The notes under the pieces: generated by a model
What the model was told of the DNA's origin: nothing
The model's input: only the letters and a program-made list of their open reading frames with translations
The model's database searches: none
Position numbers and translations under genes: made by a program
Assembly (NCBI GenBank): GCA_002746935.1
Contig: PDRW01000038.1
Span: 1-64,000 of the forward strand
Source: Rhodobacterales bacterium
GTDB lineage: Bacteria > Pseudomonadota > Alphaproteobacteria > Rhodobacterales > Rhodobacteraceae
Direction: 5' to 3'
Length of the DNA stretch: 64,000 nucleotides
Shown: positions 1 through 64,000 of the stretch, one piece after another
How the letters are laid out: each line of letters begins with the position of its first letter
How positions within the stretch are numbered: the stretch's first letter is position 1

Positions 1-678
1 GGCGACGTAGTGGTAATATTCGTCGGCCTTGTATTCGGTCAGCATGTAGGGGCCGGTGCCGACGGCGATGTCGGTAAACTCGCGCGGCTTCTCGACATTT
101 TCCCATTGCGCCTTCTGGATCATCGGCAGGTCGGCGGCGGTGATCTTGTCGAAATTGGGCATCGGCTTCACCGAGGTGAGCCGCACCTTGTACTTGTCGA
201 GGATCTCGACCCCTTCGATCCGCGGCACCGCGGAGGTGTGGTGGGTCCAGCGGTTGGCCGGGCCTTCGCGGTAATAGTTGAAGGTGAAGGCCACGTCTTC
301 GGCGGTGAACTCGGTGCCGTCATGCCAGAGCACGCCTTCGCGCAGCGTGATCTCCCAGACCCGGGCGTCGTCCGACACCTGCTCGACCTTGGTCGCCAGC
401 CAGTTCTCGGCCTGACCCACATAGGGCGAGGGCTCCACCAGCTTGTCGAAGGCGAGCCACAGCATCCAGTCGTTCCAGCTGTTGCCGATGGTGTAGGTGG
501 TGATGTTGCCGGCGGTGTTCCACACGCCGATGGTGAGGTGTTTGGCGGTCTTGGGGCCGTCGTGATCCTCGGTGCTTACGATGCCCGCGGTGGGCTGCTG
601 GGCATGAGCGGCGAAAGGCGCGAGCGCCAGGCTGGCCGCGAAGGCCAGTCGTGCCGCGAGGCGGGGAAGTTTTGACAT
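1..678 (-). CDS. Peptide ABC transporter substrate-binding protein, N-terminal part
   Basis: The gene is cut by the window edge; the 226 N-terminal residues are visible. It starts MSKLPRLAARLAFAASLALA and has a typical signal peptide ending near AHAQ. The text then matches the family 5 solute-binding fold (SBP_bac_5): WEITLREGVLWHDGTEFTAE is the conserved 'W.f.LR.gvkwhDG..ftA.Dv' segment, followed by VGTGPYML. Such proteins bind oligopeptides or related solutes in the periplasm and deliver them to an inner-membrane ABC permease. The permease and ATPase genes would lie outside the window. The substrate cannot be told from this part. Fold assignment is firm; specificity is unknown. Confidence 0.9.
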   Translation of the reverse strand, partial: MSKLPRLAARLAFAASLALAPFAAHAQQPTAGIVSTEDHDGPKTAKHLTIGVWNTAGNITTYTIGNSWNDWMLWLAFDKLVEPSPYVGQAENWLATKVEQVSDDARVWEITLREGVLWHDGTEFTAEDVAFTFNYYREGPANRWTHHTSAVPRIEGVEILDKYKVRLTSVKPMPNFDKITAADLPMIQKAQWENVEKPREFTDIAVGTGPYMLTEYKADEYYHYVA

Positions 679-868
679 GAAATCCGTCCTGTCAGGTGGG
701 GTGTCTGGCTGGGTACCGGAAGGCCGGTTGCCTGGCGCGCGGGAACCCGCGATTCAACGGGAAAATATCCGAGAAGTTTACTTGGGTAAAGCGGAATGCA
801 GAACGGCGGGGCCAGAGCGCAACCGGGTGCAACCGGGTGCAAAAGCCGGCCCCGCCGGTTTGCCGGGC

Positions 869-1309
869 TCAGAGCGCTCCAAGCTCGTCGGCGCTGAGCT
901 TGCCGTCGCCATCGGCATCGACGCTGTTGAACCAGGCCACCGACGCGGCGATGAACTCCTCGTTGGTGGTGAGCCCGTCGCGGTCGGTGTCCATCACGAA
1001 GATGCTCACCGCGTCATGCACCTTGCGCGGCGCGTCGGACATGCCTTTGCCACGGTGAATCGCTTCCTGGGTTGCCTGATGGGCCTTCAAGGCGCCGTAT
1101 TCCTCCGGCTCCAGCATACCGTTGCCGTTCGCGTCGAACTTCTTGAAGCCGCCGTTGCGTTTCTTCTTCAACTCGTCGAGCGAAATGAAGCCGTCCTTGT
1201 CGAAATCGTAGTTCGACAGGAAATGCTCCGGGAAGGTATCGGCACTGGCCATAGCGGGAATGGCAAGGGCAAGACCCGCGGCGAGGAAGGTGAGGTTGCG
1301 TGGTTTCAT
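869..1309 (-). CDS. Secreted EF-hand calcium-binding protein
   Basis: A 146-residue protein with a signal peptide (MKPRNLTFLAAGLALAIPAMASA). Four canonical EF-hand loops follow: DFDKDGFISLDE, DANGNGMLEPEE, DTDRDGLTTNEE and DADGDGKLSADE. Each has Asp/Asn at loop positions 1, 3 and 5 and Glu at position 12, so four Ca2+ ions could be bound outside the cytoplasm. The start was chosen at MKPRN because a GGAGG ribosome site precedes it; an in-frame upstream ATG lacks one. It lies 30 bp behind a small membrane protein gene on the same strand and is probably cotranscribed. Biological role unknown; small EF-hand proteins of this kind are common in Rhodobacteraceae. Confidence 0.88.
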   Translation of the reverse strand: MKPRNLTFLAAGLALAIPAMASADTFPEHFLSNYDFDKDGFISLDELKKKRNGGFKKFDANGNGMLEPEEYGALKAHQATQEAIHRGKGMSDAPRKVHDAVSIFVMDTDRDGLTTNEEFIAASVAWFNSVDADGDGKLSADELGAL

Positions 1310-1339
1310 GGGGGAGCCTCCAGAAGTTGACAGAAACAC

Positions 1340-1726
1340 TCAGAGTTTACGATCCGCCGCCGCCTGCCGCAAGCTTTGCCGGATGCGCCAGCCGATCCAT
1401 GCCTGCACCAGCGCCATCACCTCATAGACCGCCAGCACCGAAGCGCGGCCCTGGGCCAGCCATGCGCCGGCCCCCATCTTCCACAGCATGAACGGCGGGG
1501 TGACGATCAGCGTGGCGAGCGGCAGGATCACCAGCCAGACCGCGCCGCGCGGGCGGTTGCGCATGAACCAAAGACCAAAGCCGGTCATCACCACTGCGGG
1601 CACCGCGCCATGGGTGATGGCGCCGGGGTGAAGATAGCCCGCGCCCACCCAGACGAGCTTGACCAGCAGGTAACAAAGCCCCAGCGCGATCCAGACTTGA
1701 AGAGAAGTGTTGGCCTTGCCATCCAT
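1340..1726 (-). CDS. Small inner-membrane protein, function unknown
   Basis: A 128-residue protein with about four predicted membrane segments (VWIALGLCYLLVKLVWVGAG, AVPAVVMTGFGLWFM, AVWLVILPLATLIVTPPFML, SVLAVYEVMALVQAWIGWRI) and a basic C-terminal tail. A GGGAGG site lies just before the ATG. It sits between the TrhA-like gene and the EF-hand gene on one strand, so the three may form an operon. No family was recognised. Confidence 0.75.
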   Translation of the reverse strand: MDGKANTSLQVWIALGLCYLLVKLVWVGAGYLHPGAITHGAVPAVVMTGFGLWFMRNRPRGAVWLVILPLATLIVTPPFMLWKMGAGAWLAQGRASVLAVYEVMALVQAWIGWRIRQSLRQAAADRKL

Positions 1727-1841
1727 GGTCGCCTCCCTGACCGGCAGGTATCGGAATCATCCTAACCCTGGGGCCGGGTCGTGACGAGATAAATCTGAGG
1801 TTTTTTGTCAGGTACGTTGCGTCAGCACGGTCCGCAGGTGC

Positions 1842-2486
1842 TCAGGCCGCGACGATCAGCACCACCGCCCAGTAATGCGCCGCAGCAGCGGCCAGAACAT
1901 GGCCGTGCCAGATCGCGGTGGCATATTTCATTGCACCGTGATGAAAGACGGTGCCCAGGGTGTAGGTGATCCCGCCGGCGAAGATCAGGATCGTGGCTGC
2001 GGGTGGCAGCGACCGGACCATCGGCCAGACCGCCAGCGCTCCCAGCCAGCCCTGGGCGAGATACAGCGCGAAGCCGAGGCGCGGCCAGCGGTGAAACCAC
2101 GCCAGTTTCAGCACGATGCCGAAGGCGGCGAGGCTCCAGGCGGCCGCGGCCAGCGCCACTCCGCGCCCGCCACCGAGGCCGATGATCGCCATCGGCGTAT
2201 AGGTTCCGGCGATCATCAGATAGATCGCCGCATGGTCGAAACGCCGCAAGACCTGACGGATGCGCGTGTGAAACGTCATGTTGTAGGCCGCCGAAAGCGC
2301 GAAAGTGGCGACCAGCCCGACAACATAGGGAATGAGCGGCCAGACCCGGTCGGCAGGCACCGCCATGATCGCCCAGGTGAGCAGCGCCGCGGTGCCGGCG
2401 GCGGCAAAAACCACACCCAGCACATGCACCGCCCCGTCGGCGATCTGTTCGGCCATGCTGAGTTCGGGCGCGCGGCGCACGGACAT
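1842..2486 (-). CDS. trhA: TrhA / hemolysin III family membrane protein
   Basis: A 214-residue integral membrane protein of the hemolysin III (PAQR superfamily) type. Visible family marks are the early HVLG after EQIADGAVH, SAAYNMTFHTRIRQVLRRFDHAAIYLMIAGTYTP (conserved S...N and RFDHa.IyllIAGtYTP) and the C-terminal WHGHVLAAAAAHYWAV, which carries the conserved H..FH.. metal ligands in relaxed form. Seven membrane segments can be traced. Bacterial members have been linked to membrane homeostasis and fatty-acid energy metabolism; they are not toxins despite the name. The start is supported by a GGGAGGAAG ribosome site. Likely cotranscribed with the small membrane protein downstream. Confidence 0.9.
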   Translation of the reverse strand: MSVRRAPELSMAEQIADGAVHVLGVVFAAAGTAALLTWAIMAVPADRVWPLIPYVVGLVATFALSAAYNMTFHTRIRQVLRRFDHAAIYLMIAGTYTPMAIIGLGGGRGVALAAAAWSLAAFGIVLKLAWFHRWPRLGFALYLAQGWLGALAVWPMVRSLPPAATILIFAGGITYTLGTVFHHGAMKYATAIWHGHVLAAAAAHYWAVVLIVAA

Positions 2487-2602
2487 GGGCCCTTCCTCCC
2501 TGTGCTCCAGCCTCCCTGCGCTTCAGGATACCAGCCGCCCACCAGACCCGCCACCCGGAAGCGGCCGCCCCGGGTGGTCAGATGCTTTGCAAAAGCCCGC
2601 GC

Positions 2603-3355
2603 TCAGCCCTTTGCCGCTTCCAGCGCCGCAATGATCGGCGAGAAATCGCCCGCCTTCAGCGAGGCCCCGCCCACCAGCGCACCATCGACATTCGCAACGC
2701 CGAAAATCTCCGCCGCATTGGAAGGCTTCACCGAGCCGCCATAAAGCACCCGGATCTTGTCGCCTTCCGCGCCATACCGCGCCACCAGCCGCGCGCGGAT
2801 GAAGTCGTGCACCTCGGTGATCTGTTCGATGGTCGGGATCTTGCCGGTGCCGATCGCCCAGATCGGCTCATAGGCCAGCACCGCATTGGCGCCGGTCAGC
2901 CCCTCGGGCAGCGAGCCCGCGAGCTGGGCCCCGATCACCTCGAGCGTCTCGCCGGCCTCGCGCTGCGCGAGGCTCTCGCCAAGGCAGATCACCGCCGTCA
3001 GCCCGGCGCCAAGCGCGGCCTTGGCCTTGGCACAGACATCGGCATCGGTCTCGCCATGGTCGGCGCGGCGCTCCGAATGGCCGACGATCACCGCGCTGGC
3101 GCCCGCGTCCACCAGCATCGCGGTGGAAATGTCGCCGGTATGGGCGCCCTTCTCGGCGGCATGGCAATCCTGTCCGCCCACGGCCACCGCAGACCCTTCC
3201 GCCGCCGCCGCCATACGGGCCACCAGCGTGGCGGGGGGGCAGATCAGCACGTCGACCCTGGGGTCGCCATGCGCCGCCTTCAGCGCCTCGATCTCACCGA
3301 GCGAAGCGCCCGTGCCGTTCATCTTCCAGTTGCCTGCCGCAAGTCCACGCCGCAT
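2603..3355 (-). CDS. tpiA: Triosephosphate isomerase
   Basis: A 250-residue glycolytic enzyme interconverting glyceraldehyde-3-phosphate and dihydroxyacetone phosphate in the cytoplasm. Active-site landmarks are all present: AGNWKMNG near the N-terminus (Asn and Lys), VGHSERR (catalytic His), [12 protein letters not shown] (catalytic Glu and loop 6) and VLYGGSVKP (phosphate loop). The start is [14 protein letters not shown], preceded by GAGG; an open frame continues far upstream into the neighbouring permease region but that part is out-of-frame sequence, not coding. Length matches the family (about 250). It lies alone downstream of an amino acid transporter. Confidence 0.98.
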
Positions 3356-3452
3356 CCCGGCCTCCTTTGGTTGACCATCCGCCGCGAGCCTAGCGCGAAA
3401 GGGGGCCGGGGCAAGAAAAATCCTCTCCCCCGAAGCCCAAACCCCGTGCGTG

Positions 3453-3477
3453 CCCTTTTTCTTGGGGAAAATACTCC
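3453..3477. repeat. Dispersed intergenic repeat, copy A (CTTGGGGAAAATACTCC type)
   Basis: A pyrimidine run, then CTTGGGGAAAATACTCC, followed by a G run. It lies in the spacer between the permease gene and tpiA. Two further copies occur in this window, at 43073-43097 in the same orientation and at 51872-51896 inverted. All three are between genes. Short repeats of this look are, to my memory, scattered through Rhodobacterales genomes; their role is unknown. Confidence 0.55.
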
Positions 3478-3579
3478 CCGGGGGGGGGGTGGTGGGGGGC
3501 TGGCCCCCCCAAAGACAGCGAGGCTTGGGGGGCTGACAGCGCTGTTGACCGTGCCCGCTCTGCTCCGCCCGCGCCCCCG

Positions 3580-4386
3580 TCAGCGGATCAGCCGCGGACG
3601 CACCCGCAATCGCGGCAGCCCGGCCGTCGGCAGATGCCGGTTCAGCCGCCGGTTCACCAGCCCGAAACCGCCGATCACCGCGAGCGTCAGCAGGATGAAA
3701 TAGAAGGCGAGGATCGGGTAGGGGATGAAGGGGTTGAAGGTCTTGTCGGCGAAATAGCTCGCATAATAGAGCGCATCCCCCTTCTGGCCGCGCGTGGGGA
3801 AGCCCGAGAAGAACACCAGCGTGGTGGCGTGGAACAGGAAGATCGCCTCGTTGGTATAGGCCGGCCAGGCGAGGCGCAGCATCGTCGGCCAGGTGATCCG
3901 GCGGAACCGGTGCCAGCCGGTGAGCCCGTAGGCGTCGGCCGCCTCCACATCGCCCTGGGGGATCGACTTCAGCGCGCCGTGGAAGATCTCGGCGGAATAG
4001 GCGGCGGTGTTGAGAAACAGCACGATCCCCGCCCCGAGCCAGGCCGAGGAAAAGGCGCTGAACGCCGGATTTGCCGATTTCAGCGACAGAAAGGCGAAAT
4101 AGGCGAAGAAGAACTGGATGAACAGTGGCGAGCCGCGAAACAGGAAGATGAACCATTCCGAGGGCTTGCGCAGCAGCCGGTGCCGCGAGCCCTTGCCGAG
4201 CGCCACCGCCGTGGCGAGGAAGAAGCCGAAGGCCAGCGCCACCACCCCGAACCAGAGGTTCCAGATCATCCCCGAGCCGATCAGGGTAAACTGCTGGCAC
4301 AGGGTGAAATCGGAGCGCGGCAGCAACCGTTCGCCGATGCCGATGGAGCGCAGCCCGTAATCCGCGATGGTTTGCACGCAGCTCAT
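3580..4386 (-). CDS. Amino acid ABC transporter permease (HisM-like)
   Basis: A 268-residue inner-membrane permease of the polar amino acid (HAAT) family. Membrane segments surround the family signature [25 protein letters not shown]...[13 protein letters not shown], the 'EAA' loop that contacts the ATPase. The preceding motif [17 protein letters not shown] is the conserved 'fRGtPll.Q.f..Y' segment. Its start overlaps the end of the companion permease gene by four bases (ATGA), so the two are translationally coupled. Last gene of a four-gene set: ATPase, binding protein, two permeases. The exact amino acid is not readable from the sequence. Confidence 0.93.
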
Positions 4387-5264
4387 CCGACCACCTTCAC
4401 CATGTTTCCGCCCACCGTGGCCTGGCCGCGGCTGAGCCGCGCCATCAGCCGGTCGAGCACCTTTTCACTGACCCAGGTGAGCAGGAGGTAGAACACCAGC
4501 AGCGCGCCGAAATAATACATCCGCCAGTCGCCATGCGGATAGGCCGAGAATTTCGCCGTCTTGGTGGCGCCGAGGTCACGCGCCCAGTAGACGATGTCTT
4601 CGATGCCGAGCAGGAACAGCAAGGGCGTCGCCTTGATCAGGATCATCCACAGATTGCCCAGCCCCGGCAGCGCATAGACCCACATCTGCGGCACCAGAAT
4701 GCGCCAGAAGGCCTGGGTGTGGCTCATGCCATAGGCCTCGGCGGTTTCCATCTGGGCATGTGGCACCGCGCGCATGGCGCCGTAAAGCACCTGGGCGGTG
4801 AAGGCGCCGTAGACGATTGCAAAGGTCAGCACCGCGAGAAAGAAGCCATAACTCTCGTGAACCCATTCGGGCGCGCTGTTGAGCGGCAGCTTGGCCGCGG
4901 GGCAGACGAGGAAATCATTGCCCTGGCGCACCGGGTCGGTCCAGTCGGAACACAAAACCCGGTGGCGGGCATATTCGAAGGCCTGATCGAGGGCGATCAC
5001 GAAGAACATGAAAAACGCGATGTCGGGCACGCCGCGGACGATCGAACTGTAGGCCTTGCCCAGCAGCGACAGCGGCCAGATCCGCGACCGCGCCGCCGCC
5101 GCCCCGGTGAAGCCGAACAGCAGCGCAACCGGCACCACCACCGCGAGCAGCAGCAGCACGATGCCGAAAGACGCGTAGAATTTCAGATGCTTGCCGGTGG
5201 TGAGGTAGCACGACAGCCAGTCGAACCCGCTGAGCGTTGCCGGGTCGGCGCAATAGTCAAACAT
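4383..5264 (-). CDS. Amino acid ABC transporter permease (HisQ-like)
   Basis: A 293-residue permease, the first of the pair. It has the EAA-loop signature ([24 protein letters not shown], then [20 protein letters not shown]) and the upstream [15 protein letters not shown] segment typical of HisQ/OccQ-like subunits. A periplasmic insertion of about 60 residues between membrane segments (from [11 protein letters not shown] to HESYG) makes it longer than the usual 230 residues. The two permeases would form a heterodimer in the inner membrane. It follows the binding-protein gene after a 168-bp spacer with a GC-rich stem-loop. Confidence 0.93.
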
Positions 5265-5355
5265 CAGGCCACATTTTGGTCCGTCTCGTTGATGGGGCCG
5301 CGCCCCGCTCGCGCTTCTCCGCAGAGGCAGGGAGCGCGCGCGGCAAATGCACGGC

Positions 5356-5422
5356 CCCGCCCGTCCGGGCGCGCGCAGGCAGCGGGGGGCAAGGGCAGGG
5401 CGCCCGCGCGCGCCCCGCCCGT
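5356..5422 (-). other. GC-rich stem-loop between binding-protein and permease genes
   Basis: The arms GGGCGCGCGC (5367-5376) and GCGCGCGCCC (5406-5415) form a perfect 10-bp inverted repeat with a 29-nt loop, and CCCCGCCCGTC flanks it as a direct repeat on both sides. It lies right after the binding-protein stop codon. In binding-protein transporter operons such a structure often lets the binding-protein mRNA accumulate above the permease message; that role here is an inference from position. Confidence 0.4.
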
Positions 5423-5432
5423 CTCCCGGGGA

Positions 5433-6143
5433 TCAGAACGGTTCGCCGACGCCGTATTCTTCGATCAGGGCGTTCAGGCTGCCGTCGTCCTTCATCGACT
5501 GGATCGCCGCGTCGAACTTTTCCTTCAGCTCGGTGTCGCTCTGGCGCAGCCCCATGCCGACCCCGCCGCCGATCAGCACCGAACCGACCTCGACCAGCTC
5601 GCCGCCGCTCTCGGCCACGATCGGGTCGAGAAACGACTTTTCGGCCAGCACCGCATCGGCCTCTCCGGCGCGTACGGCGGCAACGCATTCTTCAAAAGTC
5701 GCGAACTCGACCAGCGCGCCATGGTTCTCGGTGATATAGGCGGCCTGGATGGTGTTGATCTGCCCCGCGATCACGCCATTTGCCACATCCACGTCAGCGG
5801 ACAGCGCCACATAGGACGACGGGTCCGGTTGGGTGTAGCCCTGGGTGAAGGCAATGGCCTCTTCCCGCTCGGGGGTGATCGACATGCCCGCCATGATCGT
5901 GTCGTAATTGCCCGACACCAGGTTGGGGATGATCGAATCCCAGTCATTGGTGACCCATTCGCACTCGAGCCCGGCGCGCTTGCAAAGCTCGTCGCCCAGC
6001 ACCCGCTCGAAACCCGCGACCTCGCCGTCGTCGTCGATGAAGTTCCACGGAGGATAGGCGCCCTCGGTGCCCATCCGCACGGTCTCGGCCGCGGCGGCGC
6101 CAGCGGTCAGCGCCAGCACGGCGCTCAGGATCAGTTTGGTCAT
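5433..6143 (-). CDS. Amino acid ABC transporter substrate-binding protein (HisJ/SBP_bac_3)
   Basis: A 236-residue periplasmic protein with a signal peptide (MTKLILSAVLALTAGAAAA, then ETVRMGTEGAYPPWNFID). The start of the mature protein, 'G.eGayPPwn.id..G...GFe.dl', and WDSIIPNLVSGNYDTIMAGMSITPEREEAIAFTQ are hallmark family 3 motifs for polar amino acids (Lys/Arg/His/ornithine or opines). The conserved Asp of GNYDTI and the Arg of TPERE normally bind the amino and carboxyl groups of the ligand. Second gene of the transporter cluster, after the ATPase. Confidence 0.95.
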   Translation of the reverse strand: MTKLILSAVLALTAGAAAAETVRMGTEGAYPPWNFIDDDGEVAGFERVLGDELCKRAGLECEWVTNDWDSIIPNLVSGNYDTIMAGMSITPEREEAIAFTQGYTQPDPSSYVALSADVDVANGVIAGQINTIQAAYITENHGALVEFATFEECVAAVRAGEADAVLAEKSFLDPIVAESGGELVEVGSVLIGGGVGMGLRQSDTELKEKFDAAIQSMKDDGSLNALIEEYGVGEPF

Positions 6144-6365
6144 GTTACCCCCTCCGGTCAGGTCTTTCGGCCCCGTTGACTGCGGGGCGGCTGAGGAAGG
6201 GTGCTGTGCTTTTTCGCGGATTTCAAGACAAAGCTTGGGTTTTGCCGGTGATGGCGGGCGGATTTGCCCCAGAGCTCGAACAATGCCGCCCCCGCGCCCC
6301 GGAGTGTCGCCCCGGAGTATCGCCCGGTTCGGCGGCTGGTGAGGCGGCTGGTGAGGCGGATCAGG

Positions 6366-7178
6366 TCAGGCGGGTGCGGAATGCGACAGGAAGCCTTTCA
6401 GCCGCTCGGTCCGCGGCGCGCCGAACAGCTGGTCGGGGTGGCCCTGTTCCTCGACCCTGCCCAGATGCAGGAAGATCACATGGTCGGCCACATCGGCGGC
6501 AAGGCGCATGTCATGGGTGACGATCACCATGGTGCGGCCCTCGGTGGCGAGATCCTTGATCACCCGGATCACCTCCTGTTCGAGTTCCGGGTCGAGCGCC
6601 GAGGTGGGCTCGTCGAACAGCAGCGCCCGCGGCTCCATGCACAGCGCCCGCGCGATCGCCGCGCGCTGCTGCTGGCCGCCGGACAACTGCGCCGGATAGG
6701 CGCCGGCCTTGTCGCCGATCCCCACCTTTTCGAGATATTTGAGCGCCGCTTCGCGCACCTCGGCCTTGTCGCGTTTCAGCACCGAAACCGGGGCCTCCAT
6801 CACGTTTTCGAGGATCGTCATGTGCGCCCACAGGTTGAACTGCTGGAACACCATGGACAGGTTGGTGCGGATCCGGGTGACCTGGGCGCGGTCCGCCGGA
6901 TGGCGGGCGGCCCCCTTGCCGCGCCAGGCGATCGGTTCGCCCTCGAAATAGATCTCCCCCTGCTGGCTGTCTTCGAGCAGATTGGCGCAGCGCAGAAGCG
7001 TCGACTTGCCCGAGCCTGACGAGCCGATCAGCGCCACCACATGGCCGCGCGGCGCAACGAGGTCGACGCCCTTGAGCACTTCGAGATTGCCATAGGCCTT
7101 GTGCAGGTCATGGATCTGGATGACGGGCGGTTCGGTCACGGTGTCGCGATCTGGCGCGGTCTGGTCTGGCACAGGCAT
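6366..7178 (-). CDS. Amino acid ABC transporter ATP-binding protein (HisP-like)
   Basis: A 270-residue ATPase energising the transporter encoded downstream. Walker A is GSSGSGKST, the Q-loop lies in MVFQQFNLW, the signature is LSGGQQQR, Walker B is ALLFDEPTSALDPE and the switch His is in VIVTHDM. The conserved HisP/GlnQ stretch QVTRIRTNLSMVFQQFNLWAHMT identifies the polar amino acid subgroup. An N-terminal extension of about 18 residues precedes the domain. It is the first gene of the cluster, so the promoter should lie upstream of 7178. A 222-bp spacer separates it from the binding-protein gene and contains a 13-bp direct repeat, GGCGGCTGGTGAG. Confidence 0.95.
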   Translation of the reverse strand: MPVPDQTAPDRDTVTEPPVIQIHDLHKAYGNLEVLKGVDLVAPRGHVVALIGSSGSGKSTLLRCANLLEDSQQGEIYFEGEPIAWRGKGAARHPADRAQVTRIRTNLSMVFQQFNLWAHMTILENVMEAPVSVLKRDKAEVREAALKYLEKVGIGDKAGAYPAQLSGGQQQRAAIARALCMEPRALLFDEPTSALDPELEQEVIRVIKDLATEGRTMVIVTHDMRLAADVADHVIFLHLGRVEEQGHPDQLFGAPRTERLKGFLSHSAPA

Positions 7179-7328
7179 TTCCCCTTTGGTCCCCGGGGAG
7201 TAGGGCGCAAAAGACGGGCGCTGGCAAGGGTGAAACGCAAGCGATGCGCCCGCCTTTTCGGCGAAGGGCCGCGGGTTTGCCGGGGAAAGGCGGGGTAAAG
7301 GCGGGTCGGAACGGCGTGGGGGCGGGCG

Positions 7329-7766
7329 TCAGCCGGGGGTGACGCGCAGCCGGGCGCTGTTCGATTCGCGGTCGCTTACCCCCAGAAACCGCGCCACCAT
7401 CCGCATCAGCGCGTCTTCTTCACCCGACCGGCTGCCGTCGGCCATCACCACCGCCCAGGCGCTTTCGACCACGCCGGTGCGTTCTTCGAGCGGCACCGCC
7501 TCCTTGATGGCGCGGGTGAAGCGCACGGTGTCGGGGGCCTGCGCCTCCAGCGCTTCGGCCTCGGTGAGCAGCGTTGCCACCGCGCCCGGGCTCAGCCGGT
7601 AGCGCTCCGCCACGATCCGCTCGATGGTCTCTACCTCGGCGCGGGCATAATCGTGGTCCGAACGCGCGATCCGCACCAGAAGCGCGGTGAGCGCGAGGCG
7701 GGCGTCGGTATCGGCGAGCGGTTCCGGGGCGGGGGCGAGCAGGGCGTTGAGCAGACGGTCGAACAT
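7329..7766 (-). CDS. TerB-like protein, single domain
   Basis: A 145-residue, mostly helical protein of the TerB/tellurite-resistance family (PF05099 type). Two family elements are visible: ALLVRIARSDHDYARAEVETI near the N-terminus, equivalent to 'A.a.vDG.is..E...i', and VVMADGSRSGEEDALMRMVARFLG near the C-terminus. The Asp and Glu residues are thought to bind metal. The start MFDRLLNALL was preferred because the neighbouring paralogue starts MFNSLISRLS in the same alignment; an in-frame ATG 12 codons earlier is possible. It lies 85 bp downstream of that paralogue on the same strand. Function beyond the fold is unknown. Confidence 0.85.
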   Translation of the reverse strand: MFDRLLNALLAPAPEPLADTDARLALTALLVRIARSDHDYARAEVETIERIVAERYRLSPGAVATLLTEAEALEAQAPDTVRFTRAIKEAVPLEERTGVVESAWAVVMADGSRSGEEDALMRMVARFLGVSDRESNSARLRVTPG

Positions 7767-7851
7767 GGGATGTGATATAGGACGGATCGGCGCTTCTGCC
7801 AATCACGCCCCCGTGTGGTCAGGGTTGGTGTGGTCGGGTTGAAGGGGGCGG

Positions 7852-8610
7852 TCACTCGCCCGGCTGTGGCCCGTCATAGCCGCCGATGATGATCAGATCG
7901 CCCGTGGCCACCGGGTCGCGCAGACGTTTTGCGGTCTGGTACTCCGGGCTGTGATAGCAGGCTTCCGCGGCCTCGAGGCTGGGAAACTCGATCACCACAT
8001 TGCGGCTGCGGGCGCTGCCTTCGGCGGCGGTGTACGGGCCGCCCCGGACGATGAAGCGCGCGCCGAACCGGGCGAAGGCCCGGGCATTGGCGGCGACATA
8101 GCGGCTGTAAACCTCCTCGTCGCGCACATCCATCCGGGCGACCCAGTAGCCCTTCACCGTGGCCGTGGCAGTGGCCGCGCCCGGCGCGGGCACATCATCC
8201 GGTACGTCGTTTGGACCGATCCCGAAGGCCGCCGCGATCTCTGCAAGGAACTGCCGTTCGCTGTCGTGCAGGGCGCGGTCGGCCATGGCGACATCCCGAA
8301 GCGCGCCGAGCAATGCCGCGCGTTCCGCCTGAGGCGTATGCGCCTGCACCGCGCGGGTCAGCGCATCGGTTTCCGGCGCGCCGGCCTCGATCTTCTCGGC
8401 GCGGGCGCGCAGTTTCATCGCGTCGACCGGGCTCAGCCCCCAGGTCCGGACGACGATCCGGTCGATCTCGGCAATCTCTTCGAAAACGTAGCTGGAATCG
8501 GCCCGGGCGATGCGCACCAGAAGGGCGACAATGGCGCAGCGGGTGTCGAATTCGGGGTCGGGCGCGGGGGCGGCATGGCCGGACAGGCGGGAGATGAGGC
8601 TGTTGAACAT
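7852..8610 (-). CDS. TerB-like domain fused to a DUF1330 domain
   Basis: A 252-residue two-domain protein. Residues 1 to about 140 are TerB-like: ALLVRIARADSSYVFEEIAEIDRIV and DVAMADRALHDSERQFLAEI parallel the two metal-binding elements of the single-domain neighbour. After a Pro/Ala linker (DDVPAPGAATATA), residues from about 152 to the end match DUF1330, a dimeric alpha-beta barrel: KGYWVARMDVRDEEVYSRYV, FGARFIVRGG, NVVIEFPSLEAAEACYHSPEYQ and AKRLRDPVATGDLIIIGG. DUF1330 normally occurs as a separate protein of about 95 residues. The two TerB genes are tandem paralogues and probably one transcript. Confidence 0.87.
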   Translation of the reverse strand: MFNSLISRLSGHAAPAPDPEFDTRCAIVALLVRIARADSSYVFEEIAEIDRIVVRTWGLSPVDAMKLRARAEKIEAGAPETDALTRAVQAHTPQAERAALLGALRDVAMADRALHDSERQFLAEIAAAFGIGPNDVPDDVPAPGAATATATVKGYWVARMDVRDEEVYSRYVAANARAFARFGARFIVRGGPYTAAEGSARSRNVVIEFPSLEAAEACYHSPEYQTAKRLRDPVATGDLIIIGGYDGPQPGE

Positions 8611-8698
8611 GGGGGGAGGCCTGATGGGGTTTCGTGTCTGAAACGGGAATTGCGGGAGCGCGCGGGCGGGGCTGCCCCCGCCCGGCCCGCGACCGGGG

Positions 8699-10114
8699 CT
8701 AGGGGTGCGGCGCCGCTGGCGGCGGCGGTGCCGGTTTGCGCCGCTTCAGCCAGCCCTTGCCTGCCGGTCCGGCGGGGCCGTACCATTCCTCGTTGCGGGT
8801 CGCGAACATGGTCGCGGCCAGCGCGGCAAAGGCGAGGCTCGACCCCGCGATCAGCGCGTAATCGGTGGAGTTCAGGATCAGATACAGCACCGCATAGAGC
8901 ACCACCAGCATCAGCCCCAGCACCCAGCTGCGCCTGCCCAGTTTCAGCCCGAACAGGGCAAACAGGGTCAACAGCACCACCACCGCCCCCGAGGCCAGCA
9001 GATAGGCCGGGCCGAAGCCGATCTGTTCGGCATAGGACAGCATCAACAGGGTGAAGATCGCCTGCGCCAGACCGATCAGGATGTATTGCACCGGATGCAC
9101 CGGGCGTTCGCGCGCGCCTTCGATCAACAGCACGGTCAGGAAGGTCAGCGCCACGAACAGGATGCCGTAATACGATGCACGCCAGGCCTTCTGGTAGAAA
9201 TCGTTCGGCTGGTAGAACCCCACCCCGAAGTCGGTATTCTCGCGGGCACGGGGCATATAGTCGTCCCGCGCCACCTGCGGCAGGTTGCGCGCCAGATGCG
9301 GGATGGTCCAGGTGGCGGTGAAGCCCTGTTCGGAAATCTCCGACCCGTCGGGCAGGAAGGCGCCCTGGAAGCTCGGGTCGGGCCAGTCGCTCTGCATCTC
9401 GACCCGCGTGTTGCGGCCCACGGCGGCGATCTGAAGCTCTTCCGCCCCGTTCAGCCCAAGGCTCAGATGCAGCCCCCCAAGGGCGCGCGGATCGCCCAGC
9501 GCGGCCTCGATGCCCGGCCCGGAAGGGCTTGGTTCCAGTGCCAGATCGCCGGTCTCCGCCCGCAACACCGCCTCGCCGCGCAGCGCGTGGTTCGACGTCA
9601 CCTCCACGAGCAGACGGGCCTGATCCCAGAGGATTTCCTCGTTGTCCACCAGCGCCCCCGCGGCCCGGTCCAGCGGGAAGGTCATGTCCATCTCCACCTG
9701 CGCCTGATAGACCGGCACCTGAAAGATCCCGCGGTGGCGGATCTGCGTGGCGCTGGTCAGCCGGGTGTCGAACCGGTCGGGGAACATGTAGACAGGCTCA
9801 CGGCTCTTGATCTCGGTGGTCTCATGGACTTCCTTGACCGGCTGCCCGCTTTGCTCATGGACCATCACCCGCCCGGTCGCGGGGTCGATCACGTCACGGG
9901 TCACTGTCACCCGGACTTCTTCCTGCACCGGCAGCACCAGCAGCGGACCGGAGATCAGCTGCCGCCCGCCCCATTCCCGGCCGACGTTGTAGACGGTCTG
10001 ATCCGAATAGCTGCGCCGCGAACTGACGATTTCCGAGACCATCAGCAGCGGGATGAACATCAGCAGGGTCAGAAGACCCACGATCAGAAAGCGCATGCCG
10101 GGGGAGCGCATCAT
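8699..10114 (-). CDS. creD: CreD-like inner-membrane protein
   Basis: A 471-residue protein of the CreD family. It has one N-terminal membrane segment (FLIVGLLTLLMFIPLLMV), then the family motif IVSSRRSYSDQTVYNVGREWGGRQLISGP, a large periplasmic region, and a cluster of about five membrane segments at the C-terminus beginning near SYYGILFVALTFLTVLLIEG, including 'HPVQYILIGLAQAIFTLLMLS'. In E. coli CreD belongs to the CreBC regulon and affects envelope integrity and beta-lactam response; no creBC genes are nearby here. The start at MMRSPGMRF has a GAGAGG ribosome site; either of the two adjacent ATGs could serve. Confidence 0.9.
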   Translation of the reverse strand: MMRSPGMRFLIVGLLTLLMFIPLLMVSEIVSSRRSYSDQTVYNVGREWGGRQLISGPLLVLPVQEEVRVTVTRDVIDPATGRVMVHEQSGQPVKEVHETTEIKSREPVYMFPDRFDTRLTSATQIRHRGIFQVPVYQAQVEMDMTFPLDRAAGALVDNEEILWDQARLLVEVTSNHALRGEAVLRAETGDLALEPSPSGPGIEAALGDPRALGGLHLSLGLNGAEELQIAAVGRNTRVEMQSDWPDPSFQGAFLPDGSEISEQGFTATWTIPHLARNLPQVARDDYMPRARENTDFGVGFYQPNDFYQKAWRASYYGILFVALTFLTVLLIEGARERPVHPVQYILIGLAQAIFTLLMLSYAEQIGFGPAYLLASGAVVVLLTLFALFGLKLGRRSWVLGLMLVVLYAVLYLILNSTDYALIAGSSLAFAALAATMFATRNEEWYGPAGPAGKGWLKRRKPAPPPPAAPHP

Positions 10115-10308
10115 CGGGAAACCTCTCGAATTGTCCGGCACCAGCCTAGGCCCGCCCGGCATCGGGGGCAAGTGTGGCTTCTGCGACCGGCTGGGCATTG
10201 CCCTTGCCGGCCGTTGCGGGGCCGTTGCGGGCTGGCAGGCCCGGTGGCGCAAGCAGCCCAATCCGCGCCGGGGGGCTGAATTCACACCCCTTTTGGCGTC
10301 ACCCCCGG

Positions 10309-10337
10309 GCCCTGTAGCCCCGGCGGCTCAGACCAGC
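10309..10337. repeat. Copy of the pyrG 3' end (29-bp direct repeat, distal copy)
   Basis: These 29 bases are identical to 10377-10405, which spans the last codons and stop of pyrG. The distance between copies is 68 bp. The distal copy lies outside any gene. It looks like a short tandem duplication of the gene terminus with intervening drift. Confidence 0.8.
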
Positions 10338-10395
10338 GTTTGACGGTGGCACCAGCGGCCCGGCTCCGCACCCGGCGCCCTGTAGCCCCGGCGGC

Positions 10396-12039
10396 TCAGA
10401 CCAGCCGTTCGGCGGCTTTCGCGGCGCGGATGAAATCGGCGAACAATGGCGCCGGCGCGAAGGGTTTGGACTTCAGCTCCGGGTGGTACTGCACGCCGAT
10501 GAACCACGGGTGGTCCTTCCATTCGACGATCTCGGGCAGGCGCCCGTCGGGCGACATGCCGGAAAACACCAGCCCCGCCGCTTCCAGCGCCTCGCGATAG
10601 GTCATGTCGACCTCGTAGCGGTGGCGGTGGCGTTCCTCGATGCTTTCGGCGCCGTAGATCGCGCGCACTTTCGAGCCCTCGGCGAGTTTCGCGGTATAGG
10701 CGCCGAGGCGCATGGTGCCGCCCTTCTTGGCGGAGCTGTCGCGCTTTTCGGTGTAATTGCCGCGGACCCATTCCTTGAGCAGATAGACGATCGGGGTGAA
10801 GCGTTTGTGCCCGGCCTCGTGGTCGAATTCCTCGGAGCCGGCATCCTCTATGCCCAGCACATGGCGCGCCGCCTCGACCACCGCGAGCTGCATGCCGAGG
10901 CAGATGCCGAGATAGGGCACGCCCTTTTCGCGGGCGAATTGCGCGGCGCGGATCTTGCCCTCGGTGCCGCGTTCGCCGAAGCCGCCGGGCACGAGGATGC
11001 CGTGGAACCCGGCGAGATGGGGGGCGGGGTCTTCGGTCTCGAAAATCTCCGCATCGACCCATTCGACCTTCACCCGCGTGCGGTTGGCGAGACCGCCATG
11101 GGTCAGCGCTTCCTTGATCGACTTGTAGGCGTCTTCCAGCTGCACATATTTGCCGACGATGGCGATCCTCACCTCGCCCTCGGCGTGGGTGAGCCGGTCT
11201 TCCACATCCTGCCAGCGCGAGAGGTCGGGTTTCGGCGCCGGGGAGATGCGGAAGGCGTCGAGCACCGCCTGGTCGAGCCCGACCTTGTGAAACGCCATCG
11301 GCGCCTCGTAGATCGAGCCGAGATCATAGGCCGGGATCACCGCCTCCTTGCGGACATTGCAGAACAGCGCGATCTTGGCGCGTTCCTTGTCAGGCAGCGG
11401 GTGTTCGGAGCGGGTGACCAGCACGTCGGGGGCGATGCCGATGGAGCGCAGCTCCTTCACCGAATGCTGGGTCGGCTTGGTCTTGAGCTCACCGGAGGTG
11501 GCAAGATACGGCAGAAGCGTGAGATGCATGAAGATGCACTGGCCGCGGGGGCGTTCCTGGGCGAACTGGCGGATCGCCTCGAAGAACGGCAGGGCCTCGA
11601 TGTCGCCGACGGTACCGCCGATCTCGCAGAGCATGAAATCGACCTCGTCGTCGCCGATGGCGATCCAGTCCTTGATCTCGTTGGTGACATGGGGGATCAC
11701 CTGGATGGTCTTGCCGAGGTAATCGCCGCGGCGCTCCTTCTCCAGCACATTGGTGTAGATCCGCCCCGAGGAGACCGAGTCGGTCCGGCGCGCCGCCACC
11801 CCGGTGAAACGCTCGTAATGGCCGAGGTCGAGGTCGGTTTCGGCGCCGTCATCGGTGACGAAGACCTCGCCATGCTCGAAGGGCGACATGGTGCCGGGGT
11901 CGACGTTGAGATAGGGGTCGAGTTTTCTGAGCCGCACCGAGAAGCCGCGGGCTTGCAGGAGCGCGCCGAGCGCGGCGGCGGTCAGCCCCTTGCCGAGGGA
12001 GGAAACCACCCCGCCGGTGATGAAGATGTAACGTGCCAT
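10396..12039 (-). CDS. pyrG: CTP synthase
   Basis: A 547-residue enzyme making CTP from UTP, ATP and glutamine. The N-terminal synthase domain opens with [20 protein letters not shown] (P-loop) and holds [21 protein letters not shown] and [11 protein letters not shown]. The C-terminal class I glutamine amidotransferase has VPGGFGERG and [17 protein letters not shown] (catalytic Cys), and the closing Q-Y-H-P-E motif [12 protein letters not shown]. Length matches the family. An open frame extends 59 codons upstream, but MARYIF is the universal start. A ten-C run lies just upstream of the start codon. Downstream of secG on the same strand. Confidence 0.98.
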
Positions 12040-12392
12040 GTCGGTGCTGCCCCCCCCCCGCGTGAATACCTCCGCGATGCCCCGCCGCGGCCGGTTTGCC
12101 ATGTTTGCCTGATGCGCCGCCTGCTGTCCGTCCGGTGCCTGTCTTGCCTGGTGCCTGTCTGGTGCCTGTCTGCGCTGCGCGACGCGCTGCGAACCGGGTC
12201 GCCAGCGCCCTGTCACAGACCCCTTTCCACGGGGCCCGAGCTTTAGCCGATTCCCCGCCGCAGCGCAATACGGCGGACGCGGCGGTGCGGGGGGTTTCCC
12301 TTGTTTATCATGCGGTTACGAGGTAACAGCGGGGCAGATAGCCGGCCCGGCGGCGCGACTTGCCCCGGGCCTTCTGTCGTGCTGGCCGCGCG
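12040..12392. other. secG-pyrG spacer with short repeats
   Basis: About 350 bp without a supported gene. It contains a ten-C run next to the pyrG start, a cluster of three GGTGCCTGTC repeats at about 12136-12172, and a small inverted repeat GGTTAC-GAG-GTAAC near 12313-12326 inside a brief AT-rich patch that could mark a promoter for pyrG. No convincing -35/-10 pair was found. Confidence 0.4.
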
Positions 12393-12863
12393 CTATTCGG
12401 CGCGCGGCGGGGCCACCGGGGCTTCGTCCGAGCCTTCGGATTGCGGCGCTTCCGGGGCCACAGGTGCCGCCGGGGCCTCCGGTGCGGTGCCTTCGGTCTG
12501 CGGGGCGGTCTCTCCGGTCCCTCCGCTCTCTCCGGTCTGCGGCACCAGATCGTCGATCCCGGGCAGCGCCGGGGCGTCGGGGACAGGTGCGTCGCCGGCG
12601 GTGCCCGGCGCGTCAACCCGGTCGATCACCGAGCGTTCGGCGGCGTTGCGCGCCGAGACGATGGTCATCGCCAGCGCCATGCCGAGAAAGGCGATGCCGA
12701 GCACCCAGGTGACCTTGCTGAGTGCCGAGGCGGCGCCGCGCGCGGTCATCACCCCGCCGCCGCCGCCAATGCCGAGCCCGCCCCCTTCGGAGCGTTGCAG
12801 AAGCACGACAGCGATCAGCGCGAGCGCGAGGATCAGCAGGATGACAAGCAGAACGTTTTCCAT
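12393..12863 (-). CDS. secG: Preprotein translocase subunit SecG
   Basis: A 156-residue SecG. The first 75 residues carry the family pattern: an N-terminal membrane segment (MENVLLVILLILALALIAVV), the cytoplasmic loop LLQRSEGGGLGIGGGGGVMTARGAAS, then ALSKVTWVLGIAFLGMALAMTIV. It is an accessory subunit of the SecYEG channel in the inner membrane. The C-terminal half is a Pro/Ala/Glu/Ser-rich disordered tail, common in Rhodobacteraceae SecG. The start MENV has a GAGGT site; an ATG eight codons earlier is unlikely. The secG-pyrG order is common in alphaproteobacteria. Confidence 0.95.
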   Translation of the reverse strand: MENVLLVILLILALALIAVVLLQRSEGGGLGIGGGGGVMTARGAASALSKVTWVLGIAFLGMALAMTIVSARNAAERSVIDRVDAPGTAGDAPVPDAPALPGIDDLVPQTGESGGTGETAPQTEGTAPEAPAAPVAPEAPQSEGSDEAPVAPPRAE

Positions 12864-12990
12864 ATGGACCTCGGGGGCGCGTGACACTCGATGGGGCTAT
12901 CTAGGGGCAATGGCGCGGCCCCGCAACCCCCAAGCTTCGGGATCGGCGGGCAGGGGCGCGCCGGTACCGCCCGCCCGGGCCCTCCCGGGG

Positions 12991-13389
12991 TCAGTCGTCG
13001 TCGGCATCGTCGACATCGTATTGCCCCGACAGGGCGCGGCGGACGAAGGACCAGTTGAGCCCGATGCCCAGCACCAGCGACACCGCGAAAACCCCGATCC
13101 AGAGGTTGAGGTCGGGGTCGGCGAGCGACAGCCAGCCCATGTCCCAGAGCACCCAGATGAGCGCCGCCACCACCGCCGTTACCAGCAGGATGCCGAAGGG
13201 GCCGATCGAATGCAGCGTGGCGCGGATGTAGATCACATAGGCGATGAACAGCAACAGCCCCAGCAGCACCACCAGCGGCAACCGGGTTGCGGCATTGGCA
13301 CTGGCCCAGTGGGCATAGTTCCACGAGGTCGGGTTGAAAGTGGCGGCCACCAGCACGAAGGCGGCGAGCCAGCGCAGGACGAAGCCCAT
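12991..13389 (-). CDS. Small membrane protein, DUF6524-like
   Basis: A 132-residue protein with four membrane segments ([80 protein letters not shown]) and an acidic C-terminus, DVDDADDD. The motif [12 protein letters not shown] after the first segment and [10 protein letters not shown] at the end fit a family I recall as DUF6524, found in Rhodobacterales and other proteobacteria. Function unknown. The start was placed at MGFVLRW because the upstream open frame is spacer sequence. Divergent from purA. Confidence 0.8.
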
Positions 13390-13579
13390 GGCATTCTCCG
13401 GTTTGTTTGCCCAGTTGCCGCCTTTGTCGCGGAAACCGCACGCCCTGTCCAGCCGTGCGCGCCCCCCGTGCAGCCCCGTGCCGGCCCCGTCCGGCAGGCC
13501 CGGCGAATTGCGGTTCCCCCGGCGCGGGCGCTCCGCTATACCACTCCCGTTTGACCGCCTGATGAGCCGGAGGAGCGAA

Positions 13580-14875
13580 ATGGCCAACGTTGTCGTCGTG
13601 GGCGCCCAGTGGGGCGACGAGGGGAAGGGCAAGCTGGTGGACTGGCTGTCGGAACGCGCCGACGTGGTCTGCCGTTTCCAGGGCGGACACAATGCCGGCC
13701 ACACCCTCGTGATTGATGGCGAAGTCTACAAGCTCAACGCGCTGCCCTCCGGTGTGGTGCGCGGCGGCAAGCTCAGCGTCATCGGCAACGGCGTGGTGCT
13801 CGACCCGTGGAACCTGCTCAAGGAGATCGGGGCGATCACCGCGCGCGGCATCGCGGTCACGCCGGACAATCTGCTGATCGCGGAAAACACCCCGCTGATC
13901 CTGCCCTATCACGGCGAGCTTGACCGGGCGCGTGAGGCGGCGGCGGCAACGGGCACCCGGATCGGCACCACCGGGCGCGGCATCGGCCCCTGCTATGAAG
14001 ACAAGGTCGGCCGCCGGGTGATCCGCGTCGCCGATCTCGCCGACCGGGCGACGCTGGACGCGCGCATCGACCGGGCGCTGGTGCATCACGACGCGTTGCG
14101 CTCCGGCCTCGGCCTGCCGCCGGTGGACAAACAGGCGCTGATCGAAAAGCTCGACGAGATCGCGCCGAAGATCCTCAGCTTCGCCGCGCCGGTCTGGAGG
14201 GTGCTGGCAGAAAAGCGCAGGGCGGGCAGACGCATCCTGTTCGAAGGCGCGCAGGGCGCGCTGCTCGACGTGGATTTCGGCTCGTACCCCTTTGTCACCT
14301 CGTCAAACGTGGTGGCGGGCCAGGCCGCGGCGGGCACCGGCACCGGCCCCGGCGGCATCGACTACGTGCTGGGGATCGTCAAGGCCTATACCACCCGGGT
14401 GGGCGAAGGGCCGTTCCCCACCGAGCTGTTCGACGCCGACGGCCAGCGCCTCGGCGAGCGCGGCCATGAATTCGGCACCACCACCGGGCGCAAACGCCGC
14501 TGCGGCTGGTTCGACGCGGTGCTGGTGCGCCAGAGCTGCACGATCAGCGGAATCAACGGCATCTGCCTGACCAAGCTCGACGTGCTCGACGGGTTCGAAA
14601 CGCTGAAGATCTGCACCGGCTACGAACTCGACGGCGAGCGGCTCGACTATCTGCCCACCGCCACCGACCGTCAGGCCCGCGTCACCCCGGTCTATGAGGA
14701 AATGCCGGGCTGGTCCGGCTCTACCAAAGGAGCGCGCAGCTGGGCCGAGCTTCCGGCGGAAGCGATCAAATATGTCCGCCGGGTGGAAGAACTGATCGGC
14801 TGCCCGGTGGCGCTGCTCTCCACCAGCCCGGAACGCGACGACACGATCCTGGTCACCGACCCCTTCGCCGATTGA
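13580..14875 (+). CDS. purA: Adenylosuccinate synthetase
   Basis: A 431-residue enzyme catalysing GTP-dependent condensation of IMP with aspartate, the first committed step to AMP. Signature elements: [15 protein letters not shown] (catalytic Asp and P-loop), [12 protein letters not shown] (catalytic His), [40 protein letters not shown] and [16 protein letters not shown] lies seven bases before the ATG. The reading frame continues upstream of the start but without family similarity. Followed by a DUF2842 gene 51 bp downstream on the same strand. Confidence 0.98.
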
Positions 14876-14926
14876 GCCCTGGCCGGGCGGCGTCGGGAAG
14901 AAACGCAGGGCAGGGAGGCCTGGCAG

Positions 14927-15223
14927 ATGAAATTCAGAACGCGCAAACGGCTGGCACTGCTGGTGCTGGTGGTGGGGGTGCCGGTCTATGCGATCACCGC
15001 CGCCATCCTGCTGAGCTTCGTGCAGGGCCTGCCGAAACTCGTCGAACTGGCGCTCTATGTCTTTGTCGGGGTGGCCTGGATCTTCCCGCTGAAACCGCTG
15101 TTTCTGGGCGTCGGCCGCGCCGATCCGGACGAGACCCCGCGCGCGCCGGCGCCCGAAAACACAGCGCCCGAAAACACGGCGCCCGAAAACACGGCGCCTG
15201 ACAACGGAAAGGCGCCCCGCTAA
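14927..15223 (+). CDS. DUF2842 membrane protein
   Basis: A 98-residue protein with two membrane segments (ALLVLVVGVPVYAITAAILL and ELALYVFVGVAWIFPLKPLF). The 'R.R..ia...lv..v..Y' start and the 'y...GvaWi.PlkpLf' end fit DUF2842 (PF11003), an alphaproteobacterial family of unknown role. The C-terminal tail is a four-fold APENT repeat (15-bp unit, last copy APDN), which lies outside the domain. A GGGAGG site precedes the ATG. Adjacent to purA, as in other Rhodobacteraceae to my recollection. Confidence 0.85.
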   Translation: MKFRTRKRLALLVLVVGVPVYAITAAILLSFVQGLPKLVELALYVFVGVAWIFPLKPLFLGVGRADPDETPRAPAPENTAPENTAPENTAPDNGKAPR

Positions 15224-15234
15224 AGGGCGCCTTC
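15209..15234 (+). terminator. Hairpin at the end of the purA transcript
   Basis: AAGGCGCC and GGGCGCCTT form an 8-bp stem around the stop codon of the DUF2842 gene. No clear T run follows on this strand, and a second GC-rich hairpin (CCGGCCCTGCTCCGGGCCGG) comes right after. Both lie between convergent genes, so termination in either direction is possible. Confidence 0.45.
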
Positions 15235-15270
15235 CGGGTTCCGGACCGGCCCTGCTCCGGGCCGGCAGCC

Positions 15271-17979
15271 TCAGGCGTTGGCGTCGTAGAACTGGCTGGC
15301 CTGCGACAGCGCGAAGCTGCCGCGGCGGATCTTGCTGAGCTTGCCGTCGCCGATCAGCCGGGCGAAGGCGTCCAGCACCGCTTCGCGCCCAAGCCCCGGG
15401 CCGGACTGGCTCATGAGTTGCAGTATTTCCAGACGATTGACCGAGGCGCGGCCCACTTCCTGGGTGATATAGGCGACACCCGCCTCGACCAGATCTTCCG
15501 CGCTGTCGGCACCGGGAAGGCGTTCGAGATAGGCTTCGAACCCCGGCACCAGCAGAGCAACCGATTCGTGAAGATCCCCGGCTTCCTCCACGTCGTGGCT
15601 GGCCTGCGGCCCGGGCGCGACGGCGAGGTTCGACTTGACCACGCGGCGCGGGCGTACCGGGCTGGCTGCGCGGGCCGGACGGGCCGGACGGGCCGGGCGC
15701 GTCGGTTTGACCGGACCGGCGGGGTGCGCGGCATGGCTTTCGTCGTCTTCGCCGGCTTCGTCGATGCGCTGTTCCGATACCAGCACCAGCGGCGCGAGAC
15801 GGCGGACGTTGCGCTCGGCCTTGGCCTTGTCCTTGTCCTTGGTCCTGGCGGTCTCCGCCGGGCGGCGCGGGCGCACCACACGGGCGAGGTCGCGGCGGTA
15901 TTCGTCCTGCGGCTCTTCCGTGTCATCGAGGTCGTCATCGTCGTCGATATGGGCATCGCGGTCGGCGCGGGTGGCCAGAACGGCGCGCTTGAGGTGCTGG
16001 ATCGCCGAATGGCGGCGCGAGGCTTCGCCGCTCTCGAGCTGCGAGTTGGTCTTTTCCAGAAGCCGGTCGACGGAGGTGTCGGTATCCGACATGTCGTTGT
16101 CGTCGAAGGCCGTGCGCGAGGGGCTGCGGCGGGGTTCGACCCGTGTGCTGCCGGGAGCCTCTTCGGGCTGGAGCGGCAGCGGCCGGCGCGGTGCTTTTGC
16201 GTGGGTTTCGGGGGCTGTTTCCGGCTCGTTTTCCCCGGTATCGCCGAAACTGCCGGAGACCGCCACGTCATCCCCGAGCGGCAGGATTTCGTCCTGCGGT
16301 GCCGCGGCGGGCGGATGCGTTTCGGCGCTGGCCTTGCGGTCGGCCTTGCGGTCGGCCCTGGCACGCAACACCCGGGCCTCGCGGTCGATCTCGGCCAGTT
16401 CGGCGGCAAGATCGGCCTCGTCTTCTTCCGACAGGGTGCTTTCGCCCGGGACCGTGAACGCGGAGTCTTCGTCTTCCTCCAGCTCATCTGCCCAGGTCTC
16501 TTCTTCCCTGCCGCCGGCAGCCGGGGTCAGGGCATCCAGCGCGCCTTCGACCGGCTCCACACGCTCCACAGACGGCTCTTGCGGCGCGTCATCGGCGTCC
16601 GGGGCGTGATGTCCGAAGGTGTCCAGCAGGGAGCCGAGTTCTGAGGGGTCGATGTCAGCCGGATCGTCGTCTTCGGTCCAGCCATCGGTCATGATGGTCG
16701 TGGCGGGCGCGTGCAAGGGTGCGGCGGGGTGTTCGGACTCGTAGCCTTCCTCCGGCTCGTCCTCGGCCTCGGCAATGATCGCCTCTTCGAGCACGTCCTC
16801 ATAATCGTCGGAATCGTCGGATTCGGCAAAGAACGCGGCGACCGGGTCTTCGGTCGGGGCGGTCCCGTCATCCGGTTCCCCGTCATGCGGCCGGGTTGCG
16901 TTTTCGACCCTGTTGCGCAGGCGCAGGAGCTTCGAGACCACCGAGTTGGCATCCGCCTCGGCCGATGCCGCGACCTCGGCGGCGGCAGCAGCGGCGATGC
17001 GGCGGGCCTCTTCCTGCTCCGACCGGCGCGCGGCTTTCGCCGCGTCTTCTTCGGCCCGCCTGGCGACCGCCTCGGCCTCTTCCTTCCCGGCACGGGCCTT
17101 TTCCGCGGCGGCTTCTTCCTTGGCGGCGAGACGTGCAGCTTCTTCCTCTGCGGCGCGGCGTGCAGCTTCTTCCTCTGCGGCGCGGCGTGCAGCTTCTTCC
17201 TCCGCGGCGAGGCGTGCGGCTTCTTGCTCTGCGGCGAGGCGTTCGGCTTCTTGCTCTGCGGCGATGCGTGCAGCCTCTTCCTCGGCGGCGCGGCGTGCGG
17301 CTTCTTCCTCCGCGGCGCGGCGTGCGGCTTCTTCTTCAGCAGCGAGGCGTTCGGCTTCTTCCTTGGCGGCGATGCGTGCGGCTTCTTCCTCCGCGGCGCG
17401 GCGTGCAGCTTCTTCCTTGGCGGCGAGGCGTGCGGCTTCTTCCTCCGCGGCGATGCGTGCAGCCTCTTCCTCTGCGGCGAGGCGCGCGGCTTCTTCTTCA
17501 GCAGCGAGGCGTGCAGCTTCTTCCTCGGCGGCGATGCGCGCGGCTTCTTGCTCTGCGGCGCGGCGTTCGGCCTCTTCCTCTTCGGCGCGGCGTGCAGCCT
17601 CTTCCTCTGCGGCGATGCGTGCGGCTTCTTCCTCTGCGGCCCGGTCTTCCCTGCCGGTGGCGTCTTCTGCCTGTGGCGGCAGCGCGGCACCCGGGATTGC
17701 CGCTGGCAGCACATCGGGCGCGGCCTCGGCCTGGCGCAGAATCACACCGTTTTCGCTCACCTGTGCCTCGACCCGGCGCTGAACTTCGCGTTCGGCAATC
17801 CGGTGCAATGCTTCAGCGTCCGGGGTCGGCGGCTCGGCGCCGAAGTAGCGGTCGTCAGCCGCAAGATCGCGGAAGTATTCGGCGATGGATTTCATCGTCG
17901 AAAATGGATCGTCGAATCCTTCCAGCGTACAGCTGAAGGTTCCGTATGATACCGTCAGGATCCGGTTCGTATTCACCAT
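15271..17979 (-). CDS. Large repeat-rich Rhodobacterales protein with long Glu/Ala/Arg helix
   Basis: A 902-residue cytoplasmic protein. The first 85 residues ([20 protein letters not shown], then [30 protein letters not shown]) are a conserved N-terminal block I recall from Rhodobacteraceae hypothetical proteins, sometimes auto-labelled CheA without CheA domains. Residues 114-290 are 19 and a half copies of a nine-residue unit, [11 protein letters not shown], predicted to be a long single helix or coiled coil. A long acidic, low-complexity region follows. The last 90 residues ([20 protein letters not shown] to [12 protein letters not shown]) look like a small folded domain. No signal peptide or membrane segment. 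An open frame continues upstream, but MVNTN is preceded by a purine-rich site. Function unknown; a structural or scaffold role is a guess. Confidence 0.85.
17110..17640 (-). repeat. 27-bp tandem repeat encoding the nine-residue helix
   Basis: About 19.5 units of 27 bp, each encoding AAEEEAAR(R/I/L) with substitutions to K or Q at the third-fifth positions. Reading frame is kept through all units. Unit identity is high but imperfect, so copy number is expected to vary between strains. Confidence 0.9.
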
Positions 17980-18040
17980 GCCTCGTCGCCTTCTCCCCCG
18001 ATCCAGCAACAATCGGTCTAACATGACGCCGCCCAGAAAT

Positions 18041-18070
18041 TTGCACAAAACCACGAAAAGTAGGGTGTAT
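18041..18070 (+). promoter_or_regulatory. Possible promoter of the thiamine pyrophosphokinase-like gene
   Basis: TTGCAC and GTGTAT separated by 18 bp, in a locally AT-richer patch of the divergent spacer. The match to the -10 consensus is weak. Confidence 0.3.
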
Positions 18071-18119
18071 TTCAATGGCGGGATTAAGGAACGTTTCCAA
18101 TCAGGATACAATCTGCCGT

Positions 18120-18779
18120 ATGGAACCGCAATTTGCACCATTTTCCGATAAAGTGACGCTGCTGGGCGGAGGGCCGCTTCCGCCCGGGATCGTTTCCGAA
18201 CTGCTCGAACTGGCCCCGAATCTGGTGGCCTGCGACGGGGCGGCGGCGCGTGCCCTCGCACTGGGGCTCCGGCCGGCGCGGGTGGTGGGCGACCTCGATT
18301 CGCTCGATGAGCAGACCCGCGCGGGCCTCGACCCGGCCCGCGTTTTCCGCATCCCCGAGCAGGAAAGCACCGATTTCGACAAGGCGCTGAGAACCACCGA
18401 CGCGCCGCTGATCCTTGGAGCGGGCTTCATGGGGCGCCGCCTCGACCACGAACTGGCCTGCTACAACGCGCTGGTCCGCCGCCCGGAAAGGCGCTGCATC
18501 CTCGTCGGCGAACACGACATCTGCTTCCACGCTGCCGGAAGGCTGCGGCTGGCGCTGGCGCCCGGCACCAGGGTGTCGCTGTTTCCGATGGCCGAACTGG
18601 CGGTCACCACCCGGGGCCTCGAATGGGAGCTCGACCGGCTGGTGCTGGCACCCTGGGGGCGGGTCGGCACGTCAAACCGCGCGGTGCGGCAGACGGTGGA
18701 AATCCGGCCCGAGGCGACGGGGCTTCTGGTGATCCTCCCGAGGGTGGCGTTGCGGGCGGCGATTGCGGCTTTCGGCTGA
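18120..18779 (+). CDS. Thiamine pyrophosphokinase-like protein
   Basis: A 219-residue protein resembling thiamine pyrophosphokinase, which makes thiamine diphosphate from thiamine and ATP. Diagnostic motifs are visible: [26 protein letters not shown] (the 'aDgGa..l...g..Pd.viGDlDSl' block) and ESTDFDKAL, the metal-binding 'q..tDf.kal' motif. The C-terminal part, [20 protein letters not shown] and GTSN, corresponds to the thiamine-binding sandwich domain. The start could also be an ATG 15 codons earlier; the chosen one begins next to the first beta strand. Divergent from the large repeat protein. Confidence 0.87.
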
Positions 18780-19406
18780 GGCTTTGGATACGGCTTTGCC
18801 GGTCCGGCGGCTTCGGCGCGGGGCGCGCGGACCTGGCCGCCAACGCCCCGGGGCAAGCCGTGCCGCCGCGCCGTGCCGGACCGGCGCCCGGGAAATGCCA
18901 CATGGCTCAGGGGCCCTTGGCCCGCGGGCTTTGACCGGGGGCCAACCGGCGCGGGCCCTGTCCTCCTGTTGCCGTCCGTTTCGTCTGGCTGCTTCGCCCG
19001 GCTGTGGCGGCAGGACCGGGGCCCGGCCTTGCGCGGGCCGGATTTTGCCCGGCAGTCCACTCTTGCGGTATGGCATTGGTCCGGTAGTCCATTAGTCCGG
19101 AATACCGGACTAATGAAAACCCGATTTTACCATTATATGACAAGAGCTTACGATGCCCGAGCGCGGCGTTGGCAGGCCGTGTCAACCGGTTGTCAGGTCT
19201 GCGCCCCGGTTCGTGCGGTCCCGGTCTGCGGGCGGTGCTCTGCCGCCGCTGCGGGATTTCCCTCGCAAGCCGCCGGTCTTGCCCCTATAAACCGCTTTCG
19301 AGCATGCCGTGCAAACCGCCGACCGGGTTTGCGCTGCCCGGCATGCGAAACAGAACCACAGGGCCGGGGCGCGACCTGTTCTGGCTGCTGACTTAGGGAG
19401 ACTGGG
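18780..19406. other. Spacer before rpiA with a perfect palindrome
   Basis: About 630 bp. The first 300 bp are GC-rich with no gene I can support. A sharp AT-rich patch at 19080-19150 contains the palindrome annotated separately, and an open frame starts at the ATG at its edge (19113) but has no recognisable similarity and an atypical Cys-rich composition. The remainder leads into the rpiA ribosome site. Confidence 0.5.
19088..19115. repeat. Palindromic element, copy 1
   Basis: A perfect 10-bp inverted repeat, ATTAGTCCGG and CCGGACTAAT, around the 4-nt centre AATA. With its flanks (TCC before, G after) it matches 26 of 28 bases of another element at 50548-50575. It stands in an AT-rich patch within very GC-rich DNA. 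It could be a regulator binding site or a small dispersed repeat. Confidence 0.75.
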
Positions 19407-20189
19407 ATGTCCGGCAATCTTTCCCCAATGGAGACCGCCAGGTTCGTGGCCGCGAAACGCGCGGTGGATTTCGTCGAGGACAAGATGCGCGTCGGTCTCG
19501 GCACCGGCTCCACCGCCGCCTGGATGGTGCGGTCGCTGGGCGAGCGGGTGCGCGAAGAAGGGCTGAGACTCAAGGGCGTGCCCACCTCGTCGCGCACCGC
19601 CGAGCTTGCGGCCCGGGTGGGGATCAGCGTGGTCAGCCTCGACGAGGCGCGCTGGCTCGATCTCACCATTGACGGTGCCGACGAGTTCGACGCCGGTCTC
19701 AACCTGATCAAGGGCGGGGGCGGCGCATTGTTGCAGGAAAAGATCGTCGCCACCGCCTCCGACACCATGGTGGTCATCGCCGACCCGTCGAAACGTGTCG
19801 AACATCTCGGCGCCTTCCCGCTGCCGGTGGAAGTGGTGCCCTTCGGCTGGCAGACCACCAGGGCGCTGATCGAGGAGGCGCTCGACGCCACCGATGTGCT
19901 TGGCACCGGCAGCGCGCTGCGGATGTCCGGCGACGCCCCCTTCGTCACCGACGAGGGCAACCACATTCTCGATCTGCACCTTCAGCGAATCGGCGATGCC
20001 CGCAAGCTGGCGCTGATGCTCAACCAGATCCCGGGCGTGGTCGAGAACGGGCTGTTCGTCGACATCTGCGACCGGGTGGTGATCGGCAATCCCGACGGGC
20101 GTGTCGAGGTGTTCGACATCAACGACGGCACCACCGAGGAAAGCCGGATCGACTTCGCCGAAGACGACAACATCTTCTCGGACCTCTGA
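19407..20189 (+). CDS. rpiA: Ribose-5-phosphate isomerase A
   Basis: A 260-residue cytoplasmic enzyme of the non-oxidative pentose phosphate pathway (ribose-5-P to ribulose-5-P). Motifs: VGLGTGSTAAWMV (phosphate loop), LTIDGADEFDAGLNLIKGGGGALLQEKIVA (catalytic Asp, Glu and Lys) and NPDGRVEVFD near the end. AGGGAGA lies ahead of the ATG. It is slightly longer than E. coli RpiA through the C-terminal acidic tail. Stands alone. Confidence 0.97.
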   Translation: MSGNLSPMETARFVAAKRAVDFVEDKMRVGLGTGSTAAWMVRSLGERVREEGLRLKGVPTSSRTAELAARVGISVVSLDEARWLDLTIDGADEFDAGLNLIKGGGGALLQEKIVATASDTMVVIADPSKRVEHLGAFPLPVEVVPFGWQTTRALIEEALDATDVLGTGSALRMSGDAPFVTDEGNHILDLHLQRIGDARKLALMLNQIPGVVENGLFVDICDRVVIGNPDGRVEVFDINDGTTEESRIDFAEDDNIFSDL

Positions 20190-20554
20190 ACCCGGCAACG
20201 CCAGTCCGGGGGCGCGGGGGCGCGGGAGCGGGCAGGGCGGTACGGTTCAGCCGGTTGGCCGCCGGACGGGGCCCGTCCGCGGTTGGCAACGGTGGCTGGC
20301 GAACCGGCCCCGGCGCTTTCGTCGCGCGGTCTGCCTTGCCCCCGCTGTTGGCGGCGGGCCTGCGGGTCCGCCGAAGACCGCTGCCGGATCGCGGTGCGGC
20401 GCGGGCTGTGCCGGCGGCGGTGCGCGGCGGTGCGCGACGGTGCGCGACGGTGCGCGACAAGGGCGCCGAACCGCCCCCGACACGATCCCGAGATGCCAGG
20501 AGGGCCGGTGGGAAGGTCTTGAAATGCCGCAGGCGGCTTCCAACCTTGCAGATC
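20190..20554. other. GC-rich spacer with GTGCGCGACG repeats
   Basis: About 365 bp without a supported gene. A short tandem array of GGTGCGCG(A/G)C units occurs at about 20418-20458. Nothing else was recognised. Confidence 0.45.
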
Positions 20555-21034
20555 ATGGACCTCAGCCCGCACCGCGCCCCTATCGCCAACTTTGCCCTGC
20601 CGATTCTGGCGCTGAACGTGCTGTTTGTTGCAGGCTTGCCCGGGGACAAAACGCCAAAACTGTTTCTGGCCGGAATGCCGGCTGCGCTGCTCGAGGCTGA
20701 GAAAACCCTCGGCATCGCGCTTCTGGCGCTGAGCTTCGCTCTGCCCTTCCGCAGCAACCGCACCGGCTGGATGCTGTTTACCGTCGGAACGCTTGCCTGG
20801 ATGGCCGCCTGGGGATGGCAGATTATCGCCCCGGACAGCATGGGCGCGCGGTCGGCCATCGGCTTTACCGCCCCTGCCTGGACCGCGGGGATCTGGATCG
20901 CAGGGCTCGGGTTTCTCGCCCGGCCACCGGTGTTTTCACCGCACCGCGCCTGGCTGCAAACATGGTGGGGCCTCGCCATCGGCTTCTTCGCAACCCATGT
21001 CGCCCACGCGGCTCTGGTCTGGACGCGGCTCTGA
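20555..21034 (+). CDS. Predicted membrane protein, unknown function
   Basis: A 159-residue protein with five likely membrane segments (FALPILALNVLFVAGL, LGIALLALSFALPF, WMLFTVGTLAWMAAWGWQII, AWTAGIWIAGLGFLA and WWGLAIGFFATHVAHAALVW). The start MDLSPHR was chosen because upstream codons show no coding character; no strong ribosome site is seen. No family was recognised. It stands between rpiA and the convergent yqeY-like gene, with low-complexity DNA on both sides. Confidence 0.6.
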   Translation: MDLSPHRAPIANFALPILALNVLFVAGLPGDKTPKLFLAGMPAALLEAEKTLGIALLALSFALPFRSNRTGWMLFTVGTLAWMAAWGWQIIAPDSMGARSAIGFTAPAWTAGIWIAGLGFLARPPVFSPHRAWLQTWWGLAIGFFATHVAHAALVWTRL

Positions 21035-21321
21035 AGCGGGCGCCACTGCTCCCACGAGAGCACGCCCGGGGTCATTTGCAGTCACGCCACCTGCTCTGTC
21101 GTTTGGTTTTCACATGTCGAAATGCGCAAAACCGGGACACGATCTGCGGGGCAAACTCCAAGACCGGCGGTTTCGGTTTCCTGCATGCACCCGCCCCGCA
21201 GCCGCAGCCGCCAAACCGGGCGCGGCCTCAGGGCGCTGCCCCCGCGCCCGCGCCTTTTCCTGGTTCAAATACCCAAACCACGGCGCCGCCGCCTTCATGG
21301 CGCCCGCCGCAGGGCGCGGGC

Positions 21322-21780
21322 TCAGCCGAGTCGTGCCTTCACCAGCGGGCCAACGGTGCCGAAATCCATCCGGCCGGTATATTTGCCCTTGAGCTCGCCC
21401 ATGACCCGCCCCATGTCGCGGATCGTCTCGGCGCCGACCGCGGCCACCGCCGCCTCGATCGCGGCTTCCACCTCTTCGCCCGACAGGGGCCTGGGCAGAA
21501 ATTCCTCGATGATCCCGACTTCCGCGCGTTCCTTTTCGGCAAGCTCGAGCCGCCCGCCCTCCTCGTAGACCCGCGCGCTCTCCTGGCGCTGTTTCACCAT
21601 CTTGCCGAGAATTGCCAGGATCTCGTCATCGGTCACCTGCGCCTCCTCGCCTTCACCGCGCTTGGCGATGTCGCGATCCTTGATCGCGGCGGTGATCAGC
21701 CGGAGGGTCGAGAGGCGCGCGGCCTCCTTCTGTTTCATCGCGGTCTTCAGGGCGTCGTTCAGCCGGGTGCGCATGTCCAT
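21322..21780 (-). CDS. YqeY/GatB-tail domain protein
   Basis: A 152-residue cytoplasmic protein of the YqeY family, homologous to the C-terminal tRNA-binding domain of GatB. The N-terminal helical part reads LNDALKTAMKQKEAARLSTLRLITAAIKD and ILGKMVKQRQESARVYEEGGR; the C-terminal part has EEFLPRPLSGEEVE, DMGRVMGELKGKYTGRMDF and VGPLVKARL. All are diagnostic. The family is widespread and often next to carA or dnaG; its role is unproven, though tRNA contact is suspected from the fold. Divergent from carA with a 178-bp spacer. Confidence 0.95.
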   Translation of the reverse strand: MDMRTRLNDALKTAMKQKEAARLSTLRLITAAIKDRDIAKRGEGEEAQVTDDEILAILGKMVKQRQESARVYEEGGRLELAEKERAEVGIIEEFLPRPLSGEEVEAAIEAAVAAVGAETIRDMGRVMGELKGKYTGRMDFGTVGPLVKARLG

Positions 21781-21958
21781 CGGTCAGGCCTCGGAAGTTG
21801 CTGTCGGAGCCCCGCCTTACCCGCTCGGGGGCGCGCGCACAAGCGTGCCCTTCGCCCTGGCGCTCATCCCTTCGCCGGCAAGGCCGCGATCGCACCGCTT
21901 GACCCTCCCCCCCGGCGCTCTTAGAAAACCGCCAGTCTGGCCATCCGGGGGGAAGCAG

Positions 21959-23134
21959 ATGCCGCACAGCAAATCGCCCAAACCGACCGCCTGTCTTGCG
22001 CTCGCAGATGGCACGGTGTTCACCGGCACAGGCTTCGGGGCCGTGGGCGAAACCACGGCGGAGCTCTGCTTCAACACCGCGATGACCGGTTATCAGGAAA
22101 TCATGACCGATCCCTCCTATGCAGGTCAGGTGGTGACCTTCACCTTTCCCCATATCGGCAACACCGGGGTGACCCCGGAGGATGACGAGGCCGGCGAAGC
22201 GGTGGCCGGGGGCATGGTGGTGAAATGGGATCCGACGGCGCCCTCGAACTGGCGCGCCACCGAAGCGCTGACCGGCTGGCTCGCCGGACAGGGCCGCATC
22301 GGCATCGGCGGTGTCGACACCCGCCGTCTTACCCGTGCGATCCGCCATCAGGGCGCGCCGCATGTGGCGCTGGCGCATGACCCGGAGGGGAATTTCGACA
22401 TCGAGGCGCTGGTCGCCAGGGCCCGCGCCTTCCCGGGGCTGGTCGGGCTCGACCTCGCCAAAGAGGTCACCTGCCGCGCCCCCTACCGCTGGGACGAGAT
22501 GCGCTGGGCCTGGCCTGACGGCTGTCCGCGTCTCGACCGGCCGAAACACAGGGTGGTGGCGATCGACTATGGCGCCAAGCGCAACATCCTGCGCGCGCTG
22601 GCCTCGGCCGGCTGCGATGTGACCGTCCTGCCCGCCACCGCCACCGCGGAAGAAATCAGGGCGCTGAACCCCGACGGCGTGTTCCTCTCCAACGGCCCGG
22701 GCGACCCGGCCGCCACCGGCGAATATGCGGTGCCGATGATCCGGGGCTTGCTCGAGGATGAAGAACTGCCGCTCTTCGGCATCTGCCTCGGCCACCAGAT
22801 GCTCGCCCTCGCGCTCGGGGCGAAAACGGTCAAGATGAGCCACGGCCACCACGGCGCCAACCACCCGGTGAAGGACCACACCACCGGCAAGGTCGAAATC
22901 ACCTCGATGAACCACGGCTTCACCGTCGACAGCCAGTCGCTCCCCGAAGGCGTGACCGAGACCCATGTGAGCCTGTTCGATGGCACCAACTGCGGCATTG
23001 CGTTGAAAGACCGCCCGGTCTTCTCGGTGCAATACCACCCGGAGGCGAGCCCGGGGCCGATGGACAGCTTCTATCTGTTCGAGCGTTTCGCCGCCGCGAT
23101 GGCGGCGCGCGGTCGGACGGCCCGGCCCGCGTAA
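21959..23134 (+). CDS. carA: Carbamoyl-phosphate synthase small subunit
   Basis: A 391-residue glutaminase subunit supplying ammonia to CarB for carbamoyl phosphate (arginine and pyrimidine synthesis). The N-terminal CarA domain has [32 protein letters not shown] and [13 protein letters not shown]. The C-terminal amidotransferase has SNGPGDPA, the nucleophile motif [11 protein letters not shown] and [11 protein letters not shown] (His/Glu). carB is not adjacent. The start MPHSKSPKP is supported by a GGGGGAAG site and by matching the family's N-terminus. Confidence 0.97.
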
Positions 23135-23333
23135 AGGCGCCGAGCCGGAAACCCGGGCCCCCCCCGGCGGCCTCGTCGACCCCAGGGATCTGGCGGCCCC
23201 GGCGGCCCCGGGGATCCGGACGGGCGCGGAAACCGGGCCACGCCATGGTGGACAGCGCCCGCGCCCGCCACTAAACCCCCCACAAACGCCACGCGCGCCC
23301 CGCGCGGCCTACAGACACACCGGAACAAGACCC

Positions 23334-25985
23334 ATGGCCAGCCTGAACGACATCCGCTCCACTTTCCTCGGCTTTTTCGAAAGAAACGGCCACCGCGTCG
23401 TCGACAGCTCGCCGCTGGTGCCGCGCAACGACCCGACGCTGATGTTCACCAATTCCGGCATGGTCCAGTTCAAGAACCTGTTCACCGGGATCGAACACCG
23501 CGATTACGTCCGCGCCACCACCTCGCAGAAATGCGTCCGCGCCGGCGGCAAGCACAACGACCTCGACAACGTCGGCTATACCGCCCGCCACCACACCTTC
23601 TTCGAGATGCTCGGCAATTTCTCCTTCGGCGATTACTTCAAGGCCGATGCGATCCCCTTCGCCTGGGAGCTGATCACCCGCGATTTCGGCATCGACCCGG
23701 CGAAGCTGCTCACCACCGTCTACCACACCGACGACGAGGCCTTCGAGATCTGGAAGAAGGTCGGTGTGCCCGAAGACCGGATCATCCGCATCGCGACCCA
23801 TGACAATTTCTGGCAGATGGGCCCCACCGGCCCCTGCGGCCCCTGCACCGAAATCTTCTACGACCACGGCGAACACATCCCGGGCGGCCCCCCGGGCAGC
23901 CCGGAGGAAGACGGCGACCGGTTCATCGAGATCTGGAACATCGTGTTCATGCAGAACGAGCAGTTCGAGGATGGCACGATGGTGCCGCTCGAGATGCAGT
24001 CGATCGACACCGGCATGGGGCTCGAGCGGATCGGCGCGCTGCTTCAGGGCAGCCATGACAATTACGACACCGACCTGTTCCGGGCGCTGATCGAGGCCTC
24101 GGCCCATGTGACCAGTTCCGAGCCCTATGGCGCCGACAATGTCCACCACCGGGTGATCGCCGACCATCTGCGCTCGACCTCCTTCCTGATGGCCGACGGG
24201 GTGATGCCCTCGAACGAGGGCCGCGGCTATGTGCTGCGCCGGATCATGCGCCGCGCCATGCGCCATGCCCATCTGGCGGGCGCGAAAGACCCGGTGATGC
24301 ACCGGCTGGTGCCGGAGCTGGTCCGCCAGATGGGGCAGGCCTATCCCGAACTCGGCCGGGCTCAGGCGCTGATCGAGGAAACCCTGCTCACCGAAGAGAC
24401 CCGCTTCAAGGCCACGCTCGACCGCGGCCTTCGCCTGCTCGACGAGGCGCTGGACGAGCTCCCCGAAGGCGCCGATCTGCCGGGCGAGACCGCGTTCAAG
24501 CTTTATGATACCTACGGCTTCCCGCTCGACCTCACCCAGGACGCGCTGCGCGAGAAGGCCCGCGGGGTCGACACCGCGGGCTTCGACGCCGCCATGGCCG
24601 AGCAGAAGGCCAAGGCCCGCGCCGCCTGGGCCGGGTCCGGCGAGGCGGCCGATGCGGCGATCTGGTTCGACATCGCCGAGGACAAGGGCACCACCGAGTT
24701 TCTCGGCTACGACACCGAGAAGGCCGAGGGCCAGGTTCTGGCGCTGGTCAAGGACGGCGCCCTTGTCGACGCCGCCACCAAAGGCACGACGGTGCAGATC
24801 GTCGTCAACCAGACGCCGTTCTATGCCGAGGCCGGCGGTCAGGTGGGCGATACCGGCTTCATCAGGACCGCGACCGGCGAGGCGAAAGTGACCGATACGA
24901 AGAAGGTCGCCGAGGTGTTTCTGCATCTGGCCGAGGTGGTCGAGGGGCAGATCGAGGCGGGGCAGGGGGCGGAACTGGTGGTCGACCATCTGCGCCGGAC
25001 CGCGATCCGCGCCAACCATTCCGCCACCCATCTGCTCAACGAGGCGCTGCGTCAGGAGCTTGGCGAGCACGTCGCCCAGCGCGGCTCGCTCAACGCCCCC
25101 GACCGGCTGCGTTTCGACTTTTCGCACAACAAGGCGCTGACGCCCCGGCAGCTCGAAAACATCGCCATGGAGGTCAACGCCTATATCCGCCAGAACGCCC
25201 CCGTCGAGACCCGGGTGATGACCCCGGAGGCGGCGCGCGAGATCGGGGCGCAGGCGCTGTTCGGCGAGAAATACGGCGACGAGGTCCGGGTGGTGTCGAT
25301 GGGCGTGGCGCCCACCGGCAAGGGCACCGGCGGCGAGACCTATTCGATCGAGCTTTGCGGCGGCACCCATGTGACGCGCACCGGCGACATTGGCCTGTTC
25401 GTGCTGCTCGGCGACAGCGCTTCGGCGGCCGGGGTGCGGCGGGTCGAGGCGCTGACCGGCAAGGCGGCCTTCGCCTATCTGGAAGGCGAAGCGCGCCGGG
25501 TGGCGGCGCTTGCGGGGCTGCTGAAGGCGCAGCCGGGCGATCTGGTCGACCGGGTGAGGGCGCTGATGGAGGAGCGCAAGGCGCTGGAGGCGGAGGTGAC
25601 GCATCTGCGCCGCGAACTGGCGCTCTCCGGCGGGGCCAAGGAGGCGGCGAAGCCGAAGGAGATCGGCGGGGTGGCGTTCCTCGCGCAGGTGCTCACGGGC
25701 GTCTCCGGCAAGGATCTGCCGCCGCTGATCGACGAGCACAAGGCCGCGATGGGCTCGGGCGCGGTGCTGCTGATCGCCGACACCGGCGGCAAGGCGGCGG
25801 TGGCCGCGGGGGTGACCGACGATCTGACCGGGCGGCTCTCGGCGGTCGACATGGTGCGCGCCGCGGTGGCGGAGCTTGGCGGCAAGGGCGGCGGCGGACG
25901 GCCCGACATGGCCCAGGGCGGCGGCAAGGATGTTTCCGCGGCCGGGGCCGCGGTGGACGCAGTAGAAGCGCTGCTGCGCGGCTGA
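23334..25985 (+). CDS. alaS: Alanyl-tRNA synthetase
   Basis: An 883-residue synthetase with all four parts. Catalytic core: [40 protein letters not shown] and [12 protein letters not shown]. tRNA-recognition region in the middle. Editing domain: [15 protein letters not shown] and [14 protein letters not shown], whose His and Cys residues bind the catalytic Zn. C-terminal C-Ala/DHHA1 domain: [14 protein letters not shown]. Length is typical. It stands alone; a very long antisense open frame over it is only a consequence of GC-rich codon usage. Confidence 0.98.
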
Positions 25986-26296
25986 TCCGCTGCCCGGGAA
26001 GGAGCGGCGCGGCATGCGCCGCCGCCGGCGGGTGGGGCAATACCCTGCTTGTGCCGGATGCCGGAGCCGGCAAGCCGCCTCCGTCAGGCGGAAACGGGCA
26101 AAAGGTGCAGGGGGGCCCACGGGCAGGGGTCATCCCGTGCGGCCGGACGCTCAGGGCCGCTCTCGTTCAGGTCCGGGCGGTTCGGGCCGCTCTCGTTGGG
26201 GCCGCGCGTTCCGACCTGGGCGGTTCAGGCCCGGTCTCGTTCCGACCCGGGCGCTCAGGCCCGCTCTCGTTCAGACCTTCGTTCCGACCCGGGCGT
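25986..26296. other. Spacer with degenerate GC-rich tandem repeats
   Basis: After the alaS stop, 26146-26300 is built of imperfect units of roughly 30 bp around GGGCGGTTCAGGCCCG(C/G)TCTCGTTC. The array ends at the stop codon of the AraC-type gene. No gene, and no T-run terminator, was seen. Confidence 0.55.
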
Positions 26297-27106
26297 TCAG
26301 GCGCCGCGGCGGAACTGCGACGGGGTGCGGCCGGTGTGCTGGGTGAAGGCGCGGGTGAAATAAGCGGGCGAGGCAAAGCCCAGCGCCGCGGCAATATCCT
26401 TCACTGGCATATGCGTCTCGGTCAGCAGGCGGCGGGCCTCGTAATGCACCCGGTCGGCGAGGATCGCCGAGGCGGGCCGCCCGCAGGCCTTGTTGCAGAC
26501 CCGGCTGAGATGGGTCGGCGTGACCCCGAGCGCGGCGGCATAGTCGCGCACCGTCTTCGAGGAATGAAACTCCTTTTCCACCAGCGCGGTAAAGGCGGCG
26601 GCGAGCCGGGTGGTGGCGTCTTCCTTCTGCTCCTCGACCTCATGGGTCTGAAGCTGGCGCTCGATCCACACCGACAGCAGCCCGGCATGGCTCATCAGCG
26701 CCCGGTCGGAGGCGGTGGAGCCGCCGTTTTCAAGCTCGTACTGGATCGCCTCGATCAGCCGGTTGAGCTCGATATGCTGTTCGGGATCGGTGAGGCGCAG
26801 GTGCACCGGCTCTTCCGGCAGATCGAGCTGCTCCTCGATCCCGGCGGGGAACACCACGATCACCCCGGCGACGGATGACGACATCTCGAAGCCGTGCATG
26901 GTGCCGGCGGGCACGAAGATGGCGTTATGCGCGGTATAGCCGTTGGTGCGGCCGTTGACGGTGATCCGTCCCTGGCCGCGGGTGAACCACAGCAGCACCG
27001 GCGCGCCGTAGCTGCGCATGGCTTCGGTGCGCCACCGCCCGCCCCTGGCCAGGCGGCCGAGCGGCAGGACACGGAACGGAGAAGTGAATTCGGTGACGCG
27101 AGACAT
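26297..27106 (-). CDS. AraC-family transcriptional regulator
   Basis: A 269-residue regulator. The N-terminal cupin sensor domain (about 1-130) includes RGQGRITVNGRTNGYTAHNAIFVPAGTMHGFEM. The C-terminal two helix-turn-helix motifs are typical: VRDYAAALGVTPTHLSRVCNKACGRPASAILADRV and VKDIAAALGFASPAYFTRAFTQHTGRTPSQFRR. The effector and targets are unknown. The start MSRVTEF matches the beginning of the cupin domain, but the ribosome site is weak. Upstream of the start a 14-bp sequence (CTACGGTGCTTGG) is repeated in tandem at 27109-27136, a possible autoregulatory site. Confidence 0.92.
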   Translation of the reverse strand: MSRVTEFTSPFRVLPLGRLARGGRWRTEAMRSYGAPVLLWFTRGQGRITVNGRTNGYTAHNAIFVPAGTMHGFEMSSSVAGVIVVFPAGIEEQLDLPEEPVHLRLTDPEQHIELNRLIEAIQYELENGGSTASDRALMSHAGLLSVWIERQLQTHEVEEQKEDATTRLAAAFTALVEKEFHSSKTVRDYAAALGVTPTHLSRVCNKACGRPASAILADRVHYEARRLLTETHMPVKDIAAALGFASPAYFTRAFTQHTGRTPSQFRRGA

Positions 27107-27456
27107 GACTACGGTGCTTGGGCTACGGTGCTTGGTTAAGGTGCTTGCGGTGGTGTTTGTGGTGGTGCCTGGTCTGAAAAATCTGCGAGTGCCCTTCCCG
27201 GATAGTCGATTCTCCGAAAACTGTCGCTTGACTTGTCCACATGGCGAACGGCTTTTCTGTGGATAAGCTGTGATCTGGCGGAACTGTCGCCCGATAGACA
27301 CGTATCCGGCCAAAAACAGACATCTGACCCGCCGGAACCGCTTCAGCCACGGAATGCCGGTCACAAAACCGGCTGTTGCATGAACCGACCCGGGGCGCAG
27401 AGCCACCGTGCTGCGAAAACGTTCGAATCAGACTATCCCCCTATATGCAAAATATT
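27107..27456. other. Spacer with two DnaA-box-like sites
   Basis: About 350 bp, AT-richer than its surroundings. It contains a tandem CTACGGTGCTTGG repeat next to the AraC gene, a near-match DnaA box TTGTCCACA (27233-27241) and a perfect one in inverse orientation, TGTGGATAA (27258-27266). No gene was seen. The boxes are too few to call an origin. Confidence 0.45.
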
Positions 27457-28344
27457 TTAGACACCGAATCCCGCCTCGACAACATTCCAGTCGCGCATCC
27501 TGCCGCGAAACCAGGTTCTCTGCCGCTTCGCGTAGCGCCGGGAGGCGGTGATCGCGCGGGTCCGGGCGGTCTCAAGGTCGGTTTCGCCCCGCAGATATGC
27601 GATCAGGTCGCGCGCGCCGATGGCCTTGGCGGAAGGAAGCGCCGGCGACCAGCCGGGCAGATTGGCGCGGGCTTCCTCGAGCGCGCCGGCGGCGAGCATG
27701 GCATCGAAACGCGCGGCGATCCGGGCGTTGAGCCAGTCGCGCCCGGCGGCGACCAGCAACGGCTGGGCCCGGGCGAGCGGCAGGAGCGGCGGGGGCGTGT
27801 CGTCCTGCCAGGCGGCGAGCCCGCGCCCGGTGCTGCGCTGCACCTCCCAGGCGCGCTGGACCCGGGCGGGGTTCAGCCGGTCGATCCGGGCGGCGGTGGC
27901 GGGGTCGAGTTCGGCCAGCAGGGCGGCGCGGCCCTCACCGGCCATGCGCGCATCGGCTTCGGCGCGCACCTGCGGCGGGGTCGGCGGGATCCCGGCAAGC
28001 CCTGTGGTGAGAGCCGAGAAGAACAGCCCCGTTCCGCCGACGATGATCGGACGCGCCGGCCCGGCGAGCAGCGGAGCAACCTCCCGCAGCCAGTGGCCCA
28101 CCGAATAGGCGGCGTCGCCCGGGACATGCCCGTAAAGCGCATGCGGCGCCTGCGCCTCCTCGTCGGGCGAAGGCCGGGCGGTGAGAATGCGCCAGTTGGC
28201 GAAGACCTGAAGCGCGTCGGCATTGACGACGGTGCCGCCCTGGCGGGCGGCGATGGCGAGCGCCAGCGCCGACTTGCCGCTGGCGGTGGGCCCGGCGATC
28301 AGCACCGGGCGGTCGGGGGTGAGGGTAGTCAGGATCCTGTCCAT
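27457..28344 (-). CDS. miaA: tRNA dimethylallyltransferase
   Basis: A 295-residue enzyme adding a dimethylallyl group to A37 of tRNAs reading UNN codons. Motifs: [19 protein letters not shown] (P-loop), [10 protein letters not shown] (variant of the 'NaDS.QvY' motif), [48 protein letters not shown] and the C-terminal [13 protein letters not shown]. The start MDRILTTL was chosen as the family start; upstream in-frame sequence is unrelated. The fragment of a Panacea-like gene lies just upstream on the same strand. Confidence 0.95.
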
Positions 28345-28405
28345 GGCCCGCAGGATGGTCTGGCCGGGCGGCGGGTGCAAGCGGCGCAAGGGGGCGGTGA
28401 CCGGC

Positions 28406-28567
28406 AGCGGACATGATTGGACCGTACTCCCAAGCCTCAAACGGACGGCTCACCAACCCGGGCCGGCCGGCCCCGAGGTCAAGCATGTGGGCGAGATACA
28501 GCAGCTTTTGTAGCACAAGATCGGGATCCCTGCCGCGCAGGTCCCAGATCGTCTTTGCCGCTCTCAT
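28406..28567 (-). pseudogene. Truncated Panacea/SocA-like (DUF4065) antitoxin fragment
   Basis: The first 54 codons read [40 protein letters not shown] and [14 protein letters not shown]. This matches the N-terminus of Panacea-domain (formerly DUF4065) proteins such as SocA: a helix with 'LQKLLYlah', then 'pLv..pFEAW.YGPv.p'. After YGPIM the similarity stops abruptly and the frame runs into the miaA leader, so roughly two thirds of the expected 150-residue domain is missing. Panacea proteins act as antitoxins for varied toxins or as proteolysis adaptors. No toxin gene is seen beside it. Probably a deletion relic. Confidence 0.6.
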
Positions 28568-28672
28568 TGTGCTTATGGTCTACACCTGTTCGTTTCGAAG
28601 ATAGCACATGTTTCCCGGATTTGCACCTTGGCGCTCGTTCGAATGGTTTTGGCAGCCTTTGATGGCCGGACC

Positions 28673-29125
28673 CTACAAGTCGTTGCATTCCCCGGCAGCG
28701 GGGGCATGCTTCACCGACCGGATGAACCCATCCTTCACTTGGAATTCAACCACCACACCAACATTTGGATAGGTCGCCGACTGGATGCACTTCCCGCGCA
28801 CCTGCATGGCGCTGGTGTCGCGCAGATCCTCGAAATTGGTCTGCCACCTCGCATCGTCGTGAGAGTAGGGTTTGGTGATGATATTGCCGATCATCTTGGC
28901 GTTGATTTCAAATTCGAGCCCCGTCCCGACCATGCATTCCGGATCATCGAATGTCAGTGTCCGCGTGTTGGCTTTGATGGAATGGAGATAGGTGTCCGGG
29001 GCTGAGCTCTGGTGATACCAGCACTTGTCGCCGTTTTCGTTGTAAATGAAGCCCTTGGCTGGGTGGTCCGCGTTTGCTCCCGTCGCGATGATCATGGTCA
29101 GCGCGGCTATCGTCAGTTTCTTCAT
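28673..29125 (-). CDS. Secreted protein of unknown function
   Basis: A 150-residue protein with a clear signal peptide (MKKLTIAALTMIIATGANA, then DHPAKGF). Mature part has four cysteines (KCWYH, PECMVG, GKCIQ, GECNDL), suggesting two disulfides in the periplasm. No family was recognised. Ribosome site AGGGAA precedes the ATG. The base composition is visibly less GC-rich than in its neighbours and codon choice is less biased, which suggests acquisition by transfer along with the adjacent Panacea fragment. Confidence 0.7.
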   Translation of the reverse strand: MKKLTIAALTMIIATGANADHPAKGFIYNENGDKCWYHQSSAPDTYLHSIKANTRTLTFDDPECMVGTGLEFEINAKMIGNIITKPYSHDDARWQTNFEDLRDTSAMQVRGKCIQSATYPNVGVVVEFQVKDGFIRSVKHAPAAGECNDL

Positions 29126-29677
29126 AGGTTTCCCTGCGTTTTGCCTGCGATGTTCCGGACACAGCCTGAGCACGTCAAGGATTCGCTGAAACCTTGCCGG
29201 CCGGGTGGCCTCACGGCACGGGGCGCGCGGTCTGGCGGCAGAAGGCTCCATTTGTCCGCAAGACCGGTCTTCCAACAGGCCGCACAGGCACCGGTTCCCC
29301 TCATCTGCACAGGCTTCTGACCCTCTTTCGGCCAAACAACGGGGGAACAGGCCATGGTGCGTTCGGGAGCCGGGCGATGAAAGCCTCATTCCGCCGCGTC
29401 GCAACCCGCGACGGGAAACATCACCCGGCTTCATGGCGATGATCAAGGATGATCAAGCTGGCACCGTTCAGACCATGGATCGGGTTTCATGAGGCGTGAT
29501 CGGAAGATGTCTGGCGCCCCCTGCCAATCATCCCCAACGAGGGCGGTTGCGGCACCGGGAAGGTTTCGCATCCGGCCGGGGCCGTCACTTCCGGCGGCCG
29601 CTGCGCCGCGATGCACCGGAACCCTGCATCGCCCCCGGACAACCGGTGTTTGCCTGCGACACCACCGCCGGGCGGGC
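29126..29677. other. Gene-free stretch
   Basis: About 550 bp between the unknown secreted protein and the SufA-like gene. Open frames here have no start signals or recognisable similarity. No repeat or RNA gene was seen. Confidence 0.4.
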
Positions 29678-30064
29678 TCATTTGAGCGACGGCACCCCGC
29701 CTGCCGGGGGTGTCAGCGTTTCGTCGAACTTGACCGACTCGCCGCAGCCGCAGGCCTCGACCACATTGGGGTTGTGAAACTCGAAGCCGGATTCGAGCAG
29801 CGAGGTCTTGTAGTCGATCTCGGTGCCGAACAGGAACATCTGTGCCATCGGCGCGATCATCACCCGGGCGCCATCCTGTTCGACCACCTCGTCGGCCGGG
29901 TCGATCTCGGTCACATAGTCCATGGTGTATTCCATCCCCGCGCAGCCCCCTTTCCTGACCCCGATGCGCAGCCCCTTGCAGTCGTCGCGCGACATCAGCC
30001 GGGCGATCTGTGCCGCGGCCGCGGGGGTGAGGGTGACGGCCTGTTTGCCGGGGATCGAAAACAT
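29678..30064 (-). CDS. sufA: A-type iron-sulfur carrier (SufA/IscA family)
   Basis: A 128-residue Fe-S assembly protein. The three conserved ligand cysteines are visible: KGGCAGMEYTM and the C-terminal ACGCGES. It starts MFSIPGKQAVTLTPAAAAQI, preceded by AGGAG; an ATG nine codons upstream is less likely. It lies 112 bp downstream of a SufT-like gene on the same strand, so the pair probably supplies or carries Fe-S clusters together. The rest of a suf operon (sufBCDS, iscR) is not in the neighbourhood. Confidence 0.93.
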   Translation of the reverse strand: MFSIPGKQAVTLTPAAAAQIARLMSRDDCKGLRIGVRKGGCAGMEYTMDYVTEIDPADEVVEQDGARVMIAPMAQMFLFGTEIDYKTSLLESGFEFHNPNVVEACGCGESVKFDETLTPPAGGVPSLK

Positions 30065-30176
30065 CGGGCGCACTCCTGGCGGTTCCTGCACGGCCCGGGG
30101 GCTGCCGGGCTCACATGCCTTAACCTAGTCGCTCGGGCATTTCCGCTCAAGAGCCGCCCCGGCGCTCACCCGGGCC

Positions 30177-30539
30177 TCACATGAAGCCAAGCTCCAGCCG
30201 GGCGTCGTCCGACATCATGTCCATGCCCCAGGGCGGATCCCAGGTGATCTCGACATTGACCTGCGAGACCCCGGGCACCGTCCCGATCGCCTCCTGCAAC
30301 CAGCCCGGCATGTCGCCCGCAACCGGGCAGCCCGGTGCGGTCAGCGTCATGATCACGCTCACCACGCCCGCGTCGTCGATCTCGATCGTGTAGACCAGCC
30401 CGAGGTCGAAGATATTGACCGGGATTTCCGGGTCATAGACCGTGCGACAGGCCTCGACCACCTGATCGTAGAGCGGATGGTCGATTGTCGAGGACTTTAT
30501 GATCGGAACGCCCTCCAGATACGGGGTTTCGGTGGTCAT
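30177..30539 (-). CDS. sufT: SufT-like MIP18/DUF59 Fe-S assembly factor
   Basis: A 120-residue protein of the MIP18 family. Motifs: [51 protein letters not shown] and [25 protein letters not shown]. The conserved 'DPEIPvnI.dLGLVy', the Cys of APGCP and the 'PPW....s..ar..Lg' ending are diagnostic. SufT proteins help maturation of Fe-S proteins. First gene of a pair with the A-type carrier; divergent from tgt. Confidence 0.94.
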
Positions 30540-30785
30540 CGCGCCGCTCCCATCTGGCTGTGGTTAAACCTGAGCGTTCATATAAGGATCGGCCCGGTGC
30601 TGTCCAGACCCGTCCCCGTCCCGGAGCGGGACGGGCTCCGGGCGGGGAAAGCTGCGGGGTGCAATGCGCAAGCGCTCTTGCCGGGGCCGGGCTTTTGCGC
30701 CAAACCCGGCCGGAACCGGCGGGACCGGACCGGGCATGCGATGTGTCTGCGAGGGAACCGCGATCCGCCGCAACCGGGGGCCGAC

Positions 30786-31916
30786 ATGACCGACCGCTTC
30801 TCTTTTGCGCTTCAGGCAACCGATGGCGCCGCGCGTACCGGGGTGATCTCGACGCCGCGTGGCAAGATCCGCACCCCCGCCTTCATGCCGGTCGGCACCG
30901 CGGCCACGGTGAAGGCGATGATGCCCGAGAGCGTGGCGGCGACGGGGGCCGACATCCTGCTCGGCAACACCTACCACCTGATGCTGCGCCCCGGGGCCGA
31001 ACGGGTGGCGCGGCTGGGCGGGCTGCACCGGTTCATGAACTGGGCGGGGCCGATCCTCACCGATTCCGGCGGGTTTCAGGTGATGAGCCTCGCGGAACTG
31101 CGCAAGCTGACCGAAAACGGCGTGACCTTCCGCAGCCATATCGACGGCGCGCGCCATGAACTGACGCCGGAACGCTCGATGGAAATCCAGAAGCTGCTCG
31201 GCTCCGACATCGTCATGGCCTTCGATGAATGCCCGGCGCTGCCGGCGGCGGAGGAGGTGGTCGAACATTCCATGCGGCTCAGCATGCGCTGGGCGGCGCG
31301 GTCGCGTGAGGCCTTCGGCGACCGGCCGGGGCATGCGCTGTTCGGCATCCAGCAGGGCGGGGTGACGCAGGCCTTGCGCGCCGAAAGCGCCGGGGCGCTG
31401 CGTGCGATCGGGTTTGACGGCTATGCCATCGGCGGGCTCGCGGTGGGCGAGGGGCAGGAGGCGATGTTCGGGGTGCTCGATTATGCGCCGGGGATGCTGC
31501 CCGAGGACCGTCCGCGCTATCTCATGGGGGTGGGCAAGCCGGACGATATTCTCGGCGCGGTGAAGCGCGGCGTGGACATGATGGATTGCGTGCTGCCGTC
31601 GCGTTCCGGGCGGACCGGACAGGCCTGGACGCGGCGCGGTCAGGTCAACATCAAGAATGCCCGCCATGCCGACGACCCGCGCCCGCTCGACGAGCACTGC
31701 ACCTGTCCGGCCTGTCGGAACTATTCGCGCGCCTATCTGCATCATGTCTTCCGCGCCAGGGAGATCATTTCGTCGATGCTGCTGACCTGGCACAATCTGC
31801 ATTACTATCAGGAACTTATGAGCGGCATGCGGGAGGCGATCGCAACGGGGCGGTTTGCCGCCTTTGAAGCCGGGTTCCACCGGGCGCGCGCCGAGGGGGA
31901 TATCGAGCCGCTGTAG
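30786..31916 (+). CDS. tgt: Queuine/preQ1 tRNA-guanine transglycosylase
   Basis: A 376-residue enzyme exchanging guanine 34 for preQ1 in GUN-anticodon tRNAs. Motifs: [42 protein letters not shown] (catalytic base), [43 protein letters not shown] (second catalytic Asp) and the Zn site [17 protein letters not shown]. The start MTDRFSF is the family start; the frame upstream is spacer. The usual partners queA and queuosine synthesis genes are not adjacent. Confidence 0.98.
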
Positions 31917-31920
31917 CCGG

Positions 31921-32032
31921 CCCCCGGCGCCGCGCCGGCGCCGCGCCGGCGCCTCACCCCCAGCGCCGGGCCGGCGCCTCACCCCCCCCCGGCGCCGCAC
32001 CGGCGCCTCACCCCCAGCGCCGGGCCGGTATC
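31921..32032. repeat. GC-rich low-complexity repeat after tgt
   Basis: Imperfect copies of GCCGGCGCCTCACCCCC. Two 29-bp blocks, 31946-31974 and 32000-32028, are identical. It separates tgt from a convergent gene and may form strong secondary structure. Confidence 0.7.
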
Positions 32033-32581
32033 TCAGCTCTCGGCGCGTACGACCCGCATGATAAACACCGTGCCGGGGGTTTCGTCCTGACTGAACAGCG
32101 GATCAACGGGTTTGCCTTCGACGTCGAGATACAGCATGAAGCCCGGGCCGCCGAAGGGGCGGGACGCGGTAAACCTGTTATCGCCCGCGACCTCCCATTG
32201 CGGTTCCCAGTCGAGGTAGTGTTTCATCGCCGAACTGACCGAGACCCAGCCGACGTCGACCGGGCCAAGTCCGGCAAAGGACAATGCCGCCACGTTTTCG
32301 GCGATGATGCCACCGGCGAGATGGCGCGGAATGCGCAGGATTTCGATGCCGTCCGGGGTCATGCCGCTCTGAAACCCGGGCACCCCGGCAAAGGCGCCGA
32401 TGAACGACCCCTCGCGCGCGAGCTGTCCGAGCAGGGCAGGGACGATCTTCGCGGGAAGAAATTTGTCGATCCCGGCCTCGCCCGTCGGCTCCCCGGACGG
32501 CCCGTCGGGCTGAGGTGAAACGGGGGGCGGGGCAGTTTCGGGCGCTTTTGCTTTGGCGCGGTGGCGGGCAAAGTTGAACAT
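32033..32581 (-). CDS. Conserved-looking hypothetical protein
   Basis: A 182-residue protein without signal peptide or membrane segment. After a Pro/Ala-rich N-terminal stretch it has a mixed alpha/beta part: IDKFLPAKIVPALLGQLAREGSF, FQSGMTPDGIEILRIPRHLAGGIIAEN and a C-terminal stretch of short strands (FMLYLDVEGKPVDPLF, GTVFIMRVVRA). No family was recognised. The start MFNFARHR is preceded by AGGA. It stands alone between tgt and a hypothetical membrane protein. Confidence 0.65.
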   Translation of the reverse strand: MFNFARHRAKAKAPETAPPPVSPQPDGPSGEPTGEAGIDKFLPAKIVPALLGQLAREGSFIGAFAGVPGFQSGMTPDGIEILRIPRHLAGGIIAENVAALSFAGLGPVDVGWVSVSSAMKHYLDWEPQWEVAGDNRFTASRPFGGPGFMLYLDVEGKPVDPLFSQDETPGTVFIMRVVRAES

Positions 32582-32926
32582 GTGGATCCTGTCTTTGGCG
32601 CTTTGGGATCGCTGAAGCATGGATCGCAACAATGTCGGAACTTTGACTGAAACCGGACGATTTCAACTGCCTGTCAGGGTGGGCGACGGCCTGTTGTGAT
32701 GTCAGGCCCAATACAGGCTTGCGGTGCGGGCTTGCGGTGCGGGGCTTTGCTTGCGGTCTTGCGGTCGGGGGCCTGCCCGGTGCGCGCGGGGCTTTTGCCG
32801 GGCCCGCAGCGCTGCCCGCACCTCCCCGGGCCTGCCGCTCTACCCGGCAAGGGTCCGCACCCGCGGGGGGCTGCCGCTCCCCGGGTGCCGTCCGCGCCCC
32901 CGTTGCACCCGGAGGTGTCCCGGGGC
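32582..32926. other. Spacer with GCTTGCGGT repeats
   Basis: About 345 bp. Around 32714-32768 the unit CTTGCGGT(G)CGGG occurs four times in degenerate tandem form. The rest is GC-rich with no supported gene. Confidence 0.45.
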
Positions 32927-33964
32927 TCAGGACGCCTGCCGCCAGCTTCGCGCGCTCCCGGGCGCCCTGCCGTCATCGCTGTCATCGCTGTCATCGCGTT
33001 CGGTGCTTTCGGTGCTGTCAGCCGCGTCACGCGCCGCATCCGCCCGCCATTCGGCGAAGGCTGTCTGCACGGTGTCGGCTTTGGCGCAGGCCGTGGGCAC
33101 AGTGCGGTCTGCCTGCTCCCCGGCGGTCTCCCCGGCGGTGCGGTGTTCGATACTGGCGAGGCGGCGGTCGAGCAGCCGGCCGGGGGAATCGTCGAGCCAG
33201 GCGAGAACCGCGGTGCCGAGCGCCATCTGCGGGAAGGTGTGGCTGAACAGAACCAGCCTCCGGTCGCCCAGATCCGCAAAGAAAATCTCGCTCATGCCGG
33301 CCTGGGTCACGCCATGCCGGGTTTCTTCGCGGGCGCTGAGGCGGATGTGAAAGGGCGGGTCGGCTTCGAGAATGTGCAGGCTGGTGACACGGGCGGCATC
33401 GCGGCAGCCTCGGGAGACGGGCTGCCCCGGGCCGGGGGCTGAGGCGTGGGCTGAAGCCGGGGCTGTGCTGGCGCCCTCCACCGCCGCGCAATCGGGATCG
33501 CCACAGCGCGGCCCCGTGCCGGGAGCAGGCACCAGCCCGTACCACAACCGGAAAATGTCGGCCCGGGATCCGGCGCGGACCTTGAAACGGGGTGCGGTGA
33601 GGACGGGACCGGGCAGGCTCAGGAGCCCGTACCTGAGCCAGCGGGCAATCCCGGCCAGACAGATCCAGGCGGCAAGGGCGGTCAGCGGGTCGTCGCCGGC
33701 GCCAGGCCCGGGCCGGTTGCCGGGCAGGGCGGGCGCCAGCAGGAGCAGTGCAAGCCAGGCCATCGCCCCGGCTTCGGCAAGGCTGCGCGCCCGGGGAAAG
33801 GCGAGCGCGAGCGCGGCGGATGCCAGGCCGGCAAGCGGCACGAAAACCCATCCGGGCAGGCCGCCGGGCGCGCCCGCAACCGCCACGCCAAGGGTGCACA
33901 GCGCCATCACCAGCGAAATCCGGCGGCGTTCGCGCGAGACTCGGCGCAGCAGTTGCACGGGCAT
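32927..33964 (-). CDS. Hypothetical membrane protein with disordered tail
   Basis: A 345-residue protein. The first 120 residues hold four or five membrane segments (RISLVMALCTLGVAVAGAPG, VFVPLAGLASAALALAF, AMAWLALLLLAPAL, ALAAWICLAGIARWL). The soluble remainder has a small beta-rich part (RVTSLHILEADPPFHIRLSA, EIFFADLGDRRLVLFSHTF) and a disordered Asp/Ser tail with a DDSDDS repeat from a 9-bp tandem (CTGTCATCG). No family recognised. Divergent from lon. Confidence 0.6.
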   Translation of the reverse strand: MPVQLLRRVSRERRRISLVMALCTLGVAVAGAPGGLPGWVFVPLAGLASAALALAFPRARSLAEAGAMAWLALLLLAPALPGNRPGPGAGDDPLTALAAWICLAGIARWLRYGLLSLPGPVLTAPRFKVRAGSRADIFRLWYGLVPAPGTGPRCGDPDCAAVEGASTAPASAHASAPGPGQPVSRGCRDAARVTSLHILEADPPFHIRLSAREETRHGVTQAGMSEIFFADLGDRRLVLFSHTFPQMALGTAVLAWLDDSPGRLLDRRLASIEHRTAGETAGEQADRTVPTACAKADTVQTAFAEWRADAARDAADSTESTERDDSDDSDDGRAPGSARSWRQAS

Positions 33965-34151
33965 GGCACCCCTCGTTCGTTCGATTCATGTTCCTGATAT
34001 GCCCCGAACAGTTAAGGTCCGGTTTCCCCCTGCACAAAATCTGCCTTCCGCGGTGCATTTCCCGCCGGAAACCCGGCAAAACCGGCCCCCGGAGCCGCTC
34101 CCCCCTTGCCGCGGGGCGCCGCTGGGGGCAGAATGCCGCGCGGGCGAGCGG

Positions 34152-34179
34152 TTGAAACCCGGGTGGGCGCACCCCACTT
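34152..34179 (+). promoter_or_regulatory. Heat-shock (RpoH-type) promoter of lon
   Basis: TTGAAA and CCCCACTT are separated by 14 bp, close to the sigma-32 consensus CTTGAAA and CCCCATnT with 13-14 bp. It lies 75 bp upstream of the lon start. lon is a classic sigma-32 target, so the assignment fits. Confidence 0.6.
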
Positions 34180-34254
34180 GTCATCCGCGAAGAAAGGAGC
34201 GGGCCTGTGCCGCCAGAGAGGGGCCGGGCTGGCTGCCAGCACGAGGAAATACGA

Positions 34255-36672
34255 ATGACCGAGCAAACCCCCGAGCAAATCCCCACGTCGCATCCGGTGC
34301 TTCCGCTCCGCGACATCGTGGTGTTTCCGCATATGATCGTGCCGCTTTTTGTCGGCCGCGAGAAGAGCGTGAAGGCGCTCGAGGAGGTCATGGCGGACGA
34401 CAGGCAGATCCTGCTGGCCAGTCAGATCGACCCCGGGCTCGACAATCCCGACACCGATGCGATCTACCGTGTCGGCGTGCTGGCCAATGTGCTGCAATTG
34501 CTGAAATTGCCCGACGGTACGGTGAAGGTGCTGGTCGAGGGCCAGCGCCGGGTGAAGATCACCGACTTCATCGACAATCCGCGGTTTTTCGAGGCCCATG
34601 CGGTGGTGCTCGAGGAGGCCCTGGGCGATCCGGCGAGCGCCGAGGCGCTGACGCGCTCGGTCAACGAGGAATTCGAGCGTTACGCGAAGGTCAAGAAGAA
34701 CATCCCCGAAGAAGCGCTGGCGGCGGTCTCCGAGACCCATGAGCCGGCGCGGCTGGCCGATCTCGTGGCCGGTCATCTCGGCGTCGAGGTGGGCCAGAAA
34801 CAGGAATTGCTGGAAACCCTCGTGGTCGCCGAGCGGCTGGAGAAGGTCTACGGGCTGATGCAGGGCGAAATGTCGGTGCTTCAGGTCGAAAAGAAGATCA
34901 AGACCCGCGTGAAGAGCCAGATGGAGCGGACCCAGCGCGAATACTACCTCAACGAACAGATGAAGGCGATCCAGAAGGAACTCGGCGAAAACGACGAGGG
35001 CCAGAACGAGGTCGCCGAGTTGGAACGCAAGATCGCCGAGACCAAACTCTCCAGGGAGGCGCGCGAGAAGGCCGAGGGCGAGCTGAAGAAGCTCAGGAAC
35101 ATGTCGCCGATGTCGGCCGAAGCCACGGTGGTGCGCAATTACCTCGACTGGATGCTGTCGATCCCCTGGGGCAAGAAGACCCGGGTGAAGAAGGATCTGA
35201 ACGCCGCGCAGAAGGTGCTCGATGCCGACCATTACGGGCTCGAAAAGGTCAAGGAACGCATCGTCGAATATCTCGCGGTGCAGCAGCGGTCGAAAAAGCT
35301 CAAGGGCCCGATCCTCTGCCTTGTTGGCCCGCCGGGTGTCGGCAAGACCTCGCTGGGCAAATCGGTGGCCCGCGCCACCGGGCGCGAATTCATCCGCATC
35401 TCGCTTGGCGGGGTGCGCGACGAGAGCGAAATCCGCGGCCACCGGCGCACCTATATCGGTTCGATGCCGGGCAAGATCATTCAGGCGCTGAAAAAGGCCA
35501 AGTCTACCAACCCGCTGATATTGCTCGATGAAATCGACAAGATGGGGCATGATTTCCGCGGCGACCCGGCCTCGGCCATGCTCGAGGTGCTCGACCCGGA
35601 GCAGAACAACACCTTCGTCGACCACTACCTCGAAGTGGAATACGACCTCTCCAACGTGATGTTCCTCACCACCGCCAACAGCTACACCATGCCCGGGCCG
35701 CTGCTCGACCGGATGGAGATCATCCCGCTCGCGGGCTACACCGAGGACGAAAAGCGCGAGATCGCCCGCCAGCATCTGATCGCCAAACAGGTGAAGAACC
35801 ACGGGCTGAAGCCGGGTGAATTCGAGCTCACCGAAGAGGGGCTCACCGGCATCATCCGCTATTACACCCGCGAGGCCGGGGTGCGGAACCTCGAACGCGA
35901 GATCGCCAAATGCGCCCGCAAGGCGGTGACGCAGATCGTCCGCGGCGAGACCGACGCGGTCACCGTCACCAAAGAGGTGCTGGAAGACTTTCTGGGGGTG
36001 AAGAAATTCCGCTACGGCCTTGCCGAGAAGGAAGATCAGGTGGGCGTGGTCACCGGCCTCGCCTGGACCTCCGTGGGCGGCGATCTGCTCTCCATCGAGG
36101 CGCTCAGGCTGCCCGGCAAGGGCCGGATGAAGACCACTGGCAAGCTCGGCGAGGTGATGAAGGAATCGATCGACGCGGCCTCGTCCTTCGTGCGCTCGAT
36201 CGCGCCCGAGATCGGCGTGAAGCCGCCGCGCTTCGAGAAATGGGACATCCACGTCCATGTGCCCGAAGGCGCGACGCCCAAGGACGGGCCCTCGGCGGGC
36301 ATCGCCATGGTGACCTCCATCGTCTCGGTGCTGACGCAGATCCCGGTCCGCAAGGACATCGCCATGACCGGTGAAGTCACCCTGCGCGGCAATGTGCTGC
36401 CCATCGGGGGCCTGAAGGAGAAGCTGCTGGCGGCGCTGCGGGGCGGCATCGAGACGGTGCTGATCCCGGAGGAAAACGAGAAAGACCTCGCCGAGATCCC
36501 CGACAATGTGAAACAGGGGCTGACCATCGTGCCCGTCGGCCATGTGCGCGACGTGCTCGACCGCGCTCTGGTGCGCCAGCCCGAGCCGGTGGAATGGGAC
36601 GAGGCCGCCGAGGAAGCCGCCGCGCTTGCCAGGGCGGGTGAGGCGGCCAAGGCCGCGCCGGTCGCCCACTGA
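34255..36672 (+). CDS. lon: ATP-dependent protease Lon
   Basis: An 805-residue serine-lysine protease degrading misfolded and regulatory proteins in the cytoplasm. The N-terminal substrate domain begins [20 protein letters not shown]. The AAA+ module has Walker A GPPGVGKT at 358-365 and Walker [11 protein letters not shown]. The C-terminal protease has the catalytic Ser in [11 protein letters not shown] (Ser680) and the catalytic Lys in GGLKEKLL (Lys723), 43 residues apart as in E. coli Lon. GAGGAA precedes the chosen ATG; an in-frame ATG 16 codons earlier is possible. Preceded by a heat-shock-like promoter. Confidence 0.98.
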
Positions 36673-36872
36673 GGCCCGGGCGGGGGGCTGCGTTGCCCGG
36701 CGGGGACGTGCAGGCCCCCCGGCTGTCGCCCGGGCGCGCCGATTGCCGCCTCCCGCCGCGCGCGGACTGCGGGCCATGACCCGCCACTGCAAGCTTCGGC
36801 AAAAAAGCCGCCCCGACAGGCCAAAGACCCCCTTGCAGACAACACCGGGGGGAGATACAAGCCGCGGGCGTC

Positions 36873-36947
36873 GGGTGATTAGCTCAGTGGTAGAGCGCTT
36901 CGTTCACATCGAAGATGTCGGGGGTTCAAATCCCTCATCACCCACCA
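36873..36947 (+). tRNA. tRNA-Val (anticodon CAC)
   Basis: A full cloverleaf can be drawn. The acceptor stem is GGGTGAT paired with ATCACCC. The D-arm begins AGCTCAGTGGTAGAGC. The anticodon stem CTTCG/CGAAG has the loop TTCACAT, giving anticodon CAC. The T-arm has GGTTCAAATCC. Discriminator A and an encoded CCA follow. It reads the valine codon GUG, very common in this GC-rich genome. Confidence 0.96.
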
Positions 36948-37098
36948 TCCCCCCTGCGGGTTAGACGAGTTGAGCGGGTCCGGCGGTTGGGGTGCAGGGG
37001 CCGTCCATGCTCTGGGCCAGTGTTGCCAGATGCCCCGGCGGCTTCGGCCCGCCCCCTTGCCACCGCCCCACCACCCCGTGCCACATGAGGAGCCCGCC

Positions 37099-37671
37099 AT
37101 GTATCCCGAGCTGATCGTCATCCGTCACGGCCAGACCCGATGGAACCTCGAAGGCCGTTGGCAGGGCTGGCGCGATTCGCCGCTGACGGCGCGGGGCGAA
37201 GAGCAGGCCCGGGCGATGGCGGAGATCCTGAGCCGCGAGGGCATCACCGCCGCCACCCACAAGGCTTTCGTCAGCCCGCTGGGGCGCGCCCGGGCGACGG
37301 CGCGGCTGGTGCTGGGCGAGGACTGGGCCGCGACCCCCGACGACAGGCTGCGCGAGATCGGCGTCGGCGGCTGGGAGGGCTGGCTGGTCAGCGACATCGA
37401 AAAGGCCGCCGGTCAGCCGGACGATGCCGCCCCCTTCGCCTTTTACGACGCCGCCCCCGGCGGGGAGGGGATCCCCGCGCTGCATGACCGGGTGCGGGAT
37501 TTCCTCGACAGCCTCACCGGCCCCTCGGTGCTGATCACCCACGGCATCTGCTCGCGGATGATCCGCACCCTCGCCACGGGCCGGACTCTCGACCGGTTCG
37601 ACGAATTGCCGGGCGGGCAGGGGGTGGTGTTCCGGGTTCGCGACGGCGGCCACGAGATGCTCACCGCCTGA
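37099..37671 (+). CDS. Histidine phosphatase family protein
   Basis: A 190-residue enzyme of the phosphoglycerate-mutase-like superfamily. The catalytic motif VIRHGQTRWN is at the N-terminus (phospho-His within RHG), followed by GRWQGWRDSPLTARGEEQA. The acid residue lies in LREIGVGGWEGW and the second His in VLITHGICSRMI. It is likely a cofactor-independent-looking phosphatase of the GpmB type rather than a glycolytic mutase; substrate unknown. AGGAG precedes the ATG. It follows the tRNA gene. Confidence 0.93.
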   Translation: MYPELIVIRHGQTRWNLEGRWQGWRDSPLTARGEEQARAMAEILSREGITAATHKAFVSPLGRARATARLVLGEDWAATPDDRLREIGVGGWEGWLVSDIEKAAGQPDDAAPFAFYDAAPGGEGIPALHDRVRDFLDSLTGPSVLITHGICSRMIRTLATGRTLDRFDELPGGQGVVFRVRDGGHEMLTA

Positions 37672-37783
37672 GGCCCTGACCGTCTGAGGTCGCGGCCCGC
37701 CTGAGACCGTTGCCCGCCGGTCCCTGACCCCGGGTCACGGCCTCCCGCGACAGCCCCGGTTGCAGCCGCCGCTACAGCCCCCG

Positions 37784-38911
37784 CTACAGCCCTTCGTGAA
37801 ATTCCGCCATCAGGTGGCGCACCACCGACCGCAGGGCTTCGTCCACCGGCAAATCGGCCTCGATCGCATCGGCATAGACCCGGCGCTGGCGGTCGGCGGA
37901 ATTGCCGTCCCGGATGATCTGCCGCGCACCCTCGACCTCGGCGACACAGCCGAGGGCCTCGGCGTCTTCATGCAGCAGGTCGATGAGCTCTTCCACAAGG
38001 TCAGAGAACGGCACCAGCGCGCGCTGGCCGAGGTCGATCAACCCGTTGTTGATGCCGTAGCGCATGGCGTGCCAGCGGTTTTCCTCAAGCAGGAAATTGT
38101 CGTAGATCCGCCAGCGGCGGTTTTGCGATTTCAGCCGCCACAGGAAGCGGGTGAGCGACTGGATCAGCGCCGCGAGGGTGAGCGTGGTGTCGATCCGGGG
38201 GCTGACGTCGCAGATCCGCGCTTCCAGCGTCGGGAAACGGGCGGAGGGGCGCAGATCCCACCAGATCTTCGACGAATCCTCAATGAGCCCGAGACCGACG
38301 ATGGCCTCCACCGTGCGTTCATAGGCCGACCATGAGGTGAATTGCGGCGGCAGGCCGGTGCGGGGGAGGTTGTCGAAGATCGTCAGCCGGTAGGAGGCCA
38401 GCCCGGTGTCTTCGCCCTGCCAGAACGGCGACGACGCCGACAGCGCCAGAAGATGCGGCAGGAAATAGGAGAGCTGGTTGAGAATGTCGATCCGGTCTTC
38501 CTCGTCCGGCAGGCCGACATGCACATGCATCCCCGAGATCAGCAGCCGCCGGGCGACGCCGCCGAGCGTGCGGCGCAGCTCGTTGTAGCGTTCGCGGTCG
38601 GTATGGTGCTGGTCGCGCCAGGCCGAGAACGGGTGGCAGGAGGCGGCGATCGGGGCGAGGCCGAAGGCCTCGGCCTGGGTCGCGACGGTGCGGCGGAGCT
38701 TTTTCAGATCCGCCCGTGCCTCGGTGATGTTCCGGCAGACATGGGTGCCGATCTCGATCTGGCATTGCAGGAACTCGGGGCTGACCTGTTCGTCGAGCTC
38801 TGCCTTGCAGGCGTCCATCAGCCCTTCCGGGGCGACGACGAGATCGAGGGTCTGTTTGTCGACGAGGAGGTATTCTTCCTCGATTCCAATGGTGAAGTCC
38901 GGGAGTCTCAT
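37784..38911 (-). CDS. Carboxylate-amine ligase, YbdK/GCS2 family
   Basis: A 375-residue protein of the glutamate-cysteine ligase type 2 family. Key blocks: [19 protein letters not shown] at the start (metal-binding Glu residues), [51 protein letters not shown] and [12 protein letters not shown]. coli YbdK has weak gamma-glutamylcysteine synthetase activity; the true substrate is unknown. The start [14 protein letters not shown] is the family start. Convergent with the phosphatase gene. Confidence 0.94.
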
Positions 38912-38981
38912 GGCCCCAGCCTGCGATGAAATGCCGCGTGAGGCAAGCGTGTTGGCGGGCGCGGCCCTCTCCCGCAAGATG

Positions 38982-39013
38982 AAAACCGCCCCCGAAAGGG
39001 CGGTTTCCGTTTT
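38982..39013 (-). terminator. Terminator downstream of mmsA
   Basis: A 9-bp stem, AAACCGCCC with GGGCGGTTT, and a 6-nt loop. Read on the minus strand it ends in GGCGGTTTTC, a short T run. It lies 75-105 bp beyond the mmsA stop codon. Confidence 0.75.
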
Positions 39014-39086
39014 ACGTCAGGTGAAAGCTGCCGTCACCCCGAAGGGGACCGCGGACAGGCTGGCGCCTGCCCCCCGGGACCGTGGG

Positions 39087-40586
39087 TCAGTCCATCGCCT
39101 TGAAGGCGGTCTCGGTGCCGTGGGCGATATGCTGGAACCAGCGCGCCGTCACCGTCTTGGTGCGGGTGTAGAAGCGGAAGGCATCGGCCCCGTACTGGTT
39201 GAGATCGCCGAAGCCCGATTTCTTCCAGCCGCCGAAGCTGTAGTAGCTGAGCGGCACCGGGATCGGGAAGTTGATGCCGACCATGCCGACATTGACCCGG
39301 GAGGCGAAGTCGCGGGCGATCTCGCCGTCGGCGGTGAAGATCGCGGTGCCGTTGCCATATTCGTGGCTCATCACCAGTTGCAGCGCTTCTTCGTAGTTCT
39401 CGGTGCGCACCATCGACAGCACCGGCCCGAAGATCTCTTCCTTGTAGATGTCCATCTCGGGGGTGACGTTGTCGAACAGCGTCGGGCCGACGAAGAAGCC
39501 GCCCTCCGAGCCCTTGACGGTGAAGTTGCGCCCGTCGGTGACGGCGGTGGCGCCCTGCTCGATGCCGGAGGTGATCAGCCCTTCGACGCGTTCCTTGGCC
39601 ATCGGGGTGACCAGCGGGCCGAAGTCGAGATCTTCACCGGCGGTGTAGGGGCCGACCTTCAGCGCGGCGATGCGCGGCTTCATCAGCTCGATCAGCTTGT
39701 CGGCGGTCTCCTTGCCCACCGGCACCGCCACCGAGATCGCCATGCAGCGTTCGCCCGCGGCACCGTAACCGGCACCCACCAGCGCGTCGGCGGCCTTTTC
39801 GAGGTCGGCGTCGGGCATGATGATCATGTGGTTCTTGGCCCCACCGAAGCACTGGGCGCGCTTCCCGTTCTCGGCCGCGCGGTGGTAGATGTAATGCGCG
39901 ATCGGGGTCGAGCCGACAAAGCCCACCGCCTGAACGGTCTCGCTCTCGAGAATGCCGTCGACCGCTTCCTTGTCGCCATGGACCACCTGCAACACGCCGT
40001 CGGGCAGCCCGGCTTCCTTGATCAGCTCGGCGAGCATGATCGCGGTGGTCGGGGTGCGCTCGGAGGGCTTCAGGATCATCGCGTTACCGGCGGAAAGCGC
40101 GGGCGCCATCTTCCACAGCGGGATCATCGCGGGGAAGTTGAACGGGGTGATCCCCGCCACCACGCCCAGCGGCTGGCGCATGGAATAGAGGTCGATGCCG
40201 GGGCCGCCGGAATCGGTGAACTCGCCCTTGAGCATCGACGGCGCGCCCATGCAGACCTCGACCACCTCAAGACCGCGCTGCACGTCGCCGCGGGCGTCGG
40301 GCAGGGTCTTGCCGTGTTCGCGCGCCAGCGTGTCGGCGAGCTTGTCCATGTTCTCGTTGATCAACTGGGCGAATTTCATCATCACCCGGGCGCGGCGCTG
40401 CGGGTTGACCTTGGCCCAGCCCACCTGCGCCTCGGCGGCACGGGCGATGGCATGGTCGAGTTCCGCGCGGCTCGCCAGCGGCACCTTGCCCTGCACCTCG
40501 CCGGTGGCCGGGTTGTAGATGTCGGCAAAACGGCCGGACGTGCCCTTGACGCGCTTGCCGTCGATCCAGTGTTCGAGTTCGTACAT
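39087..40586 (-). CDS. mmsA: Methylmalonate-semialdehyde dehydrogenase (CoA-acylating)
   Basis: A 499-residue aldehyde dehydrogenase of the MmsA/IolA type. It converts methylmalonate semialdehyde to propionyl-CoA in valine (and possibly inositol/thymine) breakdown. NAD site: GSTPIAHYIY. Catalytic Cys281 in AAGERCMAIS, where the Arg-Cys context is typical of the CoA-dependent MmsA subgroup. N-terminal HWIDGKRVKGTSGRFADIYNPATGEV and GGWKKSGFGDLNQYG are further family marks. A GGAGGA site precedes MYELEHW. Other val/mms genes are not adjacent. A LysR regulator is divergent, with repeated sites in the spacer. Confidence 0.96.
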   Translation of the reverse strand: MYELEHWIDGKRVKGTSGRFADIYNPATGEVQGKVPLASRAELDHAIARAAEAQVGWAKVNPQRRARVMMKFAQLINENMDKLADTLAREHGKTLPDARGDVQRGLEVVEVCMGAPSMLKGEFTDSGGPGIDLYSMRQPLGVVAGITPFNFPAMIPLWKMAPALSAGNAMILKPSERTPTTAIMLAELIKEAGLPDGVLQVVHGDKEAVDGILESETVQAVGFVGSTPIAHYIYHRAAENGKRAQCFGGAKNHMIIMPDADLEKAADALVGAGYGAAGERCMAISVAVPVGKETADKLIELMKPRIAALKVGPYTAGEDLDFGPLVTPMAKERVEGLITSGIEQGATAVTDGRNFTVKGSEGGFFVGPTLFDNVTPEMDIYKEEIFGPVLSMVRTENYEEALQLVMSHEYGNGTAIFTADGEIARDFASRVNVGMVGINFPIPVPLSYYSFGGWKKSGFGDLNQYGADAFRFYTRTKTVTARWFQHIAHGTETAFKAMD

Positions 40587-40637
40587 GGTTTCCTCCTCTG
40601 CGGCGCGCATGCCGGTCCCGAATGGCCCGATCGTGAC

Positions 40638-40734
40638 TTGCGCGCATGATCGTGTTGAGTTGCGCGCATGTTAGCCTTGCAATAATGCCGGATAAAGAGG
40701 CAATGTTCCAAAGGCGCTTTGCAATAATGCAAAG
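40638..40734. promoter_or_regulatory. Operator region between mmsA and its LysR regulator
   Basis: TTGCGCGCATG occurs twice, at 40638 and 40660, exactly 22 bp apart (two helical turns). TTGCAATAATGC occurs twice, at 40677 and 40719; the second copy is the core of an inverted repeat CTTTGCA-ATAA-TGCAAAG (40717-40734) that fits the LysR T-N11-A pattern. The arrangement suggests LysR binding between divergent promoters. Confidence 0.6.
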
Positions 40735-40878
40735 GCGGCGCGGGCGCGGGAAATCCGCCAGAGGTGGCGAGGGTGGCGCCCTGAGCCGGGGGCGAGGGTG
40801 GCGCCCTGAAGACGCACCCTGAAGACGCACCCTGAAGCTGGGCCCGGAAGACGCGCCCCCAAAACGGCAGGAGGCCCG

Positions 40879-41775
40879 ATGGACCCGGACTGGGACGATC
40901 TCAAGGTGTTTCTCGCGGTGGCCCGGGGCGGCAGCCTGTCGGCCGCGGCGCGGGGCCTGAAACGCGACCCGGCCACCGTCGGCCGCCGCATTGCCCGGCT
41001 CGAAGAGGCCTTCGGCGCGGCGCTGTTCGTGCGCACCCCGACGGGCTACGGGCTGACCGAGGCCGGCGGCCGGCTGCGCACCCATGCCGAAGCCGCCGAA
41101 CAGGCGGTGGCCCGGGGATCGGAGGCGCTGCGGGGCCGTCCGGGTCAGCTCACCGGGCAGGTCCGCATCGGCGCCCCCGACGGCGCCGCGGCCTATCTGC
41201 TGCCGCGCGTCTGCGCCGCGATCCGGGCCCAGCACCCGGGCCTCGAATTGCAGGTGGTGGCGCTGCCCGGCCCGGTGAACCTCTCGCGCCGCGAGGCGGA
41301 TTTCGCCATCACCGTCACCCCGCCCACCGCCGGACGTCTCACGGTGCAGAAGATCGCCGATTACCGCCTCCACCTCGCGGCGCATCGCGACTACCTCGCC
41401 CGCGCCCCGCAGATCCGCAGCCTCGCGGATCTGAAACACCACCCCATTGTCGGCTACATCTCCGACATGATCTTCGACAAGGCGCTCGACTATCTCTCCG
41501 AACTGCCGGTGGCCGGGACCGGCCTCGCCTCCAACGCCGCCTCGGTGCAGCTCGGCTTTCTGCGCGAAGCCGCCGGGGTGGGCATCGCCCATGATTTCGC
41601 GCTCCCCAGCGTGCCGGAACTGGTGAAAGTCCTGCCCGAACGCTTCTCGGTGACGCGCAGCTACCACCTGGTGCGCCACGCCGGCGACGGGCGGATCGAG
41701 CGCCTGGCGCGGGTGGGCGAATTGCTGCGCAGCGGCATCCGCGCCGAGGTGGCCCGGCTCGAAGCCCTGACTTGA
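40879..41775 (+). CDS. LysR-family regulator, probably of mmsA
   Basis: A 298-residue LysR-type regulator. The N-terminal winged helix is DDLKVFLAVARGGSLSAAAR, GLKRDPATVGRRIARLEEAF and GAALFVRTPTGYGLTEAG. The effector-binding domain begins about residue 90 (GQVRIGAPDGAAAYLLPRVC). Divergent transcription from mmsA and repeats in the shared spacer suggest control of mmsA with a valine or inositol breakdown product as inducer; this is inferred. Upstream, 40769-40860 contains two GAGGGTGGCGCCCTGA and two GACGCACCCTGAA repeats. Confidence 0.93.
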   Translation: MDPDWDDLKVFLAVARGGSLSAAARGLKRDPATVGRRIARLEEAFGAALFVRTPTGYGLTEAGGRLRTHAEAAEQAVARGSEALRGRPGQLTGQVRIGAPDGAAAYLLPRVCAAIRAQHPGLELQVVALPGPVNLSRREADFAITVTPPTAGRLTVQKIADYRLHLAAHRDYLARAPQIRSLADLKHHPIVGYISDMIFDKALDYLSELPVAGTGLASNAASVQLGFLREAAGVGIAHDFALPSVPELVKVLPERFSVTRSYHLVRHAGDGRIERLARVGELLRSGIRAEVARLEALT

Positions 41776-41892
41776 CAACCGCCACCGGGGTCGCGACCCT
41801 CCCCGGACCGGCAAGCAGGAAACGGCCGGACAGGCCGCAAGACCCGTGCCCGGCCATGCCCGGGGCACCAGCCAGCGACAGGGAGACCCGCG

Positions 41893-42330
41893 ATGCTCAT
41901 CAGCCAGATCCTGAAGGACAAACCGATCCGCGACGTGCTTCGGATCGCCCCCGGCGCCACCGTCGGCGAAGCCGCCGCGCTGCTGTCGCAAAGAAAGATC
42001 GGCGGTCTGATCGTCTGCGAAGAGGCGGCCGCCACGCCAGAGGGCATCGTCACCGAACGCGACATCGTGCGCGAGCTCGGCACCTGCGGTCCGGTCTGCC
42101 TTGTCGAAAAGGTCGAAACGATCATGACCCGCGATCCGGTCAGCTGCGCCCCCTCCGACCGCGCCATTCAGGTGCTTCGGGTGATGACCGAGAAACGCTT
42201 CCGCCACATGCCGGTGCTCGACGAAGGCCGAATGGTCGGGCTGGTCTCGATCGGCGACGTGGTCAAGGCGCGGCTCGACGAGTTGGGGACGCAGGCCGAG
42301 GCGCTGAAGAACATGATCATGGGCTACTGA
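41893..42330 (+). CDS. CBS-domain pair protein
   Basis: A 145-residue protein made of two CBS domains: ISQILKDKPIRDVLRIAPGATVGEAAALLSQRKIGGLIV with EGIVTERDIVREL, and VETIMTRDPVSCAPSDRAIQVLRVMTEKRFRHMPVLD with VGLVSIGDVVKARL. CBS pairs bind adenosine nucleotides and act as energy or ligand sensors. Stand-alone members are common and mostly uncharacterised. It is upstream of coaD, 150 bp apart on the same strand. Confidence 0.93.
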   Translation: MLISQILKDKPIRDVLRIAPGATVGEAAALLSQRKIGGLIVCEEAAATPEGIVTERDIVRELGTCGPVCLVEKVETIMTRDPVSCAPSDRAIQVLRVMTEKRFRHMPVLDEGRMVGLVSIGDVVKARLDELGTQAEALKNMIMGY

Positions 42331-42482
42331 CCCCCGGACTCAGGCACCGGGTGGGCACCGGGGCGGAGCGGGGGGCAGGGCGGGTGAAGCCGCGCAGTCC
42401 GCGGGCTTCGCCGCAGCGCAGAAAACCCTTGCAATCGCCCGCGCAATATCGTTGCGTGCCGCGGCAACCAAGGAGAACGTCC

Positions 42483-42977
42483 ATGCGCATCGGCCTCTAC
42501 CCGGGAACCTTCGATCCCGTCACCCTCGGTCATCTCGACATCATCGAGCGGGCCTGTGCGCTGGTCGACCGGCTGGTCATCGGCGTGGCGATCAACCGCG
42601 ACAAGGGCCCGCTGTTCGACCTCGAGGAACGGGTCGCCATGGTCACCGCCGAGACCGATACGATTGCGGCGCGCGCCGGCTGCGAGATCGTCGTCCACCC
42701 GTTCGAAAACCTGCTGATCGACTGCGCCAACGACGTCGGCGCACAGATCCTGGTGCGCGGCCTGCGTGCGGTGTCGGATTTCGAATATGAATACCAGATG
42801 GTCGGCATGAACCGCGCGCTCGACAGCTCGGTCGAAACCGTCTTCCTGATGGCCGAAGCCCGCTTCCAGCCGATCGCCTCGAAACTGGTGAAGGAAATCT
42901 GCCGCCTTGGCGGCGATGTGTCGAAATTCGTCCCCCCCGAGGTCGAAACCGCGCTGGTCCGCCGGTTCCACGGCTGA
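42483..42977 (+). CDS. coaD: Phosphopantetheine adenylyltransferase
   Basis: A 164-residue enzyme of coenzyme A synthesis. It starts MRIGLYPGTFDPVTLGHLDI with the nucleotidyltransferase T/HxGH motif (TLGH). The sequence FLMAEARFQPIASKLVKEI carries the second 'iSS.lvrei' motif in the Ala-Ser form. LVRGLRAVSDFEYEYQMVGMNR is the phosphopantetheine-binding segment. AAGGAGAA precedes the ATG. Confidence 0.97.
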   Translation: MRIGLYPGTFDPVTLGHLDIIERACALVDRLVIGVAINRDKGPLFDLEERVAMVTAETDTIAARAGCEIVVHPFENLLIDCANDVGAQILVRGLRAVSDFEYEYQMVGMNRALDSSVETVFLMAEARFQPIASKLVKEICRLGGDVSKFVPPEVETALVRRFHG

Positions 42978-43072
42978 GGCTCAGGTAAAACCGGCGCCAG
43001 ACCGGCCCCCATCCCCATTCCCGGCGGCACAGCCCGCGGCCCCGCCCCCGCGCTGCCCCGGCTCGCGCCCCG

Positions 43073-43097
43073 CCTCTTTTTTTGGCCGAAATACTCC
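43073..43097. repeat. Dispersed intergenic repeat, copy B
   Basis: Pyrimidine run, TTTTTTTGGCCGAAATACTCC, then G runs. Same layout and orientation as copy A at 3453-3477, with a few substitutions. It lies between coaD and gap. Confidence 0.5.
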
Positions 43098-43202
43098 GGG
43101 GGTCCGGGGGCAGCGCCCCCGGCCACGGCTCTGGCCGTCAGTGCGGCCTTTGACACTCAATCCGGCCCAAGCGGCCCAAGCGGCCCGAACGGCCCCAAAC
43201 AA

Positions 43203-43228
43203 ACGGCCCGGGGTCACCCCCGGGCCGT
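43203..43228 (-). terminator. Rho-independent terminator of gap
   Basis: An 11-bp perfect stem, ACGGCCCGGGG and CCCCGGGCCGT, with the loop TCAC. On the minus strand it is followed by TTGTTTG, a T-rich tail. It begins 24 bp after the gap stop codon. Confidence 0.85.
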
Positions 43229-43251
43229 CCTGCCTCAAACCCATGAAAGGA

Positions 43252-44253
43252 TCAGAGGTATTTGCCCATCTCGACCGCGGTATCGAGCATGCGGTTCGAG
43301 AAGCCCCATTCGTTGTCATACCACGTCAGGATGCGGACGAAGTTGCCGTCCATCACCTTGGTCTGGTCGAGGTGGAAGGTCGAGGAATTCGGGTTGTGGT
43401 TGAAGTCGATCGACACGTTCGGCAGGTCGGTGTAGCCCAGAACGCCCTTGAGCGGGCCGTTCGCGGCGGCCTTGACCGCTTCGTTGATCTCTTCGACGCT
43501 GGTGGCCCTGGTGGCTTCGAAAGTGAGGTCGACCACCGAGACGTTCGGGGTCGGCACCCGGATCGCCACGCCGTCGAGCTTGCCGTTGAGCTCGGGCAGC
43601 ACCAGACCCACGGCCTTGGCGGCGCCGGTCGAGGTCGGAATCATCGACATCGCCGCGGCCCGCGCCCGGTAGAGATCCTTGTGCATCGTGTCGAGCGTCG
43701 GCTGGTCGCCGGTGTAGCTGTGGATCGTGGTCATGAAGCCGCGGGTGATGCCGACGGTGTCATGCAGCACTTTCGCCACCGGGGCGAGGCAGTTGGTGGT
43801 GCAGGACGCATTCGACACCACGAGGTCGTCGGCGGTCAGGGTGTCATGGTTGACCCCGTAGACGATGGTCTTGTCGGCATTGGCGGCCGGGGCCGAGCAC
43901 AGTACGCGCTTGGCGCCATTCTCGAGGTGAACGGAGGCCTTTTCCTTCGAGTTGAAGATGCCGGTGCATTCCAGGACGATGTCGACGTCGCCCCAGGGCA
44001 GCTCGGCGGGGTTGCGCACCGCAGTCACTTTCATCGGGCCGGCGCCGGCGTCGATGGTGTTGCCGTCGACCTTCACCTGATTGGGGAACCGGCCGTGGAC
44101 GCTGTCGAACTGCAGCAGATGGGCGTTGGTTTCGACCGGGCCGAGGTCGTTGATGGCGACCACTTCAACGTCCTTGCGACCGCCTTCGTGCAGCGCGCGC
44201 AGAACCAGGCGACCGATACGTCCGAAACCGTTGATTGCGACCTTGACCGTCAT
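43252..44253 (-). CDS. gap: Glyceraldehyde-3-phosphate dehydrogenase, type I
   Basis: A 333-residue glycolytic dehydrogenase. NAD fold [19 protein letters not shown], catalytic Cys151 in [13 protein letters not shown], phosphate site residues in TIHSYTGDQ, and the C-terminal [14 protein letters not shown] are all present. AAGGGAAAA precedes [10 protein letters not shown] 47-codon gene lies upstream and a promoter plus palindrome lie in between. A strong terminator follows. Confidence 0.98.
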
Positions 44254-44314
44254 GATGTTTTCCCTTGTCTGGTGGATGGCGCGAGCAGGAGACCGTGCCG
44301 GTGTTGTTGCGGGC

Positions 44315-44343
44315 AATCTTTGTTACCTGCGGCAAATAGTCAA
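44315..44343 (-). promoter_or_regulatory. Sigma-70-type promoter of gap
   Basis: Read on the minus strand: TTGACT, 17 bp, AAGATT. The -35 is near-consensus, the -10 moderate. It ends about 60 bp ahead of the gap start codon, so gap can be transcribed independently of the small gene upstream. Confidence 0.6.
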
Positions 44344-44352
44344 GCAAAAGCC

Positions 44353-44371
44353 CTGCATGACCGGTATGCAG
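44353..44371. promoter_or_regulatory. Inverted repeat upstream of the gap promoter
   Basis: CTGCAT and ATGCAG form a 6-bp inverted repeat with a 7-nt spacer, placed 10 bp upstream of the -35 box. The position suits an activator site. The cognate regulator is unknown. Confidence 0.45.
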
Positions 44372-44391
44372 CCCTGCGTCCGCTCGCCGGT

Positions 44392-44535
44392 TCAGCGCCA
44401 GAAGGCGAGCCATTCGGTGAATTCGAGCCCCTTGCGGCCGAGGAACACCGGCAGATTGCCGTCGAAAGCGCAGGCATCCACCGCGAAGACACCGATGACG
44501 GCAAGGGCGAGAAACAGGGCAATCCGGTTGGTCAT
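44392..44535 (-). CDS. Small membrane protein upstream of gap
   Basis: A 47-residue product: MTNRIALFLALAVIGVFAVD, then ACAFDGNLPVFLGRKGLEFT and EWLAFWR. It has one N-terminal membrane segment and a short amphipathic tail. I recall similar small proteins ending in 'EYLAFWR' beside gap or other genes in Rhodobacteraceae, which supports it as a real gene. CCCC rather than a purine-rich site precedes the ATG, so translation may be weak. It reads toward gap. Function unknown. Confidence 0.65.
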   Translation of the reverse strand: MTNRIALFLALAVIGVFAVDACAFDGNLPVFLGRKGLEFTEWLAFWR

Positions 44536-44744
44536 GGGGGGTTGTCCCGCAGGGGGGTGCCGAGGGCAAGGGGAAATGGCGTGCGGCTCGCCGGAGGCGG
44601 GGACAGAGGCCGCAAGGACCGGGGCGGCCGCAGCGCCCGGGAAGCGCGACCGGGCTTCGCGGGCGCTGCCCGTCGAAACATCGGCCCGGGAGGTGCGCCC
44701 GTGGCTGGAGCACGCCCGCGTTCAGTCACAGTCACGCCACGCGC

Positions 44745-44895
44745 TCCAGCGCCATCGTGTGGATCGGTACCGGAAAGTCAGACTGGTGACCAATCCGCTG
44801 GAGCGCATCAACAGGCAGCTCAGACGGCGTACCGAGGTCACCGGCGGTCACCGGCGTCTTTCCGAACCGGGAGGCCGTGATCCGATTCGAGCGTT
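44745..44895 (+). mobile_element. Relic of an IS256-family (mutator) transposase
   Basis: The translated text KVRLVTNPLERINRQLRRRT, then EVTG, then VFPNREAVIR matches the C-terminus of IS256-type transposases ('STNPLErlN.eikRRt.VvGiFPN..A.irL'). The frame is broken by a 10-bp tandem duplication, GGTCACCGGC at 44836-44845 and 44846-44855; removing one copy joins EVTG to VFPNREAVIR. Neither the catalytic core nor terminal inverted repeats were found. It is a short decayed fragment. Confidence 0.7.
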
Positions 44896-44910
44896 ATGCG
44901 AAAAACCTGA

Positions 44911-44957
44911 ATCACCTAACGCTGCCTGAAATCAAAGATTTCAACGCGTTAGGTGAT
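44911..44957. repeat. Nested 47-nt palindrome
   Basis: Outer arms ATCACCTAACGC (44911-44922) and GCGTTAGGTGAT (44946-44957) are perfect 12-bp inverted repeats. Inside them GAAATC-AAA-GATTTC (44928-44942) is a second perfect inverted repeat. It can fold into one long hairpin with an internal bulge. It lies 16 bp after the transposase relic in AT-rich DNA. The arms contain ACCTAAC and GTTAGGT, which match the RYYYAAC/GTTRRRY boxes of integron attC sites, but the element is shorter than known attC sites. Confidence 0.75.
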
Positions 44958-45369
44958 ACTCTTTGTATCAGATATTTCGTCAAACGCCCGAAATGGCCAC
45001 AGGCAGAAGGCGGACTCCCCCGGGGACATCCGGCACAGCGTGCTGCGATCGGCGCCATCCCTGAGGCGGGCAAAGCTGTTGGGCGCCCGCATGACGCCGG
45101 CGGCAACGCTTTTCCTCTCTCGGGATCGGTGGCCTGGGTTTCGCATGAGGCGATGCACAGGCCCCCATCTTGCCGGCGCCCGTCCACAGGCCCCCGTCTG
45201 CCCCCGTCTTCAGGGGCTTCGCGACAGCAGGTTGCCGCGTGTTGCCGCGTCGGGAAAGGGTCTGCCGAAGCGGCGGGGCGCCGTGGCGCGACTGGGCGGG
45301 CCGGCGGGAAAGTGGCGAAAACGCAGGTCCGGACAAGCCCCGGACCCGCGAAAGCCGCAAACGCAAAGC

Positions 45370-46074
45370 TCAGAATTTGAAGGTCACGCCCAGTTCGAGG
45401 GCGGTGAAATCGGTTTTCAGGTCGTCGACAACCATACCAAAATCAACCGTATAGTCTTCGCCTGCAAAGTCATAGCGCATCAGCGCACCACGCAGATTGA
45501 TCCGGTCGGTGATTTTCTGCTCCAGACCCAGACCAAAGACATAGCCGTTTTGCGTCTTCTCGTCAGGATAAACAGTCCCGGACGAACTTTCGGTATAACC
45601 CGTCACCTCGGCACGTGCGATCCCCGCCGTGCCATAGATCAGCGTGCGGTCAGTGGCCAGCCAGCCAAGACGCCCGCGCAGCGCGGCAACAGAGTCGATA
45701 TCGACACCACAATTCCAATTGATGTTGTGGCAGAGCTCGACCCCGGTGATATCGGTCTTCTGATAGCTCAGCTCGGCGCCGTAAACCATCTGGCCGCTCT
45801 GGCCGTTCCAGCCCAGCAGAAGCCCATAGCCGGTCCCATCCAGATCCCCTTCGCCGTCGCCCGGGAAAGGGTTCCCGGTGAAGGGGTAGATTCCGTCATA
45901 GCTGCCATTGGCCTTCATCCCGGTCGCGCCGACATAAAAGCCGCTCCAGTCGGGCGCGGGCGGGGTCAGCAGGCCGAGGGCGTGCGGCTCGGGCGCGGGG
46001 GCCAGATTGCCGGCAAGGGCAGGGGTTGCAAGGGCGATGAGGGAAAGGGCGGCCAGGGTGGGCGTGAGTTTCAT
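45370..46074 (-). CDS. Outer-membrane beta-barrel protein (Omp25-like)
   Basis: A 234-residue protein with a signal peptide (MKLTPTLAALSLIALATPAL, AG). The mature chain opens with a Pro-rich linker and DWSGFYVGATGMKANGSYDG, the 'WsGfYvGa..G' start typical of 8-stranded outer-membrane barrels of the porin/OMP_b-brl family. It alternates strands (YGLLLGWNGQ, MVYGAELSYQK, LRGRLGWLATDRTLIYGTAG, FGLGLEQKITDRINLRGALM) and ends in the C-terminal Phe of TFKF required for outer-membrane insertion. GGAGA precedes the chosen ATG. Two Cys (ELCHNINWNCG) may form a disulfide. Confidence 0.9.
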   Translation of the reverse strand: MKLTPTLAALSLIALATPALAGNLAPAPEPHALGLLTPPAPDWSGFYVGATGMKANGSYDGIYPFTGNPFPGDGEGDLDGTGYGLLLGWNGQSGQMVYGAELSYQKTDITGVELCHNINWNCGVDIDSVAALRGRLGWLATDRTLIYGTAGIARAEVTGYTESSSGTVYPDEKTQNGYVFGLGLEQKITDRINLRGALMRYDFAGEDYTVDFGMVVDDLKTDFTALELGVTFKF

Positions 46075-46317
46075 GGTGTTTGTCTCCATCTGCGGTGGGG
46101 CAACGAACACTGGTAAACACGGGAACTTTACGATTCGATCATCAATATAATAGCATTTACTTACAAATCTCCAACGTAAACGGTCCGTTTCCGGCCGACC
46201 CGGTCTCTGGTGTTGCGCAGATGTCGTTTTTTCCCCTCAACCGCCGTTTGCGATGGGAATTGTGCCCGGTTGCAGGGTATCACGGCATCGGGACAAGGTT
46301 TGCCGGAGGACAGCGAC

Positions 46318-47862
46318 ATGGCCGAAGAACGCAGCCGGCGCAGGGGACGCGGTGGCGGAGGGGCGGCGCGGCGGGCGGCGCGGAGCGCAAGCGGTCCGGT
46401 GGTGGTGCCGCGGATCACCCGCAACATCCCCGATTTCGAGCCGCTCAGCGCCGAAGCGCTGGAGATCATCGAGGCCAATGCCGAAACCGTGCTCGAGGAA
46501 ATCGGCGTCGCGGTGGTCGACAACCCGGCAGCGCTTGCCCGCTGGAAGGAGGCGGGTGCGGATGTGACCGGCGAGCGGGTGCATATTCCGCGCGGGCTGG
46601 CGCGCAAGCTCTGCGCCACGGCGCCCGCGCGTTTCACCCAGCACGCCCGCAACCCGGCCAACAGTGTCGAGATCGGCGGCCGCGATCTGGTGCTGGCGCC
46701 GGTCTACGGCCCGCCCTTCGTGCGCGATGCCGCGGGCGGGCGGCGTTATGCGACGATGGCGGATTTCAACAATTTCGTCCGCCTCGGGCAGATGTCGAAA
46801 TGGCTGCACCATTCGGGCGGCACCGTCTGCGAGCCGACCGACGTGCCGGTCAACAAGCGCCATCTCGACATGCTGCTTGCCCATATGACCCTGTCGGACA
46901 AGCCCTTCATGGGCTCGGTCACCGAGCCCTGCCGGGCGGAGGATTCGGTGGAGATGGCGAAGATCCTGTTCGGCGCCGACTTCGTCGACCAGAACCCGGT
47001 CATGGTCAATCTGATCAACATCAACTCGCCGCTGACCTTCGATGCCACCATGATGGGGGCGCTTGAGGTCTATGCGCTGGCCGGACAGGCCTGCATCATC
47101 TCGCCCTTCATCGTCGGTGGCGCGATGGCGCCGGTGAGCGTTGCCGGGACGCTGACACAGGTCTGCGCCGAGGTGATGGCGGGGGTGGCCTACAGCCAGC
47201 TCATCCGCCCCGGCGCGCCGGTGATCTTCGGCGCCTTCGTGACCTCGATCGACATGAACTCCGGGGCACCCACCTTCGGCACGCCGGAAGCCGCGCAGAT
47301 CACCCTCGGCGCGGGCCAGATTGCCCGCCGCCTCGGGCTGCCCTTCCGCTCGGGGGGCAGTTTCACCGGTTCGAAACTGCCCGATGCGCAGGCGGGCTAC
47401 GAGACCGCCAACACCCTGCAACTCGCGCTTCAGGCGGGGGTCAATTTCATGCTGCATTCCTGCGGCTGGCTCGAAGGCGGGCTGGTGACGAGTTTCGAGA
47501 AATTCGTCATTGATGCCGACCAGCTCGGCGCGCTGCACAAGATGGCGGCCGGCATTGCCGTGGACGAGGACGCGCTGGCGCTGGACGCGATCCGCGAGGT
47601 GGGGCCGGGGGGGCATTATCTCGGCTGTGCCCATACCCAGGCGCATTTCCGCACCGCCTTCTGGCGCTCGGAGGTGTTCGACTACAAGCCCTTCGAGACC
47701 TGGGAGGAAGAGGGCGCGCGCGACACCCAGACGCTGGCCTCCGAACGGGTGGCGAAGCTGCTCGCGGACTATGTCGAACCGCCGATCGACCCGGCCGTGC
47801 GCGAGGCGCTGGAGGCCTATGTGGCGGAGAAGAAGGCCTCGATGCCCGATGCGTTCAGCTAG
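46318..47862 (+). CDS. MttB-family methyltransferase, non-pyrrolysine type
   Basis: A 514-residue member of the trimethylamine methyltransferase (MttB) superfamily. A low-complexity Arg/Gly N-terminus is followed by EPLSAEALEIIEANAETVLEEIGVAVVDNP, GPPFVRDAAGGRRYATMADFNNFVRL, DMNSGAPTFGTPEA and PFRSGGSFTGSKLPDAQAGYETA. The reading frame has no in-frame UAG, so it lacks the pyrrolysine of archaeal MttB; such members demethylate other quaternary amines such as glycine betaine or proline betaine, using a corrinoid protein. No corrinoid partner or activator is nearby. GGAGGA precedes the ATG. Confidence 0.93.
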   Translation: MAEERSRRRGRGGGGAARRAARSASGPVVVPRITRNIPDFEPLSAEALEIIEANAETVLEEIGVAVVDNPAALARWKEAGADVTGERVHIPRGLARKLCATAPARFTQHARNPANSVEIGGRDLVLAPVYGPPFVRDAAGGRRYATMADFNNFVRLGQMSKWLHHSGGTVCEPTDVPVNKRHLDMLLAHMTLSDKPFMGSVTEPCRAEDSVEMAKILFGADFVDQNPVMVNLININSPLTFDATMMGALEVYALAGQACIISPFIVGGAMAPVSVAGTLTQVCAEVMAGVAYSQLIRPGAPVIFGAFVTSIDMNSGAPTFGTPEAAQITLGAGQIARRLGLPFRSGGSFTGSKLPDAQAGYETANTLQLALQAGVNFMLHSCGWLEGGLVTSFEKFVIDADQLGALHKMAAGIAVDEDALALDAIREVGPGGHYLGCAHTQAHFRTAFWRSEVFDYKPFETWEEEGARDTQTLASERVAKLLADYVEPPIDPAVREALEAYVAEKKASMPDAFS

Positions 47863-47957
47863 AGCTTGCCTGGCGCAAATCGGCCCCGGTTCGCGCCTTC
47901 CGGGATGTGAAACAAACGCCAGGGCAGGTGGTGTGAATGCGAATGAGCGAAGGCGTG

Positions 47958-47993
47958 TTCCGGGGCCAATTCCGGGGCCAATTCCGGGGCCAA
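47958..47993. repeat. Three tandem copies of TTCCGGGGCCAA
   Basis: Three exact 12-bp units in the spacer between the methyltransferase gene and the possible immunity protein gene. Confidence 0.85.
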
Positions 47994-48048
47994 AGCGGGG
48001 TTGCCTGTCCGGCTGTGATGGCCATTTCACTGCGCGGCGGGGGCATCA

Positions 48049-48462
48049 TTGACTGACTGGACTGATTTTCTTCAGAGCCCTGAAGCAGACCAGGCCCGGT
48101 TCCTGCTGGATACGGCAATGGCCGCATGGGCGCGCCGGCCGGAAGACGACATGGCAGGCAAGGTCCGTGACTATCTGGCATTGGGCCATGTGGTGCTTGA
48201 CGGAAACCACAGCAAACTGCCCGAGCTCATGCGTTTTCTTGAAGATCCGGAAATGACGGATGATTTTGCGGCCTTTCATGAGCGTGTTCAGAACGATGCG
48301 ACCGCTTGTGCGGCTTTGGACCTCGCGGCCTATGCTTGTGGGTTCGTCTCCAGAATGATGGCCAGGGTGTCGGGCCATGGCCCGCTGCCCGACACGGTTC
48401 TGGAATCCCTTCCCGAGATTTATGAGTATTATCGGGATCGCGCGGAGTTTCTGGGGGTTTGA
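48049..48462 (+). CDS. Small helical protein, possibly Imm6-like immunity protein
   Basis: A 137-residue all-helical protein starting with TTG (reading MTDWTDFLQS); a later ATG at codon 24 is possible. GCGGCGGGGG lies upstream. The segment DATACAALDLAAYACGFVSRMMARV with LPDTVLESLPEIYEYY resembles the pattern I recall for Imm6 immunity proteins ('A.w..idA..Yi...ay......P..ie'). The match is weak and unproven. The gene is less GC-rich than its neighbours. No polymorphic toxin gene lies beside it. Confidence 0.55.
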   Translation: MTDWTDFLQSPEADQARFLLDTAMAAWARRPEDDMAGKVRDYLALGHVVLDGNHSKLPELMRFLEDPEMTDDFAAFHERVQNDATACAALDLAAYACGFVSRMMARVSGHGPLPDTVLESLPEIYEYYRDRAEFLGV

Positions 48463-48638
48463 CCGGTCCGGCCCCGGGCTTGCCCCCCCGAACGGCCGTT
48501 TGACCCGGACCACAGCTGCGTCAGGACGTGTCATGTTGACGGCCTGCGCAGACGCGGTGTTTGCAGGCTGCATCCGACAGGCCGGACGGGTATCTCCGGC
48601 ACGACCGGGCCAGTCCTTGCCTGAAATCCAGGCAGAAT

Positions 48639-48935
48639 TCAGGCGGCCTGCCCGGCCGGAGACAGGGCGTGGGCTTCGGCCATGAGCGCGATCAGAAGCG
48701 CGATGTGACGCGCCGGCGAATAGGCCGCGCCGCCCGATTTGCGGGCATGGTTGAGGCGGTCTTCCTCTTCGAGCAGGTGTGGCAGCGCCTTGCCCGGCGC
48801 GGGCGTTGCGGGCAGTTGCATCAGACGGCGCAGATCGCGCTCGCGGTCATAGTCTGCAAGGCCGAAGCGGGCGGCGCGGATCAGAAGTTTCGGGCGGCGA
48901 AGCCCGGCGAGAGGGGTTTGGGCGGGATCTTTCAT
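48639..48935 (-). CDS. DUF6477-like protein
   Basis: A 98-residue soluble protein: MKDPAQTPLAGLRRPKLLIR, AARFGLADYDRERDLRRLM and HIALLIALMAEAHALSPAGQ. The 'RPkLLIrAAR.Gl.dYdR.rdLrRll' block is what I recall of DUF6477, a small Rhodobacteraceae family. The start follows an AAAGGAG site; an in-frame ATG 20 codons earlier is unlikely. Divergent from the DUF6456 gene. Function unknown. Confidence 0.82.
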   Translation of the reverse strand: MKDPAQTPLAGLRRPKLLIRAARFGLADYDRERDLRRLMQLPATPAPGKALPHLLEEEDRLNHARKSGGAAYSPARHIALLIALMAEAHALSPAGQAA

Positions 48936-49171
48936 GTCGGCTCCTTTGGTGAGTCGGCAGCGATCATCACACAACCCAAGCGGGTGTTGCGCCACCTTGG
49001 CAAGCAGCGCGCGGCGGGTGTCGCAAGAGGTAATAATCTGAAATTCATGTTTAATTTGTCACGCTCGGTTAACCATTCGGTAACCAGTTGGGGATCATTG
49101 TGACGCTCAAGACTCGCCCTGTGGTTGTCTGCCAGCAACCCTTCGGGCGAGCATTCCGTTTTGGGGATGTC

Positions 49172-50311
49172 ATGGAAACCTGTTGCGCAGACGTCGCGCG
49201 GCCAGAGGCGGCCGTGCCGCCGGACTGGGTGCCCAAGCCGGTCCGGGCCTATCTCGCCCATACCGAGGCGGGCATGTCCATCCGTGCGCTGGCACGCCGT
49301 GCCGGGGTCCATCCCTCAACGGTATTGCGGCAAGTGCGCCGCTGCGAATTGCTGCGCGACGACCCGCTCGCCGACGCGGCGCTCACCCGGTTGGGACGTT
49401 TCTGGCAGGAACGCTGCGTTCTTCGTCCGGACCAGACCAACAATCAGGATCCGCTGCCTATGCTTGCCCCGATGGAAGACGATCTGCGCATCGCGCGCGA
49501 CTCGCTGCGTGTATTGCGCGCAATGCTTGAACCCGAAACCCTGCTGGTGATTGCCGACGGCGTGGAAGACGCCGTGGTGGTGCACAATTCCGGCGACGGC
49601 CGCCCGGAACGCCGGGCCGTACTGACCCGCGACGTGGCCGAGACGCTGGCGCTCAGAGGCTTCATCGAGGGCAGCACCAAAGGGCGGATTTCGCGCTATG
49701 TCATTACCGCGGGCGGGCGGGCCGAGGCGCGCCGGCTGATGGCCGAGAGTGAATCGCGCCGGGCTTCGGCGCGCGGCAATGCCGAAGACACCGACGTGAT
49801 CGACGCGGGCGGGATGTTTCTTGCGCCGGAGCGCCGCCGGCAAGGGCAAAAGGCGCGCAGCGCCGGGGCGGAAACGCCGCTGTCGGTGCTGGCGCGCCGC
49901 AAACGCGGCTCTGGCGGGGCCTGGCTCACCCCGGAGCTGGTGGCCGCGGGCATGCGCTTCCGCGAGACCTGGGAGATCGCCCAGATCGGCGGCGAACTCA
50001 CCCGCGACTGGGGCAAGCTGATGGCCGGGCGGGTGTCGTCCGGTCACGCCCGGGTCGCGGCCCATGCCGGGAGCGCCGCGACCCGGCGGCTGGAAGCCGA
50101 ACAGGATCTGGCCGCGGCCATCAATGCGCTCGGTCCCGATCTGGCCGAAACCGTCGTCATGGCGGTCTGCCGGGAACAGGGCATGGAAGACATCGAAGAG
50201 CGCCTCGACTATCCGGCGCGTTCCGGCAAGATCGTGTTGCGCATCGCCCTGGCCACGCTCCTGCGGCACTACGCCGAAACCGGAGCGGACGGCTACGATC
50301 TGGTCTATTGA
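49172..50311 (+). CDS. DUF6456 protein with N-terminal helix-turn-helix
   Basis: A 379-residue predicted DNA-binding protein. Near the N-terminus MSIRALARRAGVHPSTVLRQVRR is a clear helix-turn-helix. A middle winged-helix-like part follows (AVLTRDVAETLALRGFIEGS, ISRYVITAGGRAEARRL). The C-terminal DUF6456 domain has ETPLSVLARRKRGSGGAWLT, ELVAAGMRFRETWEIAQIGG and a helical end. The start at METCC is preferred, but TTG at 49088 and GTG at 49100 stay in frame and cannot be excluded. An AT-rich patch at about 49020-49100 may hold its promoter. Targets unknown. Confidence 0.85.
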   Translation: METCCADVARPEAAVPPDWVPKPVRAYLAHTEAGMSIRALARRAGVHPSTVLRQVRRCELLRDDPLADAALTRLGRFWQERCVLRPDQTNNQDPLPMLAPMEDDLRIARDSLRVLRAMLEPETLLVIADGVEDAVVVHNSGDGRPERRAVLTRDVAETLALRGFIEGSTKGRISRYVITAGGRAEARRLMAESESRRASARGNAEDTDVIDAGGMFLAPERRRQGQKARSAGAETPLSVLARRKRGSGGAWLTPELVAAGMRFRETWEIAQIGGELTRDWGKLMAGRVSSGHARVAAHAGSAATRRLEAEQDLAAAINALGPDLAETVVMAVCREQGMEDIEERLDYPARSGKIVLRIALATLLRHYAETGADGYDLVY

Positions 50312-50802
50312 GCCCTGGCGGGGCCGGTTGCGGAACGCCGCCCGACCGATGGGCCCGGCCCCGCCTTGGAAAGGTGACCACGCGGTCGTTTGCGGTGCCC
50401 CCGACAGCGGAGGCGCAGGACGGCGCCGCAGCCCCGTTTCCGCAGCCCCGTTTCCCATGTGTTGTCCGGCGTCGGTCCGGGGCGTTTGCTGCGGCTTTCC
50501 GGGCGTTTTACCCTGCCATAACAATATGTTGAACGACATATTCAAATTCCATTATTCCGGAATTCCGGACTAATGGAATACCGGGCTTCAGGGCTTCAGG
50601 GCTTCAGGGCTTTGAGGCCCGTGGGCAGCCCTGTGCTCAGCCCGGCGCCGGACAGGCTCCGGCACCGCAAGAGGGGTGGTTCCTGCCGCATTCCGCATCC
50701 CGTCGCGCGCCGGGCAGCCCTTGCAACGGGGCTCACAACAGGGGTTTACAACCGGGGCTGAGCTGCATGAAGCTCCCGGCGCCGCTGAAGGAGCCCGCGC
50801 CG
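50312..50802. other. Spacer before phoR with palindromes and short repeats
   Basis: About 490 bp without a supported gene. An AT-rich patch at 50515-50590 contains an inverted repeat AATATGT-TGAACG-ACATATT, the second copy of the palindromic element, and three and a half tandem GGGCTTCA units (50583-50612). Confidence 0.6.
50548..50575. repeat. Palindromic element, copy 2
   Basis: ATTATTCCGG, AATT, CCGGACTAAT: an inverted repeat with one mismatch. With flanks it matches 26 of 28 bases of the element at 19088-19115. As there, it sits in an isolated AT-rich patch in a long spacer. The next gene is phoR, about 230 bp downstream. Confidence 0.75.
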
Positions 50803-51837
50803 ATGACCCCGCAGGACATACTCACCGCCGTTCCGCTGCCCTGCGCCCATGTGGCCGCCGACGGGCGGATCCGTGCGATCAACGAGCCGCTGGCGCGGAT
50901 GTTCGGCGCTGAAATCCGTGGCCGCCACTACGTCACCGCCTTCCGCCAGCCGGCGCTGCTCGACCGGATCGAGCGGGCGCTGGAGGAAAGGGAACGGACC
51001 AGCGGCACCTATATCGGCCAGCAGGCGGGGCGCGACACCACCCATGAGGTGACGATTTCGCCGATCGCCGGGGGCGGGCGGGCGCCGGGCGTAGTGGTCT
51101 GTTTCGAGGACATCACCCATCTCGCCGAGGCCGGGGAACGGCGGTCGGAATTCGTTGCCAATGTGAGCCACGAGCTGCGCACACCGCTGACCGCCATCAC
51201 CGGTTTCATCGAGACCCTGCGCGGCCCGGCGCGCGACGATCCGGCGGCGCGCGAGCGGTTTCTGGTCATCATGGAGCGCGAGGCGCGGCGGATGAACCGG
51301 CTGGTGGACGATCTGTTGTCGCTGTCGCGGGTCGAGGATGTGGAGCGGGTGCGGCCGCTGGATATGGTCGATGTGGCGGCGCTGGTGGAGGCGGCGGCCT
51401 CGGGGCTGGCGCCGCAGGCGGCGCTGCGCGGGGTGCGGGTCGAGGTCACCGGCTGCGAGGAGGAACAGCTGGCCCCGGGCGACGCCGACCAGCTCACCCA
51501 GGTTTTCACCAATCTGGTTGAAAACGCGATCAAATACGGCCGCGAAGGCGGGCGGGTGCAGGTGCGGCTTGAGCGGCTGCGCGGCACCGCGGTGCTCAAG
51601 GGGGCGGGGCTTCGGCTGTCGGTCAGGGACGACGGCGAGGGCATCGACCCGCGCCATCTCGCCCGTCTCACCGAACGGTTCTACCGGGTCGATTCGCACC
51701 GGTCGCGCGGCATGGGCGGCACCGGGCTGGGGCTGGCGATCGTCAAGCATATCGTCAACCGCCACCGCGGGCGGCTGCGGATCGAGAGCGTGCCGGGCGC
51801 GGGGTCGACCTTTGCCGTGTTTCTGCCGCTGGCGTGA
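50803..51837 (+). CDS. phoR: PhoR-like sensor histidine kinase, no membrane segments
   Basis: A 344-residue kinase for the phosphate-starvation response. A PAS-like domain (about 10-105) is followed by the HisKA motif FVANVSHELRTPLTAI with phospho-acceptor His123, then the ATPase boxes QLTQVFTNLVENAIKYG, VRDDGEGIDP, RFYRVD and GGTGLGLAIVKHI. Unlike E. coli PhoR it has no N-terminal membrane helices, so it probably senses through PhoU/Pst at the membrane from the cytoplasm. GAAGGAG precedes the ATG; an ATG 12 codons earlier is a weaker choice. Upstream of pstS on the same strand. Confidence 0.93.
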   Translation: MTPQDILTAVPLPCAHVAADGRIRAINEPLARMFGAEIRGRHYVTAFRQPALLDRIERALEERERTSGTYIGQQAGRDTTHEVTISPIAGGGRAPGVVVCFEDITHLAEAGERRSEFVANVSHELRTPLTAITGFIETLRGPARDDPAARERFLVIMEREARRMNRLVDDLLSLSRVEDVERVRPLDMVDVAALVEAAASGLAPQAALRGVRVEVTGCEEEQLAPGDADQLTQVFTNLVENAIKYGREGGRVQVRLERLRGTAVLKGAGLRLSVRDDGEGIDPRHLARLTERFYRVDSHRSRGMGGTGLGLAIVKHIVNRHRGRLRIESVPGAGSTFAVFLPLA

Positions 51838-51871
51838 GCGGGGCGGGGCGGGCTGGCTTTCATGCTGTGTT

Positions 51872-51896
51872 GAGTATTTTCCCAGGAAAAAGGGGG
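51872..51896. repeat. Dispersed intergenic repeat, copy C (inverted)
   Basis: The reverse complement of the copies at 3453 and 43073: GAGTATTTTCCCAGGAAAAA followed by a G run. It lies just after the phoR stop codon. Confidence 0.55.
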
Positions 51897-52026
51897 ATTC
51901 GGGGCCGGGGTGGCCCGCGCGGCGGTTTGGCGGGCGGTTTGACGGTGGGGGCAGCGCTTTTCCTCGGGGCGGTTTCTGTACCTGCAAGGCCCAGGCTCGT
52001 GACAATCCCAGGGCCATCCGGGGGAT

Positions 52027-52048
52027 TTGTTACAAAGCTGTTACACCC
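52027..52048 (+). promoter_or_regulatory. Pho box of pstS
   Basis: Two 11-bp repeats, TTGTTACAAAG and CTGTTACACCC, match the PhoB-binding Pho box (CTGTCAT-type heptamers at 11-bp spacing). A possible -10, TAGAAA, starts 7 bp downstream at 52055. A further TCGTGACAATC at 51998 may be another half site. The spacer lies directly before pstS, so PhoB control of the pst genes is likely. Confidence 0.72.
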
Positions 52049-52150
52049 CTGGCCTAGAAATCTGGTGCGCGGCGCCACGGCCTGCGCCGCCGGACGCCCG
52101 CAAGGCGGCCGCGCCGATGACACCCGATGACACAGCCTCAGGAGACAGAC

Positions 52151-53182
52151 ATGTCCTTCGTCAAACTGACCGCCTCGACGCTGGCGATTGCCGCCGTTTC
52201 GGCCACCGCCGCCGCGGCCCGTGACCAGGTTCAGGTCGCCGGTTCATCCACCGTGCTGCCCTATGCCTCCATCGTGGCCGAAGCCTTCGGCGAAAACTTC
52301 GACTTTCCCACCCCGGTGGTGGAATCGGGCGGCTCTTCGGCGGGGCTGAAGAAGTTCTGTCAGGGGGTTGGCGAAGAGACCATCGACATCGCCAATGCCT
52401 CGCGCCGGATCCGCGACAAGGAGATCAAGGCCTGTGCCGAAGCGGGGGTGACCGGGATCATCGAGGTGCGGATCGGCTATGACGGCATCGTCTTTGCCTC
52501 GCAGCTTGACGGGCCGGCCTATACCGCCTTCACCCAGGCGGATATTTTCAACGCGCTGGCGCCGAAGGTGATGGTGGACGGCGCGCTGGTCGACAACCCG
52601 CACCGGAAATGGTCGGACGTCAACCCCGACCTTCCGGCGGAAGACATCCTTGCCTTCATCCCCGGCACCAAGCACGGCACCCGGGAAGTGTTCGAGGAGA
52701 AGGTGATTGCCGCCGGCTGCGAGGCCACCGGCGCTTTCGAGGCGATGAAGGCGGCGGGGATGTCGGAGGACGAGGCCGAGGATGCCTGTCTCGAGGTTCA
52801 CAGCGACGGCCGGTCGGTGGATATTGACGGCGATTACACCGAGACCCTCGCCTCGATCGACGCCAATGCTCATGCCATCGGGGTGTTCGGCCTCGCCTTC
52901 TACGAGAACAACACCGACAAGCTCAAGGTCGCCACCATGGCCGGTGTCGAGCCCACTACCGAGACCATCGCGTCGGGGGATTATCCGGTGTCGCGGCCGT
53001 TGTTCTTCTATGTGAAAAAGGCCCATATCGGCGTGGTGCCGGGGGTGAAGGATTATGCCGAATTCTTCATCTCCGACGATATGGCGGGGCCTGACGGGCC
53101 GCTGGCGGAATACGGGCTGGTCTCGGACCCGGAGCTTCTGGCGACCCAGGAGGCGGTCGCCGCGGAAGAGACCATGAAGTAG
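52151..53182 (+). CDS. pstS: Phosphate-binding periplasmic protein PstS
   Basis: A 343-residue binding protein with a signal peptide (MSFVKLTASTLAIAAVSATA, AAARDQ). The mature N-terminus QVQVAGSSTVLPYASIVAEA and FPTPVVESGGSSAGLKKFCQG are the standard phosphate-site loops, with DIANASRRIRDKEIKAC following. SSTV and GGSSAG residues bind the phosphate. AGGAGAC precedes the ATG. First gene of the Pst transporter set, behind a Pho box. Confidence 0.96.
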   Translation: MSFVKLTASTLAIAAVSATAAAARDQVQVAGSSTVLPYASIVAEAFGENFDFPTPVVESGGSSAGLKKFCQGVGEETIDIANASRRIRDKEIKACAEAGVTGIIEVRIGYDGIVFASQLDGPAYTAFTQADIFNALAPKVMVDGALVDNPHRKWSDVNPDLPAEDILAFIPGTKHGTREVFEEKVIAAGCEATGAFEAMKAAGMSEDEAEDACLEVHSDGRSVDIDGDYTETLASIDANAHAIGVFGLAFYENNTDKLKVATMAGVEPTTETIASGDYPVSRPLFFYVKKAHIGVVPGVKDYAEFFISDDMAGPDGPLAEYGLVSDPELLATQEAVAAEETMK

Positions 53183-53267
53183 GCTTTTCCGGGCAATGCG
53201 GGGGCGGTGCGCACCGGCGCGCTCCCGCATTGCCCGCCGGTTGTTCTTCATCTGAACGGGGGCGCAT

Positions 53268-54797
53268 ATGTCGCCATTCTGGCTTCTCCTCAGCGTTTTC
53301 CTGCTGGCGGTCATCGGTTTCGTGCTCGGGCGCCGGCGCGCGCTCGCGAGCGTCGACGATCCGCGCAAGCTGCATTCCCGCCCGGCCTATTACGGCGCTC
53401 ACCTCGCCATGCTGACCTTCGTGCCGGCGGTGCTGCTGCTCGGGGCCTGGCTGGTGGCGCAGCCGCTGGCCATCGACCGGGTGGTCGCGGGCAACCTCCC
53501 CGAAAGCGTCCGGGCCGATACGGGGGCCGATACGGGGGCCGATACAGGGGCCGATACGGGGGCGGATACGGGGGCCGACAAGGGGGCGCTCAGCCTCATC
53601 ATGTCGGATGTGCAAAGGGTCGCCCACGGGCTCGATACGGCGGTGGCCCGCGGCGTGCTGAGCCGGGCCGAGGCGCGCGCGCTTGACGCCGGCACCGACG
53701 ACATTCGCGGGCTGCTCGGCGGCATCGGGGTGGCGCTTGGCGCGGAGGTGAAGCCGGAGGTTCTGGCGGCGGCGCAGAGCTACCGGCGGCTGGCGAAGAG
53801 TGGCGCGTGGGCGATGAGCCTCGTGGTGCTGGCGCTGGCGCTGGCGGGGCTGGGCTGGGCCTGGCGCCGCACCGACGGCCGATTGCGCGCCCGCAACCGG
53901 GTCGAGGCCGGGATCCTCTGGCTGCTGATCGCGGCGGCCACGGTGGCGATCCTGACCACCGTGGGCATCGTGCTGTCGCTGCTGTTCAACGCCATCGAGT
54001 TCTTCCGGCTCTATCCGGCGGGGGCGTTTTTCACCTCGCTGGAATGGGCGCCGAGTTTCTCCGGGCGGGGCGGGGCCTCGGAGCTCGGGATCCTGCCGCT
54101 TCTCTGGGGTACCTTCTACATCTCGCTGATCGCGCTGCTGGTGGCGGTGCCGATCGGGCTTTATGCCGCCGTCTATCTCTCGGAATACGCGAGCCCAAGG
54201 CTGCGCAGCTTTGCCAAGCCGCTTCTGGAGGTGCTCGCGGGGATTCCGACCATTGTTTATGGCCTGTTCGCGCTGCTCACCGTGGGGCCGCTGCTGCTCG
54301 GCGTTTTCGGCAACGAGGGGCTGGGCTGGATGAGCGGGGGCAGGGCGGTGATGACCGCGGGGATCACCATGGGGGTGATGCTCATTCCCTTCGTCTCGTC
54401 GCTTTCCGACGACATCATCAACGCGGTGCCGCAGGCGCTGCGCGACGGCTCCTACGGGCTCGGGGCGACGCGCTCGGAGACCGTGCGCCATGTGATCCTG
54501 CCGGCGGCGCTGCCGGGCATCGTCGGTGCGGTGCTGCTGGCGGCCTCGCGGGCCATCGGCGAGACCATGATCGTGGTGATGGGGGCGGGGGCCGCGGCGC
54601 GGATGAGCCTCAACCCGTTCGAGGCGATGACCACCGTGACCGCGAAGATCGTCAGCCAGCTCACCGGCGACAGCGATTTCGCCTCGCCCGAGGCGCTGGT
54701 GGCCTTCGCCCTGGGGATGACGCTGTTTGTCGTCACCCTCGGGCTCAACGTGCTCGCGCTCTATATCGTGCGCAAATACCGGGAGCAGTACGAATGA
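53268..54797 (+). CDS. pstC: Phosphate ABC transporter permease PstC
   Basis: A 509-residue permease. The first 220 residues form the alphaproteobacterial N-terminal extension with three membrane segments. The permease domain starts near LGILPLLWGTFYISLIALLV and carries LLEVLAGIPTIVYGLFAL and the EAA loop AVPQALRDGSYGLGATRSETVRHVILPAALPGIVG. Between membrane segments 2 and 3 there is a tetrapeptide repeat (ADTG x5) from a 12-bp minisatellite. The stop overlaps the pstA start (ATGA). Confidence 0.96.
   Translation: MSPFWLLLSVFLLAVIGFVLGRRRALASVDDPRKLHSRPAYYGAHLAMLTFVPAVLLLGAWLVAQPLAIDRVVAGNLPESVRADTGADTGADTGADTGADTGADKGALSLIMSDVQRVAHGLDTAVARGVLSRAEARALDAGTDDIRGLLGGIGVALGAEVKPEVLAAAQSYRRLAKSGAWAMSLVVLALALAGLGWAWRRTDGRLRARNRVEAGILWLLIAAATVAILTTVGIVLSLLFNAIEFFRLYPAGAFFTSLEWAPSFSGRGGASELGILPLLWGTFYISLIALLVAVPIGLYAAVYLSEYASPRLRSFAKPLLEVLAGIPTIVYGLFALLTVGPLLLGVFGNEGLGWMSGGRAVMTAGITMGVMLIPFVSSLSDDIINAVPQALRDGSYGLGATRSETVRHVILPAALPGIVGAVLLAASRAIGETMIVVMGAGAAARMSLNPFEAMTTVTAKIVSQLTGDSDFASPEALVAFALGMTLFVVTLGLNVLALYIVRKYREQYE
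53514..53573 (+). repeat. 12-bp minisatellite in pstC
   Basis: Five units of GCCGATACGGGG (with single-base variants), encoding ADTG repeats in the periplasmic or linker part of PstC. In-frame, so copy number could vary without breaking the gene. Confidence 0.9.
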
Positions 54798-55938
54798 CCG
54801 ACGCGCCCCAGACGCCCGAAACCGGTGCCCCGCCGCGCCGCACCCGCTCGCTCTATGACACCGACGCCCGCACCCGTCGCCGCAACGCCGCCGAGACGCG
54901 GTTCCGCGCCTATGGCATCGCCGCCATTGCCACCGGGCTGGTGTTCCTCGTGGTGCTGCTGGCCTCGATCGTCTGGAACGGGCTGCCCGCCTTCACCCAG
55001 ACCTACATCACCTTGCAGGTCGAGCTGCCCGAGGAGAAGCTCGACAAGTCCGGCACCCGCGACCTTGAAGTGATGAAGAAGGTTTCCACCTTCGGCTACA
55101 ACCCGCTGCTGGACGCGGCGCTGGCGCAGGCGCTGGCGGAGAACGGCATCGAGAACCCGTTCCCCAAGGCCAAGGCGCTGCGCAAGATGCTCTCGGCCTC
55201 GGCCGCGGCGGAGCTGCGTGAAGCGGTGCTGGCGGATCCGGGGCTGGTCGGACAGAGTGTCAGCTTCCGCCTGCTGGCCTCCAGCCGGGTCGACGGCTAC
55301 CTCAAGGGCCGGGTGACCCGGGACGCGCTGGCCCGCGACAAGAACCTCGATCCGGCGCATCTCGATCTGGTCGACGCGCTGCGCGACGCGGGCGTGGTGC
55401 GGAAAACGTTCAACTGGGGCTTCATCTTCGGCGCCGACGCCTCCGAGAGCCGCCCCGAAGCCGCCGGGATCGGGGTGTCGATGCTGGGGTCGCTGTTCAT
55501 GATGCTGGTGGTGCTGGCGCTGGCGCTGCCGATCGGCGTGGCGGCCTCGATCTATCTGTGCCGCCCTCGATCCGCGAGGCGGCGCTGGGCGTCGGCGCCT
55601 CGAAGATGCAGACGGTGTTTCACCATGTGCTGCCGCTGGCGATGCCCGGCATCCTCACCGGCACCATCATCGGCCTTGCGCAGGCCCTCGGCGAGACCGC
55701 GCCGCTGCTTCTGATCGGCATGGTGGGCTTCATCGCCTCCAACGCGCCCGACACGCTCGCCGGCGGCTTTCTCGCGCCCAACTCGGCCATGCCCGCGCAG
55801 ATCTACGAATGGGCCAAACGCGCCGACCCGGCCTATTACGAACGCGCCTGGGGCGGGATAATCGTCCTGCTGCTGTTCCTGCTGGCGATGAACGTGGTTG
55901 CGGTGATCCTGCGCCGCCGTTTCGAGCGCCGCTGGTAA
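54794..55938 (+). pseudogene. pstA: Phosphate ABC transporter permease pstA, internal deletion with frameshift
   Basis: The first part (about 254 codons) reads as PstA: an N-terminal segment, a large soluble insertion, then MLGSLFMMLVVLALALPIGV AASIYL. At about 55558 the frame changes; the GTG-CCG-CCC codons continue as VPPSIREAALGVGASKMQTV and run to the normal PstA end, RRRFERRW. In intact homologues roughly 70 residues separate IYL from VPPSIREAA, including 'LaaVPSIVfGLlgla' and 'TLPtIIIatRaAl'. They are missing, and the loss must be 3n+1 bases. The remaining EAA loop and last two segments are out of frame. Either a real mutation or an assembly error. Confidence 0.9.
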
Positions 55939-55957
55939 GGGCAGGGGGCCCAGGCAT

Positions 55958-56755
55958 ATGAACGACACAATCGAAGGACGCACCCCGGTGGAGCACAGTG
56001 AAATGAAATTCCAGGCCCGCGGCGTGCAGGTGTTCTACGGCGACACCCACGCCATCAAGGATGTGAATGTCGACATCCTCGACAAGACCGTCACCGCCTT
56101 CATCGGGCCTTCGGGCTGCGGCAAGACCACCTTTCTGCGCTGCCTCAACCGGATGAACGACACCATCCCGATCTGCCGGGTGGAGGGCGATATCCGCCTC
56201 GACGGCGAGGACATCAACCACTCCGACGTGGACCCGGTGCAGCTGCGTGCCCGCGTCGGCATGGTGTTCCAGAAGCCGAACCCGTTTCCGAAGTCGATCT
56301 ACGACAACATCGCCTATGGGCCGCGCATCCACGGGCTGGCGCGGGGCAAGGCGGAGCTCGACGACATCGTCGAGCAATCCCTGCGCCGCGGCGCGCTCTG
56401 GGACGAGGTGAAAGACCGCCTGAACGCCCCCGGCACCGGGCTTTCCGGCGGCCAGCAGCAGCGGCTGTGCATTGCCCGGGCCATTGCCACCGCGCCGGAA
56501 GTGCTGCTGATGGACGAGCCCTGTTCGGCGCTCGACCCGATCGCCACCGCCCAGGTGGAAGAGCTGATCGACGAGCTGAGGCAGAATTATTCGGTGGTGA
56601 TCGTCACCCATTCGATGCAGCAGGCGGCGCGGGTCAGCCAGAAGACCGCCTTCTTCCACCTCGGCAGCCTGGTGGAATATGACGACACCACCACCATCTT
56701 CACCAACCCGCGCGACCCGCGGACCGAAAGCTACATCACCGGCCGGATCGGCTGA
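55958..56755 (+). CDS. pstB: Phosphate ABC transporter ATP-binding protein PstB
   Basis: A 265-residue ATPase. Walker A is GPSGCGKTT at 50-58, followed by [10 protein letters not shown], the PstB hallmark. [22 protein letters not shown], the signature [14 protein letters not shown] and Walker [16 protein letters not shown] are typical, with the switch His in [12 protein letters not shown]. It lies 20 bp downstream of pstA. Intact, although its permease partner PstA is broken. Confidence 0.97.
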
Positions 56756-56804
56756 GGGGCAGGGGCCGGAAGAGGCAGAGAAGAGCCCAGAGGAGGCCAC
56801 AACC

Positions 56805-57539
56805 ATGAACGACCGCAGCCAGCATATCGCCGCCGCCTTCGACCGCGACCTCGAAGAGATCCAGGCCAAGCTGATGAAGATGGGGGGGCTCGCGGAACAG
56901 AACATCCGCCAGGGTGCCAAGGCGCTCAAGAGCCGCGACCTCGACCTTGCCGACAAGGTGCGGCTTGCCGACCTTGAGATCGACAAGCTGGAAGAGCAGA
57001 TCACCCTCGACTGCGCCCGGGTCTTCGCCACCCGCCAGCCGATCGCGTCGGATCTGCGTACCGTGCTCACGGTGATGAAGATCGCCACCAATCTCGAACG
57101 CATCGGCGACTACGCCAAGAACATGGCCAAGCGCACCCCGGTGCTCGCCCGGCTGAGCCCGATCGAGGGCGCGGCGGGGGCGGTGAAACGCATGGCCAAG
57201 GAAGTGCGGCTGATGCTCTCGGACGTGCTCGACGCCTTCATCCGCCGCGACGCGGACCTCGCCGAACAGGTCCGCCACCGCGATCTTGAAATCGACCAGA
57301 TGTACAACGCGCTGTTTCGCGAATTTCTCACCTTCATGATGGAGGATCCGCGCAACATCACCGCCTGCATGCATCTGCACTTCATCGCCAAGAACATCGA
57401 ACGCGCCGGCGATCAGGTGACCTCCATCGCCGACCAGGTGATCTATCTCGCCACCGGCGAATTGCCCGAAGAAAGCCGCCCGAAGGACACCACCTCCGCC
57501 TATGACGTGCAGGAGGGTTTTCGGGAATCGGATGAATGA
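56805..57539 (+). CDS. phoU: Phosphate signalling protein PhoU
   Basis: A 244-residue protein with the two three-helix PhoU domains. Each carries a metal-cluster motif: QPIASDLRTVLTVMKIATNLERIGDYAKN and NITACMHLHFIAKNIERAGDQVTSIA, the 'E/DxxxD' pattern. PhoU couples the Pst transporter to PhoR and restrains the response in high phosphate. AGAGGAGG precedes the chosen ATG. The last codons overlap phoB by four bases. Confidence 0.97.
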   Translation: MNDRSQHIAAAFDRDLEEIQAKLMKMGGLAEQNIRQGAKALKSRDLDLADKVRLADLEIDKLEEQITLDCARVFATRQPIASDLRTVLTVMKIATNLERIGDYAKNMAKRTPVLARLSPIEGAAGAVKRMAKEVRLMLSDVLDAFIRRDADLAEQVRHRDLEIDQMYNALFREFLTFMMEDPRNITACMHLHFIAKNIERAGDQVTSIADQVIYLATGELPEESRPKDTTSAYDVQEGFRESDE

Positions 57540-58225
57540 CCGCCGGAAAGCCGCTGGTGCTGCTGGTCGAGGACGAACCGGCGCAGCTTGAAGTGCTGCG
57601 CTACAATCTCGACGCCGAGGGCTATGAGGTTGCCACCGCCGAAACCGGCGACGAGGCACTGCTGCTCGCCGACGAGCTCCGGCCCGATCTCGTGCTGCTT
57701 GACTGGATGCTGCCGGGGGTGAGTGGGATCGAGGTGCTGAGGCGCTTGAAGAACCGCCGCCAAAGCGCTGAAATTCCTGTCATAATGGTTTCCGCCAGGA
57801 CCGAGGAAATGGACCGGGTGCGCGGTCTCGAAACCGGTGCGGACGATTACATGGTGAAGCCTTATTCGGTCAACGAGCTGATGGCCCGGATTCGCACCCA
57901 GCTGCGCCGCACGAGGCCGGCGGCGGTGGGCGGGCAGGTGGCGTTCGATGACATCCTGCTTGACGGCACCACCCACCGGGTGACCCGCGCGGGTGCGGAT
58001 ATCCGCCTCGGACCGATCGAGTTCCGGCTGCTCGCGACCTTCATGGAAACGCCCGGACGGGTCTGGACCCGCGAACAATTGCTCGACCGGGTCTGGGGCC
58101 GCGAAGCGCTGGTCGACACCCGCACGGTCGATGTCCATGTGGGCCGTCTGCGCAAGGCGCTGCGCCAGACGGGAGGAGACGACCCGCTGCGCACCGTGCG
58201 CGGCACCGGCTATGCGCTCGGGTGA
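57536..58225 (+). CDS. phoB: Phosphate response regulator PhoB
   Basis: A 229-residue OmpR/PhoB-type regulator. Receiver domain: LVEDEPAQLEVLRYNLDAEG, phospho-acceptor Asp56 in LVLLDWMLPG, and the conserved Lys in YMVKPYS. The winged-helix DNA-binding domain ends with RTVDVHVGRLRKALR and TVRGTGYAL. The start overlaps the phoU stop. Once phosphorylated by PhoR it should bind the Pho box before pstS. Confidence 0.97.
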   Translation: MTAGKPLVLLVEDEPAQLEVLRYNLDAEGYEVATAETGDEALLLADELRPDLVLLDWMLPGVSGIEVLRRLKNRRQSAEIPVIMVSARTEEMDRVRGLETGADDYMVKPYSVNELMARIRTQLRRTRPAAVGGQVAFDDILLDGTTHRVTRAGADIRLGPIEFRLLATFMETPGRVWTREQLLDRVWGREALVDTRTVDVHVGRLRKALRQTGGDDPLRTVRGTGYALG

Positions 58226-58297
58226 GCTCCGGGGGTTATCGGGGGGAGCACCGTGTGGATCACGGGGGTCGGGAGGTTTCGGCGGTAGGTAAAGTCG

Positions 58298-58313
58298 CAT
58301 AATCGGTATTATG
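58298..58313. promoter_or_regulatory. AT-rich palindrome between phoB and nirV
   Basis: CATAAT-CGGT-ATTATG, a perfect 6-bp inverted repeat in a short AT-rich island between the convergent genes. No T run follows on either strand. It may be a weak hairpin or a protein site. Confidence 0.35.
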
Positions 58314-58391
58314 TAACATATACCGCAGGCGCAGGTGAACGCCCCAAACGCCCCCGCTGTAAACCCGACCGTAATGCGTCCCCGAACCCTT

Positions 58392-59135
58392 TCAGTGGAA
58401 CAACAGCGCGTCGGGCACCCGCTTTTCGGTGGCGAGGCGCATTCCCAGATGCGGCGGCGGCGCCCCGACCGCGCAGCCGCCCCGGGCGGGATCGCGGACA
58501 AGAAACGGGATCACGGCCTCATGTTCGCCCTGAACCACAAAGGCCGGACAGGCCTCGGGCGTCGTACCGCTCTGGTAGCAGTCCTGGGTCCATTCCCAGA
58601 CATTGCCGTTGAGATCCTGAACGCCTTCCGTGGTTTCGGCCCAGGATCCCCGGGGCCGCAAGCGCCGGTCCACAAGGTTTTCCACCAGATAGGTCGACGC
58701 CCATGTCAGGCTGGGATCGGTGAAGATCGGGTCCGGCTTTTCAGGCATCACCGGGGCGGCCAGCTCGGACCATTCTTCGGCGGTCATCAGCCGGAACCGG
58801 TGCCGCGCCTTCTCGCTGATCCAGGCCAGATATTCGCTGACATCGGCATAGGACAGGTTGGTCGCGGGCCAGTCTTCGCCCTTGTCGAAGGTCGGCGGGC
58901 GCAGGTGCTGGGTGCAGCCGCCTTCATCGTAACAGCGGTTCCATTCGGCCAGCGACACCTCGCGGCGCGCCACCCAGAGCGGCTTGCCGCCCACTTCGGC
59001 CACGGCCACCATCTCGGGCATATAGGCGGGATCGGGGCCGCGCATCGCAAGGAAGGCGCCGGCCCCGGCGCCCCCCACCCCGAGCAGAACGGCCACGATG
59101 GCAATGCGTTTTGCGGTTTTCGGGGAAAGGGGCAT
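58392..59135 (-). CDS. nirV: NirV, nitrite-reductase-associated FGE-like protein
   Basis: A 247-residue protein with one N-terminal membrane anchor (KRIAIVAVLLGVGGAGAGAF) and an FGE-sulfatase (formylglycine-generating-enzyme-like) domain: ARREVSLAEWNRCYDEGGC, PATNLSYADVSEYLAWISEK, RFRLMTAEEWSEL, VQDLNGNVWEWTQDCY. NirV is found next to nirK in denitrifiers, for example Rhodobacter sphaeroides; its precise role is not established. It follows nirK by 27 bp on the same strand. Confidence 0.93.
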   Translation of the reverse strand: MPLSPKTAKRIAIVAVLLGVGGAGAGAFLAMRGPDPAYMPEMVAVAEVGGKPLWVARREVSLAEWNRCYDEGGCTQHLRPPTFDKGEDWPATNLSYADVSEYLAWISEKARHRFRLMTAEEWSELAAPVMPEKPDPIFTDPSLTWASTYLVENLVDRRLRPRGSWAETTEGVQDLNGNVWEWTQDCYQSGTTPEACPAFVVQGEHEAVIPFLVRDPARGGCAVGAPPPHLGMRLATEKRVPDALLFH

Positions 59136-59162
59136 TTTGCTGACCTCTCGTCAGAGCGTGGT

Positions 59163-60386
59163 TCACCGCGGGGCGACGACCTGTTCCATCAGGCTGTTGT
59201 CCCAGTCGCCTTCGACAACGAAATGCGCGGTGGCGCCCAGAATGGATGCCTCGATCAGGTTGTGGTTCACATAGGCGTAAACCCCGGGCTGACGCAGCGT
59301 GTACATCGCGGCAATGGCGCTGCCGCCCGGCACGAACCAGGTTTCCATGTTGGTCAGCGGCGCATCATGGAACGAGGCCGGCCACATGTAATCCGCATGC
59401 CCGCCGATCAGGTGCGGTCGCGAATCGCGGTTCGACTGGTTGTGGATCATCAGCACGGTGTCGCCGACCTTGAACTTCAGCGCCCCTTCCCCGGTGAGCG
59501 CGCCGACCGAACCGTTGAACACGCAATGCGAGGGGATCAGCCCGGCCATTGTCTCCAGATAATCCGCATAATCGTCGCCCGCGGCTTCATAGACCTTGTA
59601 ATCGCCGTTTTCATCTTTCGGCAGGTAGTAATCCTGCTCGCCGATATAGGCGATCTTGTCATAATGCAGCGGGTTGCCGTCCTTGTCCTTCAGCCCGTCG
59701 CGCGGCAGCACCATCAGGCCACCGTTCATCCCGTGGGTGACGTGATAGGGGATCATCGCCCCACCCGGCGCGCAGTGATAGGTGAAGCACCCGGCCCGGG
59801 TCGCCTTCCAGCGCAGCACGGTTTCCTCGCCGGGCAGAACATGGGTCAGCCCGCCGCCACCCAGAGCGCCGGTCGAGGCATGGAAGTCGATGTTGTGCTC
59901 CATGTTCGAGTCTTCGCTGTTGCGCAGGGTCAGCTCGATATAGTCGCCTTCGTGGCAGATGATCAGCGGACCGGGAACCGAGCCGTTATAGGTCAGCGCC
60001 CAGACGGATGCCCCGGTGTCGTCATCGACCACCATCAGCTTTTCCTGGATCTCCATGGTGATCTCGATGATCTTCGGCTTGCCGGTGGCGACCTGTTCAT
60101 GCTCGGGGGCGAAGGGCGGCGCGACCAGCTCCATCTTCACCCGCTCGTAGCCCGACAGATCCGCAGGCTTGGCGGTTGTGGCGGCGACCTGTTTTCCGGC
60201 GACCTTGTGAAGCTGGCGCGACACGGCATCGGCGGTGCGCGTCTGAGGCCCACGCCCTGCCGCCTGTGCGCCGGAGCCGGCCACCATCGCGCCGGCGCCA
60301 CTCGCGGCGGCGGCACCCGCAACAAGCGAGCCACGCAATACGTCGCGGCGGCTGGTGACGAGATGGGGATTGACGACTTTCTTCAT
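59163..60386 (-). CDS. nirK: Copper nitrite reductase NirK
   Basis: A 407-residue periplasmic enzyme reducing nitrite to nitric oxide. A Tat signal ([17 protein letters not shown]) is at the N-terminus. Copper ligands are visible: HNIDFHA (His164 type 1, His169 type 2), [20 protein letters not shown] (His204 type 2, Cys205, His215 and Met220 type 1). The third type 2 His is expected in the C-terminal domain (NHNLIEAS region). The '[18 protein letters not shown]' form is typical of class I NirK. ACAGGAGG precedes the ATG. Electron donor is probably the pseudoazurin encoded upstream. Confidence 0.97.
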
Positions 60387-60413
60387 GTGTTTCCTCCTGT
60401 TGGACCATGCGCA

Positions 60414-60472
60414 TGTCACACCGGTACCGTTTGCCGGCAGCCTGGCCGCCGGCACATGTCAGGGGTGTGACA
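60414..60472. promoter_or_regulatory. Inverted repeat in the nirK leader
   Basis: TGTCACACC (60414-60422) and GGTGTGACA (60464-60472) are a perfect 9-bp inverted repeat with a 41-nt gap, just upstream of the nirK ribosome site. It may be a regulator site or an mRNA structure. Confidence 0.45.
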
Positions 60473-60518
60473 ATATCGGAAAAGGTGCCCGGGAGCTTAC
60501 TCCCGGGGCGCGGGCTTT

Positions 60519-60542
60519 CCCGGGCGCATCACCGCGCCCGGG
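60519..60542 (-). terminator. Hairpin after the pseudoazurin gene
   Basis: A perfect 9-bp stem, CCCGGGCGC and GCGCCCGGG, with a 6-nt loop, 17 bp beyond the pseudoazurin stop codon. No T run follows on the minus strand, so it may be a partial terminator or mRNA end. Confidence 0.5.
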
Positions 60543-60559
60543 ATGGCGTGTTTGCCAGA

Positions 60560-60994
60560 TTACTGGCTCAGGTTCTCAAGCTGCGCCTCGAAGCGCTTCA
60601 TGGCCTTCTTCGGGATCTTGCCGCCGAGGAAGTCTTCCGGGGCGGCGCCGTCGCCCACGGCAATGGTCATCACCATGCCCATGGCGAAGTGCGGCTTGCA
60701 CTTGATCCCGTAGAAACCCTCGGTGTTGAAGGTCACCTCGACTTCTTCATTGATCTTGCCGGTGAAGGTTTCGCCGCCCTCGGGGACCATGCCCTTCATC
60801 GTTTCGGCGCTGTGACCCTTGTCGGTGGCGACAAACTTGACCGTGTCGCCGGGGGCGATGCGCAGGAAGTCGGGCTCGTACACCATTGCCCCGGCATCGC
60901 CTTTGTTGAGCATCTGCACTTCAAACGTTTCGGCCCAGGCCGGCGCCGCGAGCGCCACCGCCACCGCGGTCGCGGCTGTCAACTTACGAAACAT
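60560..60994 (-). CDS. Pseudoazurin
   Basis: A 144-residue blue copper protein. Signal peptide MFRKLTAATAVAVALAAPAW AE. Counting from the Glu after AWA, the copper ligands fall at His40 (KGHSAET), Cys78 and His81 (IKCKPHF) and Met86 (AMGMVM), exactly as in characterised pseudoazurins. It carries electrons from cytochromes to NirK in the periplasm. An ATG one codon earlier is possible; AGGGAG favours the chosen spacing. Upstream of nirK and divergent from the Crp/Fnr regulator. Confidence 0.97.
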   Translation of the reverse strand: MFRKLTAATAVAVALAAPAWAETFEVQMLNKGDAGAMVYEPDFLRIAPGDTVKFVATDKGHSAETMKGMVPEGGETFTGKINEEVEVTFNTEGFYGIKCKPHFAMGMVMTIAVGDGAAPEDFLGGKIPKKAMKRFEAQLENLSQ

Positions 60995-61018
60995 CATGAT
61001 CTCCCTATATGAGTATGC

Positions 61019-61039
61019 GTAACGTTGATACCACGTTAC
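61019..61039. promoter_or_regulatory. Operator-like inverted repeat between pseudoazurin and the Crp/Fnr gene
   Basis: GTAACGT and ACGTTAC, a perfect 7-bp inverted repeat with a 7-nt spacer, 22 bp upstream of the pseudoazurin start. It lies in an AT-rich divergent spacer. A second CAACGTT half-site occurs at 61071. It does not exactly match TTGAT-N4-ATCAA, so if the neighbouring regulator binds here its site is a variant. Confidence 0.5.
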
Positions 61040-61151
61040 ACCGGCAAGATACGCGAATATTGTTCTGCCGCAACGTTCATCGCAAAAAGTGGTCTGGTGT
61101 GGGTCAAAACTGGCTGGTAATTTGCCCGTGAGTGCCTCCGAAAGCCCGACG

Positions 61152-61853
61152 ATGACACGACCTGACCCAGTTTTGTTGCGCGATCTGCCGGCCTTTGCCT
61201 CTCTCGACACCGATCAGATCCGGGCGATTCTCGATCTGGCCACGCCGCGGCAGCTGCGCGACGGGGCTCCGGTCTTCCATGAGGGCCATGACGCGGAGCT
61301 TTTCTTCCTGCTGCTCGACGGCCATGTGCGCGTTGTGCGGGCCAACGCGGATGGCCAGCAGATCATCGTGCTGTATCTGCATTCGGGATCGCTGATCGGG
61401 ATCGCTGTGGCGCTCGGGCGCGACACCTACCCGGCCACCGCCATCGCCGCGGGCGATGTCTCGGTTCTTGCCTGGCCAAGCACGCTCTGGGAGGTGTTTG
61501 CCGCGCAATATCCCGGTTTCGCCCGCAGCGCCTATGCCACGGTCGGCACGCGGATCGGAGAGATGACCACCAACATGCTGGAAACGGCGACGCAGCAGGT
61601 CGAGCGGCGCGTCGCCTGCGCGCTGGAGCGGATCCTGCGGCAATCGGGCCGCAGGGAGGCCGGTGGCATTGTCATCGAAATGCCGATCACCCGCCAGAAC
61701 ATCGCCGACATGACCGGCGCGACACTGCACACGATCAGCCGTCTGCTGAGCGCCTGGGAGCGCGACGGGCTTATCAGGAGCGCCCGCCGCCGGATTACCG
61801 TCACCGACCCGGCGGGGCTTGCGCGGCTGTCGGGGGGGCTTTCGGGGCGCTGA
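61152..61853 (+). CDS. Crp/Fnr-family regulator, NnrR/DNR-like
   Basis: A 233-residue regulator. The cyclic-nucleotide-binding-like domain spans about 20-140 (FHEGHDAELFFLLLDGHVRVVR, GSLIGIAVALGRDTYPATA). The helix-turn-helix is PITRQNIADMTGATLHTISRLLSAWERDGL. It lacks the N-terminal Cys cluster of oxygen-sensing FNR, which fits the nitric-oxide-responsive NnrR/DNR/NNR group that controls nirK. It is divergent from the pseudoazurin and nirK genes. GTG at 61125 is an alternative start; no strong ribosome site decides. Confidence 0.9.
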   Translation: MTRPDPVLLRDLPAFASLDTDQIRAILDLATPRQLRDGAPVFHEGHDAELFFLLLDGHVRVVRANADGQQIIVLYLHSGSLIGIAVALGRDTYPATAIAAGDVSVLAWPSTLWEVFAAQYPGFARSAYATVGTRIGEMTTNMLETATQQVERRVACALERILRQSGRREAGGIVIEMPITRQNIADMTGATLHTISRLLSAWERDGLIRSARRRITVTDPAGLARLSGGLSGR

Positions 61854-61913
61854 GTCCGTCCTGAGGCCGCCCTGACGCGGGGGGCCTGACGCCGGGAAGC
61901 GGCCCCAAGACAA

Positions 61914-61941
61914 AGGGGGCAGCGCAAGCGCCCTGCCCCCT
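61914..61941 (-). terminator. Terminator of rpsB-tsf (possibly bidirectional)
   Basis: AGGGGGCAG and CTGCCCCCT form a 9-bp stem with a 10-nt loop. On the minus strand TTTGTCTT follows; on the plus strand CGTTCTT. It lies between the convergent tsf and Crp/Fnr genes. Confidence 0.75.
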
Positions 61942-62011
61942 CGTTCTTCAGGCTCTCTGTGGCCGGACTTTCTGGCGGTTTCCCGCGATGCGCCGGCCTC
62001 AGCCCTTCGCC

Positions 62012-62887
62012 TCAGCCCTTCGCCATCGAGGCGACTTCGGCGGCGAAATCGTCTTCGCGCTTCTCGAGCCCTTCGCCCACCGCCATGCGGATGAAGCCGA
62101 GGATCTCGGTGCCGGCCTCTTCGGCGGCCTTGGCGACCGTGAGGTCCGGGTTGATGACGAAATTCTGCCCGAGCAGCGTGACCTCGGAGAGGAATTTCTT
62201 CATCCGGCCTTCGATCATCTTCTCGATCACCGCTTCCGGCTTGCCGGATTCCTTCGCGATGTCGATCTGCACCTGACGCTCATGGGCGAGCAGGTTCGGG
62301 TCGAGGTCGGCTTCGCCGAGCGAGGCCGGGTTGGCGGCGGCCACATGCATCGCGACCTGCTTGCCGAAGGCCTCGTTGTCGCCCTTGAGCGCGACCAGCA
62401 CGCCGATCTTGCCCATGCCGTCGGCGGCGGCGTTGTGGACATAGGTGGCCACGGTGTCGCCCGCGATGCTGGCCATGCGGCGCAGCGACATGTTCTCGCC
62501 GATCTTGGCGATCTTGTCGGTCAGCACCTCCGTCACGGTCTTGCCCTCGAGCGCGGCGCCGGCCAGCGCCTCGACATCGGCCACGCCGAGCGCGGCTTTG
62601 GTGATGCCGCCGACCATCTGCTGGAATTCGGCGTTCTTGGCGACGAAATCGGTCTCGGCATTGACCTCGACGGCCACGCCCTTGCCGCCCTCGACGGCGA
62701 CGCCGACGAGACCTTCGGCGGCCACGCGGCCGGATTTCTTGGCGGCGGTGGCGAGGCCCTTGGTGCGCAGCCAGTCGACCGCGGCGTCCATGTCGCCTTC
62801 GGTTTCCACCAGCGCCTTCTTGGCGTCCATCATGCCGGCGCCGGTCATTTCGCGCAGTTGTTTCACGAGTGCAGCGGTGATTGCCAT
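62012..62887 (-). CDS. tsf: Elongation factor Ts
   Basis: A 291-residue exchange factor for EF-Tu. It begins [26 protein letters not shown], the diagnostic 'VK.LRe.TgaGmmdcKkAL' motif, followed by [13 protein letters not shown], the EF-Tu contact loop TDFV. GAAGGAG precedes the ATG. It follows rpsB by 132 bp on the same strand, the standard order. Confidence 0.98.
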
Positions 62888-63019
62888 GTCGGCTCTCCTT
62901 CGGGAATTCTGTGGAATTTCAGCCCGGGACGCCAAAGCGCCCGCGGCTGGATATGCAGGGATATACAGACGGGATCGCAAAGGCCCCTGCCCTCGCGATC
63001 CCGGGGTCGAACGGTCGGC

Positions 63020-63826
<807 letters not shown>

Positions 63827-63944
63827 GATGGTTTCCTTTCCGGTTTGCGCCTCGGCGGGGCCATCAGGACGTGCGTCCCAACCGGCGGACCGGGCGGGGA
63901 TGTCTCTCCCGCCGGGCCCAGGCCCTGCCTGTGAAGTGTCGCGC

Positions 63945-63972
63945 ACATAACCCAGGCGCCACCCTATTGCAA
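63945..63972 (-). promoter_or_regulatory. Sigma-70-type promoter of rpsB-tsf
   Basis: Read on the minus strand: TTGCAA, 16 bp, TTATGT. It is placed about 120 bp upstream of the rpsB start codon, leaving a leader in which S2 autoregulation is known in other bacteria. Confidence 0.5.
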
Positions 63973-64000
63973 CCCCCGCCCCGGCTTGCCAAACAGGGGC

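Follow-up and report, generated by a model that had tools for sequence, protein, structure and literature searches.

The question raised by this locus is whether a member of the Rhodobacterales has lost the phosphate transporter permease PstA, or whether the loss exists only in its draft genome. The stretch of DNA analysed here (the window, 64,000 nucleotides) comprises bases 1-64000 of an 85,285-base contig, C82, and carries on its + strand the row phoR, pstS, pstC, pstA, pstB, phoU and phoB. Within this row the frame of pstA (54794-55938) shifts after position 55557, as is evident from the window sequence and from alignments with relatives. The left part, from the ATG at 54794 to 55557 (+ strand, 254 codons plus 2 nt), encodes the N-terminal DUF3333 domain (PF11812, 165.4 bits in a family profile search) and the start of the permease domain, ends in ...GVAASIY(L), and also matches positions 32-81 of the TIGR00974 profile (3.7e-09). 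The right part (55558-55938, + strand) encodes the rest of the permease domain, out of frame relative to the left part; its bases 55558-55935 match TIGR00974 positions 156-271 (2e-32) as well as PF00528, and it carries the coupling (EAA-type) loop. The 272-position TIGR00974 profile is matched in two different frames with positions of about 82-155 missing, and neither piece comes up to the cut-off of 193.45 bits. Judged by these matches, both halves are PstA.

The sequence has lost 217 internal nucleotides of pstA. At the junction, 55557/55558, relatives have 217 further nucleotides (72 codons plus 1), which correspond approximately to residues 108-178 of E. coli PstA in an alignment with PDB 9k3x, and since 217 equals 3x72+1 the last third of the gene is out of frame. 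A reading made earlier from the sequence alone had placed a frame change at about 55558, with PstA on both sides and a loss of about 215 bp, about 70 residues and 3n+1 bases; the profile matches in two frames and the alignments bear this out and make the figures exact. The junction itself contains no N, nor does any other position in the window. As written, the frame of the left part (54794-55714, + strand, within the ORF 53807-55714) would yield 254 PstA residues followed by about 52 out-of-frame residues and a stop. The permease domain has no continuous open frame, with the frame changing at 55557/55558 and the stop ending at 55714, and it is not plausible that pstA as written encodes a working permease.

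Comparison with relatives shows that the segment is kept in every locus examined. All 99 relative loci (L013-L111; 19 from genomes and the best 80 of 286 contigs) have the additional 217 nt between the two halves, in a single frame; L015 and L041 are one contig, so the number of independent loci is below 99. Because the segment is present in every relative examined, chance is not an issue. The stretch is free of stops in 98 of the 99 loci (contigs again being the best 80 of 286); the sole stop in the aligned pstA stretch occurs in L084, from an uncultured Sulfitobacter draft (CALFWM010000052.1). Among the 60 genomes searched, the nearest relative is about 81% identical at the DNA level across the left half of pstA, and a 52-residue query gave matches including, among those listed, Pseudooceanicola and other roseobacters. 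Its relatives place the organism in the Rhodobacteraceae/Roseobacter group. The G+C content of the segment in relatives is 0.61-0.62, compared with 0.67 for the window. Its ends share 0 nt in 73 of the 99 relatives and 4 nt at most (best 80 of 286 contigs included).

The neighbouring genes are whole by profile searches and by comparison with relatives: pstS (52151-53182), pstC (53268-54797), pstB (55958-56755), phoU (56679-57539, with its start as listed, relatives aligning from about 56823) and phoB (57536-58225), all on the + strand. The same applies to the phoR-like sensor kinase (50767-51837, + strand), which scores 298.5 bits against TIGR02966, under the cut-off of 334.2. The pstSCAB-phoU set with phoBR is complete and ordered with pstA alone broken, as the sequence-only reading had held, and the order is identical in the congeners G004, G002 and G001. 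Where genes of the window had a counterpart in the stretches taken from these three genomes, pstA is the only split gene; 93 of 179 relative ORFs matched the window, a partial coverage in which G002 contributed the pst area only. Nine comparison rows fell below 80% coverage, two of which are pstA itself, while in each of the other seven a different relative ORF, on either strand, accounts for the stretch with an alignment of at least 85%. Widespread frame errors in the window are thereby ruled out for the compared genes, only pstA being cut.

Several further readings of the break were rejected or found to lack support. A second pstA in the draft is ruled out: apart from the broken gene, TIGR00974 matches are PstC and four weak hits (18.9-52.4 bits), all below the cut-off, and pstA, used as a DNA query against the draft, recovered itself and short matches only. 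The search for a second copy that had been proposed at the outset thus ends with a single pstA in the assembly. Relocation of the missing piece is likewise ruled out, as the best matches in the draft to the 73-residue segment of G004 score 14.6 and 12.8 bits. Slippage or collapse between direct repeats is unsupported: the site is bridged only by short G+C-rich matches, and with almost no homology between the segment ends (0-4 nt) a simple repeat collapse is no explanation. A chimera of two organisms is unsupported too, both halves and their flanks being nearest to the same genus.

The reading that we favour, with a probability of roughly 0.55, is that the loss sits in the draft assembly and is not a fixed allele of the organism. 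A join across an unassembled stretch, or a read path that was chimeric or came from a minority, would have produced the 217-nt loss, and the cell itself would possess an ordinary working PstSCAB-PhoU-PhoBR system. The genome is an incomplete draft whose 94 contigs add up to 2,807,716 bases, with a completeness of 83.9% and a contamination of 1.47%; its completeness and fragmentation suggest that it is a metagenome bin. This state of the draft, together with the distance to the nearest relative, the retention of the segment in all relatives examined and the lack of clear decay in the two halves (see below), favours a loss at the level of the assembly. Spurious pseudogenes arising from assembly are, moreover, common (PMC11017572), which adds to the case.

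A second cut of a similar kind may point in the same direction. A codon-usage scan over 841,037 bases (about 30%) of the draft gave 13 candidates, of which two proved in family searches to be single genes split between frames (pstA and cas8c), seven were two different genes and four stayed undecided. The cas8c/Csd1 gene of a type I-C CRISPR-Cas locus (C38:9835-11534, - strand, L145) changes frame at a cut near position 10740 that is free of N, the whole contig C38 having none; its left piece covers positions 1-262 and its right piece 310-577 of a 588-position profile, and about 27-35 residues are lacking relative to two complete plasmid cas8c genes. The nearby cas1 and cas4 are whole. In 439,802 bases from G001 and G004, scanned as a control, seven candidates were flagged; no cut gene was demonstrated among them, and four were undecided or unsearched; those left out of the family search include a G004 candidate about 20.5 kb into C3 and a 51-residue middle piece common to two G001 candidates. 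The difference between two cuts in the draft and none shown in the controls is not significant, and a natural load of pseudogenes would fit it as well. Genes of cas systems are often lost in nature.

The pstA gene has caused trouble in another assembly of the same genus. In the congener UBA9292 (G005:C275, identical to L117; DQCI01000141.1), a 91-N assembly gap occupies positions 3118-3208 within pstA, 205 nt past the point equivalent to the junction, which indicates that assembly has failed in pstA before and lends weight to an assembly-level loss here. The two cases are alike in that the gene is imperfect in a draft; they differ in that UBA9292 has an open gap, located in the right half, and retains the 217-nt segment itself. 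The likeness to assembly-made pseudogenes in general is that a conserved gene is broken in one assembly and intact in relatives. PMC11017572 mainly counts internal stops and frameshifts in isolates, and an internal loss of 217 nt exceeds, in our judgement, a typical base-level error.

Some properties of the junction count against the assembly as the source. The segment ends share next to nothing, the junction has no N, the G+C content of the segment is not extreme, and no other compared gene in the window is split. A join with neither N nor overlap usually needs spanning reads, which favours either real DNA or a chimeric read.

The main rival reading is a genuine deletion of 217 bp, one that arose recently and became fixed in the sampled population, leaving PstA truncated and the transporter unassembled. 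We regard this as a serious possibility, at somewhat under even odds. The clean, N-less junction, its near lack of end homology and the wholeness of the other compared genes on the contig all speak for it. Such a cell would have lost high-affinity uptake and, if it behaved like E. coli and Caulobacter, its PhoR-PhoB system would be permanently active, while a low-affinity importer would be encoded in the sixth of the genome that was not assembled. In E. coli, spontaneous Pho-constitutive mutants, most of them with lesions in the pst operon, appear at about 8 x 10^-6 per generation (PMC7737367). Caulobacter crescentus is also an alphaproteobacterium with Pst as its main phosphate entry; it apparently lacks Pit, no homologue having been seen, and survives pst loss, growing slowly with its Pho regulon active (PMC11208175). 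In contrast to the present case, its pst mutants are engineered deletions in a laboratory strain. The sequence-only reading had proposed exactly such a PstA-null strain, with uptake lost and Pho switched on. These consequences fit the precedents (PMC7737367, PMC11208175) if the deletion is real, whereas the null itself is what the incomplete 94-contig draft and the cut cas8c call into question. That reading named an artefact as the outcome that would refute it, yet left it unweighed.

A further precedent is Sinorhizobium meliloti Rm1021, a widely used strain and likewise an alphaproteobacterium, in which one lesion in a permease gene inactivated the pst operon (PMC8829014). There, unlike here, pstC was hit, in a cultured strain and with functional tests, whereas the present case consists of a 217-nt loss from pstA in a draft sequence. 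The Rm1021 lesion is a one-base frameshift in pstC.

If a deletion occurred, the remnant should tell something of its age. Taking G002 as the sister lineage and G004 as the outgroup, the branch leading to the present draft (G000) carries nonsynonymous and synonymous codons in a ratio of 15:17 in the left part and 3:18 in the right part, the corresponding ratios for G002 being 9:26 and 5:15; neither difference is significant (Fisher p of 0.08 for the left part and 0.45 for the right), so that there is no significant nonsynonymous excess. When L099 serves as outgroup the left-part counts become 4:15 versus 6:24 and the excess is gone, while L117 as outgroup gives 12:16 versus 9:25. The earlier impression that the broken copy had drifted little is thus upheld, and by its codon pattern the remnant looks like a gene that has been under selection until now. 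The absence of clear decay in either half means that the event is very recent or absent from the cell. A genuine deletion would accordingly have to be a costly, unstable state caught just after its origin, which weakens that reading. Other broken copies are also scarce among the relatives: only L084, with its one stop, and G005, with its N gap, where contigs are represented by the best 80 of 286.

The supply of alternative phosphate importers bears on the same choice. Searches of the draft found neither Pit (PF01384) nor a member of the Na/Pi family (PF02690), and no PhnE above the cut-off, which speaks against a genuine deletion. Among the six congeners searched, Pit was found in G001, G004 and G005, the Na/Pi family in G002, G005 and G006, and PhnE above the cut-off in G001, G002, G004 and G005; the complete congeners G001 and G004 have both Pit and PhnE, and the genus can therefore hold backups, a point in favour of a tolerated deletion. 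G003, 74% complete, was found to lack Pit, Na/Pi and PhnE. G012, G017 and G021, each at least 98% complete and from the same bacterial family, were searched for Pit and Na/Pi and had neither, which shows that reliance on Pst occurs in the family; the pstA of G017 is intact (L026). E. coli devoid of both PitA and Pst grew on phosphate only with a working PhnCDE (PMC6469041). By such analogies a PstA null would be possible but costly. With no Pit or Na/Pi backup in view, a real null would have no visible importer to live on and is less likely to be tolerated, which again favours an assembly-level loss, unless a backup gene is encoded in the roughly one sixth of the genome that the draft does not contain, as may simply be the case. 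The sequence-only reading was silent on the missing Pit and Na/Pi backup, a gap that matters since it lowers the odds of a tolerated null.

The weakest account, a mixed population in which a minority of cells carry the deletion, the assembler took their path and the species keeps a working PstA, is very improbable: a source resembling a metagenome bin, and a junction free of N and homology as expected from a true read path of some cells, would suit it, but no trace of an intact allele exists elsewhere in the draft, even if bins often drop short fragments such as those of an intact minority allele. Overall, we lean slightly towards a loss in the assembly, place a genuine recent deletion second and a minority allele last.

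It is important to point out that the lesion is of an ordinary kind either way. If the deletion is real, it adds one more natural pst-null whose mutation type and consequence are already known, and its interest would rise only if the strain truly lacked any further phosphate importer. Should it be an artefact, a lone broken conserved gene in an incomplete draft is no basis for a phenotype before the reads are checked. A free-living member of the Rhodobacteraceae/Roseobacter group that recently lost PstA in nature, with Pho permanently on, the remaining pst and pho genes retained and neither a Pit nor a Na/Pi importer, is improbable here; if true, such a loss would be a natural test of phosphate uptake in a cell devoid of Pit and Na/Pi. 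In a narrow search of the open-access literature, no naturally broken pstA from this group came up.

The right part of pstA also carries a lineage feature. The position of Arg220 in E. coli PstA, located by counting along the 9k3x alignment, is occupied by Gln both in the present sequence and in 90 of the 92 relative loci in which the motif was found (it was missed in 7 of the 99, contigs being the best 80 of 286). In E. coli, replacement of Arg220 by Gln blocks transport and keeps signalling (PMC5775613); the PstA of these relatives must therefore transport without that arginine. Within pstC, an in-frame 12-nt tandem repeat of 6.3 copies at 53512-53587 encodes a GADT repeat near the N-terminal domain.

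On a larger scale, positions 1850-63944 of the window (20001-24000 left out) break up into about nine blocks whose counterparts lie far apart on the G001 chromosome, every block having the same orientation. This order reflects either real reshuffling or misjoins, and the single orientation argues against random misjoins. Adjoining phoB, at 58395-61213, are three genes whose G001 counterparts lie elsewhere (9.5-12.7 kb); judged from their translations, we take 59163-60455 to be copper nitrite reductase-like and 60560-61210 to encode a small cupredoxin-like protein.
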